Positions 1 to 64,000 of a stretch of 64,000 nt of DNA are shown piece by piece. The notes below the pieces were generated by a model. That model saw only the letters and a list, made by a program, of their open reading frames with translations, made no database searches and had not been told where the DNA came from. Origin of the DNA: Sphingobium amiense (GTDB lineage: Bacteria > Pseudomonadota > Alphaproteobacteria > Sphingomonadales > Sphingomonadaceae); assembly GCF_003967075.1 (NCBI RefSeq), contig NZ_AP018664.1, positions 310,001 through 374,000 of the forward strand, read 5' to 3'. A program made the position numbers and the translations under genes. The first letter of the stretch is position 1, and every line of letters starts with the position of its first letter.

Positions 1-443
1 CCATCGCCTCCGGGCGCCAGATCGAAAAGAGGCAGGGCGGCAAGTGCGAGCACGATGCCGACCGCTCCCATCCGGCCCGTGCGTTCCCCAAGGAGGAAGA
101 AGGACATGGCGATGGTGATGACCGGAGACAGGGAGATCACCGGAAAGATGAAATAGGCGGGGCCGCGCGCGAGCGCGTAGAAAAGGATCATCTGCCCGCC
201 CGCCCCCAGCAGGCCGACGGCCATGCCGTAGAAAATCGAGCGGCGATCCGTCGCAAGCCGCCAGCCGTCCATCCGCAGGATGATGAGCGCGGGCGGGATC
301 ATCGTCAGCGCCCAGACGCCATAGACCAGCGTCGCGGGAAAGCCATAATCGCTCGACAGGCCGGACAGGGCGCCCCACACGCCCCACAGGATGACGGTCG
401 TCAGCGCATAGAGAAGCCATGCGCGGCCTGCGGAGGCCTTCAT
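1..443 (-). CDS. DMT/EamA-family membrane transporter, N-terminal part (cut by window start)
   Basis: The visible 147 residues begin MKASAGRAWLLYALTTVI and form about five hydrophobic segments, including LLGAGGQMILFYALARGP and a VITIAMSFFLLGERTG segment. This is the helix pattern and the mid-protein LGER motif typical of EamA/drug-metabolite transporters. The ATG overlaps the TGA of the upstream glycoside hydrolase gene (ATGA), so the two are translationally coupled. That suggests a transporter for the sugar or product released by the hydrolase, but the substrate cannot be read from sequence. The C-terminal half lies beyond the window. Confidence 0.8.
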   Translation of the reverse strand, partial: MKASAGRAWLLYALTTVILWGVWGALSGLSSDYGFPATLVYGVWALTMIPPALIILRMDGWRLATDRRSIFYGMAVGLLGAGGQMILFYALARGPAYFIFPVISLSPVITIAMSFFLLGERTGRMGAVGIVLALAALPLFDLAPGGD

Positions 444-2524
444 GCGTCTTCTCCCGCCGGGAGGGTGCGCAGCATCAGATGCCCGTCGAACGCCACCCTG
501 ACGCGATTGGCGGCGGCGGTGACCGTCGCCACCGGATTGCCGGTCAGGGCATCGACGACGCAGTATGCGCCTTCGCCAAGACCGCGCAGTTCGATCTCGC
601 CATCAAAACGGGGCGCATAAAAGGCGTAGTGCATAGCGCCATCCTTGCCGATGGCATGAGCCTCCGGCCGGTCGAAGGCGAGGTCATATAATCCACCCCG
701 ATAGTCGCCCTGCGACAGCCGGTTGTCCTGATAAAGGTCGATCCACCTGCGCCAGTGCGCTTCCTTTTCGGGGGTCAGCACATAGCCGCCCGGCGGGAGG
801 GTGGCGGTCGGACGGTCGGTGTCGCGCGGCCAGGTGAATTTGGTCGAGACGATCGCGCCGACCCCATAGCTCGAGGCGAAGTCCCTGCCGCCATCGGACA
901 GTTCGACATGGTCGCCCGCGAAGGCGGCTCGCGGCCCCATCAGCGCCTTCATCGCCTTGCCCTTGAGCCGGACCTGCCACGATGTCAGCGGGTCTGCGGC
1001 AGGCACATTGTTCGTGGCGGGCAGGTTGTGAAAGGCGAAGCTGTCGCCGCATGGGCAGATTTCCACCACGGCCTGCGGATTGGCCGCGACCGCTTCGTCA
1101 TAAAGCTGCTTCCAGAAATCCTGCAGTTTTTCGATGGATTCCTCAGGCCGGGCATGATGATGCGCGGGGTTGTGGCAGGGCGCGACGCCGTTCAGATGCT
1201 GCCCGTCTAGTTTCAGTCCGGCATAGCCCCATTCGCCGATCATCTTGCGCACGAGCGCGCGGAAATGCGCCGCGACCGGTTCGTGGGCGGGGCACAGCGT
1301 GAGGGCGTCCCACCAGCTTATCGTCTGCGGCTTGCCGTCCGGGCCGAGGAGCAGCCAGTCGGGATGATCGCGCAGCAACTGCGACGATGGCTTCGCCGCC
1401 AGCGGCGCGACCCAGAGTCTCGCCCGCATGCCGTTGCGGTCGATCTGGCGGACGAAGGCGCGCATGTCGGCATCTCCGGCGGGATATTTGCCACGGTCGG
1501 GCGTCCAGTCGCCGATCGTCTGCTGCCACCCGTCGTCGAGCACCGCCCAGCGCAGTCCGAGCTGCCGCGCCTTGGGCAGCGTCGCGAAAACCTGTTCGGG
1601 CGTGTAGTCTCGCTCATAGCCCCATGCGCACCAGATCGGATCATAACTTGCCGCGGGGGGCGTGGGCGCTGCGAGGCCGCGATCGGCCATCAGGCGGCGA
1701 TAGGCGTCCAGCGGGCGGAAAAAATCGCCCTCATGAACCATCACGAAAGTGGGGAGGGGAGGCAAGCTTTCGCCCGGCGCAAGGCTGAACGGGCGATCAT
1801 CGACAAGGGCGATGCGCGTTCCTGCTCCCGTCGCGGCGACGGGAAGCGACACGAGGCGCGGCACGGTATCGAGATGGCCCACCGCGATGCCGAAATTCCG
1901 GTTCCACACATCCGCAACCGGCGTGCCGCCGCCATAGTCCGACGCGTTCATACCCATGAAATTGCGCTGGTCGAACGTGGGAGTGACGGGCTGAGCCCAG
2001 TCGCGCCGGTCGGCATAGGACGCTCCGGCAAAGCTCCATGCCGGTCCCTCCATTCCGCGCTTCAGCAGATGGTCTGCGAGTGTCCATCGCGCGACGGATA
2101 TGGTGCGGTTCGAGATGTTGCGGAGCGATGTTTCGATCAGCGCCAAACCGGGATAGGCGGCGTCGAACCGGATTGTCTTCGCCAGTTCCAGACCGCTGGC
2201 GGACACAGCGCGTATGCTGTGCAGAGTCTCCGTATCAGCCCTGCGCGCCTGCCGTTCGATGACGACGAAGGTGGGATGCTCCTCTCCCTGCGCCAGCAGG
2301 ATGCTGTCCTGCGCCTGCGATGGAGAGATCGACCGACCTTTGAAAAGGAGGCTCATGCGCAGGGCGTCGTCGATAGCCAGCGTCAGCACGCCATCGGATA
2401 TTGGCGTCACGGAGCCGACTGCGGCAAAGACGCGGGTTGCAGGGAGAGGCAGGGCGGTCGTAGCCGCGCTCGCCAGCATCCGGATGAGAAGGTTGCGGCG
2501 CGTCGTCGCCAGACTTCCGGTCAT
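440..2524 (-). CDS. Secreted GH36-like alpha-galactosidase
   Basis: A 694-residue protein. An ATG lies 22 codons further upstream, but the start at 2524 is preferred because it follows an AGGCGG ribosome site and begins a twin-arginine-type leader (TTRRNLLIRMLA, then a hydrophobic stretch ending in VFAA). The protein is therefore probably exported folded. The middle holds a glycoside hydrolase clan-D TIM barrel: WCAWGYERDYTP, a VLDDGW motif, and GLKLDGQ, whose Asp (about residue 440) matches the GH36/GH27 nucleophile. A later AADPLTSW segment is the probable acid/base region. It sits in the same module as KDPGal aldolase and KDGal kinase, fitting release of galactose from alpha-galactosides. 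GH31-like or alpha-N-acetylgalactosaminidase activity cannot be excluded. Confidence 0.82.
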   Translation of the reverse strand: MTGSLATTRRNLLIRMLASAATTALPLPATRVFAAVGSVTPISDGVLTLAIDDALRMSLLFKGRSISPSQAQDSILLAQGEEHPTFVVIERQARRADTETLHSIRAVSASGLELAKTIRFDAAYPGLALIETSLRNISNRTISVARWTLADHLLKRGMEGPAWSFAGASYADRRDWAQPVTPTFDQRNFMGMNASDYGGGTPVADVWNRNFGIAVGHLDTVPRLVSLPVAATGAGTRIALVDDRPFSLAPGESLPPLPTFVMVHEGDFFRPLDAYRRLMADRGLAAPTPPAASYDPIWCAWGYERDYTPEQVFATLPKARQLGLRWAVLDDGWQQTIGDWTPDRGKYPAGDADMRAFVRQIDRNGMRARLWVAPLAAKPSSQLLRDHPDWLLLGPDGKPQTISWWDALTLCPAHEPVAAHFRALVRKMIGEWGYAGLKLDGQHLNGVAPCHNPAHHHARPEESIEKLQDFWKQLYDEAVAANPQAVVEICPCGDSFAFHNLPATNNVPAADPLTSWQVRLKGKAMKALMGPRAAFAGDHVELSDGGRDFASSYGVGAIVSTKFTWPRDTDRPTATLPPGGYVLTPEKEAHWRRWIDLYQDNRLSQGDYRGGLYDLAFDRPEAHAIGKDGAMHYAFYAPRFDGEIELRGLGEGAYCVVDALTGNPVATVTAAANRVRVAFDGHLMLRTLPAGEDA

Positions 2525-2605
2525 CGTCACCGCCTGTTGATCCCGATCATCGGACGAGGTTGCACCATTTTCCCGAATGTGCAAACACAAAGAAACATTT
2601 TGTAT

Positions 2606-2621
2606 CGTTATCTTTCCTTAT
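2606..2621 (-). promoter_or_regulatory. Candidate DeoR-family operator, copy A
   Basis: Read on the minus strand this is ATAAGGAAAGATAACG. It matches 14 of 16 positions of a site at 4659-4674, just upstream of the DeoR-type regulator gene. It lies in the 114-bp divergent promoter between the alpha-galactosidase and the amidohydrolase. The shared motif makes regulation by the 3781-4560 product likely; this is inference from repetition. Confidence 0.5.
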
Positions 2622-2638
2622 GACTTAGGAGAGCGGGA

Positions 2639-3784
2639 ATGAAGTTTCGCTGTTTATCCATCATGGCGGCGTCGCTGGTCCTCGCTTCCTGCGCCACGCT
2701 GCCGCGCTCCGCCGCTGCTCCCGCATTCTATGGAGAGGAGGATTTCGCGGCGGTTCCCAAGATGGACGCCCATGTCCACATCAACATTTACGATCCCGCC
2801 TTCCTGAAGCTCGCGCGTGACCGTGGCTTCGCGGTGCTGTCGATCAACGTCGACTATCCCGATTTTCCGGCCCTTGCGGAACAGGCCGGGGTCGCGCGGC
2901 GGATGAAGGCGGCCGAACCCCGGCTGTTCGATTATGCGACGACCTTCCCGATGGACGGCTTCGGCGGCGCTGGCTGGTCAGACAGGACAATCGCCGGGAT
3001 CGACGCTGCCCTTGCAGGAGGCGCGGTGGCGGTGAAGATCTGGAAGAATGTCGGAATGGTGGCCCGCGATACCGAGGGCCGGCGCGTGTTTCTGGACGAT
3101 CCGCGCTTCGATCCGGTGATCGCGCATCTTGCGGCGGCGGGCGTGCCGCTGATCGCGCATCAGGGAGAGCCGCGTAACTGCTGGCTGCCGCTCGATCGGA
3201 TGACGACGCTCAACGACCGCAACTATTATCGCGATCATCCCCAATATCACATGTATCTCCACCCCGCCGAGCCGAGCTATGAAAAGCTGATGGAGATCCG
3301 CGACAGGTTCGTTGCGCGGCATCCCGATCTGGCGTTCGACGGCGCGCACCTCGGCAGTCTGGAATGGAGCGTCGATGCGCTCGCGGGCTTTCTCGACCGC
3401 CATCCGGGCGCGGTGGTCGATCTTGCCGCGCGCATGTCCAATCTTCAGGTCCAGTCGCAGGCTGACCGGGACAAGGTCCGCGCCTTCTTCATCAAATATC
3501 AGGACCGGCTGCTCTACGCGACCGACCTCACGGACAATCCCCCTGACGACCATGCTCCCGCGCAAAATCCGCCCGCGACCGGCGCGTTCGTCGCGCAGGC
3601 GGAAGCGGTGTGGCGCGCCGACTGGCGTTATCTCGCCACCCCCCTTGTCCAGCATGTCGACGCCATCGACGCGGATGTCGCGGGGCTGGAGCTGCCCCGC
3701 ACGGTGATCGACAAGATTTACTGGAGCAACGCCCGGCGCTTCTTCCGTCTCTCGCCCGATCCTGCCGCTGTGACCGGCCGCTAG
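2639..3784 (+). CDS. Amidohydrolase-family lipoprotein (TIM-barrel metal hydrolase)
   Basis: 381 residues. AGGAGAG ends 5 bases before the ATG. The N-terminus is a lipoprotein signal with lipobox LASC, so the enzyme is anchored in the envelope. The body is an amidohydrolase_2 barrel: MDAHVHIN (metal-binding HxH near residue 43), VKIWKN, PLIAHQGEP, FDGAHLGSLEW, and YATDLTDN (probable catalytic Asp). It resembles metal-dependent lactonases/decarboxylases of the PF04909 group, so a sugar lactone or acyl-sugar hydrolase is conceivable here; the substrate is unknown. It diverges from the alpha-galactosidase and shares a candidate operator with it. Its TAG stop interlocks with the stop of the converging deoR-type gene in a single CTAG. 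Confidence 0.8.
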   Translation: MKFRCLSIMAASLVLASCATLPRSAAAPAFYGEEDFAAVPKMDAHVHINIYDPAFLKLARDRGFAVLSINVDYPDFPALAEQAGVARRMKAAEPRLFDYATTFPMDGFGGAGWSDRTIAGIDAALAGGAVAVKIWKNVGMVARDTEGRRVFLDDPRFDPVIAHLAAAGVPLIAHQGEPRNCWLPLDRMTTLNDRNYYRDHPQYHMYLHPAEPSYEKLMEIRDRFVARHPDLAFDGAHLGSLEWSVDALAGFLDRHPGAVVDLAARMSNLQVQSQADRDKVRAFFIKYQDRLLYATDLTDNPPDDHAPAQNPPATGAFVAQAEAVWRADWRYLATPLVQHVDAIDADVAGLELPRTVIDKIYWSNARRFFRLSPDPAAVTGR

Positions 3785-4560
3785 CCGTTGTGGATCGCGA
3801 TCCGGGCGCGCTGTGCGGCCAGTTCGATATCTTCCGGGACCGCGCCATCGGTCACCAGCGCGTGAATTTCATCGAGCTGGACGATCCGGTGCAGGCATAC
3901 CCGGCCGAACTTGGTCCGGTCGGTCACGGCGATCACGGTCGATGCGGCGGCCACCATTTTCCGGTTGAGGATCGCCTCCGGCTCGAAATGGGTGGTGATG
4001 CCCCGTTCGACATCCATGCCGTCGACGCCAAGGAACAGTTTGTCGACATGAAGATCGTCAAACGCCGCCACCGCCTGCGCGCCATAGAGTGAGCGATTGC
4101 GGCGGCGCAGCGCGCCACCCAGCATCACCGCCGTGATATGCTGCCTCGCGGCGAGGATGGTCATGATGTCGAGATCGTTGGTGAGGACGGTGATGGATTC
4201 GTCGTCCGGCAGGTTGCGGGCGATTTCCTGCGTCGTCGTTCCGGAATCGAGGATGATCGATTCCCCCGGACGGACGAGCGCGGCGGCCAGCGCGCCGATG
4301 CGCTGCTTTTCCGCCGCATTGATCGCCCGCTTGTCCTCCGCGGGCAGTTCGCGGGTCAGGTTGACGGCGTCGGACGCGATTGCACCGCCATAGGAGCGTT
4401 CGGCGATGCCGCGATCGGCAAGGAACTGCAAATCCTTGCGGATCGTCTGCATCGTGACGCCGAACCGCTTGGCGAGCGGGGCCACCTGAACGCTGCCCTC
4501 CTCGCGCACAAGGGCGCTGATGACCTGACGGCGGCGGCTGGTGTCTCGCGTAACAGGCAT
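3781..4560 (-). CDS. DeoR/GlpR-family transcriptional regulator
   Basis: 259 residues. The N-terminal winged helix-turn-helix (about 8-62) contains VAPLAKRFGVTMQTIRKDL. The C-terminal sugar-phosphate-sensing domain carries the typical ILDSGTTTQEIARNL and VLTNDLDI motifs. Family members bind phosphorylated sugars or sugar acids and usually repress catabolic operons. Its position beside dgoK/dgoA suggests it senses a KDGal-phosphate-type intermediate. A probable operator lies about 100 bp upstream at 4659-4674 (autoregulation), with a second copy before the alpha-galactosidase and amidohydrolase. It converges on the amidohydrolase gene with a 4-base stop overlap. Confidence 0.9.
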   Translation of the reverse strand: MPVTRDTSRRRQVISALVREEGSVQVAPLAKRFGVTMQTIRKDLQFLADRGIAERSYGGAIASDAVNLTRELPAEDKRAINAAEKQRIGALAAALVRPGESIILDSGTTTQEIARNLPDDESITVLTNDLDIMTILAARQHITAVMLGGALRRRNRSLYGAQAVAAFDDLHVDKLFLGVDGMDVERGITTHFEPEAILNRKMVAAASTVIAVTDRTKFGRVCLHRIVQLDEIHALVTDGAVPEDIELAAQRARIAIHNG

Positions 4561-4658
4561 CTTGTGTCTTCGTCTCCGCTTCGCCGGGATAAGCGCCCAC
4601 CTGCGCCACTGCCTGTCTTATACGCAGGAACGGGGAAAAATTAAGGGCCAAAAGACAG

Positions 4659-4674
4659 ATAAGGAAAGTAAACG
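4659..4674 (+). promoter_or_regulatory. Candidate DeoR-family operator, copy B
   Basis: ATAAGGAAAGTAAACG, followed by GAAAGA so that GGAAAG occurs twice 11 bp apart (4663 and 4674), one helical turn. It is the counterpart of the inverted copy at 2606-2621. It lies between dgoA and the DeoR-type gene, about 100 bp upstream of the latter's start, as expected for autoregulation. Confidence 0.5.
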
Positions 4675-4707
4675 GAAAGATTGGAGCTGAGGCTCAGGTC
4701 CGATCTT

Positions 4708-5358
4708 TTAAGGCGTCCCGGCGGCGCGAAGCGACGCCAGCGTGGTGACGAATGTTCGCGCCTTCGCGCCAACCTCTTCTGCCGACCGGCCCGGCCTGTA
4801 GAGCGAGGAGCCAAGGCCGAAGCCCGATGCCCCGGCGGCGAGCCATGGCGCCATGCTGTCTACTTCGATGCCTCCTACAGGCAGCACGGCGACCTCGCGG
4901 GGCAGCACGGCGCGGATCGCACCGAGGATTTTCGGGCTGGCGGCCTCTGCCGGAAAGAGCTTGAGCGCCGTCGCGCCCGCACCGAGCGCGGCGAAGGCTT
5001 CGCTCGGCGTGGAAAAGCCCGGCAGCGAGATCAGTCCCGCCTCTCGCGTCGCGCCGATCACCGCCGGGTCGCTGTTGGGCGACACGATGATCTGACCCCC
5101 GGCGGCGGCGACATCGCGCACATTTCCAAGGGTAAGGACAGTGCCTGCCCCCACCAGCGCCCGCCCGCGCAGGGCACCGGCCAGCCGTTCGATGCTCTCC
5201 AGCGGGCGCGGCGAATTGAGCGGAATCTCGATGAGGCCGATCCCCGCACCGACCAGCGCTTCGCCGACAGATTCCACCTCCTCGGGGGCGACGCCGCGCA
5301 GGATGGCGACGAGCGGGCAAGCCCGAAAGGCGGCTTCGAAATCATGGAGGAGCGTCAC
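4708..5358 (-). CDS. dgoA: 2-dehydro-3-deoxy-6-phosphogalactonate aldolase
   Basis: 216 residues, class I KDPG/KDPGal aldolase family, the usual size. It cleaves 2-keto-3-deoxy-6-phosphogalactonate to pyruvate and glyceraldehyde-3-phosphate in the DeLey-Doudoroff/galactonate pathway. Visible motifs: VAILRG, LIEIPLNSP (Glu44), VGAGTVL, IVSPN, and ALKLFPAE with the Schiff-base Lys at about 133. The IPLNSP wording is typical of DgoA rather than Eda. The start is GTG, and its GTGA overlaps the stop of dgoK, so the two are translationally coupled. Cytoplasmic. Confidence 0.93.
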   Translation of the reverse strand: MTLLHDFEAAFRACPLVAILRGVAPEEVESVGEALVGAGIGLIEIPLNSPRPLESIERLAGALRGRALVGAGTVLTLGNVRDVAAAGGQIIVSPNSDPAVIGATREAGLISLPGFSTPSEAFAALGAGATALKLFPAEAASPKILGAIRAVLPREVAVLPVGGIEVDSMAPWLAAGASGFGLGSSLYRPGRSAEEVGAKARTFVTTLASLRAAGTP

Positions 5359-6224
5359 GGCAAAAGGCTTTCTATGCGGATGATGCCGCTCAGGAAAGCG
5401 GCGTGGCTGTCGATGATATGCGCTTCCCGACCGGCAATGGCGAGCGCAGCGGCGTAGAGTGCTCCGAACTGCGCGTCGGCCAGAATATAGGCGGCGCCGT
5501 CTTCATAGTCGCCCAGCCGCGCCGCCACTTCCGCGCCGATCAGCAGGCCGCTCGCGAAGGAGGATGCGTCTTTGGGATCGAGTCCGCCGGTCAGAATGGC
5601 GGCGCGGATGCCGAAGAGGCTGGCGGAAAGATCGCGCAGCAACCCCTCCCGCACGCCCCGGTCGAAGGCCTCGTTCGCGTCAACGCGATGCGTGAGCGCG
5701 GACGCGAGAATGCTGTGCTGCCGGAGCAGGCCGAACAGTTCGCCGGTCATCGCGGTGGTGAAGCGCGTGAGCACCCCGTTCCGGATCTCCGCCCATTTGC
5801 TGTGCGTGCCCGGCTGGATCAGCAGCGCGTCGGCAGGCACAAGTCCCGCTGCGGCTGCGCCGAGGATCTGCACCTCCTCACCCCGCATCACATCGGCGCG
5901 GCCCGCCCCGACCAGCGCGACGCCGGGAACGATATGGACACCTTCGCCGACATTGAAGCACTGGGCCGCGAGCGCCTTCAGATCGGCGGGGGCCGGAACA
6001 TAGGGCGTTTCGCGCCACCCGATCGACGAACCGACCATTCCGGCGAGCAGGATCGGCATGGCGCCGAAGCGGGCGCGCAGCGCGCCGATCTCGCCCTCGA
6101 AATCGGGCCGCGCAGCGACGCCGAGGTCGTCGCGTTCGGTCCAGACGACCTCGCCCTTTTCGATCAGATACAGGCGCCGGTTGGTGGTGCCCCAGTCGGC
6201 GGCGATGAACCTTTCCTGTGTCAT
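5355..6224 (-). CDS. dgoK: 2-dehydro-3-deoxygalactonokinase
   Basis: 289 residues from an ATG seven bases after the symporter stop; an ATG eight codons upstream would overlap the symporter and is less likely. It phosphorylates 2-keto-3-deoxygalactonate with ATP to feed dgoA. The N-terminal phosphate-binding motif ADWGTTNRRLYL and the hallmark LIQPGTHSKWAEI and AMTGELFGLLR segments identify the DgoK family. Gene order symporter-kinase-aldolase on one strand with 7-bp spacing then a 4-bp overlap indicates a single operon. Galactose dehydrogenase, lactonase and galactonate dehydratase, needed upstream, are not in this window. Confidence 0.92.
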   Translation of the reverse strand: MTQERFIAADWGTTNRRLYLIEKGEVVWTERDDLGVAARPDFEGEIGALRARFGAMPILLAGMVGSSIGWRETPYVPAPADLKALAAQCFNVGEGVHIVPGVALVGAGRADVMRGEEVQILGAAAAGLVPADALLIQPGTHSKWAEIRNGVLTRFTTAMTGELFGLLRQHSILASALTHRVDANEAFDRGVREGLLRDLSASLFGIRAAILTGGLDPKDASSFASGLLIGAEVAARLGDYEDGAAYILADAQFGALYAAALAIAGREAHIIDSHAAFLSGIIRIESLLP

Positions 6225-6231
6225 GACTGCC

Positions 6232-7803
6232 TCACCACCAGGTAGCATAGAGGGCGATAAGGATCAGGATCACGGCCACACCGGCGAGGTTGAACTGCCG
6301 CGACGTGGTAAAAGTCACGCCTTCCATCGTGATGCGGTTGGAGTCGCCGCGCGCTCGCACGAGCAGTGAGAGGACCACCGCGAGCGCCAGTGTGATCGCG
6401 AAGACGAGCGACATGCGGTTGAGGAAGGGCAAGCCGGGCATCGCTTCGCGAAAGACGTAGGACAGGACGACCGAGCCGATGGCGGCGGCAATCGCGCCTG
6501 CTTCGTTCGCGCGTTTCCAGAACAGCCCGAGGAGGAAGATCACGGTGATGCCGGGCGTAAAAAAGCCGGAAAATTCCTGAATGAACTGGAATGCCTGATC
6601 CGACTGGCCGATGAGGGGCCGTGCGGTCAGCAGCGCGAGCAGGATGGCGACGCTGGCTGAAATGCGCCCCACCAGCACGAGCCTGCGTTCGTCATGGGCG
6701 GCAGCCTTCCGCCCGAACTTGGCGTAGAGATCGAGCGTGAAGATCGTCGCAATCGAATTGATCTTCGACGCGGTGGAGGCGACGATCGCGGCGATCAGGG
6801 CCGCGAAGACGAGACCTAGCAGTCCCGACGGCAGCAGCCGGAGCATCGTCGGATAGGCCTGATCGGGGCGCGCCAGGCCGGGGGCGAGCACGACCGCCGC
6901 GATACCGGGCACGACGATGACGAGGGGCATCAGCAATTTGAGGAAGGCGGCGAAGACGATGCCCTTCTGCGCCTCGCCAAGGCTCTTGGCGGCGAGTGCG
7001 CGCTGGATGATATATTGGTTGAAGCCCCAGTAGCTGAGGTTCGCGATCCACATTCCGCCCACCAGCACGGCGACGCCGGGCAGTTCCTTATAGTGCGGAT
7101 TGTCTGGCGACAGGATCATGTCGAAATGACCCGGCGCGCGCTCCATCAGGATCAGGAAGCCCGCGACCGCGCCCTCACCGCCGCCGATCCGCGACAGGGT
7201 GAGCGCCGAGACCATGAGGCCGCCCGCGACGAGCAGCGTCACCTGCACGATGTCGGTAAGCGCCACGGCCTTGAGACCGCCTCGTAGCTGGTAGAGGAGG
7301 GCGAAGCCGCCGAGCGCGAACAGCGCGACGTCCTGATCGACGCCCGCGACCTGATTGACGGCGATAGATCCCAGCCAGACGATCGACGTCAGGTTCACGA
7401 AAATATAGAGCGCCAGCCAGAAGATCGCCATCACGGTGCGGATTGACGTGCCGTAACGCTGCTCCAGAAACTGCGGCATCGTGTAGATTTCGTTGCGCAG
7501 GAAGATCGGCAGGAAGAATTTGCCGACGATGATGAGGGTCAGCGCCGCCATCCATTCGTAGGACGCGATGGCGAGGCCGATGGCGTAGCCCGATCCTGCC
7601 ATGCCGACGATCTGTTCCGCCGAGATATTCGCCGCGATGAGCGAAGCGCCGATCGCCCACCATGGCAGCGACCTGGAGGCCAGAAAATAATCCGTGCTGT
7701 TCTTGGCGGTCCCGGCCCTGTCGCGGCTCACCCACTGCGCCAGCGCGAAAATGCCCAGCGCGTAAGCCACCACCACAACGATGTCGATTGTCGCGAGATT
7801 CAC
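6232..7803 (-). CDS. SglT-like sodium:sugar symporter (SSS family)
   Basis: 523 residues and about 13-14 hydrophobic helices. The GTG start at 7803 is preferred over an upstream ATG because GGAGGGGGA precedes it at good spacing and the protein then begins VNLATIDIVVVVAYALGIF. Motifs NISAEQIVGMAGSGYAIGLA and YEWMAALTLI are those of the Vibrio SGLT-type Na+/galactose transporter, and TMPQFLEQRYG is conserved through the SSS family. As first gene of the dgoK-dgoA operon it probably imports galactose or a related hexose. It diverges from the DgoR-like regulator. Confidence 0.88.
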   Translation of the reverse strand: MNLATIDIVVVVAYALGIFALAQWVSRDRAGTAKNSTDYFLASRSLPWWAIGASLIAANISAEQIVGMAGSGYAIGLAIASYEWMAALTLIIVGKFFLPIFLRNEIYTMPQFLEQRYGTSIRTVMAIFWLALYIFVNLTSIVWLGSIAVNQVAGVDQDVALFALGGFALLYQLRGGLKAVALTDIVQVTLLVAGGLMVSALTLSRIGGGEGAVAGFLILMERAPGHFDMILSPDNPHYKELPGVAVLVGGMWIANLSYWGFNQYIIQRALAAKSLGEAQKGIVFAAFLKLLMPLVIVVPGIAAVVLAPGLARPDQAYPTMLRLLPSGLLGLVFAALIAAIVASTASKINSIATIFTLDLYAKFGRKAAAHDERRLVLVGRISASVAILLALLTARPLIGQSDQAFQFIQEFSGFFTPGITVIFLLGLFWKRANEAGAIAAAIGSVVLSYVFREAMPGLPFLNRMSLVFAITLALAVVLSLLVRARGDSNRITMEGVTFTTSRQFNLAGVAVILILIALYATWW

Positions 7804-7957
7804 CGCTGTCCCCCTCCGCCTGACCGGGTCCGGAAATGCGATACCGGGTCTTGGCACGTCAATTATATTATTTATAAGCTTTGTCTACACGCATGAGGCT
7901 GACCATCGCTATTTTGCTGACTTGCGGCGCGGCGGGTGACAAAGGGGAGGGGTGACA
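7804..7957. promoter_or_regulatory. Divergent promoter region with weak FCD-type operator candidate
   Basis: A 154-bp gap between the symporter and the FCD regulator. It contains the only A/T-rich stretch nearby (7859-7880) and, directly after it, TTGTCTACAC at 7881-7890. This is an imperfect dyad resembling the TTGT-N2-ACAA sites bound by DgoR-type regulators. One arm is imperfect, so the operator call is tentative. Confidence 0.35.
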
Positions 7958-8707
7958 GTGAACCAGTTTCCGAAGCCGAACGGCTGGGCGACGCCGCGCC
8001 TCGGCCGCAATCTCACCATCGGCATGCTCGATGCGATCGGGCGGGACATCGTTACCGGCCGCTACGATGCGACGCCCTTTCCCACAGAAGCGGAGCTGAC
8101 CGCCCAGCATGGCGTCAGCCGGTCGGTTACGCGCGAAGCGGTCAAGATGCTTACGGCCAAGGGGCTGGTCAGCGCGCGACCGAGGCAGGGGACAATCGTC
8201 GAGCCATCGGCGAACTGGAACATGTTCGATCCCGATGTGCTGCGCTGGCTGCTGGAGCGGCGCGCCTCGCCCGAACTGCTCCGCCATTTCAACCAGTTGA
8301 GGGTCGCCATCGAGCCGGAAGCCGCTGCGCTCGCCGCTGAATTTCATGACGAAGCCGATCTGGATGCGATTGCGGCGGGACTGGAGCGCATGCGCGAGGC
8401 CGAGCAGGGGAGGGACGATGCGCTCGCCGCTGACATCGCATTCCATGTGGCGATCATGGCGGCGTCGCATAATCCCTTCTATCGGCAGTTTCGCGATGTG
8501 GTCGCGACCGCGCTCCAGACGTCGATCCGCTTCACCAACAAGATCAAGGGACATACGGCAAATATTGCCGACCACGCCCGCGTATATGAGGCGATTTCGG
8601 CGGGCGATGCCGATGGCGCGCGCCGGGCGATGCGGCATCTGATCGGAGAGGTGCTTGAACTGATCGCGAAGAGCGATGCTGCCCCGGCGGGCCTTGCGCC
8701 GGCCTGA
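7958..8707 (+). CDS. GntR-family FCD-domain regulator, DgoR-like
   Basis: 249 residues from the GTG at 7958. A GTG two codons upstream (7952) sits on top of the GGGGAGGGG ribosome site and is less likely. The N-terminal winged helix contains FPTEAELTAQHGVSRSVTREAVKMLTAKGLV. The C-terminal FCD ligand domain follows, with PDVLRWLL, EPEAAALAA, DIAFHVAIMAASHNP. The WNMFDPDVLRW junction closely resembles E. coli DgoR, the galactonate-responsive repressor. It diverges from the symporter-dgoK-dgoA operon, its expected target. Having both an FCD and a DeoR regulator suggests galactonate and a downstream intermediate are sensed separately. Confidence 0.88.
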   Translation: MNQFPKPNGWATPRLGRNLTIGMLDAIGRDIVTGRYDATPFPTEAELTAQHGVSRSVTREAVKMLTAKGLVSARPRQGTIVEPSANWNMFDPDVLRWLLERRASPELLRHFNQLRVAIEPEAAALAAEFHDEADLDAIAAGLERMREAEQGRDDALAADIAFHVAIMAASHNPFYRQFRDVVATALQTSIRFTNKIKGHTANIADHARVYEAISAGDADGARRAMRHLIGEVLELIAKSDAAPAGLAPA

Positions 8708-8819
8708 CGCGCTGCCCGATGGCTGTCGAGCCGCCACAGGAACATTGGACAGCAAACTCAATCGTCTGTCCTTCCCCTCGCGATCCGGTTGATGAGTCAG
8801 GACTTTCTCGCGCACGTCC

Positions 8820-8835
8820 TTAGACCTTGGTCTAA
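8820..8835. promoter_or_regulatory. Perfect 7-2-7 inverted repeat upstream of pilus operon (NarL-box-like)
   Basis: TTAGACC-TT-GGTCTAA: two perfectly inverted heptamers separated by 2 bp. This is the geometry of NarL/FixJ-class response-regulator sites. It lies in the 211-bp gap 8708-8918, about 84 bp before the first pilin start. A NarL/LuxR-type regulator (16230-16886) is encoded next to the pilus operon, making it the obvious candidate binder; the pairing is inferred. Confidence 0.55.
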
Positions 8836-8918
8836 TTCGCCATGCTCCTGCCTGTGACCGGAAGGATTTGTTAACCGCGCTGCCGCCTTGGTCTCCCCAT
8901 ACATGAATGGAGAAGACT

Positions 8919-9503
8919 ATGGACTGCAACATCAAGGGACTGGCGCACCGCAGAAAGGCCGGTCTGCGCGCGGCTCGCATCCTCTTGGGGCTGTCGCTCG
9001 CAGCCTTCGTCACGCCTGCCGGGGCGGCCACGCAGGGCACGCTGGGCACCACCTCGCAGGGCAGCATCACGATCACGGCGACGGTGCCCAATCGCGCACA
9101 GATCACCGGTCTGACCGACATCAATTTCACCAACGCCGATCCGACGACGACCGCCACCGCAACGCAGAATGACTGCGTATGGAGCAACACGGCGACCAAG
9201 GGTTACAGTATCAAGGCGACGGGCAGCGGCACGGCGGGCGCCTTCACGCTCGCCAGCGGCGCGCTGACGCCCATTGCCTACAGCGTCCAGTGGAACCAGA
9301 GCAGCGGCCAGTCGTCCGGCACGTCGCTGACGGCGGGAACGGCGCTGTCGGGCCTCGTGTCGACGGCCACCACGCCCACATGCAGTTCCGGCCCGGCCAC
9401 CACGTCCAGCCTCATCGTGTCGATTGCGTCGGCCGACCTTCAGAACATGGTCGCCGCGACCAGCTATACCGGCACGCTGACGCTGCTCGTAACGCCGCAA
9501 TAG
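8919..9503 (+). CDS. Spore coat U-domain pilin subunit (archaic chaperone-usher pilus)
   Basis: 194 residues. The ATG at 8919 is chosen because GGAG lies 6 bases before it; an ATG at 8907 overlaps that ribosome site. A long signal peptide ends near TPAGAA. The mature part is a small Thr/Ser/Ala-rich beta protein with one Cys pair flanking the core. The ITITATVPNRAQI start and the final YTGTLTLLVTPQ strand are typical of SCPU/CsuA-B subunits, where the C-terminal strand docks into chaperone and usher. First gene of the pilus operon, so it may be the major subunit. Surface-exposed after assembly. Confidence 0.85.
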   Translation: MDCNIKGLAHRRKAGLRAARILLGLSLAAFVTPAGAATQGTLGTTSQGSITITATVPNRAQITGLTDINFTNADPTTTATATQNDCVWSNTATKGYSIKATGSGTAGAFTLASGALTPIAYSVQWNQSSGQSSGTSLTAGTALSGLVSTATTPTCSSGPATTSSLIVSIASADLQNMVAATSYTGTLTLLVTPQ

Positions 9504-9582
9504 GCGCGGGCGGGAAGATCTGGTTATGGCTGGCTCGGCACCTTCGGGTCGCTCCATGGTTGCCGTGCCAGCCAGGGGGTGG

Positions 9583-10089
9583 ATGGGCGGCTCGCGTCGC
9601 GCGGTGCCGTCCATCCATAAGATCGCGTCCCTTGCAGCACTGATGCTGGCCTGCGCCCTGCCGCGGCCGGCTTTCGCGCAACTGGCGCAGCTCAGCGACC
9701 TTTCCGATGTCTCCTTCGGCACGATCGTCAATGTGACGTCCGACGTTTCCCAAAGTCAGACGGTCTGCGCATACAGCAACGCGCTGTTTTCCAACTATAC
9801 CGTCCGGGCGACCGGATCGGGCGCTGGCGGCGCGTTCACGCTGGCTTCGGGCGCAGCGACGCTCGCTTACGAAGTGCAATGGAATTCGGCCGCGAACCAG
9901 AGCGGAGGCACGCAACTGACCGCCGGGGTCTCGCAATCCGGCTTCATTTCGCAGGGCGTGACGCCCGGCTGCACGCTGGGCCTCACCCGCAGCGGCAGCA
10001 TGACCGTCATCCTGCGCGCCGCCGCCCTCTCCGCCGCGCAGGCGGGCAGTTATTCCGGCACGCTCACCCTGATGATCTCGCCGAACTGA
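9583..10089 (+). CDS. Second spore coat U-domain pilin subunit
   Basis: 168 residues from the ATG at 9583, which gives a compact signal peptide (MGGSRRAVPSIHKIASL to PAFA); in-frame ATGs at 9526 and 9556 are possible but would lengthen it. The mature part shares the architecture of the preceding subunit: VRATGSGAGGAFTLASG parallels IKATGSGTAGAFTLASG, and it ends YSGTLTLMISPN. It was probably produced by duplication and serves as a minor or tip-proximal subunit. The gene starts 79 bp after the first subunit and 14 bp before the usher, in one operon. Confidence 0.82.
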   Translation: MGGSRRAVPSIHKIASLAALMLACALPRPAFAQLAQLSDLSDVSFGTIVNVTSDVSQSQTVCAYSNALFSNYTVRATGSGAGGAFTLASGAATLAYEVQWNSAANQSGGTQLTAGVSQSGFISQGVTPGCTLGLTRSGSMTVILRAAALSAAQAGSYSGTLTLMISPN

Positions 10090-10103
10090 GGGGGAGGAGC
10101 GTG

Positions 10104-12626
10104 ATGCTTCCCACCCGTGCGGTCCTTCCGTCCTCGACGGGCCTTGCGCTCATCCTGCTGGCGTTGACGCCTGGTTCCGGCCATGCGCAGGGGGATGCGG
10201 GGCTCGCGGTCGGGATGCCGTCCGGCTTTGCGGATCTGGCGCGGGCGCAGCAGATCGTCGTCGATCTCTATTTCGGCGGAGAATCCATCGGACAGGCGCA
10301 AGTGGAGGTGGAAGGCGGCACCGTGCGCCTGAACGATCCCGCCACCGCCGTGGGCCTCATCCCCCATGTCGCCGATGTAGCGGCGGTTACGGCGGCGCTG
10401 AGCGGTCCGCTCGACGCCCATGCCGATCTCGTCTGTTCGCAGGGCAGCAATCCGGACGATTGCGGGCGTCTTGCACCGCCCGTTGCGGGCGTTATTTTCG
10501 ATCGGGACCGCTTTCGCCTGACGCTGTTCGTGTCGCCGCGCTATCTGGCCGTCCGGTCTGCGATGCAGGACGTCTATCTGCCCATGCCCGACGCCGGATT
10601 GTCGCTGGTGGACTGGGTGGCCGGGACCGTGGCGGGATCGTCGGGAGGCAGGACCGAATTTGCGATCCAGAATCGCGCGGTGCTGGGCGACCGGGATGCC
10701 CGCCTCGTCAGCACCACTTCCTATTCATCGACCCTCGGGCTGAAGGGCGACGTTCTCGCGGTGCAGGTCGACAAGCCCGGCATACGCTACACCGCAGGCG
10801 CCTTCTGGGCGCCCGGCCTCGATCTCGCCGGGCGGCGGCGCATATTGGGCGCGGGCGTGGAAACGCAGTTCGACACCCGCGCCGACAAGGATGTCATCAG
10901 CGGAACGCCGCTCATCGTGTCGCTGGCCCAGCGCTCGCGAGTCGATATGCTGGTCGACGGCCGGCTGGTGGGATCGCGCGTCTACGATGCGGGCAACCAG
11001 AGCATCGACACATCGGCGCTGCCCGATGGCAGTTACGAAGTGAAACTGCTCATACAGGAAATCGGTGGCGTCCAACGCGAAGAGCGGAGGTTTTTCGCCA
11101 AGAATGCGCGGATCGCGCCCGCAGGCGAATGGCTGTGGTTTGCGCGGGGAGGGGTGCTGGTGCAGGATCGCCCCGGCGCATTCCTGTCGGCGACGCGCAA
11201 GCTCTACGCCGAAGCGGGCGCGTCGCGCCGCCTTGGCCGTCACTTCGCGCTCGACACGAGCTGGGTCGCGTCGGGCGACCGCCTGATTGCCGAGGCGGGC
11301 GCCTATCTGCTGACCGCCCCCGCGCAGTTCCGCCTTGCGGTTCTGGGGTCCAGCAAAATGGACAGCGGCATTCTGTTTCAGGCGAACAGCACCGGCGTAT
11401 CGCGGCTGAACTTCAACATCGACGCCCGCCGCGTGCACACGCATGACGACAGCCCGCTGATCGCGTCGAGCGATCTGACCGGGCCGGCGGCGAGCCGCCC
11501 CGGCTTCCCCGCCGCGCGTCCGTGGGGCGGCAGCTTCACGCAGGTGATGGGCGATATCAGCTATCGCCTGAAGCATGCGCAGATCAACCTGTCGGCCTTC
11601 TACCGGCGCGACCATCTGCAGGATCATTATGCGGTGGGGCCGACCGCGCGCTGGTCGGTGCTGCGGCGCGGAGGCATCGACCTTACGCTGGAAGGCAATC
11701 TGTCGCAGTCCAGCATCGGACGTTCGGCCTATGCGGGGATACGCCTGCAGATTCTGGGCCCGCGCCATTCCTTGTCCACGACAGCGGGCGTCCAGTCCCT
11801 GCCGTCCGCGCCGGGCCGCCGGAACAGCGGCATCGTCGGCGGCGTGCAGGGAAGCTGGCAGAATGACGATGTCCGGGGCGGCAGCCTGATGCTGACCGGC
11901 AGCGTGGATCATCTTCCGGACGACGATGTCGCCCATGCCCGCGCCGACTGGCGTGGGCCGATCGGTGCCTTCGGCGCCGACGTCGTTCAGCAACTGGACG
12001 GCGCGGGCCGCACCCAGTTCAGCCTGACGGGCCAGACGTCTCTCATCGCGAGCCGTGGCATGGCGGCGCTGGGCGGTCGCGACCAGAGCGACAGCATGAT
12101 CGCCATTCGCCTGAAGGACGCGCCGCCGGACGCCGTTTTCGAAGTGCTGGTGAACGAAACGCCGCGCGCCCGGTTGCGGGGAGGCGAAACCCAACTGGTT
12201 GCCGTCCCCTCCTACCGCCAATATGGCGTCCGTATCCGCCCGGTCGGCGGAAGCCTCGCGCATTTCGATACGGCGACACGCCGCATCAGCGTTTTCCCCG
12301 GCAATGTCGCGACGCTGGCATGGTCGGCAAAGAGCGTCGTGGCGATGTTCGGCCGCATGCTGTGGCCAAACGGAGCGCCGGTGGCGGAAGCCGACATCGT
12401 GACCCGCGACGCCATCGCCCGGACCGATGCGCAGGGCTATTTCCAGATCGAAACCAGCCGCGACGCCGATCTTGGCGTTCGCGCACCCGATGGCCGCAAT
12501 TGTCAGGTGTCGATTAACGCGCCTGAAAGCACGGCGGCCTATATTCCGCTGGGGACGGTCCTGTGCAGGCCATATACCCCGCTCGGCCCGCCCTGGCGCA
12601 TCGCTGCCAACGAAGGAAGACCATGA
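10104..12626 (+). CDS. Fimbrial outer-membrane usher (CsuD/PapC family)
   Basis: 840 residues. The ATG at 10104 follows GGGGAGGAGC; a GTG directly before it is too close. A signal peptide ends at GSGHAQ. Regions seen: an N-terminal usher domain (LYFGGESIGQAQVEV), a central beta-barrel with many alternating strands, the plug-like VDMLVDGRLVGSRVYDAG segment, and a C-terminal domain with the LWPNGAPVAEADIVTRD motif of usher CTDs. It forms the secretion pore on which chaperone-subunit complexes polymerise. The stop overlaps the chaperone start (ATGA). Confidence 0.9.
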   Translation: MLPTRAVLPSSTGLALILLALTPGSGHAQGDAGLAVGMPSGFADLARAQQIVVDLYFGGESIGQAQVEVEGGTVRLNDPATAVGLIPHVADVAAVTAALSGPLDAHADLVCSQGSNPDDCGRLAPPVAGVIFDRDRFRLTLFVSPRYLAVRSAMQDVYLPMPDAGLSLVDWVAGTVAGSSGGRTEFAIQNRAVLGDRDARLVSTTSYSSTLGLKGDVLAVQVDKPGIRYTAGAFWAPGLDLAGRRRILGAGVETQFDTRADKDVISGTPLIVSLAQRSRVDMLVDGRLVGSRVYDAGNQSIDTSALPDGSYEVKLLIQEIGGVQREERRFFAKNARIAPAGEWLWFARGGVLVQDRPGAFLSATRKLYAEAGASRRLGRHFALDTSWVASGDRLIAEAGAYLLTAPAQFRLAVLGSSKMDSGILFQANSTGVSRLNFNIDARRVHTHDDSPLIASSDLTGPAASRPGFPAARPWGGSFTQVMGDISYRLKHAQINLSAFYRRDHLQDHYAVGPTARWSVLRRGGIDLTLEGNLSQSSIGRSAYAGIRLQILGPRHSLSTTAGVQSLPSAPGRRNSGIVGGVQGSWQNDDVRGGSLMLTGSVDHLPDDDVAHARADWRGPIGAFGADVVQQLDGAGRTQFSLTGQTSLIASRGMAALGGRDQSDSMIAIRLKDAPPDAVFEVLVNETPRARLRGGETQLVAVPSYRQYGVRIRPVGGSLAHFDTATRRISVFPGNVATLAWSAKSVVAMFGRMLWPNGAPVAEADIVTRDAIARTDAQGYFQIETSRDADLGVRAPDGRNCQVSINAPESTAAYIPLGTVLCRPYTPLGPPWRIAANEGRP

Positions 12627-13318
12627 CCGACATCCGCGCCCTGCTCCCGCGCATCCTCCTCGCTGCCCTCGCCCTGACGGCTTCGCCGGGCGCACGCGCC
12701 AATCTGGTGCTGAGTCAGGTCATCCTCGACCTCGTTCCCGGCACGCCGCAGGCGCAGGACATCGAAGTGTGGAACAACAGCAAGGAGCGCAGCTATGTCG
12801 TCGCCGAACCCGTCGAGGTGAAGGCGCCCGGCACGCCCGAGGAACAGCGCGTGACTCAGCCCGATCCGGGCATCCTGGGTCTGCTCGTCACGCCCCAGCG
12901 CATGATTCTGGAACCCGGCCAGCGGCGTCTGGTCCGGGTGGCGGCGGTCGCGCCGCGCGGCGCGCGCGACCGGATCTACCGTGTCGCGATCAAGCCGGTT
13001 GCGGGCGAGGTGACGGCGGGCAACAGCGCGCTCAAGCTGATGGTGGGCTATGACGTGCTCGTCATCTATCGTCCCGAACAGCTCGACGGGTCCGTGTCGG
13101 CGCAGCGGTCCGGGGGCAGCATCACGTTCCGCAACAGCGGCAACACCAATGTCGAAATGTTCGAGGGCAAACAGTGCGACGCCGCGGGCAGGGCGTGCCG
13201 GACCCTGCCGTCCAACCGGCTGTATCCCGGCGCGACATGGCAGGTCGCCGTCGATCCCGCCAATCCGGTCGAATATCGCGTGGCGACCGCCGGTCAGTCC
13301 GTGGTCAGCAAATTCTGA
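12623..13318 (+). CDS. Periplasmic pilus chaperone (CsuC-like)
   Basis: 231 residues; the ATG overlaps the usher stop and is preceded by GGAAGA. The signal peptide ends ASPGARA. It has two immunoglobulin-like domains. The first carries QAQDIEVWNNSKERSYV and LLVTPQRMILEPGQRRLVRV, the edge strand and cleft that bind pilin subunits. The second contains GYDVLVIYRP and NTNVEMFEGKQC. It stabilises SCPU subunits by donor-strand complementation. The order subunit-subunit-usher-chaperone differs from Acinetobacter csu, where the chaperone precedes the usher. No CsuE-like third subunit is present. Confidence 0.88.
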   Translation: MTDIRALLPRILLAALALTASPGARANLVLSQVILDLVPGTPQAQDIEVWNNSKERSYVVAEPVEVKAPGTPEEQRVTQPDPGILGLLVTPQRMILEPGQRRLVRVAAVAPRGARDRIYRVAIKPVAGEVTAGNSALKLMVGYDVLVIYRPEQLDGSVSAQRSGGSITFRNSGNTNVEMFEGKQCDAAGRACRTLPSNRLYPGATWQVAVDPANPVEYRVATAGQSVVSKF

Positions 13319-13333
13319 CGACGGGTGGCAGCT

Positions 13334-13735
13334 TCAGCTTTGGTTTGCGACCCTTGCAATTTCATCCAGCCGCTGAGCGAGGGTGAGGGGGTCGAACGGC
13401 TTGAGGATCACATCGGCCGCGCCCGCTGCCTTATACTCCTCGATGTCCGCCAGTCGCGCCCGCGCGGTCAGGAAGACGAAGGGCACGGTGGCGAAGTCCG
13501 GCAGCGCCTGCAGCGCCTTCATCAGCTTGGGGCCGCTGATGCCCGGCATCATGACGTCCAGCATGGCGATGTCGGGCCGCCAGTCGTCCGATCCCGCCGC
13601 CGATAGCGCTTCCTCACCCCTGTCGAAGGCGCGGAGTTCCACCGAAGGGTCAAGCGACAGCGCCAGCGTGACGATATGGCGGATGTCGTCGTCATCGTCG
13701 ACATAGAGAACAGACAGGCGATGGGACGTCGTCAT
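13334..13735 (-). CDS. Stand-alone receiver-domain response regulator
   Basis: 133 residues, a single CheY-like REC domain and no output domain. The acidic pocket is VDDDDD (12-16), the phosphoacceptor is Asp60 in AMLDVMMPG, and Lys112 lies in LKPFDP. The ATG overlaps the stop of the hybrid kinase (ATGA), so kinase and receiver are made together. It probably accepts phosphate from the kinase and acts by protein-protein interaction or as a phosphate sink. It converges on the pilus chaperone gene with only 15 bp between them. Confidence 0.9.
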   Translation of the reverse strand: MTTSHRLSVLYVDDDDDIRHIVTLALSLDPSVELRAFDRGEEALSAAGSDDWRPDIAMLDVMMPGISGPKLMKALQALPDFATVPFVFLTARARLADIEEYKAAGAADVILKPFDPLTLAQRLDEIARVANQS

Positions 13736-16233
13736 GCTGGTGCCTCCCCTTGGTCCGATAGCTTCGCGGCGATCACGCGCCGCACCGTTGCTTTGAGATC
13801 GGGCAGCGATGTGCGTGACTTGGTGAGCACCGCGCTGACCTGCTCCTGAAGGCGGGGGTCGATGTCATGCGCAGAATAGATGATCGTCGGGATGGCGACG
13901 CCCTCCTCATCGAAGAGGTGAGGGAGCAGGTCGAGGCCATATCCTTCCTCCAGATGCATATCGAGGATGGCGAGGTGCGGGGTTTCCACCCCAAGCAAAG
14001 CGCGCGCTTCGTCAAGCGTTCGGGCCTTGAGCATATAGGCCTGCCCCTCCAGCGCCGACGCGGTGATTTCCAGCGTGTCCTGATCGTCGTCCAGATGCAG
14101 CACGACCGGCCTTTCGCCGTTCGGTTGCCGGAAGGCGGCGGAGATGGCTGTTTTGAGACGCAATACGTCCACCGGCTTGTCGATCCAGTCGACAAGATCG
14201 AGCGGTAGCGGCGCATCGGCGTCGGGCGGCGAGGCGATCATCAATATGGACAGCGATTCCGGCCCTTCGTGCCGCCGCACCTCCCGCGCGAAGTCGAAAG
14301 CATCCGCGTCGTCCAGCGCCATGTCGAGCAGCAGCAGGCTGTAACTGTTGGCGGATATTTCCGCGCGCGCGGCAGCGGCATTGGTCACGATCCGGGCGAA
14401 ATAGCCTTCTTCGGCGAGATGGGACTGAAGCGTTTTGGCAACCGCCGCATTGCTCTCGCAGATCAGGATGGAAGCGCCGCCGTCCTCGTCCCTGCCGGAT
14501 GCCGTCGCCGTGGACCCCAATATCGTCGGCAGCGACAGGGCGAACCGCGTGCCGCCCTGCGGACGGTCCTCGAACCATAGTTCGCCGCCATGCTGGGTCA
14601 TGATTTCCCGCGCGATCGCCAGCCCCAGACCCGTTCCGGGCGCGGCCTCTCCATTGCCCGCGCGCTCAAACCGGCCGAAGATGCGGGCGCGGAACTCGGG
14701 CGGTATGCCCGGACCGTCATCGTCCACGTAAACGATGGCCCGCCGCCTGTCGCCGCTGGGCATCAGGCCGACCGTCACCTTGCCTTCTGCGGGCGAAATC
14801 TTGATCGCATTCGAAAGAAGATTGGTGAGCACCTGCTGCAAGCGCTCCGCGTCACCCTGCACCATGACCGGGTCGTCTCCGGCAGAGGTTTGCACCGCCA
14901 CGTTCGCGGAGCGGGCGAGACCCTCGAAATCCTCGCAGGCATGCAGGATGACGTCGCGCAGGTCGGTGGCGGTCAGGGCCATCCGCAGCTTGCCCGCTTC
15001 GATCCGGTCGATGTCGAGCATGTCGTTGATGAGGCGGATGAGCCGCTGCGCGTTATTTTCCGCAATCGCGACGAGACCGGTCGACTGGGGCGTCAGATCG
15101 GCGGTGTCGCGCTTCAGCAGCGCAAGTGCGCCGACGATGGAGGTCAGCGGCGTGCGCAGTTCATGGCTGACGGTGGAAATGAGGTTGTCTTTGAGCTGCT
15201 CGATGCGCTTGCGCTCGGCGATATCCCGGAACGAGGCGACGATATGCTCGCCATCCGACAGCGCCATCACCCCCAGCGCGATGTCGACGGGCAGTTTCCG
15301 GCCGCTCTTGTGGCGCACGAGGCAGTCGGTCCAGAAATGGGTCCGCAAGGTGCCGTCGGCCAGCCCGATGCGTTCGAGAAAGGTGCCGACGCCCGAAGCA
15401 ATGTCGGAGATGAGGTCGAAGTCCCGCCGCGCCAGCTCATTCGGCTGGTAGCCCAGCATCCGGCTGGCCGCGAGGTTGATGGTTTCGATGCTGCCGCTGG
15501 GATTGATGATGATGATCGGATCAATGGTGCTGTTGAGGATCGTTTCGTTGCGCTGCGCCGCTTCGTAAGCGCTCAGCTCCAGCTCATATCGGCTGGCGCG
15601 GTTGCGCCACACGGCGACCAGCGCCGTCACCAGCGACAGCGTGCTGAAGCCGAGAAACAGCCACCACAGACGCTGAAGAGTCTCCGTGCGTTCGCGATAG
15701 GCGTTGAGACGGGTTCTGCCGATCTGCTGTTCCTGCGCGATGATCCTGTTGAGCTGGGCCTGAAGGCGGGACATCAGACGCTTGCCTTCGCCGTCCGACA
15801 CCCGCTTCTGCGCGGCGGCGGCGCCCTGCGTGTCGTAGATGCGGAACACCGCGTCCATTTCGGCGATCTTGGCATTGGCGAGCGCGCGCAGGCTGAGGAA
15901 GCTCCCGCGATGCGCGGCCTGACTGCGGAAGTGGATGTCCGCCGCGGCGAAGGATGCCCCGATTTCCGAACGCCATTCCCGGTAGCGCGCCCGGAATTCC
16001 GGATCGTGGGTGATGACATAGCCGCGCTGGCTGCTTTCGGCCGCCCTCAATTCCGACAGCGTGTCAATGAGGGTGATGCGCCGTTCGAACGACCGGTCGG
16101 CCTCTTCGCGAAGGTCGTTCCACCGCTGATATTCGGTGCCGAGCCAGAACAGCGATGCGGCAAGGACGAGGGGGAAGAGAAGGGCGAGAGCAATGAAGAG
16201 GAAGGGACGGGGAGCCTGTGGTGCTTTGGTCAT
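13732..16233 (-). CDS. CHASE3-PAS hybrid sensor histidine kinase with two receiver domains
   Basis: 833 residues. Order: TM helix (about 11-30), periplasmic CHASE3-type helical domain (about 35-175, with AAESSQRGYVITHD), second TM (about 185-207), PAS (about 225-340), HisKA with phospho-His near 357 (SHELRTPL), HATPase (about 460-570, DDGPGIP and GTGLGLAI), REC1 (Asp about 637, LLLLDMALDD) and REC2 (Asp about 758, LAILDMHLEE). It is an inner-membrane sensor with an internal phosphorelay. The gene is coupled by ATGA overlaps to a NarL-type regulator upstream and a single receiver downstream, so one operon holds four receiver domains in all. The signal is unknown; the neighbouring pilus operon is the probable target. 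Confidence 0.92.
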   Translation of the reverse strand: MTKAPQAPRPFLFIALALLFPLVLAASLFWLGTEYQRWNDLREEADRSFERRITLIDTLSELRAAESSQRGYVITHDPEFRARYREWRSEIGASFAAADIHFRSQAAHRGSFLSLRALANAKIAEMDAVFRIYDTQGAAAAQKRVSDGEGKRLMSRLQAQLNRIIAQEQQIGRTRLNAYRERTETLQRLWWLFLGFSTLSLVTALVAVWRNRASRYELELSAYEAAQRNETILNSTIDPIIIINPSGSIETINLAASRMLGYQPNELARRDFDLISDIASGVGTFLERIGLADGTLRTHFWTDCLVRHKSGRKLPVDIALGVMALSDGEHIVASFRDIAERKRIEQLKDNLISTVSHELRTPLTSIVGALALLKRDTADLTPQSTGLVAIAENNAQRLIRLINDMLDIDRIEAGKLRMALTATDLRDVILHACEDFEGLARSANVAVQTSAGDDPVMVQGDAERLQQVLTNLLSNAIKISPAEGKVTVGLMPSGDRRRAIVYVDDDGPGIPPEFRARIFGRFERAGNGEAAPGTGLGLAIAREIMTQHGGELWFEDRPQGGTRFALSLPTILGSTATASGRDEDGGASILICESNAAVAKTLQSHLAEEGYFARIVTNAAAARAEISANSYSLLLLDMALDDADAFDFAREVRRHEGPESLSILMIASPPDADAPLPLDLVDWIDKPVDVLRLKTAISAAFRQPNGERPVVLHLDDDQDTLEITASALEGQAYMLKARTLDEARALLGVETPHLAILDMHLEEGYGLDLLPHLFDEEGVAIPTIIYSAHDIDPRLQEQVSAVLTKSRTSLPDLKATVRRVIAAKLSDQGEAPA

Positions 16234-16886
16234 CTGGCTTTTTCCCCCGACACTTCACCCAGTAACGGCTGGATGGCGAGCAGCGCCTGGGCGCGGTTGT
16301 TGACCTGAAGTTTGCGGAAGATCGCCGTGAGATGCGCCTTGATCGTGGCTTCGGACACGTCGAGGTCGGCGGCGATCTGCTTGTTCAGCCGCCCGTCGGA
16401 CAGGGCGATGAGGACGCGCAACTGCGCGCCGGAAAGGCTGGCGATCTGCTCGCGCAGTCCGGCGGAGCCGTTCGCGGCCGCGATGTCGGGAAAGCAGCGT
16501 TTTCCATTGACCAGATCGCGGATGTCGCGGGCCAGTTCGTCGAACGGCGTGGACTTGTACAGGAAACCCGCCGCGCCGAGCGCCATCGCGCCTTCCACCA
16601 GCACGACGGTTTCGTGCGCCGAAATGACCGCGATCGGGATGCGGCTCGCGATATGCTGGATCTGAAGGAAGCCGGAAAAGCCCCGTGCATCGGGCAGAAC
16701 GAAGTCGAGCAGGATCAGGCGATAGCGGCCATATCGCTCCAGCGCGGCCAGGCTTTCCCCCACGGTGCCCGCCGTGTCGATCGCCACCCCCGGAACGGCC
16801 GCTCGAGCAGCGAGCGCCAACCCTTCGCGAAGGAGCGGATGGTCGTCCGCAATCAATATGCGGCCGCCCGGTGAAGTGTCCACCAT
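16230..16886 (-). CDS. NarL/LuxR-type response regulator
   Basis: 218 residues: N-terminal receiver (IADDH acidic pocket, phosphoacceptor Asp61 in LILLDFVLPD, Lys in LYKSTPF) and C-terminal LuxR helix-turn-helix (about 150-212, LSDGRLNKQIAADLDVSEATIKAHL). It is the DNA-binding output of the three-gene two-component operon and overlaps the kinase start by ATGA. A perfect 7-2-7 inverted repeat of the type bound by this class lies upstream of the nearby pilin gene. Confidence 0.92.
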   Translation of the reverse strand: MVDTSPGGRILIADDHPLLREGLALAARAAVPGVAIDTAGTVGESLAALERYGRYRLILLDFVLPDARGFSGFLQIQHIASRIPIAVISAHETVVLVEGAMALGAAGFLYKSTPFDELARDIRDLVNGKRCFPDIAAANGSAGLREQIASLSGAQLRVLIALSDGRLNKQIAADLDVSEATIKAHLTAIFRKLQVNNRAQALLAIQPLLGEVSGEKAR

Positions 16887-16960
16887 CCCCTACCCTGTCT
16901 TTGTCCATCCTGTTAGAATGGACGCAGCCCCCACTGCTCGACGAGGACCATAAAAAATTT

Positions 16961-17542
16961 ATGCCGCGAATGCAAAGGCCTTTGGCCGGCATGACCTTCG
17001 GAAACCTTTTGACATATTCGCATGTCGGACAGGCGCTGGAGAAGGCGGGGTGGGCGCTTTGCGGGCAGGAACCGCCCCTGCATGACGAGATCTGCCTGCT
17101 GATCGTCGAAAATATCGGGGATCATGCCGGCGATCCGCTCCGTCATATCGTGGGAATTGCCGTGCCCGGAGGGGAGGGTGATTCTGGCGCGGATTTCTCG
17201 TTCGATCCGCAGGGCGGCGTCGCAGCGCTGGCGCTATTATTCGAGTCCTGGCTGCCGCCCGATACCGAACCGCTCGACCGGCTGCTGGCCATGTTCGGAG
17301 AAGCCGAGTTCCTGCCGCTGGTGAAAGGGCTGCAAAGGGAACTGGCCGCCGCGTGCGACGGCGATCATCTGGGGTGCATCAGCCCGCACCGGCTGGCCGG
17401 GCTGTCGGGCACGCTGGGCTTTGCCGTTCTGAGCAGAAGCTGGAGCGCGGTCGATGCGGGGGAAGGGGATTTCGCCGTGGCGCGGCAGGAAAGCCGCAAG
17501 GCGGCGGTGGCGATCACCCGATGGCTGGATGGGCGGGGATGA
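16961..17542 (+). CDS. Hypothetical protein, 193 residues
   Basis: I do not recognise this family. The ATG at 16961 is the first one downstream of the promoter shared with the divergent response-regulator operon; ATG 16991 is an alternative. The product is soluble, acidic and rich in Leu/Gly with no signal peptide or membrane helix. Segments such as LHDEICLLIVENIGDHAGDP and GCISPHRLAGLSGTLGFAVL look like a compact folded domain. The codon pattern matches neighbouring genes, so it is probably real. Its position facing the two-component operon suggests a role linked to that system, without direct evidence. Confidence 0.6.
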   Translation: MPRMQRPLAGMTFGNLLTYSHVGQALEKAGWALCGQEPPLHDEICLLIVENIGDHAGDPLRHIVGIAVPGGEGDSGADFSFDPQGGVAALALLFESWLPPDTEPLDRLLAMFGEAEFLPLVKGLQRELAAACDGDHLGCISPHRLAGLSGTLGFAVLSRSWSAVDAGEGDFAVARQESRKAAVAITRWLDGRG

Positions 17543-17605
17543 TCTGAGACCGGACCGCCTTAAAGCGACAGCGATGTAGACAGGTACGCGGGGATCTGCC
17601 GCGAT

Positions 17606-18220
17606 TCAGCCCGCGTTGAAATCCGACAGCCGTTCCGGCGAAATGGTGTTGCTCATCAGGACGACGGGGTCTTCGTCGCTTACCGCGATGTAGGCGTGCG
17701 GGGTCATGCTGTCGAACTGGATGCTGTCGCCTTCGTTGAGGCGAAGGGGTTTGTAGAGCTTGCTGTGCAGTTCCAGCGCGCCCGAGATGATGAGCAGAAA
17801 TTCTTCACCCGGATGGGACGAGAATTCGCCATATTCCTCAATCGACCGGCACTTGACCGTCATTTTCCAGTAGACGCTGCGTTTGTTGAGCAGGTCATCG
17901 CTGAGCGTTTCCATGTCCCAGCGCGGATGCCGGGAGATGTGGCCTTCGCCCGCGCGGGTGATCGCCCGGCCTCCGCCCAGGCCCGGTTCCTCAATAGGGC
18001 CGATGAGGCTGCTGATCGGGACGGACAGCGCGATCGAGATTTGCAGGACGGTCTTGAAGTTGGGCGAAACCTTGCCGTTTTCGAGCTTGGACAGGGTCGA
18101 AATGGGCAGCGATGTCATTTCGCTCAAATCGGCCAGACGCAGATTGCGGGACTTGCGAAAGTCCCGCAGGCGCTTGCCCAGTGCCACATCCGGATTTTGA
18201 CCAAAGGCCTTGCCAGCCAT
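17606..18220 (-). CDS. XRE-cupin transcriptional regulator (PuuR-like)
   Basis: 204 residues. N-terminal XRE helix-turn-helix (about 14-70: LGKRLRDFRKSRNLRLADL, LPISTLSKLENGKVSP) and C-terminal cupin (about 115-195: SSHPGEEFLLIISGALEL, LNEGDSIQFDSMTPHAY). This two-domain form is that of PuuR, the putrescine-responsive repressor, and relatives controlling gamma-glutamyl amine genes. It is encoded next to a PuuA-like synthetase on the same strand. It is the best candidate to bind the shared AATCAGAAAAT motif in three promoters of this module; the inducer is not known. Confidence 0.88.
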   Translation of the reverse strand: MAGKAFGQNPDVALGKRLRDFRKSRNLRLADLSEMTSLPISTLSKLENGKVSPNFKTVLQISIALSVPISSLIGPIEEPGLGGGRAITRAGEGHISRHPRWDMETLSDDLLNKRSVYWKMTVKCRSIEEYGEFSSHPGEEFLLIISGALELHSKLYKPLRLNEGDSIQFDSMTPHAYIAVSDEDPVVLMSNTISPERLSDFNAG

Positions 18221-18380
18221 CCTATTTCACCGCTTCCAACATTGCCGGGCGAGTTCCGGCCGCATCATCGGCAAGCCCTGTCCCGTCCGGTTTCCAAACA
18301 TAAGCCATCGGGAACCCGCTCATGCATTTTCGGCGAAAGGTCAATATGCTGCTGCGCGCGGCGCTGCCGGTCGTGCGCTG

Positions 18381-19766
18381 TCAGACCAGTTCGAAGAAGC
18401 GTTCAAGCTCCCGATCTGTCACCATGGCCTGAAACTGCTCATATTGCGTGCGGCGGCTGTCGGCATAGGCTTCGACGAAGGCGTCGCCGAAATAATGGCG
18501 GGCCATTTCGGAGCCTCTGAATCGGGTGATCGCGGCGTCGAAACTGGCGGGGAGACGCTGCGATTCCAGTATCTCCATCTCATAGGCATTGCCTTCGCAG
18601 GGCGCCGACGGTTCGATCCGGTGCTCGACGCCGTGCAGGCCCGCGGTGATGACGCCGGCCAGCGACAGATAGGGATTGGCGTCGGCGCCCGGCAGGCGGC
18701 ACTCGATCCGGCTGCTGCCGGGCGATCCGGGGATGGCGCGAATGGCGCAGGTTCGGTTCTCTATGCCCCAAGCGGTTGAAATTGGGGCAAAAATACCTGG
18801 GACCAGACGCTTGTAGGAATTGATGTTGGGCGCGAGCAGCAGCAGGAAGTCGCCGAGCAGCGCCTGCATCCCGCCGATGAAATGGCGCATGGTTTCGCTC
18901 ATGCCATCCGGACGGGACGGGTCGTGAAACACGGGTTCGCCCGCCAGCGTCTGAAGCGAGGCGTGGATGTGGCCGCTCTGCCCGTCGGCATTGTTGGACC
19001 AGCGCGCCATGAAGGTCGCGAGCTTCCCGTTCCGCTGCGCGACGACCTTCGCGAAAGTGCGGAACAGCGCCGTGGCGTCGGGCACGCTCGCGTCGGTGCC
19101 GTAGCGGATCGCGAGTTCCATGAAGCCTTCGCCCATTTCCTCATGAAGGCTGTCGACCGGGATGCGCAACGCGGCGCACATGTCCATCAACTGATTATAG
19201 AGGCTGGACTGCGTTTCCTGCCGGACCAGCGAATAATAGGTGCGGTTGGGGGTCGAGGGCTGAAGATTATGATAGCCCTTGGCGATGATCGACTGGGGCG
19301 TCTCGTCGAACATGGTGAATTCCAGTTCGGACGACGCGCAGGGTCGGAAGCCCAGCCGCTCCGCATGCCGCTGCATCCGGTGGAACATGTTGCGGGGGCA
19401 GTAGTCGGCGAAATCCTCCGCAAATTCGGCGAGGATGAGCAGATTGCGCCGGGGTTCGGCCCACGGGATGAACCGCGCGGTTTCGGGCACCAGCCTGACG
19501 GGACGGTCGGGATAGCCTGAACTGCTGTCCGCCAGAACCGGGACGGCGAGAATGGCGTCGGTGGGATCGAGGACGAGGGAGATGGCCGGAAAGCTCATCG
19601 CTTCCAGAGCGCTTTCGAGCTTCGCGCGCGACACATATTTGCCGCGAATGGTCCCCTGATAGTCCGCAAAGGCGATAGTGGCGAATTCCAGATCACTTTC
19701 GGAAATAAACGCCCGCAGCTCTGTGAGCGTCGGGTTTTGCGGAAGGTTCGCCAAAAGATCCTCCAT
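18381..19766 (-). CDS. Glutamine synthetase-family gamma-glutamyl-amine ligase (PuuA/GlnA4-like)
   Basis: 461 residues, type of PuuA/IpuC/GlnA4. These enzymes ligate glutamate to a primary amine with ATP. An N-terminal beta-grasp region has FADYQGTIRGKYV. The catalytic domain has SSELEFTMF, EEMGEGFMELAI, the GHIHASL metal/ATP motif, GIENRTCAIR and SRIECRLPGADANPYL. The Tyr adenylylation loop of housekeeping GlnA is absent, arguing for a specialised amide synthetase. It is cytoplasmic and catalyses the first committed step of the module. It diverges from the GMC oxidoreductase across a promoter carrying the shared motif. Confidence 0.88.
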   Translation of the reverse strand: MEDLLANLPQNPTLTELRAFISESDLEFATIAFADYQGTIRGKYVSRAKLESALEAMSFPAISLVLDPTDAILAVPVLADSSSGYPDRPVRLVPETARFIPWAEPRRNLLILAEFAEDFADYCPRNMFHRMQRHAERLGFRPCASSELEFTMFDETPQSIIAKGYHNLQPSTPNRTYYSLVRQETQSSLYNQLMDMCAALRIPVDSLHEEMGEGFMELAIRYGTDASVPDATALFRTFAKVVAQRNGKLATFMARWSNNADGQSGHIHASLQTLAGEPVFHDPSRPDGMSETMRHFIGGMQALLGDFLLLLAPNINSYKRLVPGIFAPISTAWGIENRTCAIRAIPGSPGSSRIECRLPGADANPYLSLAGVITAGLHGVEHRIEPSAPCEGNAYEMEILESQRLPASFDAAITRFRGSEMARHYFGDAFVEAYADSRRTQYEQFQAMVTDRELERFFELV

Positions 19767-19901
19767 TATAGCGCGCTCCTGTCGCGGACGAGGAGCCGCC
19801 GCCGGAGTCGCGTCAAATTAGCATGTATCCGTCGACCCGCACGAGCCGTCGCGGATCGTCCTCCTCTTGAGAGATATTTTCGAATCTGTCAAATATTCTT
19901 G

Positions 19902-19913
19902 AAATCAGAAAAT
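19902..19913 (+). promoter_or_regulatory. Shared module motif, copy 1 (synthetase/GMC divergent promoter)
   Basis: AAATCAGAAAAT, identical over 12 bases to a copy at 24723. It sits in the 181-bp region between the gamma-glutamyl ligase and GMC oxidoreductase, flanked by TGTCA (19887) and TGACA (19912) in inverted orientation. GAGATATTTTC at 19871 resembles the reverse complement of copy 3. Likely operator of the XRE-cupin regulator. Confidence 0.5.
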
Positions 19914-19947
19914 GACATGGCTTATGAGGAGCGCCATGGAGGACTCG

Positions 19948-21537
19948 ATGGCATCCTATGACTATGTGATTGTGGGCGGGGGATCGGCGGGAGCGGTGGC
20001 CGCTGCCCGCCTGTCCGAAAATCCCGATTGCAGCGTCCTGCTGATCGAGGCAGGCGGCGGGGGCACCGCGCCTTTCATCCAGATCCCGAACGGCATCTAC
20101 TTCGTGAAGGGCAGTCCGCGCTATCACTGGATCATGGATGTCGAGCCGGACCCGACCCGCAACGGACGGCAGGAAACGCTGACCTGCGGTCGCGGGCTGG
20201 GCGGCGGCAGTTCGATCAACGGCATGGTGTTCGTCAAGGGACTGCCGGTCGACTATGAGCGGTGGAGCCGGGCCGCCGGTCCGCAATGGGGCGTCGATCC
20301 GGTCAACGCGGCCTTTCATCGCGTGGACAGGACGCTGCCGGTCGCTCCGCCCGCGAACATGCATCCTGTCGCGCAGAAGTTTCTCGACAGCGCCATGGGC
20401 TATGGCCTGCGCCTCAACAGCACCGAACTGCCGCAGGTAGGGAACGGCGTCATGCCGTGCCCGAGTTCCGCGGCGGACGGCTATCGCCAGAGCACCGAGC
20501 GGGCCTATCTGCGCCCCGCGCGCGGGCGTCCCAACCTGACGGTCGTCACGCGCGCGACCGCCACGCGCCTCGTCGTGGAGCGGGGACGGGTGCGAGGAGT
20601 GACCTATCTGCGTTCCGGCAGGCTGGAGACCGTCCATGCGCATGAAGAGGTGATCCTTTCCGCCGGCGGGATCAATTCGCCCCGGCTGCTGATGCTGTCG
20701 GGCATCGGCCCTGCGGATCATCTGAAATCGCTGGGGATCGAGCCGACGCTGGATCTGCCGGAAGTGGGCGCGGGCCTGCAGGACCATCCGTGCATGTGGA
20801 TCAGCGTCAATGTCGATGAAAAGACGTGGAACGACACGCTGGGCATCGGCGGCATGGTGAAGGCGGGTGCTCAGTGGATGCTCAACCGCACCGGCCCTGC
20901 CGCGTCCGCCATGTGCCATGTCACGCTTTACGGTTCGACGCAGGGCGCCGATGGCGTGCCCGACTATCAGATGAGCTTCATGCCCGCCGGTTATGTGGTG
21001 CTGGACAGGGGTGTCGAATTTCTTCCTTCGTCTTCCGCCACCGTCGCTGTCAGCCTGTGCCGCCCTACAGGGCGCGGCGCGGTCAGGCTGCGCTCGGCCG
21101 ATTTCAGGGATGCGCCGGAAATCTCCTACCGGCTGCTCGACACGGCGGAGGATGTCAGCACGCTCACCAAAGCCTGCCGCATCGGGCGCGAGATATTCGC
21201 CACCGATCCGATCCGCCGCCACATATTGAACGAAGCCCAGCCCGGATCGCAGGTCGAGAGCGATGCCGACTGGGAGGCCACCCTGCGCGCCAAGGCGGTG
21301 AACATGTGTCACCCGGTGGGCAGTTGCCGGATGGGGCTGGATGACCGGGCGGTCGTCGGTCCCGATCTGCGCCTGCGCGGACTGGACGGCATCAGGGTGG
21401 CGGACGCATCCATCATGCCGACCATCACCAGCGGCAACACCAACGCGCCCTCGATCATGATCGGCGAGCGCGTGGCCGAATTCATCCGGGGCGAGCGATC
21501 CTACGGCGCGCCCGATCTGGCGGAGATGGCGGCATGA
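19948..21537 (+). CDS. GMC-family FAD-dependent alcohol oxidoreductase
   Basis: 529 residues from ATG 19948, five bases after GGAGG; ATG 19936 also has a plausible ribosome site. The FAD fold opens VGGGSAGAVAAARL and VLLIEAGGG. The GMC signature GRGLGGGSSINGMVF follows, and the active-site pair is His in CHPVGSCRMG (about 454) and Asn in SGNTNAPS (about 497). Family members oxidise primary alcohols to aldehydes (choline dehydrogenase group). In this Puu-like module it stands where the amine oxidase PuuB would be. That fits oxidation of a hydroxyl on a gamma-glutamylated amino alcohol. The stop overlaps the amidotransferase start (ATGA). Confidence 0.88.
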   Translation: MASYDYVIVGGGSAGAVAAARLSENPDCSVLLIEAGGGGTAPFIQIPNGIYFVKGSPRYHWIMDVEPDPTRNGRQETLTCGRGLGGGSSINGMVFVKGLPVDYERWSRAAGPQWGVDPVNAAFHRVDRTLPVAPPANMHPVAQKFLDSAMGYGLRLNSTELPQVGNGVMPCPSSAADGYRQSTERAYLRPARGRPNLTVVTRATATRLVVERGRVRGVTYLRSGRLETVHAHEEVILSAGGINSPRLLMLSGIGPADHLKSLGIEPTLDLPEVGAGLQDHPCMWISVNVDEKTWNDTLGIGGMVKAGAQWMLNRTGPAASAMCHVTLYGSTQGADGVPDYQMSFMPAGYVVLDRGVEFLPSSSATVAVSLCRPTGRGAVRLRSADFRDAPEISYRLLDTAEDVSTLTKACRIGREIFATDPIRRHILNEAQPGSQVESDADWEATLRAKAVNMCHPVGSCRMGLDDRAVVGPDLRLRGLDGIRVADASIMPTITSGNTNAPSIMIGERVAEFIRGERSYGAPDLAEMAA

Positions 21538-22280
21538 GCGGGCCTGCGGACAAGAAACTGCTGATCGTCAAGACGGGCACGCTGCGGGAGCGGGCGGCGG
21601 AGCTTGTCGACAGGTTCGGGGATCAGGAGGCGATTTTCCTCGCCGCCACCGGCCACGATGCGGCGATGACCGAGGTGGTCGAGGTTTACACCGGCGCGCC
21701 GATCCCGTTGCCGCCGTCGAGCTATGCGGGCGTCATCGTCACCGGCGCGGGCGCGATGGTGACCGACCGCGAACCGTGGATGGAGCAGACCGCAAGCTGG
21801 CTGCGCGAGGCGGTCGCGCAGGAGGTGCCGACGCTGGGTGTCTGCTTCGGCCATCAGTTGCTGTCGCATGCGCTGGGCGGCGAAGTGGGCGTGAACCCGC
21901 GCGGGATGGAGGCGGGGACGGTCGATGTCGCCTTCAACGACGATGCCGCCGACGACCGCCTGTTCGCCGATCTTCCGGAGCATGCGGGCTTTGGCGCGCA
22001 TCATTATCAGACGGTCCTGAAGCGCCCGGACGGCGCGCAGGTGCTTGCGTCCAACGATGTGGATGCGCATCAGGCACTGCGTTTCGGGCCTGTCGCCTGG
22101 GGGGTGCAGTTCCACCCCGAGTTCGACCGGTCGTTCACGCAGGCGCTCGTCGATGTCGCGGCGGAAGGGATCGTCAAGGCGGGCGTCGATGTCGACGCGA
22201 TCAGGGCCGGGATCGAGGATATGCCGCACGGCCCCGAGCTGCTGAGGCGCTTCATCGCCATCGTCGAGGATCGGGCCTGA
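21534..22280 (+). CDS. Class I glutamine amidotransferase-like hydrolase (probable gamma-glutamyl hydrolase)
   Basis: 248 residues, a single GATase-I domain. The nucleophile lies in LGVCFGHQLLSHALGG and the His-Glu pair in GVQFHPEF. No synthetase domain is attached. Translationally coupled to the GMC enzyme and near a PuuA-like ligase, it most likely hydrolyses the gamma-glutamyl bond at the end of the pathway, the PuuD role, though it is closer in look to GuaA-type GATases than to PuuD itself. Cytoplasmic. Confidence 0.82.
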   Translation: MSGPADKKLLIVKTGTLRERAAELVDRFGDQEAIFLAATGHDAAMTEVVEVYTGAPIPLPPSSYAGVIVTGAGAMVTDREPWMEQTASWLREAVAQEVPTLGVCFGHQLLSHALGGEVGVNPRGMEAGTVDVAFNDDAADDRLFADLPEHAGFGAHHYQTVLKRPDGAQVLASNDVDAHQALRFGPVAWGVQFHPEFDRSFTQALVDVAAEGIVKAGVDVDAIRAGIEDMPHGPELLRRFIAIVEDRA

Positions 22281-22330
22281 CCTGCTGCTCTGTGCGCATA
22301 TGGTTGCCCCGCACGGGCGATTGATTTTCC

Positions 22331-22343
22331 AATAAGAAAATAT
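22331..22343 (+). promoter_or_regulatory. Shared module motif, copy 2 (aldehyde dehydrogenase promoter)
   Basis: AATAAGAAAATAT followed by TATTCAT, inside an A/T-rich block 22322-22365 between the amidotransferase and the aldehyde dehydrogenase. It differs by one base from the AATCAGAAAATAT copy at 24724. The block is also the only plausible promoter for the dehydrogenase. Confidence 0.45.
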
Positions 22344-22385
22344 TATTCATTTAAGAAAAATTACGCCCTTGCATGGAGTCGCTGG

Positions 22386-23786
22386 ATGACCCAGATTTCC
22401 CCGAACATGTTCCGTGTCATTTCGCCCGTCGACGGGTCGGAATATGCCGTTCGCCAATATGCGGATGCCGAGACGCTCGACCGCACCATCGCCAACGCCC
22501 AGAAGGCTCTGATCCAGTGGCGCAGAACGCCGCTAGCGGAGCGGGTCGCCATCGTCCTGCGCTTCGGCGAAGAAATGAAGGCGCGCGCACCGGCCCTCGC
22601 CGAGGCGATCGCCCATCAGATCGGGCGGCCGCTGTGGCAGTGCGACGAGACGCCCCGGCTCGTGCAGATCGGCGAAGTGCTGAGCGGACTGGCCGACGAT
22701 GTGTTCCAGCCCGTCGCCTATCCGAGCGACGGTCAGGTCACGCGCTACACGCGCGCGACGACCGGGGGCATCCATTTTTCGATCTGCGCGTGGAACTATC
22801 CCACCGCGATGATCGGCTATCTGGTGACGGCGCCGCTGATCGCGGGCAATGTCGTCATCCTGAAGCACAGTCCGCAGACGCCGGTCACGGCGGAAATCGC
22901 CGACGAGGCGTTTCGCGCCGCCGGTGGGCCTGCGGGCGTGTTGCAGGTCGTCCACATGGACCACGCGTCCGCCGAGCGCCTGATCGGCAGCGGTATCTTC
23001 AAGAAGGTGAATTTCATCGGGTCCGTGGGTGGCGGGCGCAAGGTTCATGCGGCGACTGCGGGCACCTTTACCGAAGTCGATCTGGAGCTGGGCGGCAAAG
23101 ACCCGGCCTATGTGCGCACCGACGCCGATTTCGACCATGCGATCCCGCTGCTGGTCGAAGGGTGTTTTTCCAACTCCGGCCAGTCATGCTGCTCGGTCGA
23201 GCGCATCTATGTGGACCGGGCGATCCGCGACCGGTTCGTCGATGCGTTCGTCGCGGAGGCGGAGAAATGGACGATCGGGCACCCGCTGGACGGCAGGCCG
23301 ATGGTCGGATCGGTGGTGGGGGCGCATGCCGCGGGCTTCATCCGCGGCCATTGCGACGAGGCGGAACGGTCCGGAGCGAAGCGGATCGCGCCCTATGCCG
23401 CCGCCGCCGCCGCGCTCGGCGAAGCCTATGTCGCGCCGCAGATCCTGCTGGACGTGGACCATTCGATGCCGGTCATGCGGGAAGAACTGTTCGGTCCTGT
23501 CGCGTGCATCCAGTCGGTGTCGGGAGACGATGAAGCGCTCGCGCTCATGAACGATACCGAGTTCGGCCTGACCGCGAGCGTATGGACGCAGGATATCGAG
23601 CGCGGCGCGGAGCTGCTGGACGAGGTCGATGTCGGCGCGGCCTTCATCAACCGCTGCGACCATGCCGACGCCTATCTGCCCTGGGGCGGGATCAAGATTT
23701 CCGGCATGGGGCGGATGAACGGCCGGGCGGGCCTGCTTTCCGCCACCGAAACGAAGTCCTATCACGTCCGGCACGTCGCCAACTGA
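22386..23786 (+). CDS. NAD(P)-dependent aldehyde dehydrogenase
   Basis: 466 residues, aldehyde dehydrogenase superfamily. The cofactor segment is CAWNYPTAMIGYL, the Glu lies in ELGGKDP (about 235) and the catalytic Cys in SNSGQSCCS (about 268). It is shorter than typical PuuC by some 25 N-terminal residues. It has its own A/T-rich promoter bearing the shared motif. The expected reaction is oxidation of the gamma-glutamyl aldehyde made by the GMC enzyme, for example to gamma-glutamylglycine if ethanolamine is the substrate. Confidence 0.88.
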   Translation: MTQISPNMFRVISPVDGSEYAVRQYADAETLDRTIANAQKALIQWRRTPLAERVAIVLRFGEEMKARAPALAEAIAHQIGRPLWQCDETPRLVQIGEVLSGLADDVFQPVAYPSDGQVTRYTRATTGGIHFSICAWNYPTAMIGYLVTAPLIAGNVVILKHSPQTPVTAEIADEAFRAAGGPAGVLQVVHMDHASAERLIGSGIFKKVNFIGSVGGGRKVHAATAGTFTEVDLELGGKDPAYVRTDADFDHAIPLLVEGCFSNSGQSCCSVERIYVDRAIRDRFVDAFVAEAEKWTIGHPLDGRPMVGSVVGAHAAGFIRGHCDEAERSGAKRIAPYAAAAAALGEAYVAPQILLDVDHSMPVMREELFGPVACIQSVSGDDEALALMNDTEFGLTASVWTQDIERGAELLDEVDVGAAFINRCDHADAYLPWGGIKISGMGRMNGRAGLLSATETKSYHVRHVAN

Positions 23787-23840
23787 CGGCGACGCGGCGG
23801 GGGCGGGGATCAGGCCGCACCCGCCGCCGCCCGCACGGCG

Positions 23841-24602
23841 TCAGGCGGCGGGCAGGATGGCGCGCCGCAGAGCGCGCGCGATATGTGCCGCCAGCCGGGG
23901 CTGGAGCGCGGGATCGCCCGCAAGATCGTTGCGGATTTCCAGCGCGACATTGGCCAGCCCACGCTTCCGGCCATGCTGTTCCATCGTGTAGGTCACGAAT
24001 TCCCTGGCCGAGTAGGGCTGGTTCGCGCCGATCTCCAGCCCGGCCATGTCGCCCAAATCCTGCAATGCCTGCATCAGCGACGCGCCGAGCGCATCGCACT
24101 CGTTCCACAGGACGCCCATGTGCCAGGGACGGCGCACGCCCTGCATTTCCGGGGTGAAGCTGTGGATCGGGACGATGGTGGGTGTGACGCCGCTCGCCAG
24201 ATGGCGCTCGATCATGGCGCCGATCCTGTCGTGCAGGGGCGTGAAGGCGAGTGCCCTGCGCCGCTGCCGCTCCTCGGGCGTCAGGCCCATATTGCCGGGG
24301 ACGGCGATCCCGTCGCTGATCGCGGGAATCGAATCGTCCCGGTCCGGATCGCGGTTGCAGTCGATGAAGAGTCGCGAATAGCGAGCGAGCACCGCACTCG
24401 CCCCGAGATCGTCCGCCAGCCTGCGCGCAATGTCCGCAGCGCCGATGTCCCAGCCGATATGTCTGGCGAGATCGTCATCCTGAAGCCCGAGCTTGCCCCA
24501 GCCCGGCGGAACGTGGGGACTTGCATGTTCGCAGATCAGCAGAATCGGGCAGCCTGCGCCATGGTCGATCACTTCCACGGCGTCATGCGGGTCGACGGTC
24601 AT
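23841..24602 (-). CDS. N-formylglutamate amidohydrolase-family protein
   Basis: 253 residues from ATG 24602 (MTVDPHDAVEV). An upstream in-frame ATG at 24674 is possible, and no start has a strong ribosome site. Family motifs: LLICEHASPHVPP, HIGWDIGAADIARRL, RLFIDCNRD, PIHSFTPEM. Members cleave N-formyl-glutamate or other N-acyl glutamates, zinc-dependent. It diverges from the short-chain dehydrogenase and shares a promoter with the module motif, so it probably belongs to the glutamyl-intermediate pathway rather than to histidine utilisation; no hut genes are seen. Confidence 0.82.
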   Translation of the reverse strand: MTVDPHDAVEVIDHGAGCPILLICEHASPHVPPGWGKLGLQDDDLARHIGWDIGAADIARRLADDLGASAVLARYSRLFIDCNRDPDRDDSIPAISDGIAVPGNMGLTPEERQRRRALAFTPLHDRIGAMIERHLASGVTPTIVPIHSFTPEMQGVRRPWHMGVLWNECDALGASLMQALQDLGDMAGLEIGANQPYSAREFVTYTMEQHGRKRGLANVALEIRNDLAGDPALQPRLAAHIARALRRAILPAA

Positions 24603-24722
24603 CGGGCGGAACCGCAGTGCGCCGGTCGCCGGGCGGGCATAGCCAAAGCATATCGCTCCGGACCAAATTCGCATAATGTCCCGTCGCTGCCCACGCCCGA
24701 CCCCTTTCAAAATTAATTTGCT

Positions 24723-24741
24723 AAATCAGAAAATATTTCAT
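24723..24741 (+). promoter_or_regulatory. Shared module motif, copy 3 (amidohydrolase/SDR divergent promoter)
   Basis: AAATCAGAAAATATTTCAT, whose first 12 bases equal copy 1. GAAA-ATA-TTTC within it is a short dyad. It lies in the A/T-rich divergent promoter between the N-formylglutamate amidohydrolase-like gene and the short-chain dehydrogenase, about 40 bp upstream of the latter. Confidence 0.5.
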
Positions 24742-24778
24742 AATTATGATATAATTCTCCCGATTATCAAGGTGGATC

Positions 24779-25534
24779 ATGAATTTTGAGGGCAAGGTCG
24801 CTGTCGTTTCCGGTGCTGGCGGGGGAATGGGGCTGGCGCTGGGCGAGGCCTTGCTGGAGGCGGGCGCCAGCGTCCTGCTGATCGACGTGAAGCCGATGCC
24901 GGAGCTATTCTCCCGCTTTGGCGAGCGCGCCCTCTATCGGCAGATCGACCTGACCGATGTCGATGCGGTCCGTCAGGCTTTCGACCTGGTTCAGGAGCGT
25001 TTCGGAAGGCTCGATTATCTGGCCAATGTCGCCGGTGTCCTGTGGTTCGGCCGCGACAAGGGCGCGACCGAGATTGATCTGGACGACTGGGACGCCGTCA
25101 TGACGATCAACCTCAAATCCATGGTGCATATGGTGAAGTTCGCCGTTCCGCTGATGGCGAAGTCGGGCGGCGGCAGCATGGTCCATATTTCCACCGTGCA
25201 GTTCCTGCGCGGCGATCTGCGCCCGCAGGACGCCTATCAGGCCTCGAAGGCGGGTGTGTGTGCGCTGTCCCGGTCGCTGGCGATCCAGCACGCGCATCAG
25301 GGCATACGTTCCAACACCGTTCTGCCCGGCGTCACCTGGACGCCGATGCAGGCGCGGTGGGAAGGCGACAGCAGGACGCAGGAACTGGTGGCGCAGGCCG
25401 TGCCGCTGGGCCGGATGGGCAGCCCGGCGGACATCGCCAATGCGTGCATGTTCCTGTTTTCCGATCAGGCGTCCTACATCACCGGGGTGGACCTGCCGGT
25501 CGATGGCGGCCTGCTCGTCAAGCCCGTCGCCTGA
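24779..25534 (+). CDS. Short-chain dehydrogenase/reductase (SDR)
   Basis: 251 residues, classical SDR. NAD(P) motif SGAGGGMGLALGEAL, NVAGVLW, catalytic Ser in HISTVQF and the YxxxK pair in DAYQASKAG, with the usual C-terminal ITGVDLPVDGG. Asp after the second strand (LIDVK) favours NAD(H). AAGGTGG precedes the ATG. It shares the module promoter motif, so it is probably co-regulated with the gamma-glutamyl genes. It may oxidise an alcohol intermediate alternative to the GMC step, but the substrate is not readable. Confidence 0.88.
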   Translation: MNFEGKVAVVSGAGGGMGLALGEALLEAGASVLLIDVKPMPELFSRFGERALYRQIDLTDVDAVRQAFDLVQERFGRLDYLANVAGVLWFGRDKGATEIDLDDWDAVMTINLKSMVHMVKFAVPLMAKSGGGSMVHISTVQFLRGDLRPQDAYQASKAGVCALSRSLAIQHAHQGIRSNTVLPGVTWTPMQARWEGDSRTQELVAQAVPLGRMGSPADIANACMFLFSDQASYITGVDLPVDGGLLVKPVA

Positions 25535-25617
25535 GGCATGATATCGGACGCGGGAAATAGCCTTCGACAATCGTGCCAGCCACGATATGCATCCATTGCA
25601 CATGGAGCGGCTGCGAA

Positions 25618-26982
25618 ATGAATGACAATGAAGCGCCTGCCGATGCGGTGCTGGCGCGCGGCAATATCGGCTGGGTTCAGTTGCTCGCGCTCGGCGTGTC
25701 CTACGCCATAGCGGGGGACTATGCCGCCTGGAACTACGGTCTGGGCACATCCGGCTGGGGCGGGCTGATGATCGCGGTCGGCGTCATGGCGATATTCTAT
25801 CTCTGCCTCATGTTCTGCATGGCCGAACTGGCGGCGGCGATCCCGAGCGCGGGCGGCGGCTATGCTTTCGTGCGCAGGGCGTTCGGGCGCGCACCGGGTT
25901 TCGCGGTCGGTTTCTGCATCGCCATCGAATATGTGATGCTGACCGCTGTGATCGGCATATTCCTGTCGAGCTATTTTCAGGGGCTGACCGGGATGGGCGG
26001 CGTCTGGGTCATGGTCGCGGCCTATGCGATTTTTCTGTCGATGCACCTGCTGGGTGTTGGCGAAGCGCTGAAGGTGATGCTGGCGCTGGCGGCCATCGGC
26101 TTTGCGGGCATCGTCGTTTTCACCCTCTTCACCCTGCCGCATTTTTCCTTCGCGTCGCTGGTCGCGGGTGGCGGGCCGGTCCCGCCGGGCGCTTTCCCGT
26201 TCGGCCTGTCCGGTGTCGTTGCGGGGCTGCCTTTCGGCATGGCGTTCTTCCTTGCGGTCGAAGGGCTGCCGCTCGCGTCGGAGGAAGTGCGCGATCCGGT
26301 GAGGGACATGCCGATCGCGATGATCCTTGCGTGGGCGACGCTGCTCCTCCTCGGAGTCGTCCTGCTCTTCGCGGCGCCGGGGGCCACCGGCACCGCTCCA
26401 CTGCTGCGGACGGACAGCCCGCTGATCGTGGCGATGAACGCCGTCCGGGTGCCGCCTGTGGTGATGCTGCTGGTCAACGTCGCCGGGCTGGTCGCGATTT
26501 CCGCCAGCTTCTTCTCGACGATCTACGCCTATTCGCGCCAGCTTTTCGCGCTGTCGCGGGCGGGATATCTGCCGCGCTTCCTGTCGCATACCAACCGCCG
26601 CCATGCGCCGTGGGCCGCGCTGCTGTTTCCCGGTGTCGTCGCCTTTGCGCTCAGCGCATGGTGGAGCGCGGAGCCGGCGCTGCTCGTCGGGGTCTTCTGC
26701 GCCACGCTGTCCTATCTCTGCATGCTGGCCGCGTTCATCTATCTGCGCGTGACGCAGCCGGAGATGCCGCGGCCCTACCGCGCGTTCGGCGGCGCGGTGA
26801 CGGTGGCTGTGGCGCTAGTCCTGGCGGCAGGCGCGTTCCTGTCGAGCTTCCTCGCGGCGCCGCTGTGGTCGCTGATCGCCGCTGGCCTCATCGGTCTGGG
26901 GCTGGTCTATTACGGTCTCTACGCGCGTCATCATCTCACCCACTCGGTCGACGACCGGCTGATGGGAGAGGGCGCGGACTGA
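25618..26982 (+). CDS. eat: Ethanolamine-type permease (APC superfamily)
   Basis: 454 residues, 12 hydrophobic helices. The start at ATG 25618 gives the usual short acidic tail MNDNEAPADAV; an ATG 15 codons upstream is less likely. Motifs AGDYAAWNYGLGTSGWGG, AAIPSAGGGYAFVRRAFG and STIYAYSRQLFALSRAGYLP match the Eat ethanolamine permease group within the amino acid-polyamine-organocation family. In a gamma-glutamyl amine module this points to ethanolamine or a close amino alcohol as substrate. A general amino-acid or polyamine specificity is the main alternative. It lies 83 bp downstream of the SDR on the same strand. Confidence 0.8.
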   Translation: MNDNEAPADAVLARGNIGWVQLLALGVSYAIAGDYAAWNYGLGTSGWGGLMIAVGVMAIFYLCLMFCMAELAAAIPSAGGGYAFVRRAFGRAPGFAVGFCIAIEYVMLTAVIGIFLSSYFQGLTGMGGVWVMVAAYAIFLSMHLLGVGEALKVMLALAAIGFAGIVVFTLFTLPHFSFASLVAGGGPVPPGAFPFGLSGVVAGLPFGMAFFLAVEGLPLASEEVRDPVRDMPIAMILAWATLLLLGVVLLFAAPGATGTAPLLRTDSPLIVAMNAVRVPPVVMLLVNVAGLVAISASFFSTIYAYSRQLFALSRAGYLPRFLSHTNRRHAPWAALLFPGVVAFALSAWWSAEPALLVGVFCATLSYLCMLAAFIYLRVTQPEMPRPYRAFGGAVTVAVALVLAAGAFLSSFLAAPLWSLIAAGLIGLGLVYYGLYARHHLTHSVDDRLMGEGAD

Positions 26983-27159
26983 ACGACCGGTTTTCCCCAC
27001 GCGCTGCCCCGCCGATACCGGTGCTTGTGTTGGCGGGTGGCACGGGTTAGCCTCGCAAGTCGAGGGGACTGCGGTCGGCGGCGTGGGGAGAGGAGATAGA
27101 GTGCGACAGGATGAGGTCAGGGACTTTCCCCGATCTCCCTTTCACGGAGGAATCTTGCC

Positions 27160-27858
27160 ATGGAGATCATGCGGGACAGTCACTCGGAACGGGCCGTCGA
27201 GCAGGCGCTGCAATTCGGAAGCCAGATCGTCGGCGCGAGCAGCGCCTGCCTCGTCTGGCTGGAGGATAATTACGAGTTCTCCATTGCCGACGAATATAAC
27301 ATGCCGACCGATTTCCTGGCGCGCTATCCCAAGGAGCTGCGCGGGATCGACCCGCTGAACACGCTGGCGCTGACGATGCGCGGCGCGCGCACCGAAATGC
27401 TCTACCATGACGAAATCCGCGCGTCGGATTCATGGACCGAATATGTCAGCAGCATTAGCCAGTATAATTTCGGCGACGAGATGGACATGCTGCTGTGGAG
27501 CGCCGGTCGGCCCATTGCCGGACTCGCGATGTTCAGGCCGCCGCGCGCCTCTCCCTTCCAGAACGAACATCTCAACTGGGACGGCATTCACGCGCATCTT
27601 CAGCATACGATCCAGATGCACTGGCGGGTGCGCGATGAACGGGTGCGGCGGATTCTGAGTTCGCGCTGCGGATTGCAGCCCAGAGAAATCGAACTGGCCC
27701 AGATATTGGTGCAGGGCGCGAGCAACGCCGATATTGCCGACATCATGAACATATCGGTGTCGACGGTCAAAACCCATGTCGTCAACATATTGAACAAGAT
27801 CGGCCTGCACAGCCGCGCCGAAATTGCGGCCTATATCAACTACCTCCAGTTCGAATAA
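27160..27858 (+). CDS. LuxR-type helix-turn-helix regulator with non-receiver sensor domain
   Basis: 232 residues; a strong GGAGGAATCTTGCC site precedes the ATG. The C-terminal LuxR HTH (about 170-230) reads LQPREIELAQILVQGASNADIADIMNISVSTVKTHV. The N-terminal 150 residues lack a receiver acidic pocket and look like a GAF-type ligand domain (SACLVWLEDNYEFSI, NFGDEMDMLLWSAGRP). It probably senses a small molecule directly. It lies after the ethanolamine-type permease and before a TonB receptor, so either may be its target. Confidence 0.82.
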   Translation: MEIMRDSHSERAVEQALQFGSQIVGASSACLVWLEDNYEFSIADEYNMPTDFLARYPKELRGIDPLNTLALTMRGARTEMLYHDEIRASDSWTEYVSSISQYNFGDEMDMLLWSAGRPIAGLAMFRPPRASPFQNEHLNWDGIHAHLQHTIQMHWRVRDERVRRILSSRCGLQPREIELAQILVQGASNADIADIMNISVSTVKTHVVNILNKIGLHSRAEIAAYINYLQFE

Positions 27859-27919
27859 CGCAGACGGCCCTATCGCGGTTCGCAGACCGGCGTTTCGCGC
27901 AGTGCGCCGTCGCCGCCAG

Positions 27920-27941
27920 ATCAATCTTAAGATGGATTGAT
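27920..27941. promoter_or_regulatory. Nested dyad in 296-bp gap before TonB receptor
   Basis: ATCAATC-N8-GATTGAT (perfect 7-bp arms), enclosing and overlapping a perfect palindrome ATCTTAAGAT at 27924-27933. It lies 62 bp after the LuxR-type gene stop and 214 bp before the receptor start. The rest of the gap 27859-28154 holds an A/T-rich stretch at 28085-28145 just before the receptor and no credible ORF. Confidence 0.4.
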
Positions 27942-28154
27942 GGCCGGTGGATTCGATCTAGCATCGCCAAAATGAGATCGCCTCACCGAACCGCATCCGT
28001 GCGGGAAGGGGCGTGCTGCGCCGATTGTTCTTCGGTGAAGGACAGGGCCGATGCTGTAATCTCTTCAATGAATATGGCGGCCAACGTGCCGGAGTTATTC
28101 AAGAATATAAGCAGGAAGCAGGCGGAATAGATTTAATATTTAAGGGGGTAGACA

Positions 28155-30410
28155 ATGGAACATGGTTCAGCCGGAAGATCCCGGTCCAGATTATCGTCTT
28201 TGCGTTCCGTTTCCATGCTGGTGCTGATCGGCGCTGCCTGTTCCGGCGGCGCGGCTCTGGCCCAGACCGCCGCCTCGCCGTCTTCGGCCGATACGGCGCG
28301 GGATAGCGACGCGATCGTCGTGACCGCGCAGAAGCGCAGCCAGGCGGCGCAGGATGTCGGCATCTCGCTCAGCGCCTACAGCGGCGAGTCGCTTGCCCGG
28401 CAGGGCGTCATTTCGATGACCGACATTGCAAGGCTGTCGCCCAGCGTCGGAACGTCGGGCAGCTTCGCGGGTCAGAACATCACCTATTCGATCCGGGGCG
28501 TCGCCCAGCAGGATTTCCAGCCGCATTCGGAATCCCCCGTCGCCGTCTACATCGACGATGGCTATGTCGCGGCGAACAACGCGGCGGGCATCGGCATTCT
28601 GGACATTGAGCGGGTCGAGATACTGAAGGGGCCGCAGGGCACCCTGTTCGGACGCAACGCGACCGGCGGTCTGGTCAATATCGTCACCCGCAAGCCGACG
28701 AAGGATCTGTCGGCATTCGGGCAGATCACCTACGGTTCCTATAACGATATTCGGGTCGAAGCGGGCGTCGGCGGGCCGATTGCGGAAAATGTGCAGGCGC
28801 GCATCGCGGGCGCCTATCAGCATACCGATGGCTGGGTGAAGAATATCTCCCCCACCGGCGGCAGGCTGGGCGGCAAGGAATCGGTCGCGCTGCGCGGGCA
28901 TCTGGCGATGCAGCCGAGCGAGGCGGTCGATCTGCTGCTGACGGGCTATTACAGCAATGTCGACCAGAGCTGGGCGCCCTATTTCATGATCTCGACGCGC
29001 AGCACGCTGGAGAATGGCATCCCCAATTCGGTGATCGTGCCGACCGCGAGCGGCCTTGGCGATCCGCCGTCCGACATCAAGGGGCGCACGGTCGATTCCA
29101 ACCATGCCGTGTCGCGCGGCGCCTATAACCGCATCTACGGCGGCACGTTCAAGGCGACGGCGGACCTTGGCTTTGCCGATTTCATCTCCGTCAGCGATTA
29201 CAAGGTCGTCAAATATAAGGCGCTGCTGGACGACGATGCCAGCCCGTCCGACCTGCTCGACACGATCATCACGGCGAAGGTGAAGAATTATTCCGAAGAA
29301 GCCCGGCTCGAAAAGAAGATCGGCAATCTGAACCTGACCGGCGGCGTCTATTATCTGCATATCGATTCGCAGACGGTCGATCTGGAGCGGCTGTTCGCCC
29401 CGCTCGGCAATCTTCAGGTGTCGTCGCCCTTCCGCCTGCTCACCAACAGCTATTCCGCGTTCGTGCAGGGCGAAGTGGAGGTTGCGCCCAAGGTCACGCT
29501 GATCGGCGGTTTCCGGGCGACGCGGGAGAAGAAGTCCTTCACCTACGACGCGTTCGCGCAGACGCTGGACGGTGCGCCGCTGGCTCTGGCGCGCAGCTAT
29601 GAGGGCAAGTCCGCGCAGTGGCTCTATTCGTGGAAGGCGCAGGCGGAATATCGGCCCAATTCCGACATTCTGCTCTACGCCGGATATAATCGCGGCGTGA
29701 AGGCCGGGAGCTTCAATGCGCCCTTCGCCGGTGGCGGCACCCCCGCCGACCCCGAGGTTCCCTACAAGCCCGAAAAGCTCGACGCGTTCGAGATCGGGGC
29801 CAAGACCAGTTTCCTGAACGGTCTGGGAACGCTGAACGGATCGGTCTTCTATTATGATTACACCGATTATCAGTCGTTCAAGTTCGTCAATTTCTCCAGC
29901 GTCGTGGCCAATAATGCGGCGACGATCAAAGGGGCCGAGTTCGACCTGCATCTGCGGCCGGCTTCGGGTTTCGAACTGACCGCGGGCATGAGCTATATCG
30001 ACGCCACGGTGAAGGGCGTGACCGTTTCCAACGCGCTGGGCGTGGCGGTGCTTTCACGAAAGCCGCCCTACACGAGCAAGTGGCAGGGCAATGTCGCGGC
30101 CAATTACGTCATTCCGGTCGGCGGCGGCGAACTCAGCCTCAACGCCAATGCGCAATATCGCAGCAGCTTCTTCTTCTCGCTGACCAATTTCGATGCGACG
30201 AAGGTGAAGTCCTACGCTCTGGTCGGTGCGCGGATCGGCTGGACCACGCCGGATGGCGCATGGGACTTCGCCATTCTGGGCAAGAACCTGTTCGACAAGC
30301 GATACAAGACGGTGGGCTTCGACCTGTCCGACTTTGGCGGCCTGAGCCAGGTCGGCATCGGCGAACCGCGCTGGATCGGCGGGTCCATCACCTACAAGCT
30401 GGGGAGATAG
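28155..30410 (+). CDS. TonB-dependent outer-membrane receptor 1
   Basis: 751 residues; AAGGGGGTAGACA precedes the ATG. A signal peptide ends ALAQ (about 37) and a TonB-box-like DAIVVTAQKR follows. The plug domain (about 55-170) carries YSIRGVAQQDF, VAVYIDDGYV and GPQGTLFGRNATGGLVNIVTRKP. The barrel follows to the C-terminal GGSITYKLGR, which ends in Arg rather than the usual aromatic. It is the style of sphingomonad receptors for organic substrates rather than siderophores. It immediately precedes the hyuA/hyuB pair and probably imports their substrate. Confidence 0.92.
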   Translation: MEHGSAGRSRSRLSSLRSVSMLVLIGAACSGGAALAQTAASPSSADTARDSDAIVVTAQKRSQAAQDVGISLSAYSGESLARQGVISMTDIARLSPSVGTSGSFAGQNITYSIRGVAQQDFQPHSESPVAVYIDDGYVAANNAAGIGILDIERVEILKGPQGTLFGRNATGGLVNIVTRKPTKDLSAFGQITYGSYNDIRVEAGVGGPIAENVQARIAGAYQHTDGWVKNISPTGGRLGGKESVALRGHLAMQPSEAVDLLLTGYYSNVDQSWAPYFMISTRSTLENGIPNSVIVPTASGLGDPPSDIKGRTVDSNHAVSRGAYNRIYGGTFKATADLGFADFISVSDYKVVKYKALLDDDASPSDLLDTIITAKVKNYSEEARLEKKIGNLNLTGGVYYLHIDSQTVDLERLFAPLGNLQVSSPFRLLTNSYSAFVQGEVEVAPKVTLIGGFRATREKKSFTYDAFAQTLDGAPLALARSYEGKSAQWLYSWKAQAEYRPNSDILLYAGYNRGVKAGSFNAPFAGGGTPADPEVPYKPEKLDAFEIGAKTSFLNGLGTLNGSVFYYDYTDYQSFKFVNFSSVVANNAATIKGAEFDLHLRPASGFELTAGMSYIDATVKGVTVSNALGVAVLSRKPPYTSKWQGNVAANYVIPVGGGELSLNANAQYRSSFFFSLTNFDATKVKSYALVGARIGWTTPDGAWDFAILGKNLFDKRYKTVGFDLSDFGGLSQVGIGEPRWIGGSITYKLGR

Positions 30411-30435
30411 GGCCGCCTCCGAACAAAGGGGGGCC

Positions 30436-30482
30436 GGACGGCGCAAGACGGCGGACATGACAACCGCTCGATTGCGCCGTCC
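30436..30482. repeat. 11-bp inverted repeat between receptor and hyuA
   Basis: GGACGGCGCAA (30436-30446) and TTGCGCCGTCC (30472-30482) are perfect inverted arms around a 25-base loop in the 131-bp gap after the receptor. There is no T-run, so it is not a classical intrinsic terminator. It may act as a processing hairpin or attenuator lowering hyuA expression relative to the receptor, or as a protein site. Confidence 0.5.
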
Positions 30483-30541
30483 ACAGGGTCGCATTTCATA
30501 TCGGACAATTTGGCGCAGATGCTGCACGGGAAGAGTGGATA

Positions 30542-32614
30542 ATGGGATACAAGATTTCCGTTGATACCGGCGGGACGTTTACGGATGTGATCGTATGCGA
30601 CCCGGACGGTAAACAGCATATCGGCAAGGCGCTTACCACCTATGGGCGCGTGTTCGACGGGATGAGCGAGGCCATCGCTTCGGTGGGGCAGACGCTGGGC
30701 ATGGAAATGTCCGACCTGCTGTCGAAGACCGAGCTTTTCATCTACGGGACGACCCGCGCCACCAACGCGATCGTGACCCGCAATGTCGCCAAGACCGCGT
30801 TCCTGACGACCCAGGGTTTCCCCGATACGCTGGTCCTCAAGGAAGGGGGCAAGCGCGACGGTTATGATTACACCAAACGCTATCCCGATCCCTATATCCC
30901 GCGGCGCTACACGTTCGAGATACCCGAACGGATCGACGCGCAGGGCAGCATCGTGCGCCCGCTGGACGAGGATGCGGTCATCGGGACGCTCAACCTTCTG
31001 CGCGAGCGGGAGTTCGGGGCGGTCGCGGTCTGTCTGCTCTGGTCGGTCGTCAATCCGGCGCATGAAGTGGCGCTGGGCCGCCTTATCAAGGAACATCTTC
31101 CCGGCGTGCCCTTCACGCTGTCGCACCGGCTTTCCCCGGTGGTGCGCGAATATCGCCGCGCGTCGGCGACCGCCATCGACGCGTCATTGAAGCCGCTGAT
31201 GCAGCGCCATTTCCGCGATTTCGACGCGGATCTGCGGGCCGCAGGCTATACGAAGGAACTGCTGGTTTCGACCAGCATCGGCGGCGTGATGACGATTGAT
31301 CAGGTCATCAACGCGCCGATCAACACCGCCAAGTCCGGCCCGTCGATGGCGCCGGTCGCGGGCATCGCCTATTCGCGCGCCGAGGGGCTGGGCGACAGCA
31401 TGATCGTCTGCGACACGGGCGGCACGACCTTCGATGTCGGTCTCTCGCGCGACGGAGATCTGGTCTACAGCCGGGACACCTGGCTGGGTGGCGAGTGGGA
31501 AGGCGACATATTGGGCATCTCGTCCGTCGACATCCGCTCGATTGGCGCGGGCGGCGGGTCGATCGCGTGGATCGACGGCGGCGGGCTTCTGCGCGTCGGG
31601 CCGCAATCGGCTGGGTCGGAGCCGGGACCGGCATGCTATGGCCGGGGCGGCCAGTTGCCCACCGTGTCCGATGCGGCGTGCGTGCTGGGCTATTTCAACC
31701 CCGATAATTTCCTGGGCGGCCGTATGCAGCTCGACGTCGAAGCGGCCCGCGCCGCCATCGCGACGGTCGCGGGGCAGATGGGCGTGACGGCCGAAGAAGC
31801 GGCCTGGGGCATTCTGCTGCTGGCCAGCGACCATATGGTGAAGGCCATTCACGAGATCACCATATCGCAGGGCATCAATCCGCTGGAATGCACGATCGTG
31901 GCGGGCGGGGGCGCTGCGGGGATCAACATCCTCAAGATCGCCGCCGAACTGGGCGCGAGCAAGGTCGTGCTGCCGAGCGTGGCTTCGGCGCTTTCGGCGT
32001 CGGGCATGCAGTTCGCCGACATCGTCATCGAAGAGACGGCATCGGTCATCGCCTTTTCCGACCGGTTCGATTTCGTCGCGGTCAACGATGTGCTGAGCGA
32101 TCTGGATGCGCGGCTGCGGACAGCGCACGCGCGGATCAACCGGGGCGGCAAGAGCGATGTGCGCATCGAGTTTGTCGCCGAAAGCCGATACCGGTCGCAG
32201 GTCTGGGAACTGGACACCGTGGTCCCCTCCCAGCGCTTCACCGGTCCCGACGATCTCGAACGCTTCGTCGAGGCGTTTCACCGGCAGCATGAGCGGGTGC
32301 TGGGCATCCGCGATGACGGCTCCGCAATCGAGATCATCAGCATTCGCGGGCGATTGACCGTCGTGCTCGACAAGCCGGCGTCATCGACGTCGCAGACCGG
32401 CCTGTCCCCGGTTGCGGTGGAAGCGGGAAGGCGGCAATGCTATTTCGGAGGGCAGGCGGTCGACACCCCGATCTTCGACGGGGTGACGCTGGCCGCCGGG
32501 ATGACGATTCCCGGCCCGGCGATCATCGAGGAGCCGACGACGACCGTCGTCATCTTCCCGGACATGACGGCGCAGGTCAGCGCCGCCGGCAATTATATCC
32601 TGCACACCTGCTGA
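30542..32614 (+). CDS. Hydantoinase/oxoprolinase subunit A (HyuA family)
   Basis: 690 residues, ASKHA-fold ATPase subunit. N-terminal Hydant_A_N with the phosphate loop SVDTGGTFTDVIVCD and FIYGTTRATNAIV. The central hydantoinase_A domain has VCDTGGTTFDVGLS, SIGAGGGSIAW, GPQSAGSEPGPACYGRGG, and the C-terminal part has VAGGGAAGINI. Members carry out ATP-dependent ring opening (N-methylhydantoinase, 5-oxoprolinase) or ATP-dependent carboxylation (acetone/acetophenone carboxylase). The third small subunit of acetone carboxylase is not seen, so a cyclic amide or imide is the better guess. It forms an operon with the B subunit (14 bp gap). Confidence 0.9.
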   Translation: MGYKISVDTGGTFTDVIVCDPDGKQHIGKALTTYGRVFDGMSEAIASVGQTLGMEMSDLLSKTELFIYGTTRATNAIVTRNVAKTAFLTTQGFPDTLVLKEGGKRDGYDYTKRYPDPYIPRRYTFEIPERIDAQGSIVRPLDEDAVIGTLNLLREREFGAVAVCLLWSVVNPAHEVALGRLIKEHLPGVPFTLSHRLSPVVREYRRASATAIDASLKPLMQRHFRDFDADLRAAGYTKELLVSTSIGGVMTIDQVINAPINTAKSGPSMAPVAGIAYSRAEGLGDSMIVCDTGGTTFDVGLSRDGDLVYSRDTWLGGEWEGDILGISSVDIRSIGAGGGSIAWIDGGGLLRVGPQSAGSEPGPACYGRGGQLPTVSDAACVLGYFNPDNFLGGRMQLDVEAARAAIATVAGQMGVTAEEAAWGILLLASDHMVKAIHEITISQGINPLECTIVAGGGAAGINILKIAAELGASKVVLPSVASALSASGMQFADIVIEETASVIAFSDRFDFVAVNDVLSDLDARLRTAHARINRGGKSDVRIEFVAESRYRSQVWELDTVVPSQRFTGPDDLERFVEAFHRQHERVLGIRDDGSAIEIISIRGRLTVVLDKPASSTSQTGLSPVAVEAGRRQCYFGGQAVDTPIFDGVTLAAGMTIPGPAIIEEPTTTVVIFPDMTAQVSAAGNYILHTC

Positions 32615-32628
32615 GCGAAGGATCGACC

Positions 32629-34428
32629 ATGGATCAAGAAACCGCAAAGGGCGCCAATTCCATCCTGACCGCCGTGCTTGCCAATCGGGTCGACGGCATC
32701 GTGCGCGAGATGACCAACACCCTCCTGCGCGCGGGCCGGTCCGCCGTCATCAATGTGGCGCGCGACTTTTCCTGCGCGATCTGCACCGCCGACGATGAAC
32801 TGTTCGCCTGCGTCCAGGGGCTACCGGTGCATGTGTTCGGCGTTCACAAACAGGCGCGCGCGATGCGTGAGGCGCATCCCGATCTGGCGGAAGGCGACGC
32901 CTTTCTCGACAATGATCCCTATGTCGGCAATTCCCACCCCGCCGACCACGCGATCCTCGTCCCCGTCTTCTTCGAAGGCGAGCATATGTTCACCGCCGTC
33001 GCGAAATCGCATCAGGCGGACAACGGCAATTCGATCCCGACCACCTATTATGCCTCGGCGACCGACGTGTATCAGGAAGGCGCGCTGATTTTCCCGGTGG
33101 TGCGCGTCCAGCGCGACTATCAGATGAACGAGGATGTCGTGCGCATGTGCCGCCGGCGCATCCGCGTGCCCGATCAGTGGTATGGCGACTTCCTTGCGAC
33201 GCTGGGCGCGGCCCGCATCGCCGAGCGGCGGCTCAAGGATCTGTGCCAGAAATATGGCAAGGAGACGATCAAGCAGTTCACGCGCGACTGGCTGGATTAT
33301 TCCGAGCTGTGCATGGCCGAGGCGATCGAGAAGATGCCAGCGTCGAAGATCACGGTTTCGGGCGCGCACGACCCGTTCGAGCCTTTCCTGCCCGATGGCG
33401 TGCCGTTGAACGTCACGTTCGAGATCGACCCTGACAAGGGGCGCATCGAAGTCGATCTGACGGACAATCTGCCCAATCTCGATTGCGGGCTGAACCTGAC
33501 CGAAGCGACCGCGACGGCGAGCGTGCTGGCCGGGCTGTTCAACTCGCTGGAGTGCGGCATTCCGCAGAATCACGGCAGTTTCCGGCGGGTCGGGGTGAAG
33601 CTGGGCGACGGGTGCGTGGTGGGGAAGCCCGCTTTCCCGCATAGCTGTTCGGTGGCGACGACCAACCTCACCGACCGGCTCATCATGATGATCGGGCGCG
33701 GCTTTGCCGAGCTGGGCGATGGTCATGGCATGGCCGAGGGCGGCGTGGGCATGGGCATCAGCGGCGCGGTCCTTTCGGGCAAAGACCCGCGCGCCGACGA
33801 CGATCCGTTCGTGAACCAGATCATCATCTTCACCAATGGCGGTCCGGCGAGCGCGAGTTGCGACGGGTGGCTGACCTATGGGCTGCCCTGCGCGGGCGGC
33901 CTGATCTACCGCGACTCGGTGGAGATTGACGAGCTGAAGATGCCGATCCTCTATGAGGAAATGCGCTTGCAGCCGGGGTCGGGCGGAGCGGGACGGTTCC
34001 GGGGCGGCGCGGCGATCGACGTGACCTACACGCCCATCGGCGATTCGATCACGGTCGCCTATCTGCAAGACGGGCAGTTCAACGCACCGGCGGGCGCGGC
34101 GGGCGGCCATAGCGGCGCTGTTGGCCGGAGCTGGAAGATCGCGGCGGACGGCACCGTGGAGCAACTGCCCAACAGCGGCGTGGTCGAGGTGGTCGCGGGC
34201 GAGAAGATCCGGGGCGTCGATTCTGCTGGCGGCGGTTATGGCGACCCTGCCACCCGCGATGTCGATGCGGTGCTGCACGATGTCCGCGAAGGATGGGAAA
34301 CCCGCCAGCGGGCCGAGACGATCTACAAGGTCTTCTTCACCGGCAGCGTGGAGGCGGACGATCTGGCGGTGGATGTCGCGGCGACCCGCGCGGCGCGGGA
34401 AACGGCGCGGGAAAGCACGTTCGTCTGA
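32629..34428 (+). CDS. Hydantoinase/oxoprolinase subunit B (HyuB family)
   Basis: 599 residues from ATG 32629. Hydantoinase_B family: LRAGRSAVINVARDFSCAI, LPVHVFGVHKQA, FLDNDPYVGNSHPADHAI, VPVFFEGEHMFTAVAKSHQAD, and the C-terminal LQPGSGGAGRFRGGAAID. It is the catalytic partner of HyuA, of nearly full family length (usually 550-600). Cytoplasmic. Confidence 0.9.
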   Translation: MDQETAKGANSILTAVLANRVDGIVREMTNTLLRAGRSAVINVARDFSCAICTADDELFACVQGLPVHVFGVHKQARAMREAHPDLAEGDAFLDNDPYVGNSHPADHAILVPVFFEGEHMFTAVAKSHQADNGNSIPTTYYASATDVYQEGALIFPVVRVQRDYQMNEDVVRMCRRRIRVPDQWYGDFLATLGAARIAERRLKDLCQKYGKETIKQFTRDWLDYSELCMAEAIEKMPASKITVSGAHDPFEPFLPDGVPLNVTFEIDPDKGRIEVDLTDNLPNLDCGLNLTEATATASVLAGLFNSLECGIPQNHGSFRRVGVKLGDGCVVGKPAFPHSCSVATTNLTDRLIMMIGRGFAELGDGHGMAEGGVGMGISGAVLSGKDPRADDDPFVNQIIIFTNGGPASASCDGWLTYGLPCAGGLIYRDSVEIDELKMPILYEEMRLQPGSGGAGRFRGGAAIDVTYTPIGDSITVAYLQDGQFNAPAGAAGGHSGAVGRSWKIAADGTVEQLPNSGVVEVVAGEKIRGVDSAGGGYGDPATRDVDAVLHDVREGWETRQRAETIYKVFFTGSVEADDLAVDVAATRAARETARESTFV

Positions 34429-34465
34429 CCGCCATGCCTGTCCGGGTTGGCAAGAGACGGTCGCC

Positions 34466-35605
34466 ATGAGCCGGTTCCGCCATTCATTGTCGGGACTGTT
34501 TCTGGCGGCCGCAGCGCTTTCTTCGCCCGCCGATGCGGCCGGCCGCTGTACGAACGCATCCGGGCCGCGTTGTTTCGCGCAACTGAAGAGCGGCATCCGC
34601 ATGGCCTATGTCGAAATCGGGCCAGCGCGCGGCAGGCCTGTGATTTTCCTTCACGGACTGGCGGATTCGGCCCGGTCATGGTGGCCGACCATGCAGGCGC
34701 TGCACAGGATGGCGCCGTCGCTGCATCTGATCGCGGTCGATCAGCGGGGTCATGGCCAGTCCTCGATGCCTGCCGGGGCATCCTGTCCGGCCGATCCCAA
34801 ATCCTGTTTCCGGATGCCGTATTTCGCGCAGGATCTCTCCGATTTCATGACGGTCAGGGGCATCCGCAGGGCCACAATTGCGGGTCATTCCATGGGGTCG
34901 GTCATTGCGCAGGATTTTGCGCTGGACCATCCGGGCCGGACCGAGCGCCTGATCCTTGTCGCCACGACGGACCGGGCGGTGGGGAACCCATTCCTGCGCG
35001 ATCAGGTGCTGAACGAACCGGTGAAGGGCGCGTGGACGAAGGCGCTGCGGGCGAAGGGTCGTGGTTCGCCCGCCGCTTTATGGTCCGCGACGGCCGCCGA
35101 TGCGCAGCCGGGCGCGGTCGGATGGATGAAGCGCAACTGGGTTTTCGATCCGGTCGCCGACGCGCGGTTTCTGGACGCCGTCGCACGGGACACGGCGCGG
35201 ATGCGGATCGGTGCGCTGGCCGGTGCGACAGAGGCGCTGCTCGCCGCCGATAACCGCGCGCGGCTGCGCAGGCTCGATACGCCGACGCTGGTCCTTTGGG
35301 GCAGGGCCGACGAGATTTTCCGGCAGACGCCCGACCAGAGCGGGATCATCGCCGCGCTGAGGCAGTCAAGGGGCGCGGGCAGGGTGCCGATGTTCTGGAA
35401 AGCCTATGGCGAACCCGGCCAGCGCCATCGGCCCGAAATCGGGCATTCGGTGCAATGGGAAGCGCCCGCCGCCGTGGCGCGCGATATATGGAGCTTCATG
35501 CGAACGGGGCGTCCGACGACAGATCATGCCTATGCCGACATGGCGTCGGGCAGGCCGGTGATCCGCACGCGGCCGGGCAAGGCCGCCATCATCGAGATCA
35601 GGTGA
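34466..35605 (+). CDS. Exported alpha/beta hydrolase
   Basis: 379 residues from ATG 34466, with a signal peptide ending PADAAG, so periplasmic or exported. Alpha/beta-hydrolase motifs: FLHGLADSARSW (oxyanion side), DQRGHGQS, nucleophile elbow AGHSMGS (Ser about 142), acid in LWGRADEIF and His in EIGHSVQWE. The Cys-rich stretch CPADPKSC before the elbow may form a disulfide. It starts 37 bp after hyuB, in the same operon. It may release the hyuAB substrate from an ester or lactone. Confidence 0.85.
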   Translation: MSRFRHSLSGLFLAAAALSSPADAAGRCTNASGPRCFAQLKSGIRMAYVEIGPARGRPVIFLHGLADSARSWWPTMQALHRMAPSLHLIAVDQRGHGQSSMPAGASCPADPKSCFRMPYFAQDLSDFMTVRGIRRATIAGHSMGSVIAQDFALDHPGRTERLILVATTDRAVGNPFLRDQVLNEPVKGAWTKALRAKGRGSPAALWSATAADAQPGAVGWMKRNWVFDPVADARFLDAVARDTARMRIGALAGATEALLAADNRARLRRLDTPTLVLWGRADEIFRQTPDQSGIIAALRQSRGAGRVPMFWKAYGEPGQRHRPEIGHSVQWEAPAAVARDIWSFMRTGRPTTDHAYADMASGRPVIRTRPGKAAIIEIR

Positions 35606-35653
35606 AATTGGGGGAGGTGACGGGCGGTCGCGATGGCGACCGCCCGGACATCT

Positions 35654-37939
35654 TCACTCGCCGAACTTATAGGAGAGTTTGGCGCCATAGGTGCGGGGTT
35701 GCCCCAGCCACGCCTGCGCCATCGTCAGTCCGACATCGAGGATATAGGCACCATATTTCTTGTTCGTCAGATTTTCGACGAACAGCGAAAGAGACAGCCG
35801 CTTGTCGGGCGCGGTATAGAAAAGCCGTGCGTTGAGAAGGCCATAGCCCTTCTGCGTATCGACGGGGTTGTTGAACACGTCATAATATTGCGACGTGACA
35901 TAGCGCCCGTCCAACTGGGGCGAAATCTGCGCTTCGCCTACAGGGATGTCGTAGCGGAGCAGGCCGGTGAGCTGCGCGTCCGGCGTCAGCGGGAGGCGAC
36001 GGTCCTTCACCGCTCCGTTGGGCAGGGTGATGTCCTTCGCCGTCGCCTTGAAGATGAAAGCGCCGCCCAGTTGCGCCGTCAGGCCGGGAGCAGGAGCGAG
36101 GATCAGTTCCACTTCGCTGCCCGCGACCCGCGCATCGGTGTTGAAGATGAGCGCGGAGGCGTTGAAGAACTGGAAGGCCTGAAAATCCTTGTAATCGTAG
36201 ATATAGGCCGACGCGTTGAAGCGGCGCAGGATGCCGGAGCCGGAAACCTTGATGCCGCTTTCATAGCTGGTCAGTTGCTCGGGCTTGAAGCTGAACCGGG
36301 GCAGCAGGGCGTCGCTCGCGAAGAAGGGCGGGTTGTAGCCGCCGCCCTTCTGCCCGCGCGTGGCGGAGGCGAAGACGAGCAGCTTGGGCGAGGGCTTCCA
36401 GTCGAGGCCGAGCTTCCAGCTTATGAACTTGTCCGACCGGCGATTGCGGTAGGTTTCCGACAGCAGGGATGTGGACCCGGCGATGTCCGCCGATGTCAGC
36501 TCATCGGGAAGGTCGGGGCGGGTGACGAGATAGGAATCGAGATGCTGCTTCTTGGTATCCTGTGTCCAGCGCGCGCCCGCCGTCAGTTTCAGCGTGTCGG
36601 TGAGCGGCACATCGGCCTGCCCGAACACCGAGTAGGACCGGGTCTTGGTCGTCCAGGGGATCAGGCTGGCGCTGTCGTCCGGGCCGAGGCCGAGCGGCGT
36701 GCCATAGGCTTTGTAGACGATGAACTGCGTCTGGAAATCGCCGTCCACGTTGAGGAAATAGGCGCCCAGCAGCGCCTTTACCGCGTCGGAATCATATTGC
36801 AGGCGCAGTTCCTGGCTGAACTGTCCGATGGTCGAATTCACGCCGTAGCGCAGGCCGCGAACCGGGCCGAAATCGGTGTCTTCGCGATAGATATGCTTGA
36901 AATTGGTGTAATCGGTGATGCTGAACAGCTTGAACGCGCCCAGGTCGATGTCGATGTGGTTGGATACGCCCCAGAGTTTGATCGTCATGGGGTTGGTCTG
37001 GTCGAACTCGCCGGTCCAGTAATTGCCGTTGCTGTTCTTGTATCCGGCGATGTCGTTGCCGGGGCCGGTGCCATAATAGTCGACATTGTCGGGCACGGCA
37101 TTGGCAAGGCCCGTCGCCGGATCAATGTAAGAGGTGATGTGGCGGCCGCGCGCGCCGGAACCCTTGGATTCCGCGCCGCGCACCACGGTGCGGATGCTGA
37201 CCGTGTCGGATGGCTGCCATGCGAGCTGGAAGCGCCCGGCAAAGCTGTTCTTGCCGTTGCCGCCGACGCCGTTGGGCAGAGTGTTCTTGAAATAGCGGTC
37301 GCGCTGCTCGGTCGCCAGGGAGAGGCGGGCCTGCAGTCCCTTGGCGATCGGGCCGCCGACCGCGCCTTCCGCCGTGAATTCGTTGAAGCGGCCATAGCCG
37401 ACATCGACATAGCCATCGAAGTGGTCGGTGGGCTTGCGGGTGACGAACTGGACGAGGCCGCCCGTCGCGTTGCGCCCGAACAGCGTGCCCTGCGGACCGC
37501 GCAGCACTTCCACCCGGTCAAGGTCGAAAGCGAGGAAGCTGGTGCCGGTCAGCGCGCTCGAATAAACCTCGTCGATATAGATGGCGACCGGGCCTTCCTG
37601 ATGGTCGTTGAAGTCGCTCTGCCCGACGCCGCGCAGGGTGAGCGCCATGGCGTTGCTTTCGCCGCCCGCCGACTGAAGCTGAAGACCGGGGGTGTAGAGG
37701 GTGAGATCGGTGCTGTTCTTGACGCCGAGAGCCGACAACTGGTCGCCGGACAGCGCGCTGATGCTGATGCCCACAGATTGCTGACTTTCGCCGCGCTTGG
37801 TGGCCGTGACGATGATGTCGCTGCCGACGATGGGGTCGGGCCGGCGGTCCTGCGCGAGGGCAGGCGTGAATGCGCAGACATGCAGGCCCAACGCCAGATA
37901 CCGGAATTTCAGTCGCTTCTTGACCACTTTAGCCCCCAT
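35654..37939 (-). CDS. TonB-dependent outer-membrane receptor 2
   Basis: 761 residues. A signal peptide ends TPALAQ (about 30), then SDIIVTATKRGESQQ. The plug has MALTLRGVGQSDFNDHQEG, VAIYIDEVYSSAL and GPQGTLFGRNATGGLVQFVTRKP. A 22-strand-type barrel ends GAKLSYKFGE. It is close in design to receptor 1, including a non-aromatic last residue. It converges on the alpha/beta hydrolase and lies downstream of a secreted carboxylesterase gene on the same strand. Its promoter region holds a dense set of repeated TTTCC-type elements. Confidence 0.92.
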   Translation of the reverse strand: MGAKVVKKRLKFRYLALGLHVCAFTPALAQDRRPDPIVGSDIIVTATKRGESQQSVGISISALSGDQLSALGVKNSTDLTLYTPGLQLQSAGGESNAMALTLRGVGQSDFNDHQEGPVAIYIDEVYSSALTGTSFLAFDLDRVEVLRGPQGTLFGRNATGGLVQFVTRKPTDHFDGYVDVGYGRFNEFTAEGAVGGPIAKGLQARLSLATEQRDRYFKNTLPNGVGGNGKNSFAGRFQLAWQPSDTVSIRTVVRGAESKGSGARGRHITSYIDPATGLANAVPDNVDYYGTGPGNDIAGYKNSNGNYWTGEFDQTNPMTIKLWGVSNHIDIDLGAFKLFSITDYTNFKHIYREDTDFGPVRGLRYGVNSTIGQFSQELRLQYDSDAVKALLGAYFLNVDGDFQTQFIVYKAYGTPLGLGPDDSASLIPWTTKTRSYSVFGQADVPLTDTLKLTAGARWTQDTKKQHLDSYLVTRPDLPDELTSADIAGSTSLLSETYRNRRSDKFISWKLGLDWKPSPKLLVFASATRGQKGGGYNPPFFASDALLPRFSFKPEQLTSYESGIKVSGSGILRRFNASAYIYDYKDFQAFQFFNASALIFNTDARVAGSEVELILAPAPGLTAQLGGAFIFKATAKDITLPNGAVKDRRLPLTPDAQLTGLLRYDIPVGEAQISPQLDGRYVTSQYYDVFNNPVDTQKGYGLLNARLFYTAPDKRLSLSLFVENLTNKKYGAYILDVGLTMAQAWLGQPRTYGAKLSYKFGE

Positions 37940-37953
37940 TTCAAATGTTGCGG

Positions 37954-38020
37954 TTTCCCCGAATATCGTTTCCGGAATATAATTACATTTCGGGAAAATA
38001 ATCGCAATATGGGAAAATTA
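37954..38020. promoter_or_regulatory. Repeated TTTCC-type elements upstream of receptor 2
   Basis: Within the 213-bp gap 37940-38152: TTTCCCCGAATAT (37954), TTTCCGGAATAT (37969, containing palindrome TTCCGGAA), then GGGAAAATAA (37992) and GGGAAAATTA (38011) in opposite orientation about 19-20 bp apart. The A/T-rich composition contrasts with flanking genes. Probable promoter and multi-site operator of receptor 2. Confidence 0.4.
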
Positions 38021-38152
38021 TCCTTATCGCTGTTTGTCGCAAACGGGATTTGGAGGCTGCTTTCAACGCGCGCAGGCCATCGCTCCCCGGCCAGAAGGCC
38101 GGGGCAAATCGGGAGAATTATCGAGCGGACGCGGGCGCCCGCCGCCAGTGGC

Positions 38153-39799
38153 TCACCACTGGAGCGGAAGCGGCTCCACCAGAGCGCGGCGCTGGGTGCG
38201 CGGGTCAAGTTCCACATGGCTCTGACGGTCGAAGATCATCGTCGCCCGGCGCGCCAGATCATATTGCGGCCATGGAAGCGCGGGCGTCGACGGGTCTCCC
38301 CGGTGCGCGAAGGCGGCCCATGCCTGCATCATCTGCGCGGACAGGCGGAACCGGTCGCCGCTGGGATCGGCCTGCGCCCGCTGCGCGTCGCTGTCCGTCC
38401 CGTCCCACGCGACGCCATAGGTCAGATGCCCGAACACGAACGGGATTTCGAGCGCGTGCAGCGACCAGGAGCCGCCGAAGGCCGGGGTTTCCCAGCCAAA
38501 TTCATACATGAAGAGCGGCGCTCCACCCTGCTCCGCCTTGGCTTTCGCCTGATGGATGGCCGATTGCCACAACCAGCCGTCGGTCGCCATGGCGACGAGG
38601 ATCTGCGTCCGCGATGCGCCGGGCATGGCCTGCCGGTAGCCTGCGAGGAAGGGCGTCCACTGGTCCGGGGTCAGTTTCGGGACGAATAACGCGGTCTCAT
38701 AACGCTGATGCATTTGGGCGTCGTCGGCCGGTTCCGGGTGCATCCGCGACACGAAACCGGCCCCTTCGTGGCGGTTGGTGCCGATCATCAGCGGAATGCC
38801 CAGCCCCTCGGGCGGAGCGCCGCTGCTCCAGGTCTGGTGCGGCATGAAGACGCCGTCGATGACCGGCTGGAACTCCAGAATGCCAAAGCGCTTCGTCGCC
38901 GCGTCAGCACCCTTGAGAAGCGCTTCGGAGGTCAGGCTTTCAAGGCCCGCGGGATGGGCGGGGTCGAACCCCGCCGCCTCCAGCGCGTAGCGGGAAACCT
39001 CGGTCGCTTCGGCCCGTTCCATGACCCTGCTCTGCGATCCGCTCTGGACGATGGCCTTGTGGAACAGCCCCTTGGCCGATGGCGTGGCGAGGAGTGCGTT
39101 GACCTTTGCGCCACCGCCGGACTCGCCGAAAATGGTGACATTGCGGGGATCGCCGCCGAACGCCGCGATGTTTTCGGACACCCAGCGGAGCGCGGCGACC
39201 AGATCCTGCTGCCCGGCGCTGGCGTCCTGCGTGAACCGGGGGTCGATGTCGCCGAGCCAGAGATAGCCGAAGATGTTGAGCCGGTGATTGACCGTCACGA
39301 CGACGACATCGCCCGCTTCGGAAAGATGCTGCCCGTCATACATGGCAAGACCGCCCGATCCGGACGTGTAGGCGCCGCCATGGAACCAGACCATGACCGG
39401 GCGCGGTCCCGGAGCCTTGTCTTTGGGCGCCCAGACATTGAGATAGAGGCAATCCTCCGACGCGGGAAGCGGATCGACCCAGGTCGGCGGGGCCGGGTTT
39501 TTCTGAACGGAGGGCGCGCCGAACTGGAGCGCGTCCCGGACGCCCTTCCAGGGACGGACGGGCCGGGGCGCCCTGAAACGGAGCGGTCCCACCGGCGGCT
39601 GGGCATAGGGGACGCCCCGGAAGATCAGCGATGCCCCTTCGGTCGTGCCGCGCAGCCGTCCGGCGCGCGTCGTCACGACCGGAGCGTCGCCCGTCGCGGC
39701 GAACAGGGCCGTGCTGCCCGACAGGCCTGCGCCGAGGCCGAGACCCGCGAACCCGGCATATTTCAGCAGGCCGCGCCGTTGCATGGGAGACTTGAACAT
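38153..39799 (-). CDS. Secreted type-B carboxylesterase
   Basis: 548 residues. Twin-arginine-like leader (MQRRGLLKYAGFAGLGLGAG). Carboxylesterase family motifs: FRGVPYAQPPVGPLRF, SEDCLYLNVWAP, oxyanion VWFHGGAYTSGSG, nucleophile FGESGGGAKVN (Ser about 227), His near the C-terminus in SWSLHALEIPFVFGHL. It hydrolyses carboxylic esters in the periplasm or outside. Located upstream of receptor 2 on the same strand, it may process the ligand that receptor imports. Confidence 0.9.
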   Translation of the reverse strand: MFKSPMQRRGLLKYAGFAGLGLGAGLSGSTALFAATGDAPVVTTRAGRLRGTTEGASLIFRGVPYAQPPVGPLRFRAPRPVRPWKGVRDALQFGAPSVQKNPAPPTWVDPLPASEDCLYLNVWAPKDKAPGPRPVMVWFHGGAYTSGSGGLAMYDGQHLSEAGDVVVVTVNHRLNIFGYLWLGDIDPRFTQDASAGQQDLVAALRWVSENIAAFGGDPRNVTIFGESGGGAKVNALLATPSAKGLFHKAIVQSGSQSRVMERAEATEVSRYALEAAGFDPAHPAGLESLTSEALLKGADAATKRFGILEFQPVIDGVFMPHQTWSSGAPPEGLGIPLMIGTNRHEGAGFVSRMHPEPADDAQMHQRYETALFVPKLTPDQWTPFLAGYRQAMPGASRTQILVAMATDGWLWQSAIHQAKAKAEQGGAPLFMYEFGWETPAFGGSWSLHALEIPFVFGHLTYGVAWDGTDSDAQRAQADPSGDRFRLSAQMMQAWAAFAHRGDPSTPALPWPQYDLARRATMIFDRQSHVELDPRTQRRALVEPLPLQW

Positions 39800-40166
39800 G
39801 GGTCTTACTTTCTTGGGTTGCGGCCGGTCTTCGGCGGGCGAAGGCGTCGACGCCTGCTTCCCGATACCTTGCGGATCGGATAGCCGACCCTGTATCGGCT
39901 CGGGCAGGCGCTGTGCGATCGTGCCGTCAGCGGGCTTGAGATGAAATCAGGACTGGCGGATGGCGTAATCCATCGCTTCGCGGGCGGTCAAGGCATGTGG
40001 GCCTTGCCGCGCGGGGGCTGGGGCTTCATGGGGCAGATATGGCGGCGCGCAAATGTCTGGCGGTGTTCTGCAACAGCCCCGGCGCAGGCGCGGTGTCAGT
40101 GAGCGACGGGCGACGGTGCAGAATGCCGGGCCGGTGTGGCGCGGCTGGGATTGGGGAGTCCTTGTC
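39800..40166. other. Intergenic region with possible 3' remnant of a lost gene
   Basis: No complete gene is supported here. On the minus strand, a reading frame ending with TGA at 39947 encodes LTAREAMDYAIRQS in codons typical of this genome. It looks like the natural end of a protein, but the frame degrades within about 30 residues upstream. It may be what is left of a deleted gene. The remainder presumably holds promoters for the carboxylesterase (minus) and the EthD-like gene (plus). Confidence 0.3.
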
Positions 40167-40904
40167 TTGAACGCAAGTCTTGGCGATACGACGCGGCCAC
40201 CATCGCTGGCGCTTGCCGCACGGCAGCGCAGCCATGTGCTTCTGGTGCTGGCCGATGCGTTGCCCGGCAACACCGCGCAGTTCGAGCGCTGGCTCGATCA
40301 GTCGGTGAGACAGGCGGTGTCGAGCCGCGCGGAATTGCTGTGCGCCAGATCCTATGTCGAGGACGATGTCGACATCACGCGCGGCCGCTTTACCCGGCTC
40401 CCGTTCCGTTATCTGACGATCTTCGAGTTGTCGGTCGACGGTGCGGATCAGTGTGGCGACGCCATCGACATGATCGCACGCGATTATATTGAGTCGGGGC
40501 TGGCGACCGCACCGGCGACATGGCTTTATCACCCCGCCAGCTCCAAGGTGGGGGTGCTGGATGGCGAGGCGTCCGGCATGACCGTCGCCTACGCCAACGC
40601 CTGTCCCGGCGAGGAAGCCGAGTTTCGGGAATGGTATGCGACCCGGCATATCCGGCATGCGCTCCACATCCCCGCGCTGGTGAGCGGCGAATTTCTGGAA
40701 CGCAGCCTGTTCCAGAACCCCGGAGCCATGGAAAACGGGTTCGCGGGCATTGCGCTTTACGAACAGTCGGGATCGGCGCAGTCCATCGTCGATGCGTTTC
40801 TGTCGCTGCCCCCCGAAACGTTCAGCTTTCCCTCCATGGACAAGAGCCGCTTTTCGGAGGCGTCCTACCGGTGCCTAGGTCTGGCGGACGAGCCTGTATC
40901 TTAG
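40167..40904 (+). CDS. EthD-like duplicated ferredoxin-fold protein
   Basis: 245 residues if the TTG at 40167 (GGGGAG eight bases before it) is used; ATG 40053 would add 38 residues without ribosome site. Two related halves are visible: VLLVLADALPGNTAQFERWL (about 20-40) and TVAYANACPGEEAEFREWY followed by ATRHIRHALHIPALVSGEF, the His-rich dimeric alpha-beta-barrel style of EthD domains. The protein thus looks like an intramolecular dimer. It is cytoplasmic and lies 12 bp upstream of a GMC oxidoreductase, so the two probably work together. The reaction is unknown. Confidence 0.65.
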   Translation: MNASLGDTTRPPSLALAARQRSHVLLVLADALPGNTAQFERWLDQSVRQAVSSRAELLCARSYVEDDVDITRGRFTRLPFRYLTIFELSVDGADQCGDAIDMIARDYIESGLATAPATWLYHPASSKVGVLDGEASGMTVAYANACPGEEAEFREWYATRHIRHALHIPALVSGEFLERSLFQNPGAMENGFAGIALYEQSGSAQSIVDAFLSLPPETFSFPSMDKSRFSEASYRCLGLADEPVS

Positions 40905-40916
40905 GGGGCATGTGAA

Positions 40917-42506
40917 ATGACATGGGATTATATCGTCGTGGGCGCCGGCTCCGCAGGCTGCGTGATCGCAGCGCGGCTTTCGGAAAACCCCGCGCACAAG
41001 GTGCTGCTGCTGAACGCCGGCTATGGCGGGCTGGACCGGACCCCCTTCGTGACCGCGCCTGCGGCAGCCTATTACACATCGCACAATCCGGTGTTCGACT
41101 GGAATCACCGCACCGAGCAGGACGCATCCAGCGCCAGCCGCGCGCCGATCATCCATAACGGAAAGATCACCGGCGGCGGCGGGGCGATCAACGGCATGAT
41201 GTTCATCCGCGGCAGCGCGGGCGACTTCGATGAATGGGCGGAGCTGGGCAACGAGGGATGGTCCTATCGCGACGTGCTGCCTTTCTTCCGCAAGATGGAG
41301 CATACGCCCATGGGATCGGATGAATTTCACGGGCGGGACGGACCGGTCGGCGTCGACTATCCCGATCCGTTGCTGGACGTGACGCACCGGTTCATCGAGG
41401 CCGCGACCGAAGCGGGCATTCCCTATAATTCGGACATCAACGGCGCGACCAATGAAGGCGTCACGCGCACGCCGAGTTCGATCTTCAACGGCGTGCGGCA
41501 GAGCACGGCGCAGACCTACCTCCATCCCGCCCTGAAAAGGCGCAATCTGAAGATCCTGTCGGGCGCTTCGGTCCATCGGGTTCTGTTCGACGGGAAAGAC
41601 GCGATCGGCGTCGAATACCGGAAATCGGGGAAGATCCGGAAGGCGCTGGCCGCGAAGGAGACGATCCTGTGCGCCGGTGGGGTCAAGTCGCCCCAGATCC
41701 TGATGCTGTCGGGCGTCGGCCCGGAACAGACGCTGCGCGACGTGGGCATTCCGGTGGTCCATCCGCTGGAGGGCGTCGGGCAGAATTATATGGACCATGC
41801 TTCGGTGCGGCTGATGTATTCGGTCACGCTGCCGACATGGTCGAAGGAAATGGTGCCGCACCGGCAGGCCATGCACGGGCTGAACTGGCTGTTCCGCCGC
41901 AAGGGGCTGGCGCGGTCGGGCGTGTCGCAGGCGGTGGCCTTCGTCAGGACGGACAAGACGCTGCCCTATCCGGACGTGCAGATCAGCCTGTTGCCGCTTG
42001 CCGTCCCCGTCGCTGCGGGGCGAGGCAAGAATATGATGATGCTGTGGGCGAACGAGTGCAAGCCGACCGGAAGGGGAACGCTCACGCTGTCGTCCGCCGA
42101 CCCGGAAGCGCCGCCGAAGATCACGCCTTCGCTGCTGTCGGGCAACCAGAGCATCGACACGATCATCAAGGGCATCCGCATCGCACGCGGCATCATGGAG
42201 GCGGGCGCGATCCGGCCCTATGTGCTGGACGAGGCGCTGCCCGGCCGCGAGGTTCAGACCGATGCGGAAATGGAACGCTGGATTCGCGAGACGGCGCTGA
42301 GCATGTGCCACCAGTCCGGCACCTGCAAGATGGGGCAGGACGAGGCGGCTGTGGTCGATGCGCGTCTGCGGGTGCGGGGGGTGGGACGCCTGCGGATCGC
42401 CGACGCGTCGATCATGCCGACCATCCCGAGCGGCAACATCAATGCGCCGACCATCATGATCGGCGAAAAGGCGGCGGCGATGATCCTGGAGGACGCCGCC
42501 GGTTAA
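40917..42506 (+). CDS. GMC-family oxidoreductase 2 (atypical FAD site)
   Basis: 529 residues. FAD fold VGAGSAGCVIAARL, GMC signature GKITGGGGAINGMMFIRG, active-site His in CHQSGTCKMG and Asn in SGNINAPTIMIG. The residue that normally binds the FAD ribose (Glu of LLEAGG) is Asn here: VLLLNAGYGG. The first GMC enzyme in this window keeps Glu. It probably oxidises an alcohol, in an operon with the EthD-like protein. Either flavin binding is altered or the family tolerates the change. Confidence 0.88.
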   Translation: MTWDYIVVGAGSAGCVIAARLSENPAHKVLLLNAGYGGLDRTPFVTAPAAAYYTSHNPVFDWNHRTEQDASSASRAPIIHNGKITGGGGAINGMMFIRGSAGDFDEWAELGNEGWSYRDVLPFFRKMEHTPMGSDEFHGRDGPVGVDYPDPLLDVTHRFIEAATEAGIPYNSDINGATNEGVTRTPSSIFNGVRQSTAQTYLHPALKRRNLKILSGASVHRVLFDGKDAIGVEYRKSGKIRKALAAKETILCAGGVKSPQILMLSGVGPEQTLRDVGIPVVHPLEGVGQNYMDHASVRLMYSVTLPTWSKEMVPHRQAMHGLNWLFRRKGLARSGVSQAVAFVRTDKTLPYPDVQISLLPLAVPVAAGRGKNMMMLWANECKPTGRGTLTLSSADPEAPPKITPSLLSGNQSIDTIIKGIRIARGIMEAGAIRPYVLDEALPGREVQTDAEMERWIRETALSMCHQSGTCKMGQDEAAVVDARLRVRGVGRLRIADASIMPTIPSGNINAPTIMIGEKAAAMILEDAAG

Positions 42507-42559
42507 GCGAGCGGCGCGGCGCGGCGTTGCCGCTACGCCGCATCGCTGAGCGCACCGGT

Positions 42560-43396
42560 TCAGTCGAGCAGGTCAGGCTCTTCCTCGGTAATGGCGTCCC
42601 AGTAAGGCTGGAAAGCGAAGATCGAGCCGGTTTCCGTGCCGACCTGCCCCTCCGTCAGCCGGGCGACCTCCGCCGGCATCGGTTTGGGCGTGCCAGCGGC
42701 TTCGGCGAGCAACTGCACCTGACAGGCATTTTCCAGCGAGATGTAGCGCCACACCGCCGCCTCCACCGTCGCGCCCACGGTCAGGATGCCGTGGTTCTGG
42801 AGGATGAGCGCTTTCCTGTCTCCGAGCGCCTGAGCGATTTTTTCGCCCTCGCTCGTGTCCAGAACGACGCCGGAAAAGTCCGGGAACAGCGCGTGCTGTT
42901 CGAAAAAGCCCGCCGCGTCCTGCGTCAGCGGGTCGAGCAGGCGGCCCATCGCCGACCACGCCTTGCCGTAGAGCGAGTGGGAATGCGCCGCCGCGACGAC
43001 ATCGGGACGCGCCTTGTGCAGTTCCGAATGGATGGCGAAGGCCGCGCGGTTCAGGATCGGGCGGGCGCGGGCGGGCGACTGCACGATGGCGCCGTCATGA
43101 TCGACCAGCATCAGGTCGGAAACCCGGATATGGCTGAAATTCGCGCCGAAGGGATTGACCCAGAAGCGGTCGGTCCATTCGGGATCGCGCACGGTGATAT
43201 GCCCGGCGCCGCCCATATTATATCCGAAGCGGCCGAACAGCCGGTAGCTGGCCGCCAGACGCTGTTTGCGGAACAGGCGCTCTTCCTCGACCGTGGCGCG
43301 GACGGGGATGGCCGTTCCCTTGGCGAAGCTGGCGGGCAGGACGGTTTCGAGCTTGGTGGAGCCGGGACGCGCGGCGATGGGGGAGATGCTGGTCAT
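42560..43396 (-). CDS. Class II aldolase/adducin-family protein
   Basis: 278 residues from ATG 43396, with GGAGCG five bases upstream; a TTG further upstream overlaps the previous stop. Aldolase_II fold: GYNMGGAGHITVRDP, FWVNPFGANFSHI, the zinc histidines in AAHSHSLYGKAWS, and LILQNHGILTVG. Length and motifs match the 3-oxo-/ hydroxy-acid type class II aldolases rather than fuculose-phosphate aldolase. It is the last gene of a four-gene operon with a 2-hydroxyacid dehydrogenase, suggesting breakdown of a hydroxy- or keto-acid. Confidence 0.88.
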   Translation of the reverse strand: MTSISPIAARPGSTKLETVLPASFAKGTAIPVRATVEEERLFRKQRLAASYRLFGRFGYNMGGAGHITVRDPEWTDRFWVNPFGANFSHIRVSDLMLVDHDGAIVQSPARARPILNRAAFAIHSELHKARPDVVAAAHSHSLYGKAWSAMGRLLDPLTQDAAGFFEQHALFPDFSGVVLDTSEGEKIAQALGDRKALILQNHGILTVGATVEAAVWRYISLENACQVQLLAEAAGTPKPMPAEVARLTEGQVGTETGSIFAFQPYWDAITEEEPDLLD

Positions 43397-43407
43397 ATTC
43401 GCTCCGT

Positions 43408-44352
43408 TCAATAGCCTCTGTCGAGATCGACGATGTTTTCGAGGGGGGCACCGCGTTCGAACAGGTCCATGTTGCGCGCGAGCTGGGCGGCGATGTTGCC
43501 GACGGTATCGGGCGTGTAGGCCGCCGTATGCGGCGACAGGTAGACCCGTGGATGGCGATAATATGGGTGGCCGGGCGGAAGCGGTTCGGGACTGGTCACG
43601 TCGAGGCTGGCGCGGCTGAGGCGGCCTTCATCCAGCGCCTGCAGCAGCGCGTCGTTGTCGATCAGCGTCCCGCGCGCGATATTGATGAGGTGAAGGCCGG
43701 GTTTCGCCGTCGCCAGCAGATCGGCATTGACCAGCCGCGCCGTGGCGGAGGTGCCGGGCGCCGCGAGAACGAGATGATCGGACCGCTCGAACAGTTCCTG
43801 CACGCTGGCCGCCCGGACGACGCCGGGCTGGGCGATGGGCTGATCCGACCGGCGCACCGCGAGCACATTCATGCCAAGGGCGACCGCAATTGGCGCGAGA
43901 CGCTGGCCCACCGCGCCGAAGCCGAAAATGCCCAGCGTCCTGCCGTTCAGAATGTCCAGCGGCGCGGCGACCCACTGATCGGGGCTGTCGATCCAGATGT
44001 CCGGAATCCGCTTGGCCGCCGCGAGGATCGCCGCCAGCGCAAATTCCGCCAGCCCGACGGCGGAGGTGCCCCGCGCGCTGGTGACGACCGGCCCGTCGAA
44101 CATCCAGTCGGGATAGAGATCGAACCCGACCGTCATGAGCTGAACCCAGCGCAGGTCGAAAGGCCATCCGTCCGGCCTTGGCGGAAACCGGCCGTCGACG
44201 CGTTTGAAGGGCGCCGCCGCCAGCATGGATATGCCGGCGGGGACATCGGCGAGCGTGCCGGACACCGGCACGAGATCGACATCGGGAAGGGCATCCCGCA
44301 ACGCGGTGTCGAACGGTTCGCCCCAGAGCGAAGCCAGCCTGCGTCCAGTCAC
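43408..44352 (-). CDS. D-isomer-specific 2-hydroxyacid dehydrogenase
   Basis: 314 residues, GTG start with GGAGGCGCAAT upstream. NAD fold LGIFGFGAVGQRLAPIA, then catalytic Arg in NIARGTLIDNDAL, Glu in the SPEPLPPGHPYY region and His in YLSPHTAAYTP, all in the usual order. It reduces 2-keto acids or oxidises D-2-hydroxy acids with NAD(P)H. It is 21 bp downstream of the MFS gene and 11 bp upstream of the aldolase. Confidence 0.9.
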   Translation of the reverse strand: MTGRRLASLWGEPFDTALRDALPDVDLVPVSGTLADVPAGISMLAAAPFKRVDGRFPPRPDGWPFDLRWVQLMTVGFDLYPDWMFDGPVVTSARGTSAVGLAEFALAAILAAAKRIPDIWIDSPDQWVAAPLDILNGRTLGIFGFGAVGQRLAPIAVALGMNVLAVRRSDQPIAQPGVVRAASVQELFERSDHLVLAAPGTSATARLVNADLLATAKPGLHLINIARGTLIDNDALLQALDEGRLSRASLDVTSPEPLPPGHPYYRHPRVYLSPHTAAYTPDTVGNIAAQLARNMDLFERGAPLENIVDLDRGY

Positions 44353-44373
44353 ATTGCGCCTCCAGTCATCGGA

Positions 44374-45678
44374 TCAGGCTTCGGTCGGGGAACCGGAAGG
44401 GGTTTCGGCCGGCAGCGTCAGCGCGGTGCCGCACAGGGCGACTGTAATTAGCGGCAGCGCGGCGACCGGCGTTATCATCGCGTAGCGGAGGGACAACTGC
44501 CCGTAATCCTGCGCCAGCAGATCGCTGAAGAAGCCGACGAGGAACGGGCCGAAGCCAAAGCCCAGCGTCGCTGCAAAAAAGATCGGGAGCGAACCGGCAA
44601 GACCCCGGATCGAGGGCGAGGTCACATTGTAGAGCGACGCCAGCGCCGGTCCTACCGATATGTTGATCAGCATGTTGATGCACGTCACCGCGATCAGCGA
44701 CGTCGCCAGCGAGCCGGTGGTCAGCGCGACGGCGGCGAGGGGGACGGTGCCGATGGCCAGCACGCCTCCGATCATCAGCGGCCATTTGAGGCCACGGTCG
44801 GCGAAGCGGCTGCTCAGAATGCCACCGGCCAGAAGTCCGAGGCTGGACCCGACGCCGATCGCCAGCTCGAGCGGCAGCCCGATCGCGGCCGGGGCCGCTC
44901 CCAGCACACGGACATAATAGGACGGCCACCACTGGTTGAGGCTTTGAGTCACGAAACCATGGGCGATGTAGAAGCCGACGATGAAGACATAGGGGCGCAC
45001 GCGCAGGAGGCTGAGCAGCGCTTCGCCGAACCCGACCGCCGCTTTGGGCTGGACATGGCCGTCGAGCCGCCCCCTTTCAGGCTCCCTGACGGTCAGCAAT
45101 ATCAGGAGGCCGAGCACCACGCCGGGCAGGCCGATCACGGCGAAGGCCAGGCGCCAGCCGATCACGCTGCCCAGCCATCCGGCCAGCGCCATGCTGACCA
45201 TCATGCCGATGAACAGCCCGGACTGGTGAAACGCCAGAACCGGCGAGCGCCAGCGCCTCGGCACATAATCGCAGATGAGCGACTGCGACGGCGGCATGCA
45301 GCATGCCTCCCCCGCGCCGACGCCCACGCGCGCGAGGAGGAGATGCCAGAAGTTCAGCGCCAGCCCGCAGGCGGCGGTCATGGCGCTCCATACCACCAGC
45401 CCGGCGGTGATGATGTTCCTGCGGTTTCCGGCATCGGCGAGACGGGCGACCGGAATGCCGCAGATGGCGTAGAAGAGAGCGAAGCCGAAGCCCACCAGCA
45501 TGCCCAGCTGTGTGTCCGACAGCAGCATGTCCTTCTTGATCGCGGGCAGCAGCATCGCCAGCGCGTAGCGATCGGTATAGTTGATGATGTTCGCGATCCA
45601 CAGCAGGACGATCACATAGGCCGTATAGGAAACCGACCTTGGCAGGGTCTGCGCGAAGGGTTCGTTTCCTGTTGTCAT
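44374..45678 (-). CDS. MFS transporter (spinster-like)
   Basis: 434 residues from ATG 45678, 12 predicted helices. N-terminal NIINYTDRYALAMLLPAIKKD and LGMLVGFGFALFYAICGIP are typical of the spinster/anion-symporter branch widespread in sphingomonads. GVGAGEACCMPPSQSLI is the conserved helix-4 motif. It presumably moves the substrate or product of the hydroxyacid operon across the inner membrane. 45 bp after the M14-like gene. Confidence 0.88.
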   Translation of the reverse strand: MTTGNEPFAQTLPRSVSYTAYVIVLLWIANIINYTDRYALAMLLPAIKKDMLLSDTQLGMLVGFGFALFYAICGIPVARLADAGNRRNIITAGLVVWSAMTAACGLALNFWHLLLARVGVGAGEACCMPPSQSLICDYVPRRWRSPVLAFHQSGLFIGMMVSMALAGWLGSVIGWRLAFAVIGLPGVVLGLLILLTVREPERGRLDGHVQPKAAVGFGEALLSLLRVRPYVFIVGFYIAHGFVTQSLNQWWPSYYVRVLGAAPAAIGLPLELAIGVGSSLGLLAGGILSSRFADRGLKWPLMIGGVLAIGTVPLAAVALTTGSLATSLIAVTCINMLINISVGPALASLYNVTSPSIRGLAGSLPIFFAATLGFGFGPFLVGFFSDLLAQDYGQLSLRYAMITPVAALPLITVALCGTALTLPAETPSGSPTEA

Positions 45679-45723
45679 CGGCTGTTCGCCCCTTTCTGGA
45701 TCGACGGATTCCGCTGGCAAGGC

Positions 45724-46812
45724 TCAGTCCTCGGACAGGCCGCTGACCGCCTGACGAAAGACCTGAAGCGACTGGCCGATGACCATTCCCTTCCAGTCGG
45801 TGCGGTCTACGAAATAGGCGTCACGCAGTCGACCTTTGGTCGCTTGTGCGCCGTCGCCTCGCGGATCGCCGTGGCTGTGCAGCCAGTTATCCTCGCGGTT
45901 GGCGTTGATGACTTCCCGGCGCGGCAGGGTGCCATATTCCAGCGCCATGGGCGTGACCTCCGCGTGGGGCAGCAGTTTGATGGCGCCGGTCAGCCCGTCG
46001 CCCTCGATCCGCGCGCCGACCGACAGGCCGCCCGCCGTCGATCTGGTCGTCGCGCCATACCATGACCGCGCCCGCCGATAGGCCGGGGAGCCGACGGGCG
46101 CGGTCACGATGGGTTCGGCAAAGCCCAGAGGTCCAAGGCCGGTGTGATAATCGACGATGGCGACCTTTCGCGCCTTCCCCAGCCAGCGGTCGAAAATCGC
46201 GGTCTGGGTCTGGCGCGACCAGCTCGGCGCGGTGCCGCCATAAAATAGCCCGTCGGGATATTCCCACTGGCCAGCGCCATAGGCGTTCCGCGTGGCGTCC
46301 CGGCCGATTTCCCGCTCCGACGTCTGGAGCGCCAGCTCGCCTGCCGCCCGGGTCTCGTCCGTCCAGACCGCCGGGCACAGGGCAGGGTGCAGCGCGCGGT
46401 AGCCTTCGTTCACCGGCATGGGCTGCGCATAATCGACCCAGTTGCGGTTGAGGTCGATATTTTCATGCGTGGTCCGCCGGAGCCATGCAAAACCGTAGGG
46501 GTTGATCGCGTGGATCAGAAGAAATGCGAGGTCGTCGGCGTCGCCCGTCACCTCGCCGCGCCGCATCAGGTCTACCTGTGCGCCCGAGCCGCAGAAACCC
46601 TCGACGCCGTGAGTGGCCGAAATCAGCACCAGAACCTTCGTCGCGGCGGACGGGCCGATCCATGCGACGTCCGTGAATATCTCGCCGCCGTCCGGCCCGG
46701 CTTCCGGGTGGAGCCAGGAGTCCAGTTCCCCGCCCGCATCGGCGGCCGCTTCCCTGAACTTCCTGCGCGCTTCTGTATAGTTGGCGCTGAAACTATCCTC
46801 GCTGTGAAACAT
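45724..46812 (-). CDS. M14-like DUF2817 metallopeptidase
   Basis: 362 residues from ATG 46812, after GGGGG; ATG 46830 is an alternative. Zinc-carboxypeptidase-fold motifs: SATHGVEGFCGSG (HxxE), HENIDLNRNWVDY, VDYHTGLGPLG, and the C-terminal MALEYGTLP with the probable catalytic Glu. Family function is poorly defined; amide or peptide bond hydrolysis is expected. First gene of the minus-strand operon with MFS, dehydrogenase and aldolase, divergent from TonB receptor 3. It probably performs the first cleavage of the imported compound. Confidence 0.82.
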   Translation of the reverse strand: MFHSEDSFSANYTEARRKFREAAADAGGELDSWLHPEAGPDGGEIFTDVAWIGPSAATKVLVLISATHGVEGFCGSGAQVDLMRRGEVTGDADDLAFLLIHAINPYGFAWLRRTTHENIDLNRNWVDYAQPMPVNEGYRALHPALCPAVWTDETRAAGELALQTSEREIGRDATRNAYGAGQWEYPDGLFYGGTAPSWSRQTQTAIFDRWLGKARKVAIVDYHTGLGPLGFAEPIVTAPVGSPAYRRARSWYGATTRSTAGGLSVGARIEGDGLTGAIKLLPHAEVTPMALEYGTLPRREVINANREDNWLHSHGDPRGDGAQATKGRLRDAYFVDRTDWKGMVIGQSLQVFRQAVSGLSED

Positions 46813-47043
46813 GGAACCCCCGCTGGACATCGGGTCGGCATAGCGTGGTGGCCGCCGACACTCTTATGCGTGCCCCCTTTTTCAATTTGATCCGGACCCA
46901 AAGGACAGGGGCATTTCGCGTTCTGGAAAATTTGTTGCAATCAAAAGAAATGCGGTGAGCGTGATAAGCGCCGCCCGACCTCCGCCTGCATTACGTTGAG
47001 CAGACTGGCGCAGCGCCGGACGACCGATTGTGGGGGCATCATC

Positions 47044-49743
47044 ATGAACAGCTTGGTTCGCCGATACGGCACACGACTTCTCTGCGCCGCAGCGCACATC
47101 ACGGTTCTGGCGGCGGCTCCGGCGCTGGCGCAATCCGCCCCGGCAGCGGACAGTGCGCAGGCGGACGCGCCCGGCACGATCGTCGTCACGGCTTCCCGGC
47201 TGGGCCGCCGCGACGTTCCCACGCCGCAACTGGCGCTGGACGCGACAGTGCTCAGTCAGGGCGGACGGCTGAATGCCGTCGCCGCGCTTCAGGACTTCCC
47301 GCAGTTCCGCCCGTCGAGCACGCCAGCCACCAACGGCGGGCAGACCGCAGGCGGCGGCTATGGCATCGACCTGCGCGCTCTGGGCATCCCCCGCACGCTG
47401 TCGCTTCTCAACGGGCACCGCTTCTCGTCGGGAAGCGGCGATCTGCCGATGGGTTATACGGATGTCGGCGTCATCCCTTCGATCCTGATCGAGCGGGTGG
47501 ACATCGTGACCAGCAGCGCCGCTGCGACATGGGGTTCGGGCGCGGTCGCGGGCGTGGTCAATTTCGTGACGACCGACAAGCTGGAAGGTGCGCGCGTCGG
47601 TCTTCAGAGCGGCATTTCCAGCCGGGGTGACGGCTTCGAGGGCAAGGCCGAGGCTGCCTATGGCACGACCTTCGGCGGGGGCCGCGGGCGGATCATCATC
47701 GGCGGCGAATATAGCAAGAGCGAGGGCATCGACGCCCGCAGCGACCGCAAGAATGTCGGCCGCTGGGCGGCGCTCGCCAATGCCGGGCAAACCCCGACGC
47801 TGACGCCGAACGTGGGCCTCAACAACATCAGCCGGGGCGGGTTGATCACCAACGGCTTCTATGCGGGCCAGTCCTTCAACCCCGATCATACGCTCAGCCC
47901 CTATAATGGCGGGACGCTGGTGGGCGTGTCGCGGGTCGGCGGCATCGCGCCGTCATCCGACGATGTGGTCAACCTGATCGCGCCTCTGACGCGGATCGGC
48001 GTGATGGGCCGGTTGTTCTACGATCTGGGAAGCGACGTGCGGCTGACCGCCGACGTGCTCTATTCGCACGCCACGGCCAATTCCTCGATCTTCCCGCAAT
48101 CGACCACCAGCACCATCTCCATCGACAACGCCTTCCTGCCGCAAGCGATCAAGGACGGTATGCTTGCCGCCGGGCAGACCAGCTTCTCGCTCGGGCGCTT
48201 CAACGACGATTACGCGGCGTTGCAGGACAAGGTGCGGCGCGACACTTTCCAGGGCACGGTGTCGCTGGACGGGCGTCTGGGCAGCAAATTGCAGTGGAAT
48301 GCCTATTACACCCATGGCAGCCTCAGCATCAAATCGCACATCAACAACAGCCTGATCGCCAGCAATTTCGCGCAGGCGGTCGACTCGGTGAAGGGTGCGA
48401 ACGGCCAGCCGGTCTGCCGGGTGACGCTGACCACGCCGTCCAGCAACTGCGTCCCCATCAACCTGTTCGGCGAAGGTGCGCCGTCCCAGGCGGCGCGCGA
48501 TTATGTGCTGGGGACCGCCATCGCCAATGCGCGCAACTCGCTCGATGCGGGGGGTGTCTCGCTGCGCGGCGACGTGCTCGATCTGTGGGCGGGGCCGCTG
48601 TCGATCGCGGTGGGCGCCGAAGCGCGGCGCGAAAGCCTGCACCTGACCAACGGGCCGCTGGACCGGGCCAAGGCCTTCGTCCTGGTCAACGCGCCTGCCT
48701 ATGGTGGTGAAATCAAGACCGCCGAGGGCTTTGGCGAGTTCATGCTGCCGATCCTCAAGGACGTTCCCGGCTTCAGCAAGCTCCAGTTGAACGGCGCGGC
48801 GCGCTATTCGAACAATGACCAGTCGAAGGGCGTCTGGTCGTGGAAGATCGGCGTGCTCGACCGCGTGGTCGAAGGCGTCGAAGTCCGCGCCACCCGGTCG
48901 CGCGACATCCGCGCGCCCGGCGTCAACGAACTGTTCGCCACGGTCGTAGGGCCGCAGCGCGGCATCTTCTTCGATCCGCTGAAGAACACCAGCTACCAGA
49001 TGTCGACCTTCACCGGCGGCAACCGGAACCTGAAGGTCGAACTGTCCGACACGACGACCTTCGGCGTCACGCTGACCCCGTCCTTCGCGCCGGGCCTGAC
49101 GATCACGGCCGATTATTACAATATCAACATCAAGAACGCGATCAGCGCGCCTTCGACGCAGACCGTGCTGACCAATTGCGGAAACGGCATCGCGTCGTCC
49201 TGCGCCCTCATCACACGGGCCGATGACGGAACCGCCACGTCCGTCCTCGTCACCAACCAGAACTTCCTCTCGTACAAGGCGAGCGGCGTCGATTTCTCGC
49301 TGCGCTATCCGCTGCCGATCTCGATCCTGTCGGGCGTCACCGCGATCCGTCTGGACGGTAGCTGGCTGCGGAAGCTGGAGACCAATGACGGGAAGTCGGT
49401 GGTCAACCTGATCGGGACGACCGGCGCCGCCGCCGTCAACGGCGCTCCCAAACTGTCGGGCAACGCGGCGCTGACCTACGACAGTTCGACCTTTTCGGCC
49501 TATCTGCGCGTGAAATATGTCTCGCCGTCCTGGTATAACCGCGCGATCACCATCACCAACAACCGTTATGCGGCCTATGCGACGGTGGATCTGGGCCTGA
49601 ACTATCAGGTCACGCCGGGGATGAAGATCTTCGCCAACGTCAACAATCTGTTCGACCGCGATCCCCCGATCGCGTCAGGGCGGTCGGTCTATTACGATTT
49701 CATCGGCCGTTACTACCAGTCGGGCGTCCGGTTGAGCTTCTAA
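47044..49743 (+). CDS. TonB-dependent outer-membrane receptor 3
   Basis: 899 residues from ATG 47044 (GGGGG upstream). Signal peptide ends PALAQ (about 30), then APGTIVVTASRLGRR. Plug: GGGYGIDLRALGIPRTLSLLNG, VDIVTSSAAATWGSGAVAGVVNFVT. This is the larger receptor subtype, different from the other three, which have GPQGTL motifs. The barrel ends with a canonical aromatic, YQSGVRLSF. It diverges from the DUF2817-MFS-dehydrogenase-aldolase operon across 231 bp and probably feeds it. A hairpin follows the stop. Confidence 0.92.
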   Translation: MNSLVRRYGTRLLCAAAHITVLAAAPALAQSAPAADSAQADAPGTIVVTASRLGRRDVPTPQLALDATVLSQGGRLNAVAALQDFPQFRPSSTPATNGGQTAGGGYGIDLRALGIPRTLSLLNGHRFSSGSGDLPMGYTDVGVIPSILIERVDIVTSSAAATWGSGAVAGVVNFVTTDKLEGARVGLQSGISSRGDGFEGKAEAAYGTTFGGGRGRIIIGGEYSKSEGIDARSDRKNVGRWAALANAGQTPTLTPNVGLNNISRGGLITNGFYAGQSFNPDHTLSPYNGGTLVGVSRVGGIAPSSDDVVNLIAPLTRIGVMGRLFYDLGSDVRLTADVLYSHATANSSIFPQSTTSTISIDNAFLPQAIKDGMLAAGQTSFSLGRFNDDYAALQDKVRRDTFQGTVSLDGRLGSKLQWNAYYTHGSLSIKSHINNSLIASNFAQAVDSVKGANGQPVCRVTLTTPSSNCVPINLFGEGAPSQAARDYVLGTAIANARNSLDAGGVSLRGDVLDLWAGPLSIAVGAEARRESLHLTNGPLDRAKAFVLVNAPAYGGEIKTAEGFGEFMLPILKDVPGFSKLQLNGAARYSNNDQSKGVWSWKIGVLDRVVEGVEVRATRSRDIRAPGVNELFATVVGPQRGIFFDPLKNTSYQMSTFTGGNRNLKVELSDTTTFGVTLTPSFAPGLTITADYYNINIKNAISAPSTQTVLTNCGNGIASSCALITRADDGTATSVLVTNQNFLSYKASGVDFSLRYPLPISILSGVTAIRLDGSWLRKLETNDGKSVVNLIGTTGAAAVNGAPKLSGNAALTYDSSTFSAYLRVKYVSPSWYNRAITITNNRYAAYATVDLGLNYQVTPGMKIFANVNNLFDRDPPIASGRSVYYDFIGRYYQSGVRLSF

Positions 49744-49750
49744 TACAGCA

Positions 49751-49778
49751 TCCCGGCGGAATCGCGTTTCCGCCGGGA
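49751..49778 (+). terminator. Hairpin after TonB receptor 3
   Basis: TCCCGGCGGAA and TTCCGCCGGGA form a perfect 11-bp stem with a 6-base loop, 7 bases after the receptor stop. The following bases (GCCTCTTCCC) have no strong U-tract. It may be a weak terminator or mRNA-stabilising hairpin separating the receptor from the aldehyde dehydrogenase 50 bp further on. Confidence 0.65.
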
Positions 49779-49827
49779 GCCTCTTCCCGATGCGGCGTCA
49801 TCAAGGCCCAATGGAGTTACAGTTTTC

Positions 49828-51327
49828 ATGTCTCTGACGCAGAAGGCCGTCGACTGGGAGGGCATGGCGCAGCGCCTCCAGTGGCCGACGGAGCATTTCA
49901 TCGACGGCGGGTTCGTCCGATCCTCCTCACCGGAACGGTTCGATACGATCAATCCCGCCACCGGTGAGGCGCTCGCCCGGTTGCCGGTGGGCACGGAGGC
50001 GGATGTCGATCTGGCGGTGAAGGCGGCGCGGCGTGCTTTCGAGGATGGACGCTGGCGCAACAGGCCCATCGCCGAGCGCAAGGCGATCCTGCTGCGCGCC
50101 GCCGACCTGATCGAGGCGCGGCGCGAAGAGTTCGCCCTGATCGAAGCGCTGGAAGTCGGCAAGGCCGTCACCAACGCTCACGCCGAAATCGCCATGTCGA
50201 TGGACTGGCTGCGTTATTATGCGGAGGCTATCGACAAGGTGTATGGCGCGGTGGCGCCGTCCGACGGCAGCCTCTTCGCGCTCAACCTGATCGAACCGCG
50301 CGGCGTGTGCGGGGCCATCGTGCCGTGGAATTTCCCGCTGGCCAACGCAGTGATGAAGGCGGCGCCCGCGCTGGCCGCTGGCAACACGATGGTGCTCAAG
50401 CCGTCCGAAGTGGCGAGCCTTTCCGCCCTGCGCCTTGCCGAGCTGCTGATCGAGGCGGGACTGCCCGCAGGCGTCTTGAATGTCGTTACGGGGCTGGGGC
50501 GCAGCGTGGGCAGCGCCATCGCCCGGCACGCCGACATCGACCTTCTGACCTTCACCGGATCGACGGCGACCGGGCGTGCGCTCATGGAATATGCGGGCCA
50601 GTCCAACGGCAAGCCGCTGATGCTGGAATGCGGCGGGAAATCGCCGCAGATCGTCTGCGCCGACATGGCCGACGAACTGGAGCGGCTCGCCGGTCATATC
50701 GTGCACGATGCATTCTGGAATCAGGGACAATGGTGTTCGGCGCGGACGCGCCTCATCGTCGCCAGCGAAATCCATGACGATGTGGTCGAGGCGGTCGCGG
50801 CGGTGGCGAAGACGCTGACGCCGGGCGAGCCGCTCGATCCCGACAGCCGGTTCGGCACCATTTCCACGCAGGCGCAGTTCGACAAGATTCTGGGCTATGT
50901 CGCGACCGGCAAGCGCGAGGGGGCGACCACGGTGCTGGACGGGGCGGCGGGTTCGCCCTGCGCGCTGTCGCTCGCGCCCACGATCTTCTCCGATGTGTCG
51001 CCCGACATGACGATTGCGCGGCAGGAGATATTCGGTCCCGTCCTGTCGGTGATGCGGGCGGACAATCTGGACGACGCCATCGCCAAGGCCAACGATACCG
51101 AATATGGCCTGTCCGCGACGGTGTGGACTCACAATGCGCCGGTCGCCTTCCGCATGGCGCGGTCGCTCCGCGCGGGCCGGGTCGCGGTGCGCACCAGCGT
51201 GGATGCGAAGGGCAGCACCGGGATCGCGCTGGGCGCGGAACCTTGCGGCGCGTCCGGCTTCGGCGTGGAAAAGGGGCTGGACGGGCTGCGCGCCTATTGC
51301 CGGCTGCGCGCGGTGGAACTTTATTGA
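49828..51327 (+). CDS. NAD(P)-dependent aldehyde dehydrogenase (PuuC/BetB-like)
   Basis: 499 residues, the usual family length. IVPWNFPLANAVMKAAPAL, VLKPSE, FTGSTATG, Glu in LECGGKSP (about 266) and Cys in NQGQWCSARTR (about 302). EIFGPVLSV is conserved near the C-terminus. It oxidises an aldehyde to the acid. It lies after TonB receptor 3 and 73 bp before an AraC-type gene, and could belong to either neighbouring module. Confidence 0.9.
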   Translation: MSLTQKAVDWEGMAQRLQWPTEHFIDGGFVRSSSPERFDTINPATGEALARLPVGTEADVDLAVKAARRAFEDGRWRNRPIAERKAILLRAADLIEARREEFALIEALEVGKAVTNAHAEIAMSMDWLRYYAEAIDKVYGAVAPSDGSLFALNLIEPRGVCGAIVPWNFPLANAVMKAAPALAAGNTMVLKPSEVASLSALRLAELLIEAGLPAGVLNVVTGLGRSVGSAIARHADIDLLTFTGSTATGRALMEYAGQSNGKPLMLECGGKSPQIVCADMADELERLAGHIVHDAFWNQGQWCSARTRLIVASEIHDDVVEAVAAVAKTLTPGEPLDPDSRFGTISTQAQFDKILGYVATGKREGATTVLDGAAGSPCALSLAPTIFSDVSPDMTIARQEIFGPVLSVMRADNLDDAIAKANDTEYGLSATVWTHNAPVAFRMARSLRAGRVAVRTSVDAKGSTGIALGAEPCGASGFGVEKGLDGLRAYCRLRAVELY

Positions 51328-51400
51328 TGAGAGGGCAGGCGGCGCTTTTCCCGGCCCTTCTCGATGGACGTCGAGCAACCGGTAACTGAGGAGCAGCGAT

Positions 51401-52321
51401 GTGAGCCTTTCGGCCCTACCCAGTCCAAGACCCGCCGGCCTTCTCAGCCCGGACGGCCGCGGACATGGGCTGCGGCAGGCGGTCGCGCTGCGGCAGGGGC
51501 TGACACTCGCCAGAACCGATGTGACTTTCGACCATGAAACCGATGCAAGGCTGGAATGCCATGGCAGCTTCCTGCGCTTCCACTTCCGTCTGGAGGGTGA
51601 CAGCGTCGTGTCCGACGACCGGGGCGAATCCTCTTCGGTCAGCGCGGGGACGATCCTGCTCGTGGCGCAGCCCGCCGACAGCTACAAGCGCGAGCGGGCG
51701 GGGATCAATACGCACGAACGTTCGGTAACGCTGATCTGCGACCGCGATTATGCCGCCGAACTCATCAGGCAGGCGGACGCGACGCCTTCTTTCCTCGACG
51801 ATTTCCTGCGGAACGACGTGTCCGGTTTCTCCTTCCTCGAACGCACGATGCCGATGAAGATACGCCCCATCGTGGAGGACATTCTCGATCCTCCGCTCAC
51901 CGGACGGCTGAGCGAAGTGCTGATCGAGGCGAAGGCGCTGGAACTGCTCTGCTACACCATTCACCAGATCCTGCGGGTTCCCGAACAGGGCGCGATCATC
52001 CGGGAGAAGGACAGGAAGCGCGTCAGAGACCTGTGCTTCATCCTGGAGCAAGACCCGGCGGCGCCGATCTCCATCGACCTGCTGTGCCGGGAACTGGCGT
52101 GGAACGACACGCAGATGACGGAATGTTTCAAGGCCGTCACCGGAATCACCATCTCCAACTACCGGCAGCAGGTGCGGATGCGCTATGCCCGCAGGCAGCT
52201 TGAGGAAACGGACCTGCCGATCACCCAGATCGCGTTCGATTCCGGTTATGAATATCCCAGCAATTTCACCACGGCGTTCAAGCGGACGTTCGGTGTGTCG
52301 CCCCGCGACGTGCGGAGATAG
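51401..52321 (+). CDS. AraC-family regulator A
   Basis: 306 residues; GTG start with GAGGAG upstream. The C-terminal AraC HTH pair (about 205-305) contains ISIDLLCRELAWNDTQMTECFKAVTG and TDLPITQIAFDSGYEYPSNFTTAFKRTFG. The N-terminal ligand domain has LRFHFRLEGDSVVS and SVTLICDRDYAAELI. It is strongly similar along its full length to regulator B at 59787-60755 (for example LCRELAWNDTQMTECFKAVTG shared). The two bracket the CoA-transferase/thiol-dioxygenase module. Confidence 0.9.
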   Translation: MSLSALPSPRPAGLLSPDGRGHGLRQAVALRQGLTLARTDVTFDHETDARLECHGSFLRFHFRLEGDSVVSDDRGESSSVSAGTILLVAQPADSYKRERAGINTHERSVTLICDRDYAAELIRQADATPSFLDDFLRNDVSGFSFLERTMPMKIRPIVEDILDPPLTGRLSEVLIEAKALELLCYTIHQILRVPEQGAIIREKDRKRVRDLCFILEQDPAAPISIDLLCRELAWNDTQMTECFKAVTGITISNYRQQVRMRYARRQLEETDLPITQIAFDSGYEYPSNFTTAFKRTFGVSPRDVRR

Positions 52322-52379
52322 CGACCGGACAATCCGTGTCCCGGCCGGGGATGCATTTTTTCTTCCGATGAAGGACGCA

Positions 52380-53561
52380 ATGAACAACGACGATCTGAAC
52401 GACGCGCCCCTTGCGGGAACGAGAGTGGTGGAATTCTGCACGGTGGCGGCCGGTCCCTATTGCGGGATGCTGCTGGCGGATATGGGCGCGGAGGTCATCA
52501 AGGTGGAGTCGCGCGACGGCGACACGCTGCGGCAATGGCCGCCCTTCTGCGAGGGCTTCAGCGAGAATTTCGCGTCGCTGAACCGCAACAAGCGCTCCAT
52601 CGCGCTCGATCTCAAGGATGAGGAGGACAACCGCATCGCGCGCAGGCTGATCGCGTCGGCCGATGTGGTCATCGAAAATAACCGCCCCGGCGCGATGGCG
52701 CGGCTCGGGCTGGGATATGAGCGGTTCGCAAGCGACAATCCGCGCCTCATCTATTGTTCGCTTTCCGCCTACGGCCAGTCGGGACCGCGTGCCAACGAAG
52801 GCGGTTTCGATCTGACGATACAGGCCCGTTCGGGCATCATGAGCGTGACCGGCGAGGAGCAGGGCGGTCCGGTGAAGGCGGGGGTGCCGATTTCGGATTT
52901 CGCGACGGGGCTTTACGGCGCCTTTTCGGTCGCGTCGCTGCTGGTGCGGCGCATCAGGGACGGACGGGGCGGCCATGTCGATGTCTCGATGCTCGGCTCC
53001 AGCCTCGCCATCGCGGCGCTTCAAGTGAGCGAATATTTCGGCAGCGGCCGCAATCCGCGCAAGCTGGGCGCGGCCCATCCCCGCAACGCGCCTTATCAGG
53101 CGTTTCGCGCGCGGGACGGGAGCTTCGTCATGGCGGCGGGCAACAACAAGCTGTGGCGCGGGGTCTGCGAAGTGGTCGGCAATCCCGATCTGGCGAGCGA
53201 CCCGCGGTTCCTGACGCCTTCGGACCGGGCGGCGAGCCAGCAGGCGCTGGCCGACATACTGGAAGCGGCGTTCGCGGACCGGGACGTCGCCGAACTGGTC
53301 GCCAGTTTCGCGGCGGCGGGCATCCCCTGTAGCCCGATCAACAGCTATTCCGACGCCCTGTCCGATCCGCATGTCGAGGCGATGGGATGGGTTCAGGACA
53401 TCGCATCGCCCGCCGGTCACGGCATCCGCACGCTGGGGCCGGTGGTGCGGCTGGATGGCGCCCTGTCCCCCATCACCCGGTCCCCGCCCGCTCTGGATGG
53501 AGATCGGGAAGACATTCTTGCCGAGCTTGCCGTGCTGGAAAATGCCGGGCGCGTCCTGTGA
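52380..53561 (+). CDS. Family III CoA transferase (CaiB/BaiF)
   Basis: 393 residues from ATG 52380, AGGA just upstream; ATG 52368 is four codons earlier. Motifs: AGPYCGMLLADMGAEVIKVE, NRNKRSIALDLK, VVIENNRPGAMARLGLGYE and the catalytic Asp (about 144) in GGFDLTIQARSG. It moves CoA between carboxylic acids. Its GTGA overlap with the thiol dioxygenase gene and position ahead of a crotonase suggest CoA activation of a sulfinic acid, analogous to the succinyl-CoA:3-sulfinopropionate transferase of Advenella. Other acids are possible. Confidence 0.88.
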   Translation: MNNDDLNDAPLAGTRVVEFCTVAAGPYCGMLLADMGAEVIKVESRDGDTLRQWPPFCEGFSENFASLNRNKRSIALDLKDEEDNRIARRLIASADVVIENNRPGAMARLGLGYERFASDNPRLIYCSLSAYGQSGPRANEGGFDLTIQARSGIMSVTGEEQGGPVKAGVPISDFATGLYGAFSVASLLVRRIRDGRGGHVDVSMLGSSLAIAALQVSEYFGSGRNPRKLGAAHPRNAPYQAFRARDGSFVMAAGNNKLWRGVCEVVGNPDLASDPRFLTPSDRAASQQALADILEAAFADRDVAELVASFAAAGIPCSPINSYSDALSDPHVEAMGWVQDIASPAGHGIRTLGPVVRLDGALSPITRSPPALDGDREDILAELAVLENAGRVL

Positions 53562-54148
53562 GCGGGGCGGTGGAGCAGGTGGCCGGGGGCGGGCGGCTGG
53601 ACAGGTTCGTAGAATCGGTGCGGCGCATCGTCGACGGCGGAGAGACGGAAGGCGCGGCGGTGCTCGCGGCCGTCGCGGCGGAACTTCGCGTGCTGGTGGC
53701 GGTGGATGACTGGCTGCCGGAGGATGCCGCGCGCAGCGATCCGGAATATTACCGGCAGTATCTCCTCCATGGCGATCCGGACGGGCGCTTTTCCGTCGTC
53801 AGCTTCGTGTGGGGACCGGGGCAGGAAACGCCGATCCACGATCACACGGTCTGGGGCGCAATCGGCATGCTGCGCGGCGCCGAAGTCTCCGAGAGCTTCG
53901 AGCGAAGCGGTGACGCGTTCGTCAGCGCGGGCGAAGAGCGGCTCGATCCGGGCGATGTCGCGAAGGTATCGCCATGGCACGGGGACATTCACAAGGTGCG
54001 CAATGCGTTCGACGACCGCGTGTCGATCAGCATCCATGTCTATGGCGGCGACATCGGGTCGATCCGGCGGTCCGCCTATGCGCGCGACGGTTCGGCCAAG
54101 AGCTTCATATCGGGATATTCGCCGCGTGACGAAGGCGGGGCGCGATGA
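53558..54148 (+). CDS. Gln-type thiol dioxygenase (cysteine/3-mercaptopropionate dioxygenase family)
   Basis: 196 residues, GTG start overlapping the previous stop (GTGA). Cupin iron site: HDH at 94 and 96 (TPIHDHTVWG) and His145 (GDIHKV). The Ser-His-Tyr triad of thiol dioxygenases is S158-x-H160-x-Y162 (SIHVYGG). At the place of cysteine dioxygenase Arg60 stands Gln67 (RQYLLHGD). Such Gln-type proteins include the 3-mercaptopropionate dioxygenases. It would oxidise a thiol acid to the sulfinic acid with O2 and Fe(II). The stop overlaps the crotonase start (ATGA). Cytoplasmic. Confidence 0.85.
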   Translation: MSGAVEQVAGGGRLDRFVESVRRIVDGGETEGAAVLAAVAAELRVLVAVDDWLPEDAARSDPEYYRQYLLHGDPDGRFSVVSFVWGPGQETPIHDHTVWGAIGMLRGAEVSESFERSGDAFVSAGEERLDPGDVAKVSPWHGDIHKVRNAFDDRVSISIHVYGGDIGSIRRSAYARDGSAKSFISGYSPRDEGGAR

Positions 54149-54873
54149 TCGCGGTCCGGCAGGAAAATGGCGTCCACAGCATCACGCTCAACCAGCCGCT
54201 GATCGGCAACAGCCTTTCGGACGGGATGGTCGCGGCCCTGCATGACGCGCTGGACCAGATGGCGCGGCAGGACGGGCGGCTTCTGGTCCTGCGCGGCGAG
54301 GGGCGGCATTTCTGCACCGGCTTTCATCTGGGCGATCTGGAATCGGAAAGCGACGGATCGCTGCTGCTGCGGTTCGTGCGGATCGAACAACTGCTCGCGA
54401 GAATATGGACCGCGCCCTTTCCCACGCTCGCCATCGCGCAGGGGTGTGCGTTCGGCGCGGGCGCGGATCTGTTCGTGGCGTGCCGCCGCAGGGTCGCGAT
54501 CGAGGGGGCGCGCTTCCGCTTTCCCGGCGCAGGGTTCGGGCTGGTGCTGGGCACGCGCAGGCTGGCGGAGCGTGTGGGGGGAGACACAGCCTGCGGCTGG
54601 ATCGCGGGCGGCGTCACCGTCGATGCGCCGACGGCGGTGTCGCGGGGACTGGCGACCGACTTGGCGAGCGCGGACATGATCGACGCGATCATGGCGCAGG
54701 AAGTCGCGGCGGCCAGCCGGCTGCATCCCGCGACGATGGCGGCGATCTGCGCCGCGTCGCGGAACGAGACCGTTCATGCCGATCAGGATCTGGCCGCGCT
54801 GGTGCGGTCTGCCGCCTGTCCGGGGCTGAAAGACAGGATCGCGGCCTATCTTGCAGAGCTGTCAAAGGGATGA
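54145..54873 (+). CDS. Crotonase-fold protein lacking hydratase glutamates
   Basis: 242 residues, enoyl-CoA hydratase/isomerase superfamily: oxyanion-hole segments GRHFCTGFHLGDL and AQGCAFGAGADLFVAC are intact, so acyl-CoA thioester binding is expected. The two glutamates of true hydratases are missing: the PE of the first region is FPGAGFGLVLGTRRL (Gly), and the second position reads ACGWIAGG (Gly). Hydration of enoyl-CoA is therefore unlikely. With the coupled CoA transferase and thiol dioxygenase it could act on a sulfinyl-acyl-CoA. An inactive or repurposed protein is the alternative. Confidence 0.83.
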   Translation: MIAVRQENGVHSITLNQPLIGNSLSDGMVAALHDALDQMARQDGRLLVLRGEGRHFCTGFHLGDLESESDGSLLLRFVRIEQLLARIWTAPFPTLAIAQGCAFGAGADLFVACRRRVAIEGARFRFPGAGFGLVLGTRRLAERVGGDTACGWIAGGVTVDAPTAVSRGLATDLASADMIDAIMAQEVAAASRLHPATMAAICAASRNETVHADQDLAALVRSAACPGLKDRIAAYLAELSKG

Positions 54874-54886
54874 GGCCTTGCGCGCA

Positions 54887-56176
54887 ATGAACGAAGGGCA
54901 TGATCCCGATCATTCGGCGGCGGTCGACGCCCTGTATCGGCGCATCGACTGGCGGTTGCTGCCGATTTTGATGCTGTCCTACATGCTGGCCTATATCGAC
55001 CGCATCAACATCAGCTTCGCCAAGATCCAGATGCAGCAGGATCTGGGGCTGTCGGAAGCGGTCTACGGGCTTGCCGCGGGCATGTTCTTCATCGGTTATG
55101 TCCTGTTCGAGGTTCCGAGCAACCTGCTGCTCGCGCGGATCGGCGCGCGCCGGACGCTGAGCCGGATCATGGTGCTGTGGGGCGTGACATCGACCGCGAT
55201 GCTGTTCGTGGATTCAGCGTCATGGTTCTATGTCCTGCGCTTTCTGCTGGGGGTGTTCGAGGCGGGATTCGGCCCCGGCATGCTGTTTTACCTGACGCTC
55301 TGGTATGGGCCGCAACGGCGGGCGCGGGTCATATCCCATGTGCTGCTCGCAGCGCCGGTGGCGGGGATCATCGGCGGGCCGGTTTCGGCCTGGATCATGT
55401 CGGAAATGGCGGGGATCGGCGGCCTTGCCGGATGGCAGTGGCTGTTCCTGATCGAAGGCGCGCCGTGCATCGCGATGGGCGCGCTGCTGTTCCTGTGGCT
55501 CGACGATGCTCCGGCGCAGGCCAAATGGCTGAGCGAGCCTGAGCGGGCGACGATCGCGGCGCAGGTGCAGGGGACGCCATCGCGGCATTCCCATTCCTTC
55601 CGGCTGGTGGTGCGCGACCCGCGCGTCTACTGGCTGGCGCTGAGCTATTTCGGGATGGTGACGGGGCTGACGGCGATGAGCTTCTGGCTGCCGACGCTGC
55701 TGCGCACGGCGGGGGTGAAGGTCGGTCTGGCGCTCGGCCTCTATTCCGCCGCGCCCTACGCCGCCGCTGTCGTGACGATGGTTCTCTTTGCACGCCATTC
55801 GGACCGGACGGGGGAGCGGCGTTGGCATACGGTGGTCGCCTGCCTTGTCGCCGGGGCGATGCTGGGGCTGGCGGGCCTGACGCTCGACCGTCTGGCGATC
55901 TGCTTCGCGGCGCTCGTCGTGGCGGCGAGCGCGACCTATGCTGCCTATACGGTGTTCTGGGCCATCGCCAGCGACTATCTAAAAGGTCCGGCGGCGGCGG
56001 GAGGGATCGCGCTCATCAACAGCATCGGCCTGACCGGCGGCTTCGTCAGCCCGACCGTCATCGGCGGCCTCAGGACACTGACGGGCAGCTATACCGCCGG
56101 CCTTGGAGCCATATCCATGCTGCTGGTGCTGGGGGCGCTCATCCTCGCCCTCATACGTTTCCCGGCCCGAGACTGA
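54887..56176 (+). CDS. MFS transporter, anion:cation symporter (ACS) type
   Basis: 429 residues from ATG 54887, 12 helices. YMLAYIDRINISFAKIQMQQDLGLSEAVYGL and FFIGYVLFEVPSNLLLARIGAR are the N-terminal hallmark of the ACS family (phthalate/tartrate/glucarate permeases). FEAGFGPGMLFYLTLWYG is the helix-4 signature. It likely imports an organic acid for the coupled upstream enzymes; it starts 13 bp after the crotonase. Confidence 0.9.
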   Translation: MNEGHDPDHSAAVDALYRRIDWRLLPILMLSYMLAYIDRINISFAKIQMQQDLGLSEAVYGLAAGMFFIGYVLFEVPSNLLLARIGARRTLSRIMVLWGVTSTAMLFVDSASWFYVLRFLLGVFEAGFGPGMLFYLTLWYGPQRRARVISHVLLAAPVAGIIGGPVSAWIMSEMAGIGGLAGWQWLFLIEGAPCIAMGALLFLWLDDAPAQAKWLSEPERATIAAQVQGTPSRHSHSFRLVVRDPRVYWLALSYFGMVTGLTAMSFWLPTLLRTAGVKVGLALGLYSAAPYAAAVVTMVLFARHSDRTGERRWHTVVACLVAGAMLGLAGLTLDRLAICFAALVVAASATYAAYTVFWAIASDYLKGPAAAGGIALINSIGLTGGFVSPTVIGGLRTLTGSYTAGLGAISMLLVLGALILALIRFPARD

Positions 56177-56191
56177 GGGATCAAAGCCGAC

Positions 56192-57640
56192 ATGCGTGTT
56201 TTCTCCGCTACGCTTGCGACCGAAACCAACACGTTCGGGCCGATGCCCACGGGCATTTCGGCCTTTCGCGAGCGCGCCTACTTCCATGCGGGCGAGCATC
56301 CAGACCAGATGCAGATGCATAGCGGGCCGCTATGGGCCGCGCGCGAGGCGGGGGCCGTGCATGGCTGGACGCTGATCGAGGGCATGGTCGCCGCGGCGGT
56401 GCCGAGCGGGATCGTCACGCGCAGCGCTTACGAGAGCCTGCGCGACGAACTGCTGGACGACCTGCGGGGCGCGCTGCCGGTCGATATGGTGCTGATCGGC
56501 CTGCACGGCGCGATGGTCGCTGACGGCCATGACGATTGCGAGGGCGATCTGCTTTCGCGCATCCGCGAGATCGCGCCCGACGCCGTGATCGGCGCGACGC
56601 TCGATCCGCACGCGCATCTGAGCGAGCGGATGGTGCGCAGCGCCGACCTGCTGATCTGCTGGAAGGAATATCCCCATACCGACATACTCGACCGTGCGCG
56701 CGAGCTGGTGACGCTGTGCGCCGCGACGGTCGAGGGGCGGATCACGCCGCGCCCCGCTGTCGTCGACACCGGCATGATCGCGCTGATCCACACCAACAGG
56801 GAGCCGGGCCGCAGCCTTGTCCGGCGGGCCAAGGAAATCGAGGGCATCGACGGCATCCTGTCCGCTTCCATCGTCCACGGCTTTCCCTGGGGCGATGTGG
56901 CGGACATGGGGATGAAGATCCTGATCTACAGCGACGCGCAGAAGGGTGCGGGCGGCGAGGGGGAACGCCTGGCGCAGGACTTCGCCGCCGATCTGGTCGC
57001 GGTGCGCGGGCAGCTTTCCGCGCAGGCGCTCGGCATCGACGACGCGATCGACCGGGCGCTGGCCGGGCCGGGCACGGCGGTGCTGAGCGATGGCGCGGAC
57101 AATGCCGGGGGCGGCGCGCCCAGCGATTCCACCTATATCCTCCGGCGGCTGATCGAGCGGGACATAAAGGACGCCTGTATCGGGCCGCTGTGGGATGCGG
57201 GAGCGGTCGCGATAGCCTTCGACGCGGGGGAGGGCGCGGTGCTGCCGCTGCGGGTCGGCGGCAAGATCGCGCCGCTTTCGGGCATGCCGGTCGATGCGGT
57301 CTGGACCGTGGTGGCGCTGCGCCGTGACATGGTGGTGCAGGGGCTGGTCGGAACGCCCGCCAGGCTCGGCGACTGCGCGCTGATACGGACGGGCGGCGTC
57401 GAGGTGGTGCTGAGTTCCATCCGGTGTCAGGCGTTCGGTCCGGATCTGTTCACCGAACTGGGCTGCGATCCTGCGGCGCGCCGGATCGTGGTCGTCAAAT
57501 CGTCGCAGCATTTCCGCGACGCATACGCGCCCATCGCCCGCGAGATCATCGACGTCGATGCGCCCGGCGTGCTGGCGCGCGACATCACCACGCTGCCGTT
57601 CAGGAAGATCGTCCGGCCGAAATGGCCGTTCGACCGGTAG
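56192..57640 (+). CDS. M81-family metallopeptidase (MlrC-like)
   Basis: 482 residues, 15 bp after the MFS gene. M81 family: N-terminal ATETNTFGPMPTG, LIGLHGAMVADGHDDCEGDLL, ATLDPHAHLSERM (zinc ligands), CWKEYPHTDILDRA, and C-terminal MlrC_C domain with SDGADNAGGGAPSDSTYIL. The name-giver MlrC opens linearised microcystin, but most members act on unknown small amides. No mlrA or mlrB homologue is nearby, so microcystin is not implied. It may cleave an amide-linked thiol or organic acid. Confidence 0.87.
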   Translation: MRVFSATLATETNTFGPMPTGISAFRERAYFHAGEHPDQMQMHSGPLWAAREAGAVHGWTLIEGMVAAAVPSGIVTRSAYESLRDELLDDLRGALPVDMVLIGLHGAMVADGHDDCEGDLLSRIREIAPDAVIGATLDPHAHLSERMVRSADLLICWKEYPHTDILDRARELVTLCAATVEGRITPRPAVVDTGMIALIHTNREPGRSLVRRAKEIEGIDGILSASIVHGFPWGDVADMGMKILIYSDAQKGAGGEGERLAQDFAADLVAVRGQLSAQALGIDDAIDRALAGPGTAVLSDGADNAGGGAPSDSTYILRRLIERDIKDACIGPLWDAGAVAIAFDAGEGAVLPLRVGGKIAPLSGMPVDAVWTVVALRRDMVVQGLVGTPARLGDCALIRTGGVEVVLSSIRCQAFGPDLFTELGCDPAARRIVVVKSSQHFRDAYAPIAREIIDVDAPGVLARDITTLPFRKIVRPKWPFDR

Positions 57641-57649
57641 CGCCCCGCT

Positions 57650-58738
57650 TCACACCGACGCCGGCAGGATATGGATTAACGCCAGAGCGAGCGCGCAGAG
57701 CAGGAGAAAGGACAGGCAGACCGCGACGATGGTGCGGCCGCCTGCGCCGGTGACGGCGCGCAGGTCGGTCCTGAGGCCGAGCGCCGCCATCGAAGCCGCC
57801 GCCAGCATGGTCGAGGCATCGCCGATGGGGCGCAGAAGGAACAGCGGGACGAGACCGCAGGAGCGGACGCCCAGCATGGCGAGGAAGCCCAGAATGAACC
57901 ATGGCACGAGGCCCGCGACATCGCTGTGCCGCCAGCGGACCGGCCGCTCCCTCCGGTTCAGGGCCATCATGGCGAGGGACAGGATCAGACAGACCGGACC
58001 CAGCATCAGGACGCGCACCAGCTTCACCAGCGTGCCGCTCTGAACCGCGATCTGCCCCATGGGCGCGGCCGCCGCCAGCACCTGCGGCACGGCATAGACG
58101 GTGAGGCCCGCAAGGATGCCGAAGTCGATGGGAGCCAGATGCAAGGCTGCGCCCAGCAGGGGCAGGCCCATGACGGTCGCGATGCCGAACACCGCCGTGA
58201 AGGCGACCGCCGCGCTGATTTCGGCTCCGCGCGCCCCGACGACCGGGGCGACCGACATGATCGCGGAATTGCCGCAGATCGCGTTGCCGCAGGCGATCAG
58301 GATCGCCAGCCGGGGCGGCAATCCCAGCAGCCGCGCCATGCCGAAGCCCAGCAGGATCGACAGGATGACGATGGCGACGATGCCCGCGAGCAGGGCGGGC
58401 CGGATCGCCATCAGCGCCGTCGCGGTAAAGGAACAGCCGAGCAGGACGATGGCCAGTTCCAGCAGATATTTCGCGCTGAAATCTATCCCGGCGGCATATC
58501 GGTCGGACGGGGGGCGGACGCTTGCGATGAGGGCGCCGGCCAATATGGCGACAATCAGGGGTTCGGCATAACCCGTTCCATACACATGCTGTTCCGCTGC
58601 GGAGAAGGACAGGGCGGCGCTGCCGATGGTGACCGACAGCAGGGTTCCGGGCAGCAGGCGGGCGGGGCGGAACCGGCCGGGCGTTGCGGTGCAGGCTGCG
58701 CCCAGCGAAAGTTCAGGCGAAATAACAGGTCGATCCAT
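57650..58738 (-). CDS. YeiH-type putative sulfate/sulfite exporter
   Basis: 362 residues, about 10-11 helices. Family motifs: LLELAIVLLGCSFT, IACGNAICGNSAIMSVAPVVGA, AGLTVYAVPQVLAAAAP and LAAASMAALGLRTDL. YeiH proteins are annotated as putative sulfate exporters. It converges on the M81 gene with 9 bp between stops and diverges from a LysR regulator, the same arrangement as yeiH-yeiE in enterobacteria. Beside a thiol dioxygenase, export of sulfite or sulfate released from an organosulfur compound is a sensible role. Confidence 0.86.
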   Translation of the reverse strand: MDRPVISPELSLGAACTATPGRFRPARLLPGTLLSVTIGSAALSFSAAEQHVYGTGYAEPLIVAILAGALIASVRPPSDRYAAGIDFSAKYLLELAIVLLGCSFTATALMAIRPALLAGIVAIVILSILLGFGMARLLGLPPRLAILIACGNAICGNSAIMSVAPVVGARGAEISAAVAFTAVFGIATVMGLPLLGAALHLAPIDFGILAGLTVYAVPQVLAAAAPMGQIAVQSGTLVKLVRVLMLGPVCLILSLAMMALNRRERPVRWRHSDVAGLVPWFILGFLAMLGVRSCGLVPLFLLRPIGDASTMLAAASMAALGLRTDLRAVTGAGGRTIVAVCLSFLLLCALALALIHILPASV

Positions 58739-58833
58739 GCCGCCGCTCCGGTTGCGGCGGCAGGATTGGGCTTTCAGGTCCGATCTGTATAACGGATAAT
58801 AGTGAATGGAATGATCGCGCGGAAGGATTGGTC

Positions 58834-59733
58834 ATGACGCTCGAACAACTCCGGCTTTTCGTGGAGGTCGCCGAACGCGAGCATGTGACGGCGGCGGCGC
58901 GTGCACTGAACCTGACGCAGTCGGCGGTCAGCAACGCCATTGCCGCGCTGGAGACGCGGCACGGGGTGCAACTGTTCGACCGGGTCGGGCGCGGGATCGT
59001 CGTCAACGAGACCGGCCGCCAATTCCTGATCGAAGCCCGTCAGGTGCTCGCCCGCGCCGGGCAGGCGGAAGCGGCGCTCAACGATCTGGCCGGGCTGCGG
59101 CGCGGCACGCTGACGCTCTTTGCCAGCCAGACGGTCGCGGGATATTGGCTGCCCCGCCGCATGGTGGCGTTCCGGGAGGCCTATCCCGGCATCGACCTGC
59201 ATCTGCGGATCGGCAACAGCGAGCAGGCGGAGCGCGCGATCATCGAGGGCGTCGCTGAACTCGGCTTCATCGAAGGCGAAATCGACGAGCCGCGCCTGCA
59301 CCAGTCGGTCGTGGACGAAGACCGGATGGTGGTGCTGGTGCCGCCCGATCACCCGTGGAACCGCGATACGCCGCTCAGCGCGGCGGAACTGCCGACGCAG
59401 CCATGGGTGCTGCGCGAGAAGGGGTCGGGGACGCGATCGAGTCTGGAGGCGGCGATGACGGCGCAGGGGGTCGATCCCGCCCTGCTGAAACCGGCGATGA
59501 CCCTGCCGTCCAACGAATGCGTGCTGGGCGCGGCCGAAGCGGGGGCGGGGGCGACCGCCCTGTCGGAGAGCGTCGCGCGCGCCGCGCTGGCGACCGGCAC
59601 GCTGGTCACTGCGCCGATCGTGCTGCCGAGCCGCCGCTTTCACATGCTGCGCCACAGGGAAAGGCCGGGAAGCCGCGCGAGCCGGGCGTTCGCCGACCTC
59701 GTCAGGGCAGGGGGCGACGGACCCGCGTCGTGA
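58834..59733 (+). CDS. LysR-family regulator (YeiE/CysB-like position)
   Basis: 299 residues from ATG 58834, AAGGA six bases upstream. N-terminal winged HTH LEQLRLFVEVAEREHVTAAARALNLTQSAVSNAI, then the periplasmic-binding-like effector domain with GTLTLFASQTVAGYWLP. It diverges from the YeiH-type exporter across 95 bp (GTATAACGGATAATAG at about 58788 is the A/T-rich part). YeiE, in the same arrangement, has been linked to sulfite response in enterobacteria; a sulfite or sulfinate effector is inferred here. Confidence 0.88.
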   Translation: MTLEQLRLFVEVAEREHVTAAARALNLTQSAVSNAIAALETRHGVQLFDRVGRGIVVNETGRQFLIEARQVLARAGQAEAALNDLAGLRRGTLTLFASQTVAGYWLPRRMVAFREAYPGIDLHLRIGNSEQAERAIIEGVAELGFIEGEIDEPRLHQSVVDEDRMVVLVPPDHPWNRDTPLSAAELPTQPWVLREKGSGTRSSLEAAMTAQGVDPALLKPAMTLPSNECVLGAAEAGAGATALSESVARAALATGTLVTAPIVLPSRRFHMLRHRERPGSRASRAFADLVRAGGDGPAS

Positions 59734-59786
59734 CCGGCGACCCCGGCGCGCGGGACGCCCCCTGCCGGGTCAGGAGAACCACATGG

Positions 59787-60755
59787 CTATGACCGCAAGG
59801 CCCGCGGCGGAATGCCGAAGGTGCGCCGGAATGCAGTGGTGAAATTGCCGGGATATTCATAGCCTGCCTCATAGGCGATCTGCGTGATCGAGGAGTCGGT
59901 TTCCTCCAGTTGCCTGCGGGCATGGCGCATCCGCACCTGAAGCCGGTAGTTGGAGATGGTCGTTCCGGTGACGGCCTTGAAACATTCGGTCATCTGCGTG
60001 TCGTTCCACGCCAGTTCGCGGCAGAGCATCTCGATGGAAAGCGAGGCGGAAGGATCGCGGTCGAGAATGGCGCACAGATCCCTGACGCGCTTGCGGTCGC
60101 GCTCGCGGACCGTCGGACCGGCATCGGAGACGTGGAGGAGGCGGTGGACGGTATAGCAGAGGAGTTCCAGCGCCTTGGCCTCCACCATCATGTCGCCGAG
60201 CCTGCCCGGCAGTTTGGGCTTGAGAATATCCTCGACGATCGGCTGCACCTTGGGCGGCATGGGGCGCGAAAGAAGGGACAGGCCGGATATTTCGTTGCGC
60301 AGATATTCGCCCACGAACGGCGGCATGCCATCGGTCGGCCCGAGCAGTTCGGTGGCGTAATCCTTGCTGCAGATCAGCGTGACCGAGCGTTCGGTGGTGT
60401 CGATGCCGACCGTTTCGCGCTTGTAGCTGTCGACAGGGTGGGCGACGACGAGGATCGTCCCGGCGCTGACCTGCGATGTTTCGCCGCGCTCCCCGGATAC
60501 GACGCTGTCGCCTTCCAGACGGAAGTGGAAGCGGAGGAATGCGCCGGGGCATTCGATCCGGAGGTCGGTTTCCTGTTCGAACGTGACATCGGCGCTGGCC
60601 ACGGTCAGACCCTGCCGCACGGACACGGCCTGCCGCAGACCGCGGCCCCGGCCCGTGGGAGAGAGGACGCCCGCCGACGCGAAACTGGCCAGCGCCGTCG
60701 CTCCGGATGGAACGCCGCCGATGGCGGACGGATCGAGGCCGGATTGAGCGTTCAC
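59787..60755 (-). CDS. AraC-family regulator B (paralogue of A)
   Basis: 322 residues; GTG start with AGGAG about 8 bases upstream. The C-terminal HTH has SIEMLCRELAWNDTQMTECF and SSITQIAYEAGYEYPGNFTTA. The N-terminal domain, LRFHFRLEGDSVVSGERGE, mirrors regulator A. The pair arose by duplication and now marks both ends of the 51-61 kb module, pointing inward. Its upstream region carries two operator-like dyads. It converges on the LysR gene. Confidence 0.9.
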   Translation of the reverse strand: MNAQSGLDPSAIGGVPSGATALASFASAGVLSPTGRGRGLRQAVSVRQGLTVASADVTFEQETDLRIECPGAFLRFHFRLEGDSVVSGERGETSQVSAGTILVVAHPVDSYKRETVGIDTTERSVTLICSKDYATELLGPTDGMPPFVGEYLRNEISGLSLLSRPMPPKVQPIVEDILKPKLPGRLGDMMVEAKALELLCYTVHRLLHVSDAGPTVRERDRKRVRDLCAILDRDPSASLSIEMLCRELAWNDTQMTECFKAVTGTTISNYRLQVRMRHARRQLEETDSSITQIAYEAGYEYPGNFTTAFRRTFGIPPRALRS

Positions 60756-60973
60756 GACACGGCTCCTCTTCCTTCTGGCGTCGATGTCGTTCGCGCGAAC
60801 CCATGGACGGGCCGGGCGGTCGGCGACGTCAGGGGCTGGCCGGGATCGACGGGCGACGTGAAACGCAAAGCGGCATGGTTGCCCCTGTCGCGATGTTCGT
60901 CAAGCCATGCCGGGCGAAGGGTGCGCGGCGCGCGTGCCGTGGCGGGGGGCTGGCGGTGGAAGCGGGTGGAAGG

Positions 60974-61005
60974 ATGTCTGGACATTATGGAGCCTGTCTA
61001 GACAT
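60974..61005. promoter_or_regulatory. Tandem TGTCTnGACA dyads in 540-bp gap
   Basis: ATGTCTGGACAT (60974-60985) and TGTCTAGACA (60995-61004) have centres 20 bp apart, so they lie on the same DNA face. They are about 220-250 bp upstream of regulator B. A TTGGAC (minus strand, about 61018) sits 17 bases before TAGACA inside the second dyad and may be its promoter. The remaining gap 60756-61205 has no convincing gene: ORFs across it are arginine-rich shadows. Confidence 0.5.
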
Positions 61006-61205
61006 GCTGGAAAAAGCGTCCAACAAGATTTACTACTAGATTGGTAAGGAATGGCGAATGCCGCCCGGCCCAACCCCGCGCGCGAGCCGCAGCGCGGCGA
61101 AAAAATATATTCGCGACGCTTATAGAAAGGGGCACACACCGCCGCGCCGCAATCGCAGAGGCGTTCTCGCCCGCCTGGACAGGCATAGGAAAGGGGACGG
61201 GTTCG

Positions 61206-61259
61206 AAAAAAAACGGCAGAAGGCCCGGATGCACCCTGTCGATGCATCCGGGCCTTCTG
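61206..61259 (-). terminator. Strong intrinsic terminator of TonB receptor 4
   Basis: On the minus strand a perfect 17-bp stem (arms 61217-61233 and 61243-61259, CAGAAGGCCCGGATGCA with its complement) and 9-base loop are followed by three bases and a run of eight T (61206-61213). It lies about 36 bp after the receptor stop. A textbook rho-independent terminator. Confidence 0.95.
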
Positions 61260-61295
61260 TTGCCGGTTTTACCCGATCGTCGGTGCGACGGTCTT

Positions 61296-63497
61296 TTAGA
61301 ATTTGGCTTCGAACTGAACGCCGATGGTGCGGGGACGGGGGCGGAAGCTGAGGGATTCCACCGCCGGTGCCGAAGTCAGCCCGTTCCAGTTGGTCAGATT
61401 CTGAACATAGACCGAGAATGTCTTGTTATCGTGCGTCGAAATGTCGAAATTCGCATTCACGATCAGCGGCTTTCCGCTGGAATAGACGGCAGCGGCCACG
61501 CCGTTGTCGTTACTTTGCGAGATCCGCAAATTCACTTCGGAACGATAGGTGGCCGAAATGTTCAGGCGACCGTCCAGACTGTCGCTCAGCGGGGCGGTGT
61601 AGTTGGCGAAAACGCTGCCGGTCCAAGCCGGGGAGTTCGCCGTTCTGTCACCCTTTTTGGCCAGAACCACATAGGGCGTTTCCTGCACAATATCCGCGTC
61701 GAGCTTCAGGCCGCTATAGCCGATGCTGCCGCCGAGCTGAAAACCTGCCGCCGGGTGCAGGGTCAGAGTGAGATCGGTGCCCATGCCGCTGGCGGAAGGA
61801 CCGTTGGCGACGGCCGGCGTGTAGGCGCCATTATACAAGATCTGGCCGAGCTGCTGCACGTCGTTCCATTTGATATAATAGACCGCCGCGTCGAACGACA
61901 GCAGGCCGTCCGCCGTGGTGCCCTTGGCCCCGACTTCATAGTTGTTGAGCGTATCGGCCTTTGCAGGGAGCAGGCCCGGCGACGCCGCGAGCGCAAGCGC
62001 CCCCTGATTGAGGCCGCTGCGGAACCCCTGCGAATAGGAGAGATAGGCAGTGAAGGCGGGACTCGGGAGCCATGTGAGCGTGAGGCGCGGCGTGACCTTG
62101 TTGAATTTGGCGACGGCCTTGTAGGCGGGCAGGAAGCCGCCCGAAAGAACCTCTGTCGTGGAGGTGTCGTGGAAATAGCGCAGGCCGCCGGTCAGTTCGA
62201 ACGTGTCATCGGCAAAGGTGCGGGTGATCTGCCCGAACGCGGCGTATGATTCGGAGGAGTCGCGCGAATAGAGCGGTCCGGGCAGCAGTCCGGGCACCAC
62301 GAAATCGACCCGGCCCCGCGCGTTCCGGTAGAAGGCACCTGCCGACCAGCGCCACGACCCCGAGCCTGCGGAGTTGAACAGCAGTTCTTCGGTAAACACT
62401 TTCGTCGGCGACGAGGCGTTCAACTGAATCGGCGTGGTGTAGCCGGTGACATAGCTGAAATCGCTGGAGAAAGGCTGGTCGAAATCGAGATAGCCCGTCG
62501 AGCTGGAAATCGACATGAAGGGCAGGTTGTAGGTAATCTTGCCGCTATACAGGTTGAACTTCGTCTTGCCCGGCTGAGCGACGGTCGACAACTGATTGCC
62601 GTTCTTGTCGGAATAATCGCCGCTGTCCCACTGGTCCCTTTCGAACCATGCGCCAAGATCAATCCTGAGGTCATCGCTCGGCAGCGCGGCCAGTTTGAAA
62701 CGCAGGCTCCGGTTGAGGGCGCTGTTGGCGTTCTTCTTGTTGCGGGCAGGCTGATTGACCCAGCCGCCGATGCTTTCGAGATCGGCGACGGCGCGCAGCG
62801 CGAGCTTGTCCTCGATCAGGGGAATGTTGATCGCGGTATCCGCGCGGAAGCTGGGGTCGCCGCCTGAGGTGGTCGCGACGCCGCCGCGCGCCTTGAATTC
62901 GAACTTCGACGGATCGGCGTCATTGGTGATGATGCGGATAACGCCGTTGAGCGCGCTCGCGCCGTAAAGCGTGCCCTGCGGGCCGCGCAGCACTTCGATC
63001 CGGGCCATGTCGTAGCTGTTCGTATTGGGCACCGTCGCGGCGCGGATCAGCGCGAAGGGCACCGCGTCGATATAATAGCCCGTGGTGGGGCCGCCAGCGC
63101 CGGACGGCACCCCCGGCGCCACGCCGCGAATGGTGACCTGCGTAAGATTGCCGGCATCGTTGTTGGTCTGCGAAATGGCGGGCACCTGAAGCAGCGCTTC
63201 CAGCGTGCCGCCCGAGGGCTGCTTGTCGAGAGTCTTGCCGCTGAGCACGGCGATGGAGATCGGCACCTTCTGCAGCCGCTCTTCCCGCTTTTGCGCGGTG
63301 ACGAAGATTTCCGGCTCCGCCGCATTGCCGGAGTCGGGTGACGGGCCTGTCTGCGCGAGCGCGCCCGAGGCCAGCATCGCCCCGATTCCGGCGCAGGCCA
63401 GTGCGGCGCGGCGGAAAGCGCGGTTGCCGGTCGACTTATAGTGGGAAAATTCGACGCAGTTCTGCGGAATGTTCACGTCTAAACGTTCATGGATCAT
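61296..63497 (-). CDS. TonB-dependent outer-membrane receptor 4
   Basis: 733 residues; GGGGGGTAG lies about 9 bases before the ATG. A long N-terminus (about 48 residues) ends SGALAQ, followed by EPEIFVTAQKREERLQ. Plug: VTIRGVAPGVPSGAGG, GYYIDAVPFALI, GPQGTLYGASALNGVIRIIT. The barrel ends in a canonical aromatic, VQFEAKF. The ligand is unknown; by position it may serve the AraC-bracketed module upstream. A strong terminator follows. The 145-bp gap 63498-63642 holds its promoter and nothing else recognisable. Confidence 0.92.
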   Translation of the reverse strand: MIHERLDVNIPQNCVEFSHYKSTGNRAFRRAALACAGIGAMLASGALAQTGPSPDSGNAAEPEIFVTAQKREERLQKVPISIAVLSGKTLDKQPSGGTLEALLQVPAISQTNNDAGNLTQVTIRGVAPGVPSGAGGPTTGYYIDAVPFALIRAATVPNTNSYDMARIEVLRGPQGTLYGASALNGVIRIITNDADPSKFEFKARGGVATTSGGDPSFRADTAINIPLIEDKLALRAVADLESIGGWVNQPARNKKNANSALNRSLRFKLAALPSDDLRIDLGAWFERDQWDSGDYSDKNGNQLSTVAQPGKTKFNLYSGKITYNLPFMSISSSTGYLDFDQPFSSDFSYVTGYTTPIQLNASSPTKVFTEELLFNSAGSGSWRWSAGAFYRNARGRVDFVVPGLLPGPLYSRDSSESYAAFGQITRTFADDTFELTGGLRYFHDTSTTEVLSGGFLPAYKAVAKFNKVTPRLTLTWLPSPAFTAYLSYSQGFRSGLNQGALALAASPGLLPAKADTLNNYEVGAKGTTADGLLSFDAAVYYIKWNDVQQLGQILYNGAYTPAVANGPSASGMGTDLTLTLHPAAGFQLGGSIGYSGLKLDADIVQETPYVVLAKKGDRTANSPAWTGSVFANYTAPLSDSLDGRLNISATYRSEVNLRISQSNDNGVAAAVYSSGKPLIVNANFDISTHDNKTFSVYVQNLTNWNGLTSAPAVESLSFRPRPRTIGVQFEAKF

Positions 63498-63642
63498 TTT
63501 ATTCTACCCCCCAGCTAATCGTTATGTTTGCTGTGGGCGGCATTAATTGCCATGAACCTTGCATAGACCTGACAGCTATGCGTATCCCGTTCAGATATGC
63601 TGTTTTTGTCGATGCCCGGTCGTCGGGATCGAGCCGGACGGG

Positions 63643-64000
63643 TCAGATCCGCCGGTAGCGGAAATACCAGACCTCATGCCCCTGACGCCGGGCTTTGGCT
63701 TCGTAGCGGGTTTCTGGCCAGCCGCCGGGGCGGTTCTGGAAGTCCTTCGGCTCGCTCGCCAGCCATTCGAAATCGGGATGGCCGTTCATCACCATCAGCG
63801 CCCAGCGCAGATAGACCGGATGGTCGGTGCCGAAGCGAAATTCGCCGCCGGGCTTGAGCTTTCGCGCGATCATCGCGACCGGGCCGGGGTTCATCATGCG
63901 GCGCTTGGCATGGCGCGCCTTGGGCCATGGGTCGGGGTGGAGGAGATAGACGAAGCTGAGCGCGCCGTCGGGAATGCGGGACAGCACCTGAAGCGCGTCG
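63643..64000 (-). CDS. trmB: tRNA (guanine-N7-)-methyltransferase, C-terminal part
   Basis: The 118 visible C-terminal residues carry the TrmB hallmark LLHPDPWPKARHAKRRMMNP, GGEFRFGTDHPVYLRWAL, and the C-terminal ETRYEAKARRQGHEVWYFRYRR (the TxYE and FRY-type ending). It methylates G46 of tRNA. The N-terminal SAM-binding part lies beyond the window. This is a core gene and may mark the edge of the accessory catabolic region. Confidence 0.93.
   Translation of the reverse strand, partial: DALQVLSRIPDGALSFVYLLHPDPWPKARHAKRRMMNPGPVAMIARKLKPGGEFRFGTDHPVYLRWALMVMNGHPDFEWLASEPKDFQNRPGGWPETRYEAKARRQGHEVWYFRYRRI

Follow-up and report, generated by a model that had tools for sequence, protein, structure and literature searches.

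A CoA transferase, thiol dioxygenase and crotonase-fold gene set in Sphingobium amiense and its possible role in thiol acid degradation

In a window of 64,000 nucleotides from Sphingobium amiense (NZ_AP018664.1, positions 310,001 to 374,000; coordinates below are positions in this window), we found three overlapping genes for a family III CoA transferase (CoAT), a Gln-type thiol dioxygenase of the 3-mercaptopropionate dioxygenase type (MDO) and a crotonase-fold protein. The best explanation, which we put forward tentatively, is that the set degrades 3-mercaptopropionate or a close thiol acid, with the crotonase-fold protein acting as a desulfinase that yields propionyl-CoA and sulfite. MDO would oxidise 3-mercaptopropionate to 3-sulfinopropionate, CoAT would convert this to 3-sulfinopropionyl-CoA, and the crotonase-fold protein would likely break the C-S bond, releasing propionyl-CoA and sulfite. 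We infer what the substrate is, in which order the steps run and what the crotonase catalyses; the gene pairings themselves go beyond chance and recur in distant genomes.

The gene unit and its first two enzymes

CoAT is the first gene of the unit (52368..53561, + strand, with an alternative ATG at 52380). Its stop overlaps the GTG start of MDO (53558..54148, +; 196 aa) in a GTGA motif at 53558..53561, and the MDO stop overlaps the ATG start of the crotonase gene (54145..54873, +) in an ATGA motif at 54145..54148. The preliminary description of this DNA had these coordinates and overlaps right, all on the + strand, and the three genes are probably co-transcribed. The strand run extends past them to two genes that the description did not include: an MFS transporter of the organic-anion type (54887..56176, +; PF07690, 164.2 bits), which begins after a gap of 13 bases, and, after a further gap of 15 bases, an accessory M81 (MlrC-like) metallo-hydrolase (56192..57640, +; PF07364 and PF07171). 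The MFS protein, whose closest NCBIfam families both match below cut-off (2A0114, 306.4 bits; HpaX, 296.2 bits), would import the acid. Directly upstream, the gene for an AraC-type regulator (51401..52321, +; PF12833, 83.4 bits), the likely regulator of the unit, stops 46 bases short of the CoAT ATG at 52368, and an aldehyde dehydrogenase gene further upstream (49828..51327, +; PF00171, 506 bits) is a possible supplier of the acid, loosely tied to the set.

The assignment of CoAT to family III is borne out by a PF02515 match of 424 bits. Its closest NCBIfam family is succinate--glutarate CoA-transferase (328.6 bits; cut-off 750) and its closest PDB entry is 4ed9 (285.7 bits); Asp148 and Asp177 are invariant in 38 of 38 aligned rows, the S. 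amiense row included.

MDO matches PDB entries titled 3-mercaptopropionate dioxygenase at 199.9 bits (3uss/4tlf) and 195.9 bits (4wvz), all presumably from Pseudomonas aeruginosa. Equally close are entries titled cysteine dioxygenase type I, 4qma (199.6 bits; presumably Ralstonia) and 6xb9/7kov (194.4 bits; presumably Azotobacter), which we take to be Gln-kind dioxygenases despite their titles. The next matches are a mercaptosuccinate dioxygenase at 43.4 bits and 'cysteine dioxygenase type 1' entries at 26.6 bits or less, and the Gln-type assignment made earlier therefore stands. Identity to 4qma reaches 59% over 174 columns, although 3uss and 4qma fall in another clade of the MDO tree than the S. 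amiense protein, which groups with the dioxygenases of loci L043, L044, L090 and L036 (97/94) and not with the second MDO of its own genome.

The iron-binding histidines (His94, His96 and His145) and the Ser158/His160/Tyr162 motif had been noted before, and their conservation among relatives is complete: they are invariant in 33 of 33 aligned MDO sequences (S. amiense MDO included), as are Gln67, which replaces the arginine of cysteine dioxygenases, and Arg171 and Glu109, equated by spacing with Arg168 and Glu105 of the Azotobacter enzyme. Gln67 had also been placed at the substrate position. The residue is there, but as a class marker rather than a substrate contact: in the Azotobacter enzyme, according to an extract of PMC8050391, Arg168 holds the carboxylate of the substrate analogue and the class-marking glutamine makes no significant contact to it. 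With all residues checked present, and matches of 194-200 bits to 3-mercaptopropionate dioxygenases in the PDB, assignment to the 3-mercaptopropionate (Gln) kind, with activity on that thiol predicted, is supported, and with both enzymes found the first two steps claimed earlier appear to be encoded.

Recurrence of the gene set

Among 53 crotonase loci, in which CoAT was scored up to 1.2 kb upstream and MDO up to 0.4 kb, 15 carry CoAT-MDO-crotonase, 4 MDO-crotonase, 22 CoAT-crotonase and 12 neither partner. The three-gene order is repeated on plasmids of Bradyrhizobium and Cupriavidus as well as in genomes of other proteobacteria. The earlier suggestion of a possible new route therefore holds for the reality of the gene set but not for its novelty, as the set is widespread rather than new to this strain. 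Across 300 genomes of one order, MDO was found in 32 of 36 genomes bearing the crotonase (4 have none) versus 21 of 264 without it; counted by genus, the level to which correction for relatedness extends, the figures are 16/18 versus 11/116. In the 32 genomes with both, MDO lies inside the crotonase locus in 21 and elsewhere in the genome in 11. None of 33 MDO loci without a crotonase in the stretch contained CoAT.

Counted against the desulfinase reading are the loci without an adjacent MDO (22 with CoAT and 12 with neither partner), which suggest that the crotonase may serve a wider chemistry, the four crotonase-bearing genomes that have no MDO, and a second crotonase in L090, L095 and L101, which suggests that other CoA chemistry may be needed.

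Desulfination or thioether cleavage by the crotonase-fold protein

In Advenella mimigardefordensis DPN7 and Variovorax paradoxus TBEA6, the Mdo-Act-Acd route converts 3-mercaptopropionate to propionyl-CoA and sulfite. It shares with the S. amiense set the predicted intermediates, a Gln-type Mdo and a family III CoA transferase, which in Advenella share a cluster with the third enzyme; however, the S. amiense set has no Acd match and holds the crotonase-fold protein in Acd's place. According to the extract of PMC5373536, the Advenella cluster runs CoAT-Acd-Mdo with no crotonase listed there, Acd is the desulfinase, and the activator is SucCD. The family III transferase Act is the Variovorax enzyme, whereas the preliminary description had named a family III transferase as the activator in Advenella. 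Its claim that the desulfinase is absent holds at the level of loci: the CoAT-to-M81 strand run contains no Acd of the acyl-CoA-dehydrogenase fold, and acyl-CoA dehydrogenase genes occur in 0 of 19 MDO-linked crotonase loci. Genome-wide it extends to 5 of the 14 acyl-CoA dehydrogenase places, those compared with the PDB, and Acd (5af7) was the best match for none of the five.

The third protein has the crotonase superfamily fold and belongs to the uncharacterised subfamily of PDB 3isa, a Bordetella parapertussis protein titled putative enoyl-CoA hydratase/isomerase with no function given, with which it shares 44% identity over 237 aligned residues and the same subfamily residues; 3isa itself, however, is closest in the tree to L101, whose MDO is near but not adjacent. 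The two glutamates of enoyl-CoA hydratases are catalytic, and in alignments to 4fzw and 2pbp they stand opposite Asp108 and Gly128, so we rejected an enoyl-CoA hydratase proper. Asp108, Gly128, Arg76, Glu81 and Arg116 are unchanged in all 64 near relatives compared (64 of 64). Less in keeping with the subfamily, the S. amiense protein has His61 at a position that is Asp in 52 of 54 rows. The S. amiense crotonase falls in a clade of 12 rows (98/93) in which 10 of the 11 other members are MDO-linked. Members that are MDO-linked and those that are not carry the same residues, so the residue pattern is no marker of partnership with MDO.

For desulfination, the thioester would sit in the oxyanion hole and the sulfinate would be held by one of the invariant arginines, Arg76 or Arg116, while Asp108 would protonate C-beta on departure of SO2. 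For any propionyl-CoA so released, the genome has a methylmalonyl-CoA mutase match of 784 bits. Counted against this reading, loss of SO2 would leave C-beta unstabilised, which makes the step chemically difficult, and we know of no crotonase that desulfinates.

The main rival, which we consider unlikely, is thioether cleavage: CoAT would activate, for example, 3,3'-thiodipropionate, the crotonase would beta-eliminate it to acryloyl-CoA and 3-mercaptopropionate, and MDO would then oxidise the thiol, so that the crotonase acts before MDO. In V. paradoxus TBEA6, as here, genes for crotonase-type enzymes are linked to mdo and to a CoA transferase gene, although that cluster also holds acdA. As reported in the extract of PMC6370202, two enoyl-CoA hydratases of the mdo-act-acdA cluster are needed for growth on thiodipropionate and dispensable on 3-sulfinopropionate, Ech-20 is stabilised by thiodipropionyl-CoA and not by the free acid, and beta-elimination is proposed as one variant. 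On the other side, the crotonase-family gene of that cluster, VPARA_05510, is listed as a putative 3-hydroxyisobutyryl-CoA hydrolase. The 37 of 53 crotonase loci with CoAT upstream, 22 of them without adjacent MDO, also favour thioether cleavage. Against thioether cleavage, such elimination requires removal of the C-alpha proton, which is the role of the hydratases' second glutamate, and that residue is Gly128 here. Furthermore, the YhdH type, the one acryloyl-CoA reductase family covered, gave 14 matches in the genome with none reaching the family cut-off, and 3-sulfinopropionate would be left without a desulfinase at hand.

Another thiol acid, related or substituted, taking the same three steps is less likely again: candidates include 3-mercapto-2-methylpropionate, the product of amide cleavage by the M81 hydrolase, or an acid that the upstream dehydrogenase makes from an aldehyde. 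The presence of these two genes favours it, as do sulfopyruvate-decarboxylase-like genes in L043, all below cut-off (TIGR03845, 101.8 bits against 147.95; TIGR03846, 117.6 against 221.5). However, the MDO residues checked agree with 3-mercaptopropionate enzymes, and neither gene is conserved with the set: M81 matches occur in 0 of 53 crotonase loci, and two of the 53, L043 and L036, have an aldehyde dehydrogenase from this broad family (33% to the best reference in L036).

Sulfite release and a wider lower module

Next to the strand run, a YeiH-type membrane protein gene (57650..58738, - strand; PF03601, 196.1 bits) adjoins a divergent gene for a YeiE-like LysR regulator (58828..59733, +). The proteins match TIGR00698 at 129.8 bits (cut-off 232.6) and YeiE, the best NCBIfam family of the regulator, at 211.1 bits (cut-off 480). 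That this pair handles sulfite or sulfate, as previously suggested, is backed by the sulfite role of YeiE-YeiH in Salmonella (extract of PMC12880088), where the sulfite resistance system likewise pairs neighbouring genes of these two kinds. It is weakened by both matches lying below NCBIfam cut-offs and by both genes, that for YeiH on the opposite strand, being outside the strand run of the CoAT set. Unlike that of Salmonella, the S. amiense pair adjoins a predicted sulfite-producing operon; it fits with sulfite release, the YeiH protein being the predicted exporter. Two observations elsewhere favour the sulfite link: in L088, a YeiH family gene lies directly upstream of MDO-crotonase, and in cysteine-starved B. 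pertussis the expression of a YeiH gene declines along with that of two cysteine-dioxygenase-family genes (one adjusted p 0.079; extract of PMC9976334).

The set might instead serve to detoxify thiols or to scavenge sulfur, not to supply carbon, with MDO removing excess thiols and the CoA enzymes forming an unrelated acid pathway on a shared transcript. This would suit the same B. pertussis response and the rhodanese and alkanesulfonate-monooxygenase-like genes adjoining the second S. amiense MDO (L037), but is improbable because crotonase, CoAT and MDO are coupled too tightly in different families to share a transcript by chance.

Elsewhere, CoAT-crotonase pairs occur with an LLM monooxygenase closest to the dimethylsulfone monooxygenase SfnG (203.0 and 203.9 bits; cut-off 383), and in other loci with Rieske/VanB genes, joined in L045, L047 and L048 by a glutathione-formaldehyde dehydrogenase. 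The Rieske proteins match the first half only of a sterol monooxygenase family (79-107 bits; cut-off 600), which is no evidence for sulfur chemistry; demethylation could yield a thiol or a sulfinate, and it would then be coherent for sulfinates to share one lower half. A broader and more doubtful proposal than desulfination in S. amiense is that 3isa-type crotonases form a second class of sulfinyl-CoA desulfinase with no structural relation to the first, and that CoAT-crotonase is a widespread lower module (3-sulfinopropionate to propionyl-CoA and sulfite) fed from different natural organosulfur acids by interchangeable oxygenases (thiol dioxygenase, SfnG-like sulfone monooxygenase or Rieske demethylase).

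In the literature cited here, Acd alone is described as a desulfinase for 3-sulfinopropionyl-CoA. If the crotonase does carry out desulfination, such C-S cleavage would add a new reaction to a superfamily that has been studied at length, and the uncharacterised structure 3isa would gain a function. The gene pair, whose carriers among the named records live in soil or in association with roots, would then be a marker for the use of small sulfur acids and the release of sulfite.

Gene layout around the CoA transferase–dioxygenase–crotonase unit

The window lies whole within a single contig of the 4.77 Mb genome (G000:C1:310001-374000). On its forward strand, three overlapping genes (52368-54873) encode a family III CoA transferase (CoAT; PF02515, 424 bits), a member of the cysteine-dioxygenase family (the thiol dioxygenase MDO; PF05995, 32.7 bits) and a crotonase-fold protein (PF00378, 74.7 bits). 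The GTGA and ATGA overlaps given in the preliminary description are real by sequence. For the CoAT profile and PDB comparisons, the input began at 52359, three codons 5' of the ATG. The same strand run continues with an MFS transporter gene 13 bases past the crotonase and an M81 (MlrC-like) hydrolase gene 15 bases past the MFS gene, and from these overlaps and gaps we infer that the unit would be co-transcribed. Downstream of the run, a YeiH-type gene (reverse strand) diverges from a YeiE-like LysR gene (forward strand).

Upstream on the forward strand are a large gene for a putative TonB receptor, so named by appearance (46996-49743), and an aldehyde dehydrogenase gene followed by an AraC regulator (51401-52321). 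A similar AraC regulator, of one family with the first by clustering, stands on the other side of the region (59787-60755, reverse strand), and beyond it lies another putative TonB receptor by appearance (61296-63497, reverse strand). These flanking AraC and TonB-like pairs are possibly two modules with a common regulator type. Elsewhere in the window, glutamine-synthetase-like, GMC-type, class-I amidotransferase, aldehyde dehydrogenase, SDR and amino-acid permease genes (18381-26982) look like a gamma-glutamyl amine (Puu-like) pathway. A hydantoinase/oxoprolinase A and B pair (30542-34428) follows a TonB receptor (28215-30410), and a DUF2817 protein (45724-46812; PF10994, 364 bits) has MFS transporter, D-2-hydroxyacid dehydrogenase and class II aldolase neighbors.

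Assignment of the thiol dioxygenase

Against PDB sequences, the window MDO scored highest with 3uss/4tlf (199.9 bits), 4qma (199.6), 4wvz (195.9) and 6xb9/7kov (194.4), followed by a mercaptosuccinate dioxygenase (43.4) and entries named cysteine dioxygenase type 1 (at most 26.6 bits). We aligned 33 MDO rows (the window copy, 19 adjacent to a crotonase, 4 at a greater distance, 7 from loci of the sulfonate/rhodanese type and 2 PDB stretches), and the key residues, including Arg171, Glu109 and the Ser-His-Tyr triad proposed at the outset, were invariant in all 33. Matched by spacing, Arg171 and Glu109 correspond to Arg168 and Glu105 in the enzyme from Azotobacter; in the available excerpts of its description, Arg168 holds the carboxylate of the analogue and Glu105 is the hydrogen-bond acceptor terminating the Ser-His-Tyr network (PMC8050391). 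In the same excerpts no significant contact is ascribed to the Gln that marks the class (PMC8050391), which goes against the initial placing of its counterpart, Gln67, at the substrate position. Because of the PDB ranking and these invariant residues, the window MDO is assigned by sequence as a 3-mercaptopropionate-type enzyme.

MDO matches were found in 23 of 61 genomes searched, 20 of them strong (E < 1e-49). The window's genome carries a second Gln-type copy (C1:1979809-1980342, within G000:C1:1970500-1989500) adjoining rhodanese and alkanesulfonate-monooxygenase-like genes, and several congeners have similar neighbors at this locus. In a tree built without the 33 MDO loci that have no crotonase in the stretch, the two copies fell in separate clades: the window MDO with those of loci L043, L090, L044 and L036 (support 97/94), on a branch so long that its exact place is unsure, and the second beside copies from four congeners and from a Sphingobium plasmid (support 100/99).

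Distribution and conserved order of the gene set

The crotonase is rare among near relatives and commoner elsewhere. It was found in 1 of 61 relatives, the window's own genome (E <= 1e-25), and, at E <= 1e-30 and scoring no more than the top 7 or 9 candidates from each genome, in 1 of 396 genomes of the same order (again its own), 4 of 398 genomes of the phylum (its own and three others), 7 of 297 genomes from the G203 order and 36 of 300 from the G315 order, the latter by our guess Burkholderiales. A protein search outside the sampled genomes gave closer relatives at 60–62% and one at ~55% in Rhizorhabdus wittichii RW1. This patchy presence suggests gain by transfer. Crotonase residue 61 (window 54325-54327), two residues past the invariant Gly59, is His here and Asp in 52 of 54 rows; a separate survey of crotonase residues drew on 64 of the 120 relatives listed, and the crotonase tree omitted loci L026 and L112.

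Gene order was compared at 53 crotonase loci: 3 from the phylum search, 8 plasmid loci (14 hits), 2 of 4 from a further search and 40 from two order searches; L028, L029 and six near-identical Bradyrhizobium plasmid hits (H42-H47) stand outside this set. CoAT-MDO-crotonase occurred at 15 loci, MDO-crotonase at 4, CoAT-crotonase at 22 and neither gene at 12, counts drawn from loci that are not independent, since several share one genus, and of which several end at contig ends; wherever a gene model failed to fit, the matched stretch was taken as the protein. The three-gene unit is widespread, and two of its 15 loci are on named plasmids of Bradyrhizobium guangxiense and Cupriavidus campinensis. 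Four of the 22 CoAT-crotonase loci (L036, L094, L099, L101) have a more distant MDO on the same strand, and L046, placed among the 12 loci with neither gene, has a CoAT that lies 1.9 kb upstream, past an MFS gene. Aldehyde dehydrogenase (2 of 53 loci) and M81 (0 of 53) were dropped as core members. On the B. guangxiense plasmid (L043, 1-2884), an aldehyde dehydrogenase gene diverges from sulfopyruvate-decarboxylase-like subunit genes, followed by an ABC transporter, MmgE/PrpD and, downstream, the CoAT-MDO-crotonase set.

Across the 300 genomes of the G315 order (MDO E <= 1e-35; crotonase E <= 1e-30), MDO was found in 53, the crotonase in 36 and both in 32. MDO was present in 32 of 36 genomes with the crotonase versus 21 of 264 without it (odds ratio 93), and by genus in 16 of 18 versus 11 of 116 (odds ratio 76); Fisher p values of 1e-24 (genomes) and 8e-12 (genera) are too strong because the genomes are related. 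Where both occurred, MDO lay inside the crotonase locus in 21 genomes and solely elsewhere in 11. M81, an unrelated patchy catabolic gene and, at this small number, a weak control, turned up in 4 genomes among 80 of these 300; MDO accompanied it once and the crotonase never. Within the sampled loci CoAT pairs with MDO only together with the crotonase, since none of the 33 MDO loci lacking a crotonase in the stretch has CoAT (in 12 of them the genome has a crotonase elsewhere).

Proposed replacement of the desulfinase by the crotonase

In the known route, as given in the available parts of the sources, Mdo oxidizes 3-mercaptopropionate, 3-sulfinopropionate is activated either by SucCD or by Act, a transferase of family III, and the desulfinase Acd, of acyl-CoA-dehydrogenase fold, splits the ester into propionyl-CoA and sulfite (PMC6370202, PMC5373536, PMC8102459). 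The Advenella cluster, in the available text, comprises CoAT, Acd, Mdo, AhpD, TctC and TctC, with no crotonase listed (PMC5373536). Searches with the genome's 14 acyl-CoA dehydrogenases found no homolog in the 19 MDO-linked crotonase loci and homologs in 3 of the remaining 34. From this comparison the crotonase occupies the place of Acd, and we class the gene set as a variant rather than a member of the Mdo-Act-Acd route, whose defining Acd it lacks. No CoAT-Acd-Mdo locus occurred among the 33 crotonase-free MDO loci of the 300 genomes, so the proposed exchange has the published Advenella cluster as its one point of comparison. The absence of a desulfinase, as first described, holds for the gene set and the 19 MDO-linked loci; genome-wide it is likely, as five of the 14 acyl-CoA dehydrogenases were compared with PDB and matched best isovaleryl-CoA, isobutyryl-type (1rx0), short-chain and two other dehydrogenases, none of them Acd (5af7).

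Near the MDO of five loci (L051, L173, L176, L178, L180) is one type of acyl-CoA dehydrogenase (57–66% to that of L051); the L051 copy is closest to 5z8t/5gj7 in the PDB (181.1 bits), against 52.7 bits for Acd (5af7). The gene past the crotonase in six loci (family f9: L091, L093, L096, L097, L098, L103) resembled an acryloyl-CoA reductase but was rejected as one: the L093 copy, the one scanned, matched the PIG3-type quinone reductase family TIGR02824 at 454.7 bits and showed a weak YhdH/AcuI likeness at 87.3 bits, where the cut-off is 297.25.

The proposed link to sulfite draws on Salmonella, in which, according to the available text, YeiE is a sulfite-binding regulator whose target yeiH is the main gene for sulfite resistance (PMC12880088); the window has a similar gene pair adjoining the unit. 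At L088 a YeiH-family gene lies directly 5' of MDO-crotonase, and as none of the other 53 crotonase loci showed a YeiH gene at the tblastn cut-off applied, the link is suggestive and not general. In the available part of a Bordetella pertussis study, two genes of the cysteine-dioxygenase family, bp3011 and bp2871 (adjusted p 0.079), drop together with the YeiH gene bp2808 at 4–8 h (PMC9976334); either of the two may or may not be the MDO of the gene set.

Other oxygenase genes stand instead of MDO at some CoAT-crotonase loci. VanB and Rieske genes lie immediately 5' at L045, L047, L048 and L121; in all of these but L121 a glutathione-formaldehyde dehydrogenase gene comes 3' of the crotonase. 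Rieske genes are more distant at L035 and L049, and occur with MFS at L046. No informative family matched the Rieske proteins. L050, L124 and L126 (the first two by direct scan) carry an LLM monooxygenase nearest SfnG, a match far under the cut-off, and a flavin reductase family gene. SfnG converts a methyl sulfone to a sulfinate and formaldehyde. On the boldest and most speculative reading, if the LLM and Rieske versions demethylate a methylsulfonyl or methylthio propionate, all would meet at 3-sulfinopropionate.

Fold searches with the crotonase gave 3isa first and then many tied crotonases, and fold therefore cannot pick the reaction. Gene neighborhoods and co-occurrence support the suggested replacement of the desulfinase, with desulfination itself still conjectural, and the full mechanism, in which the crotonase would release sulfite from the CoA ester, is tentative. 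Among the open papers listed, no title or abstract opening describes the set as a known pathway. The three gene products probably work in one organosulfur acid pathway.
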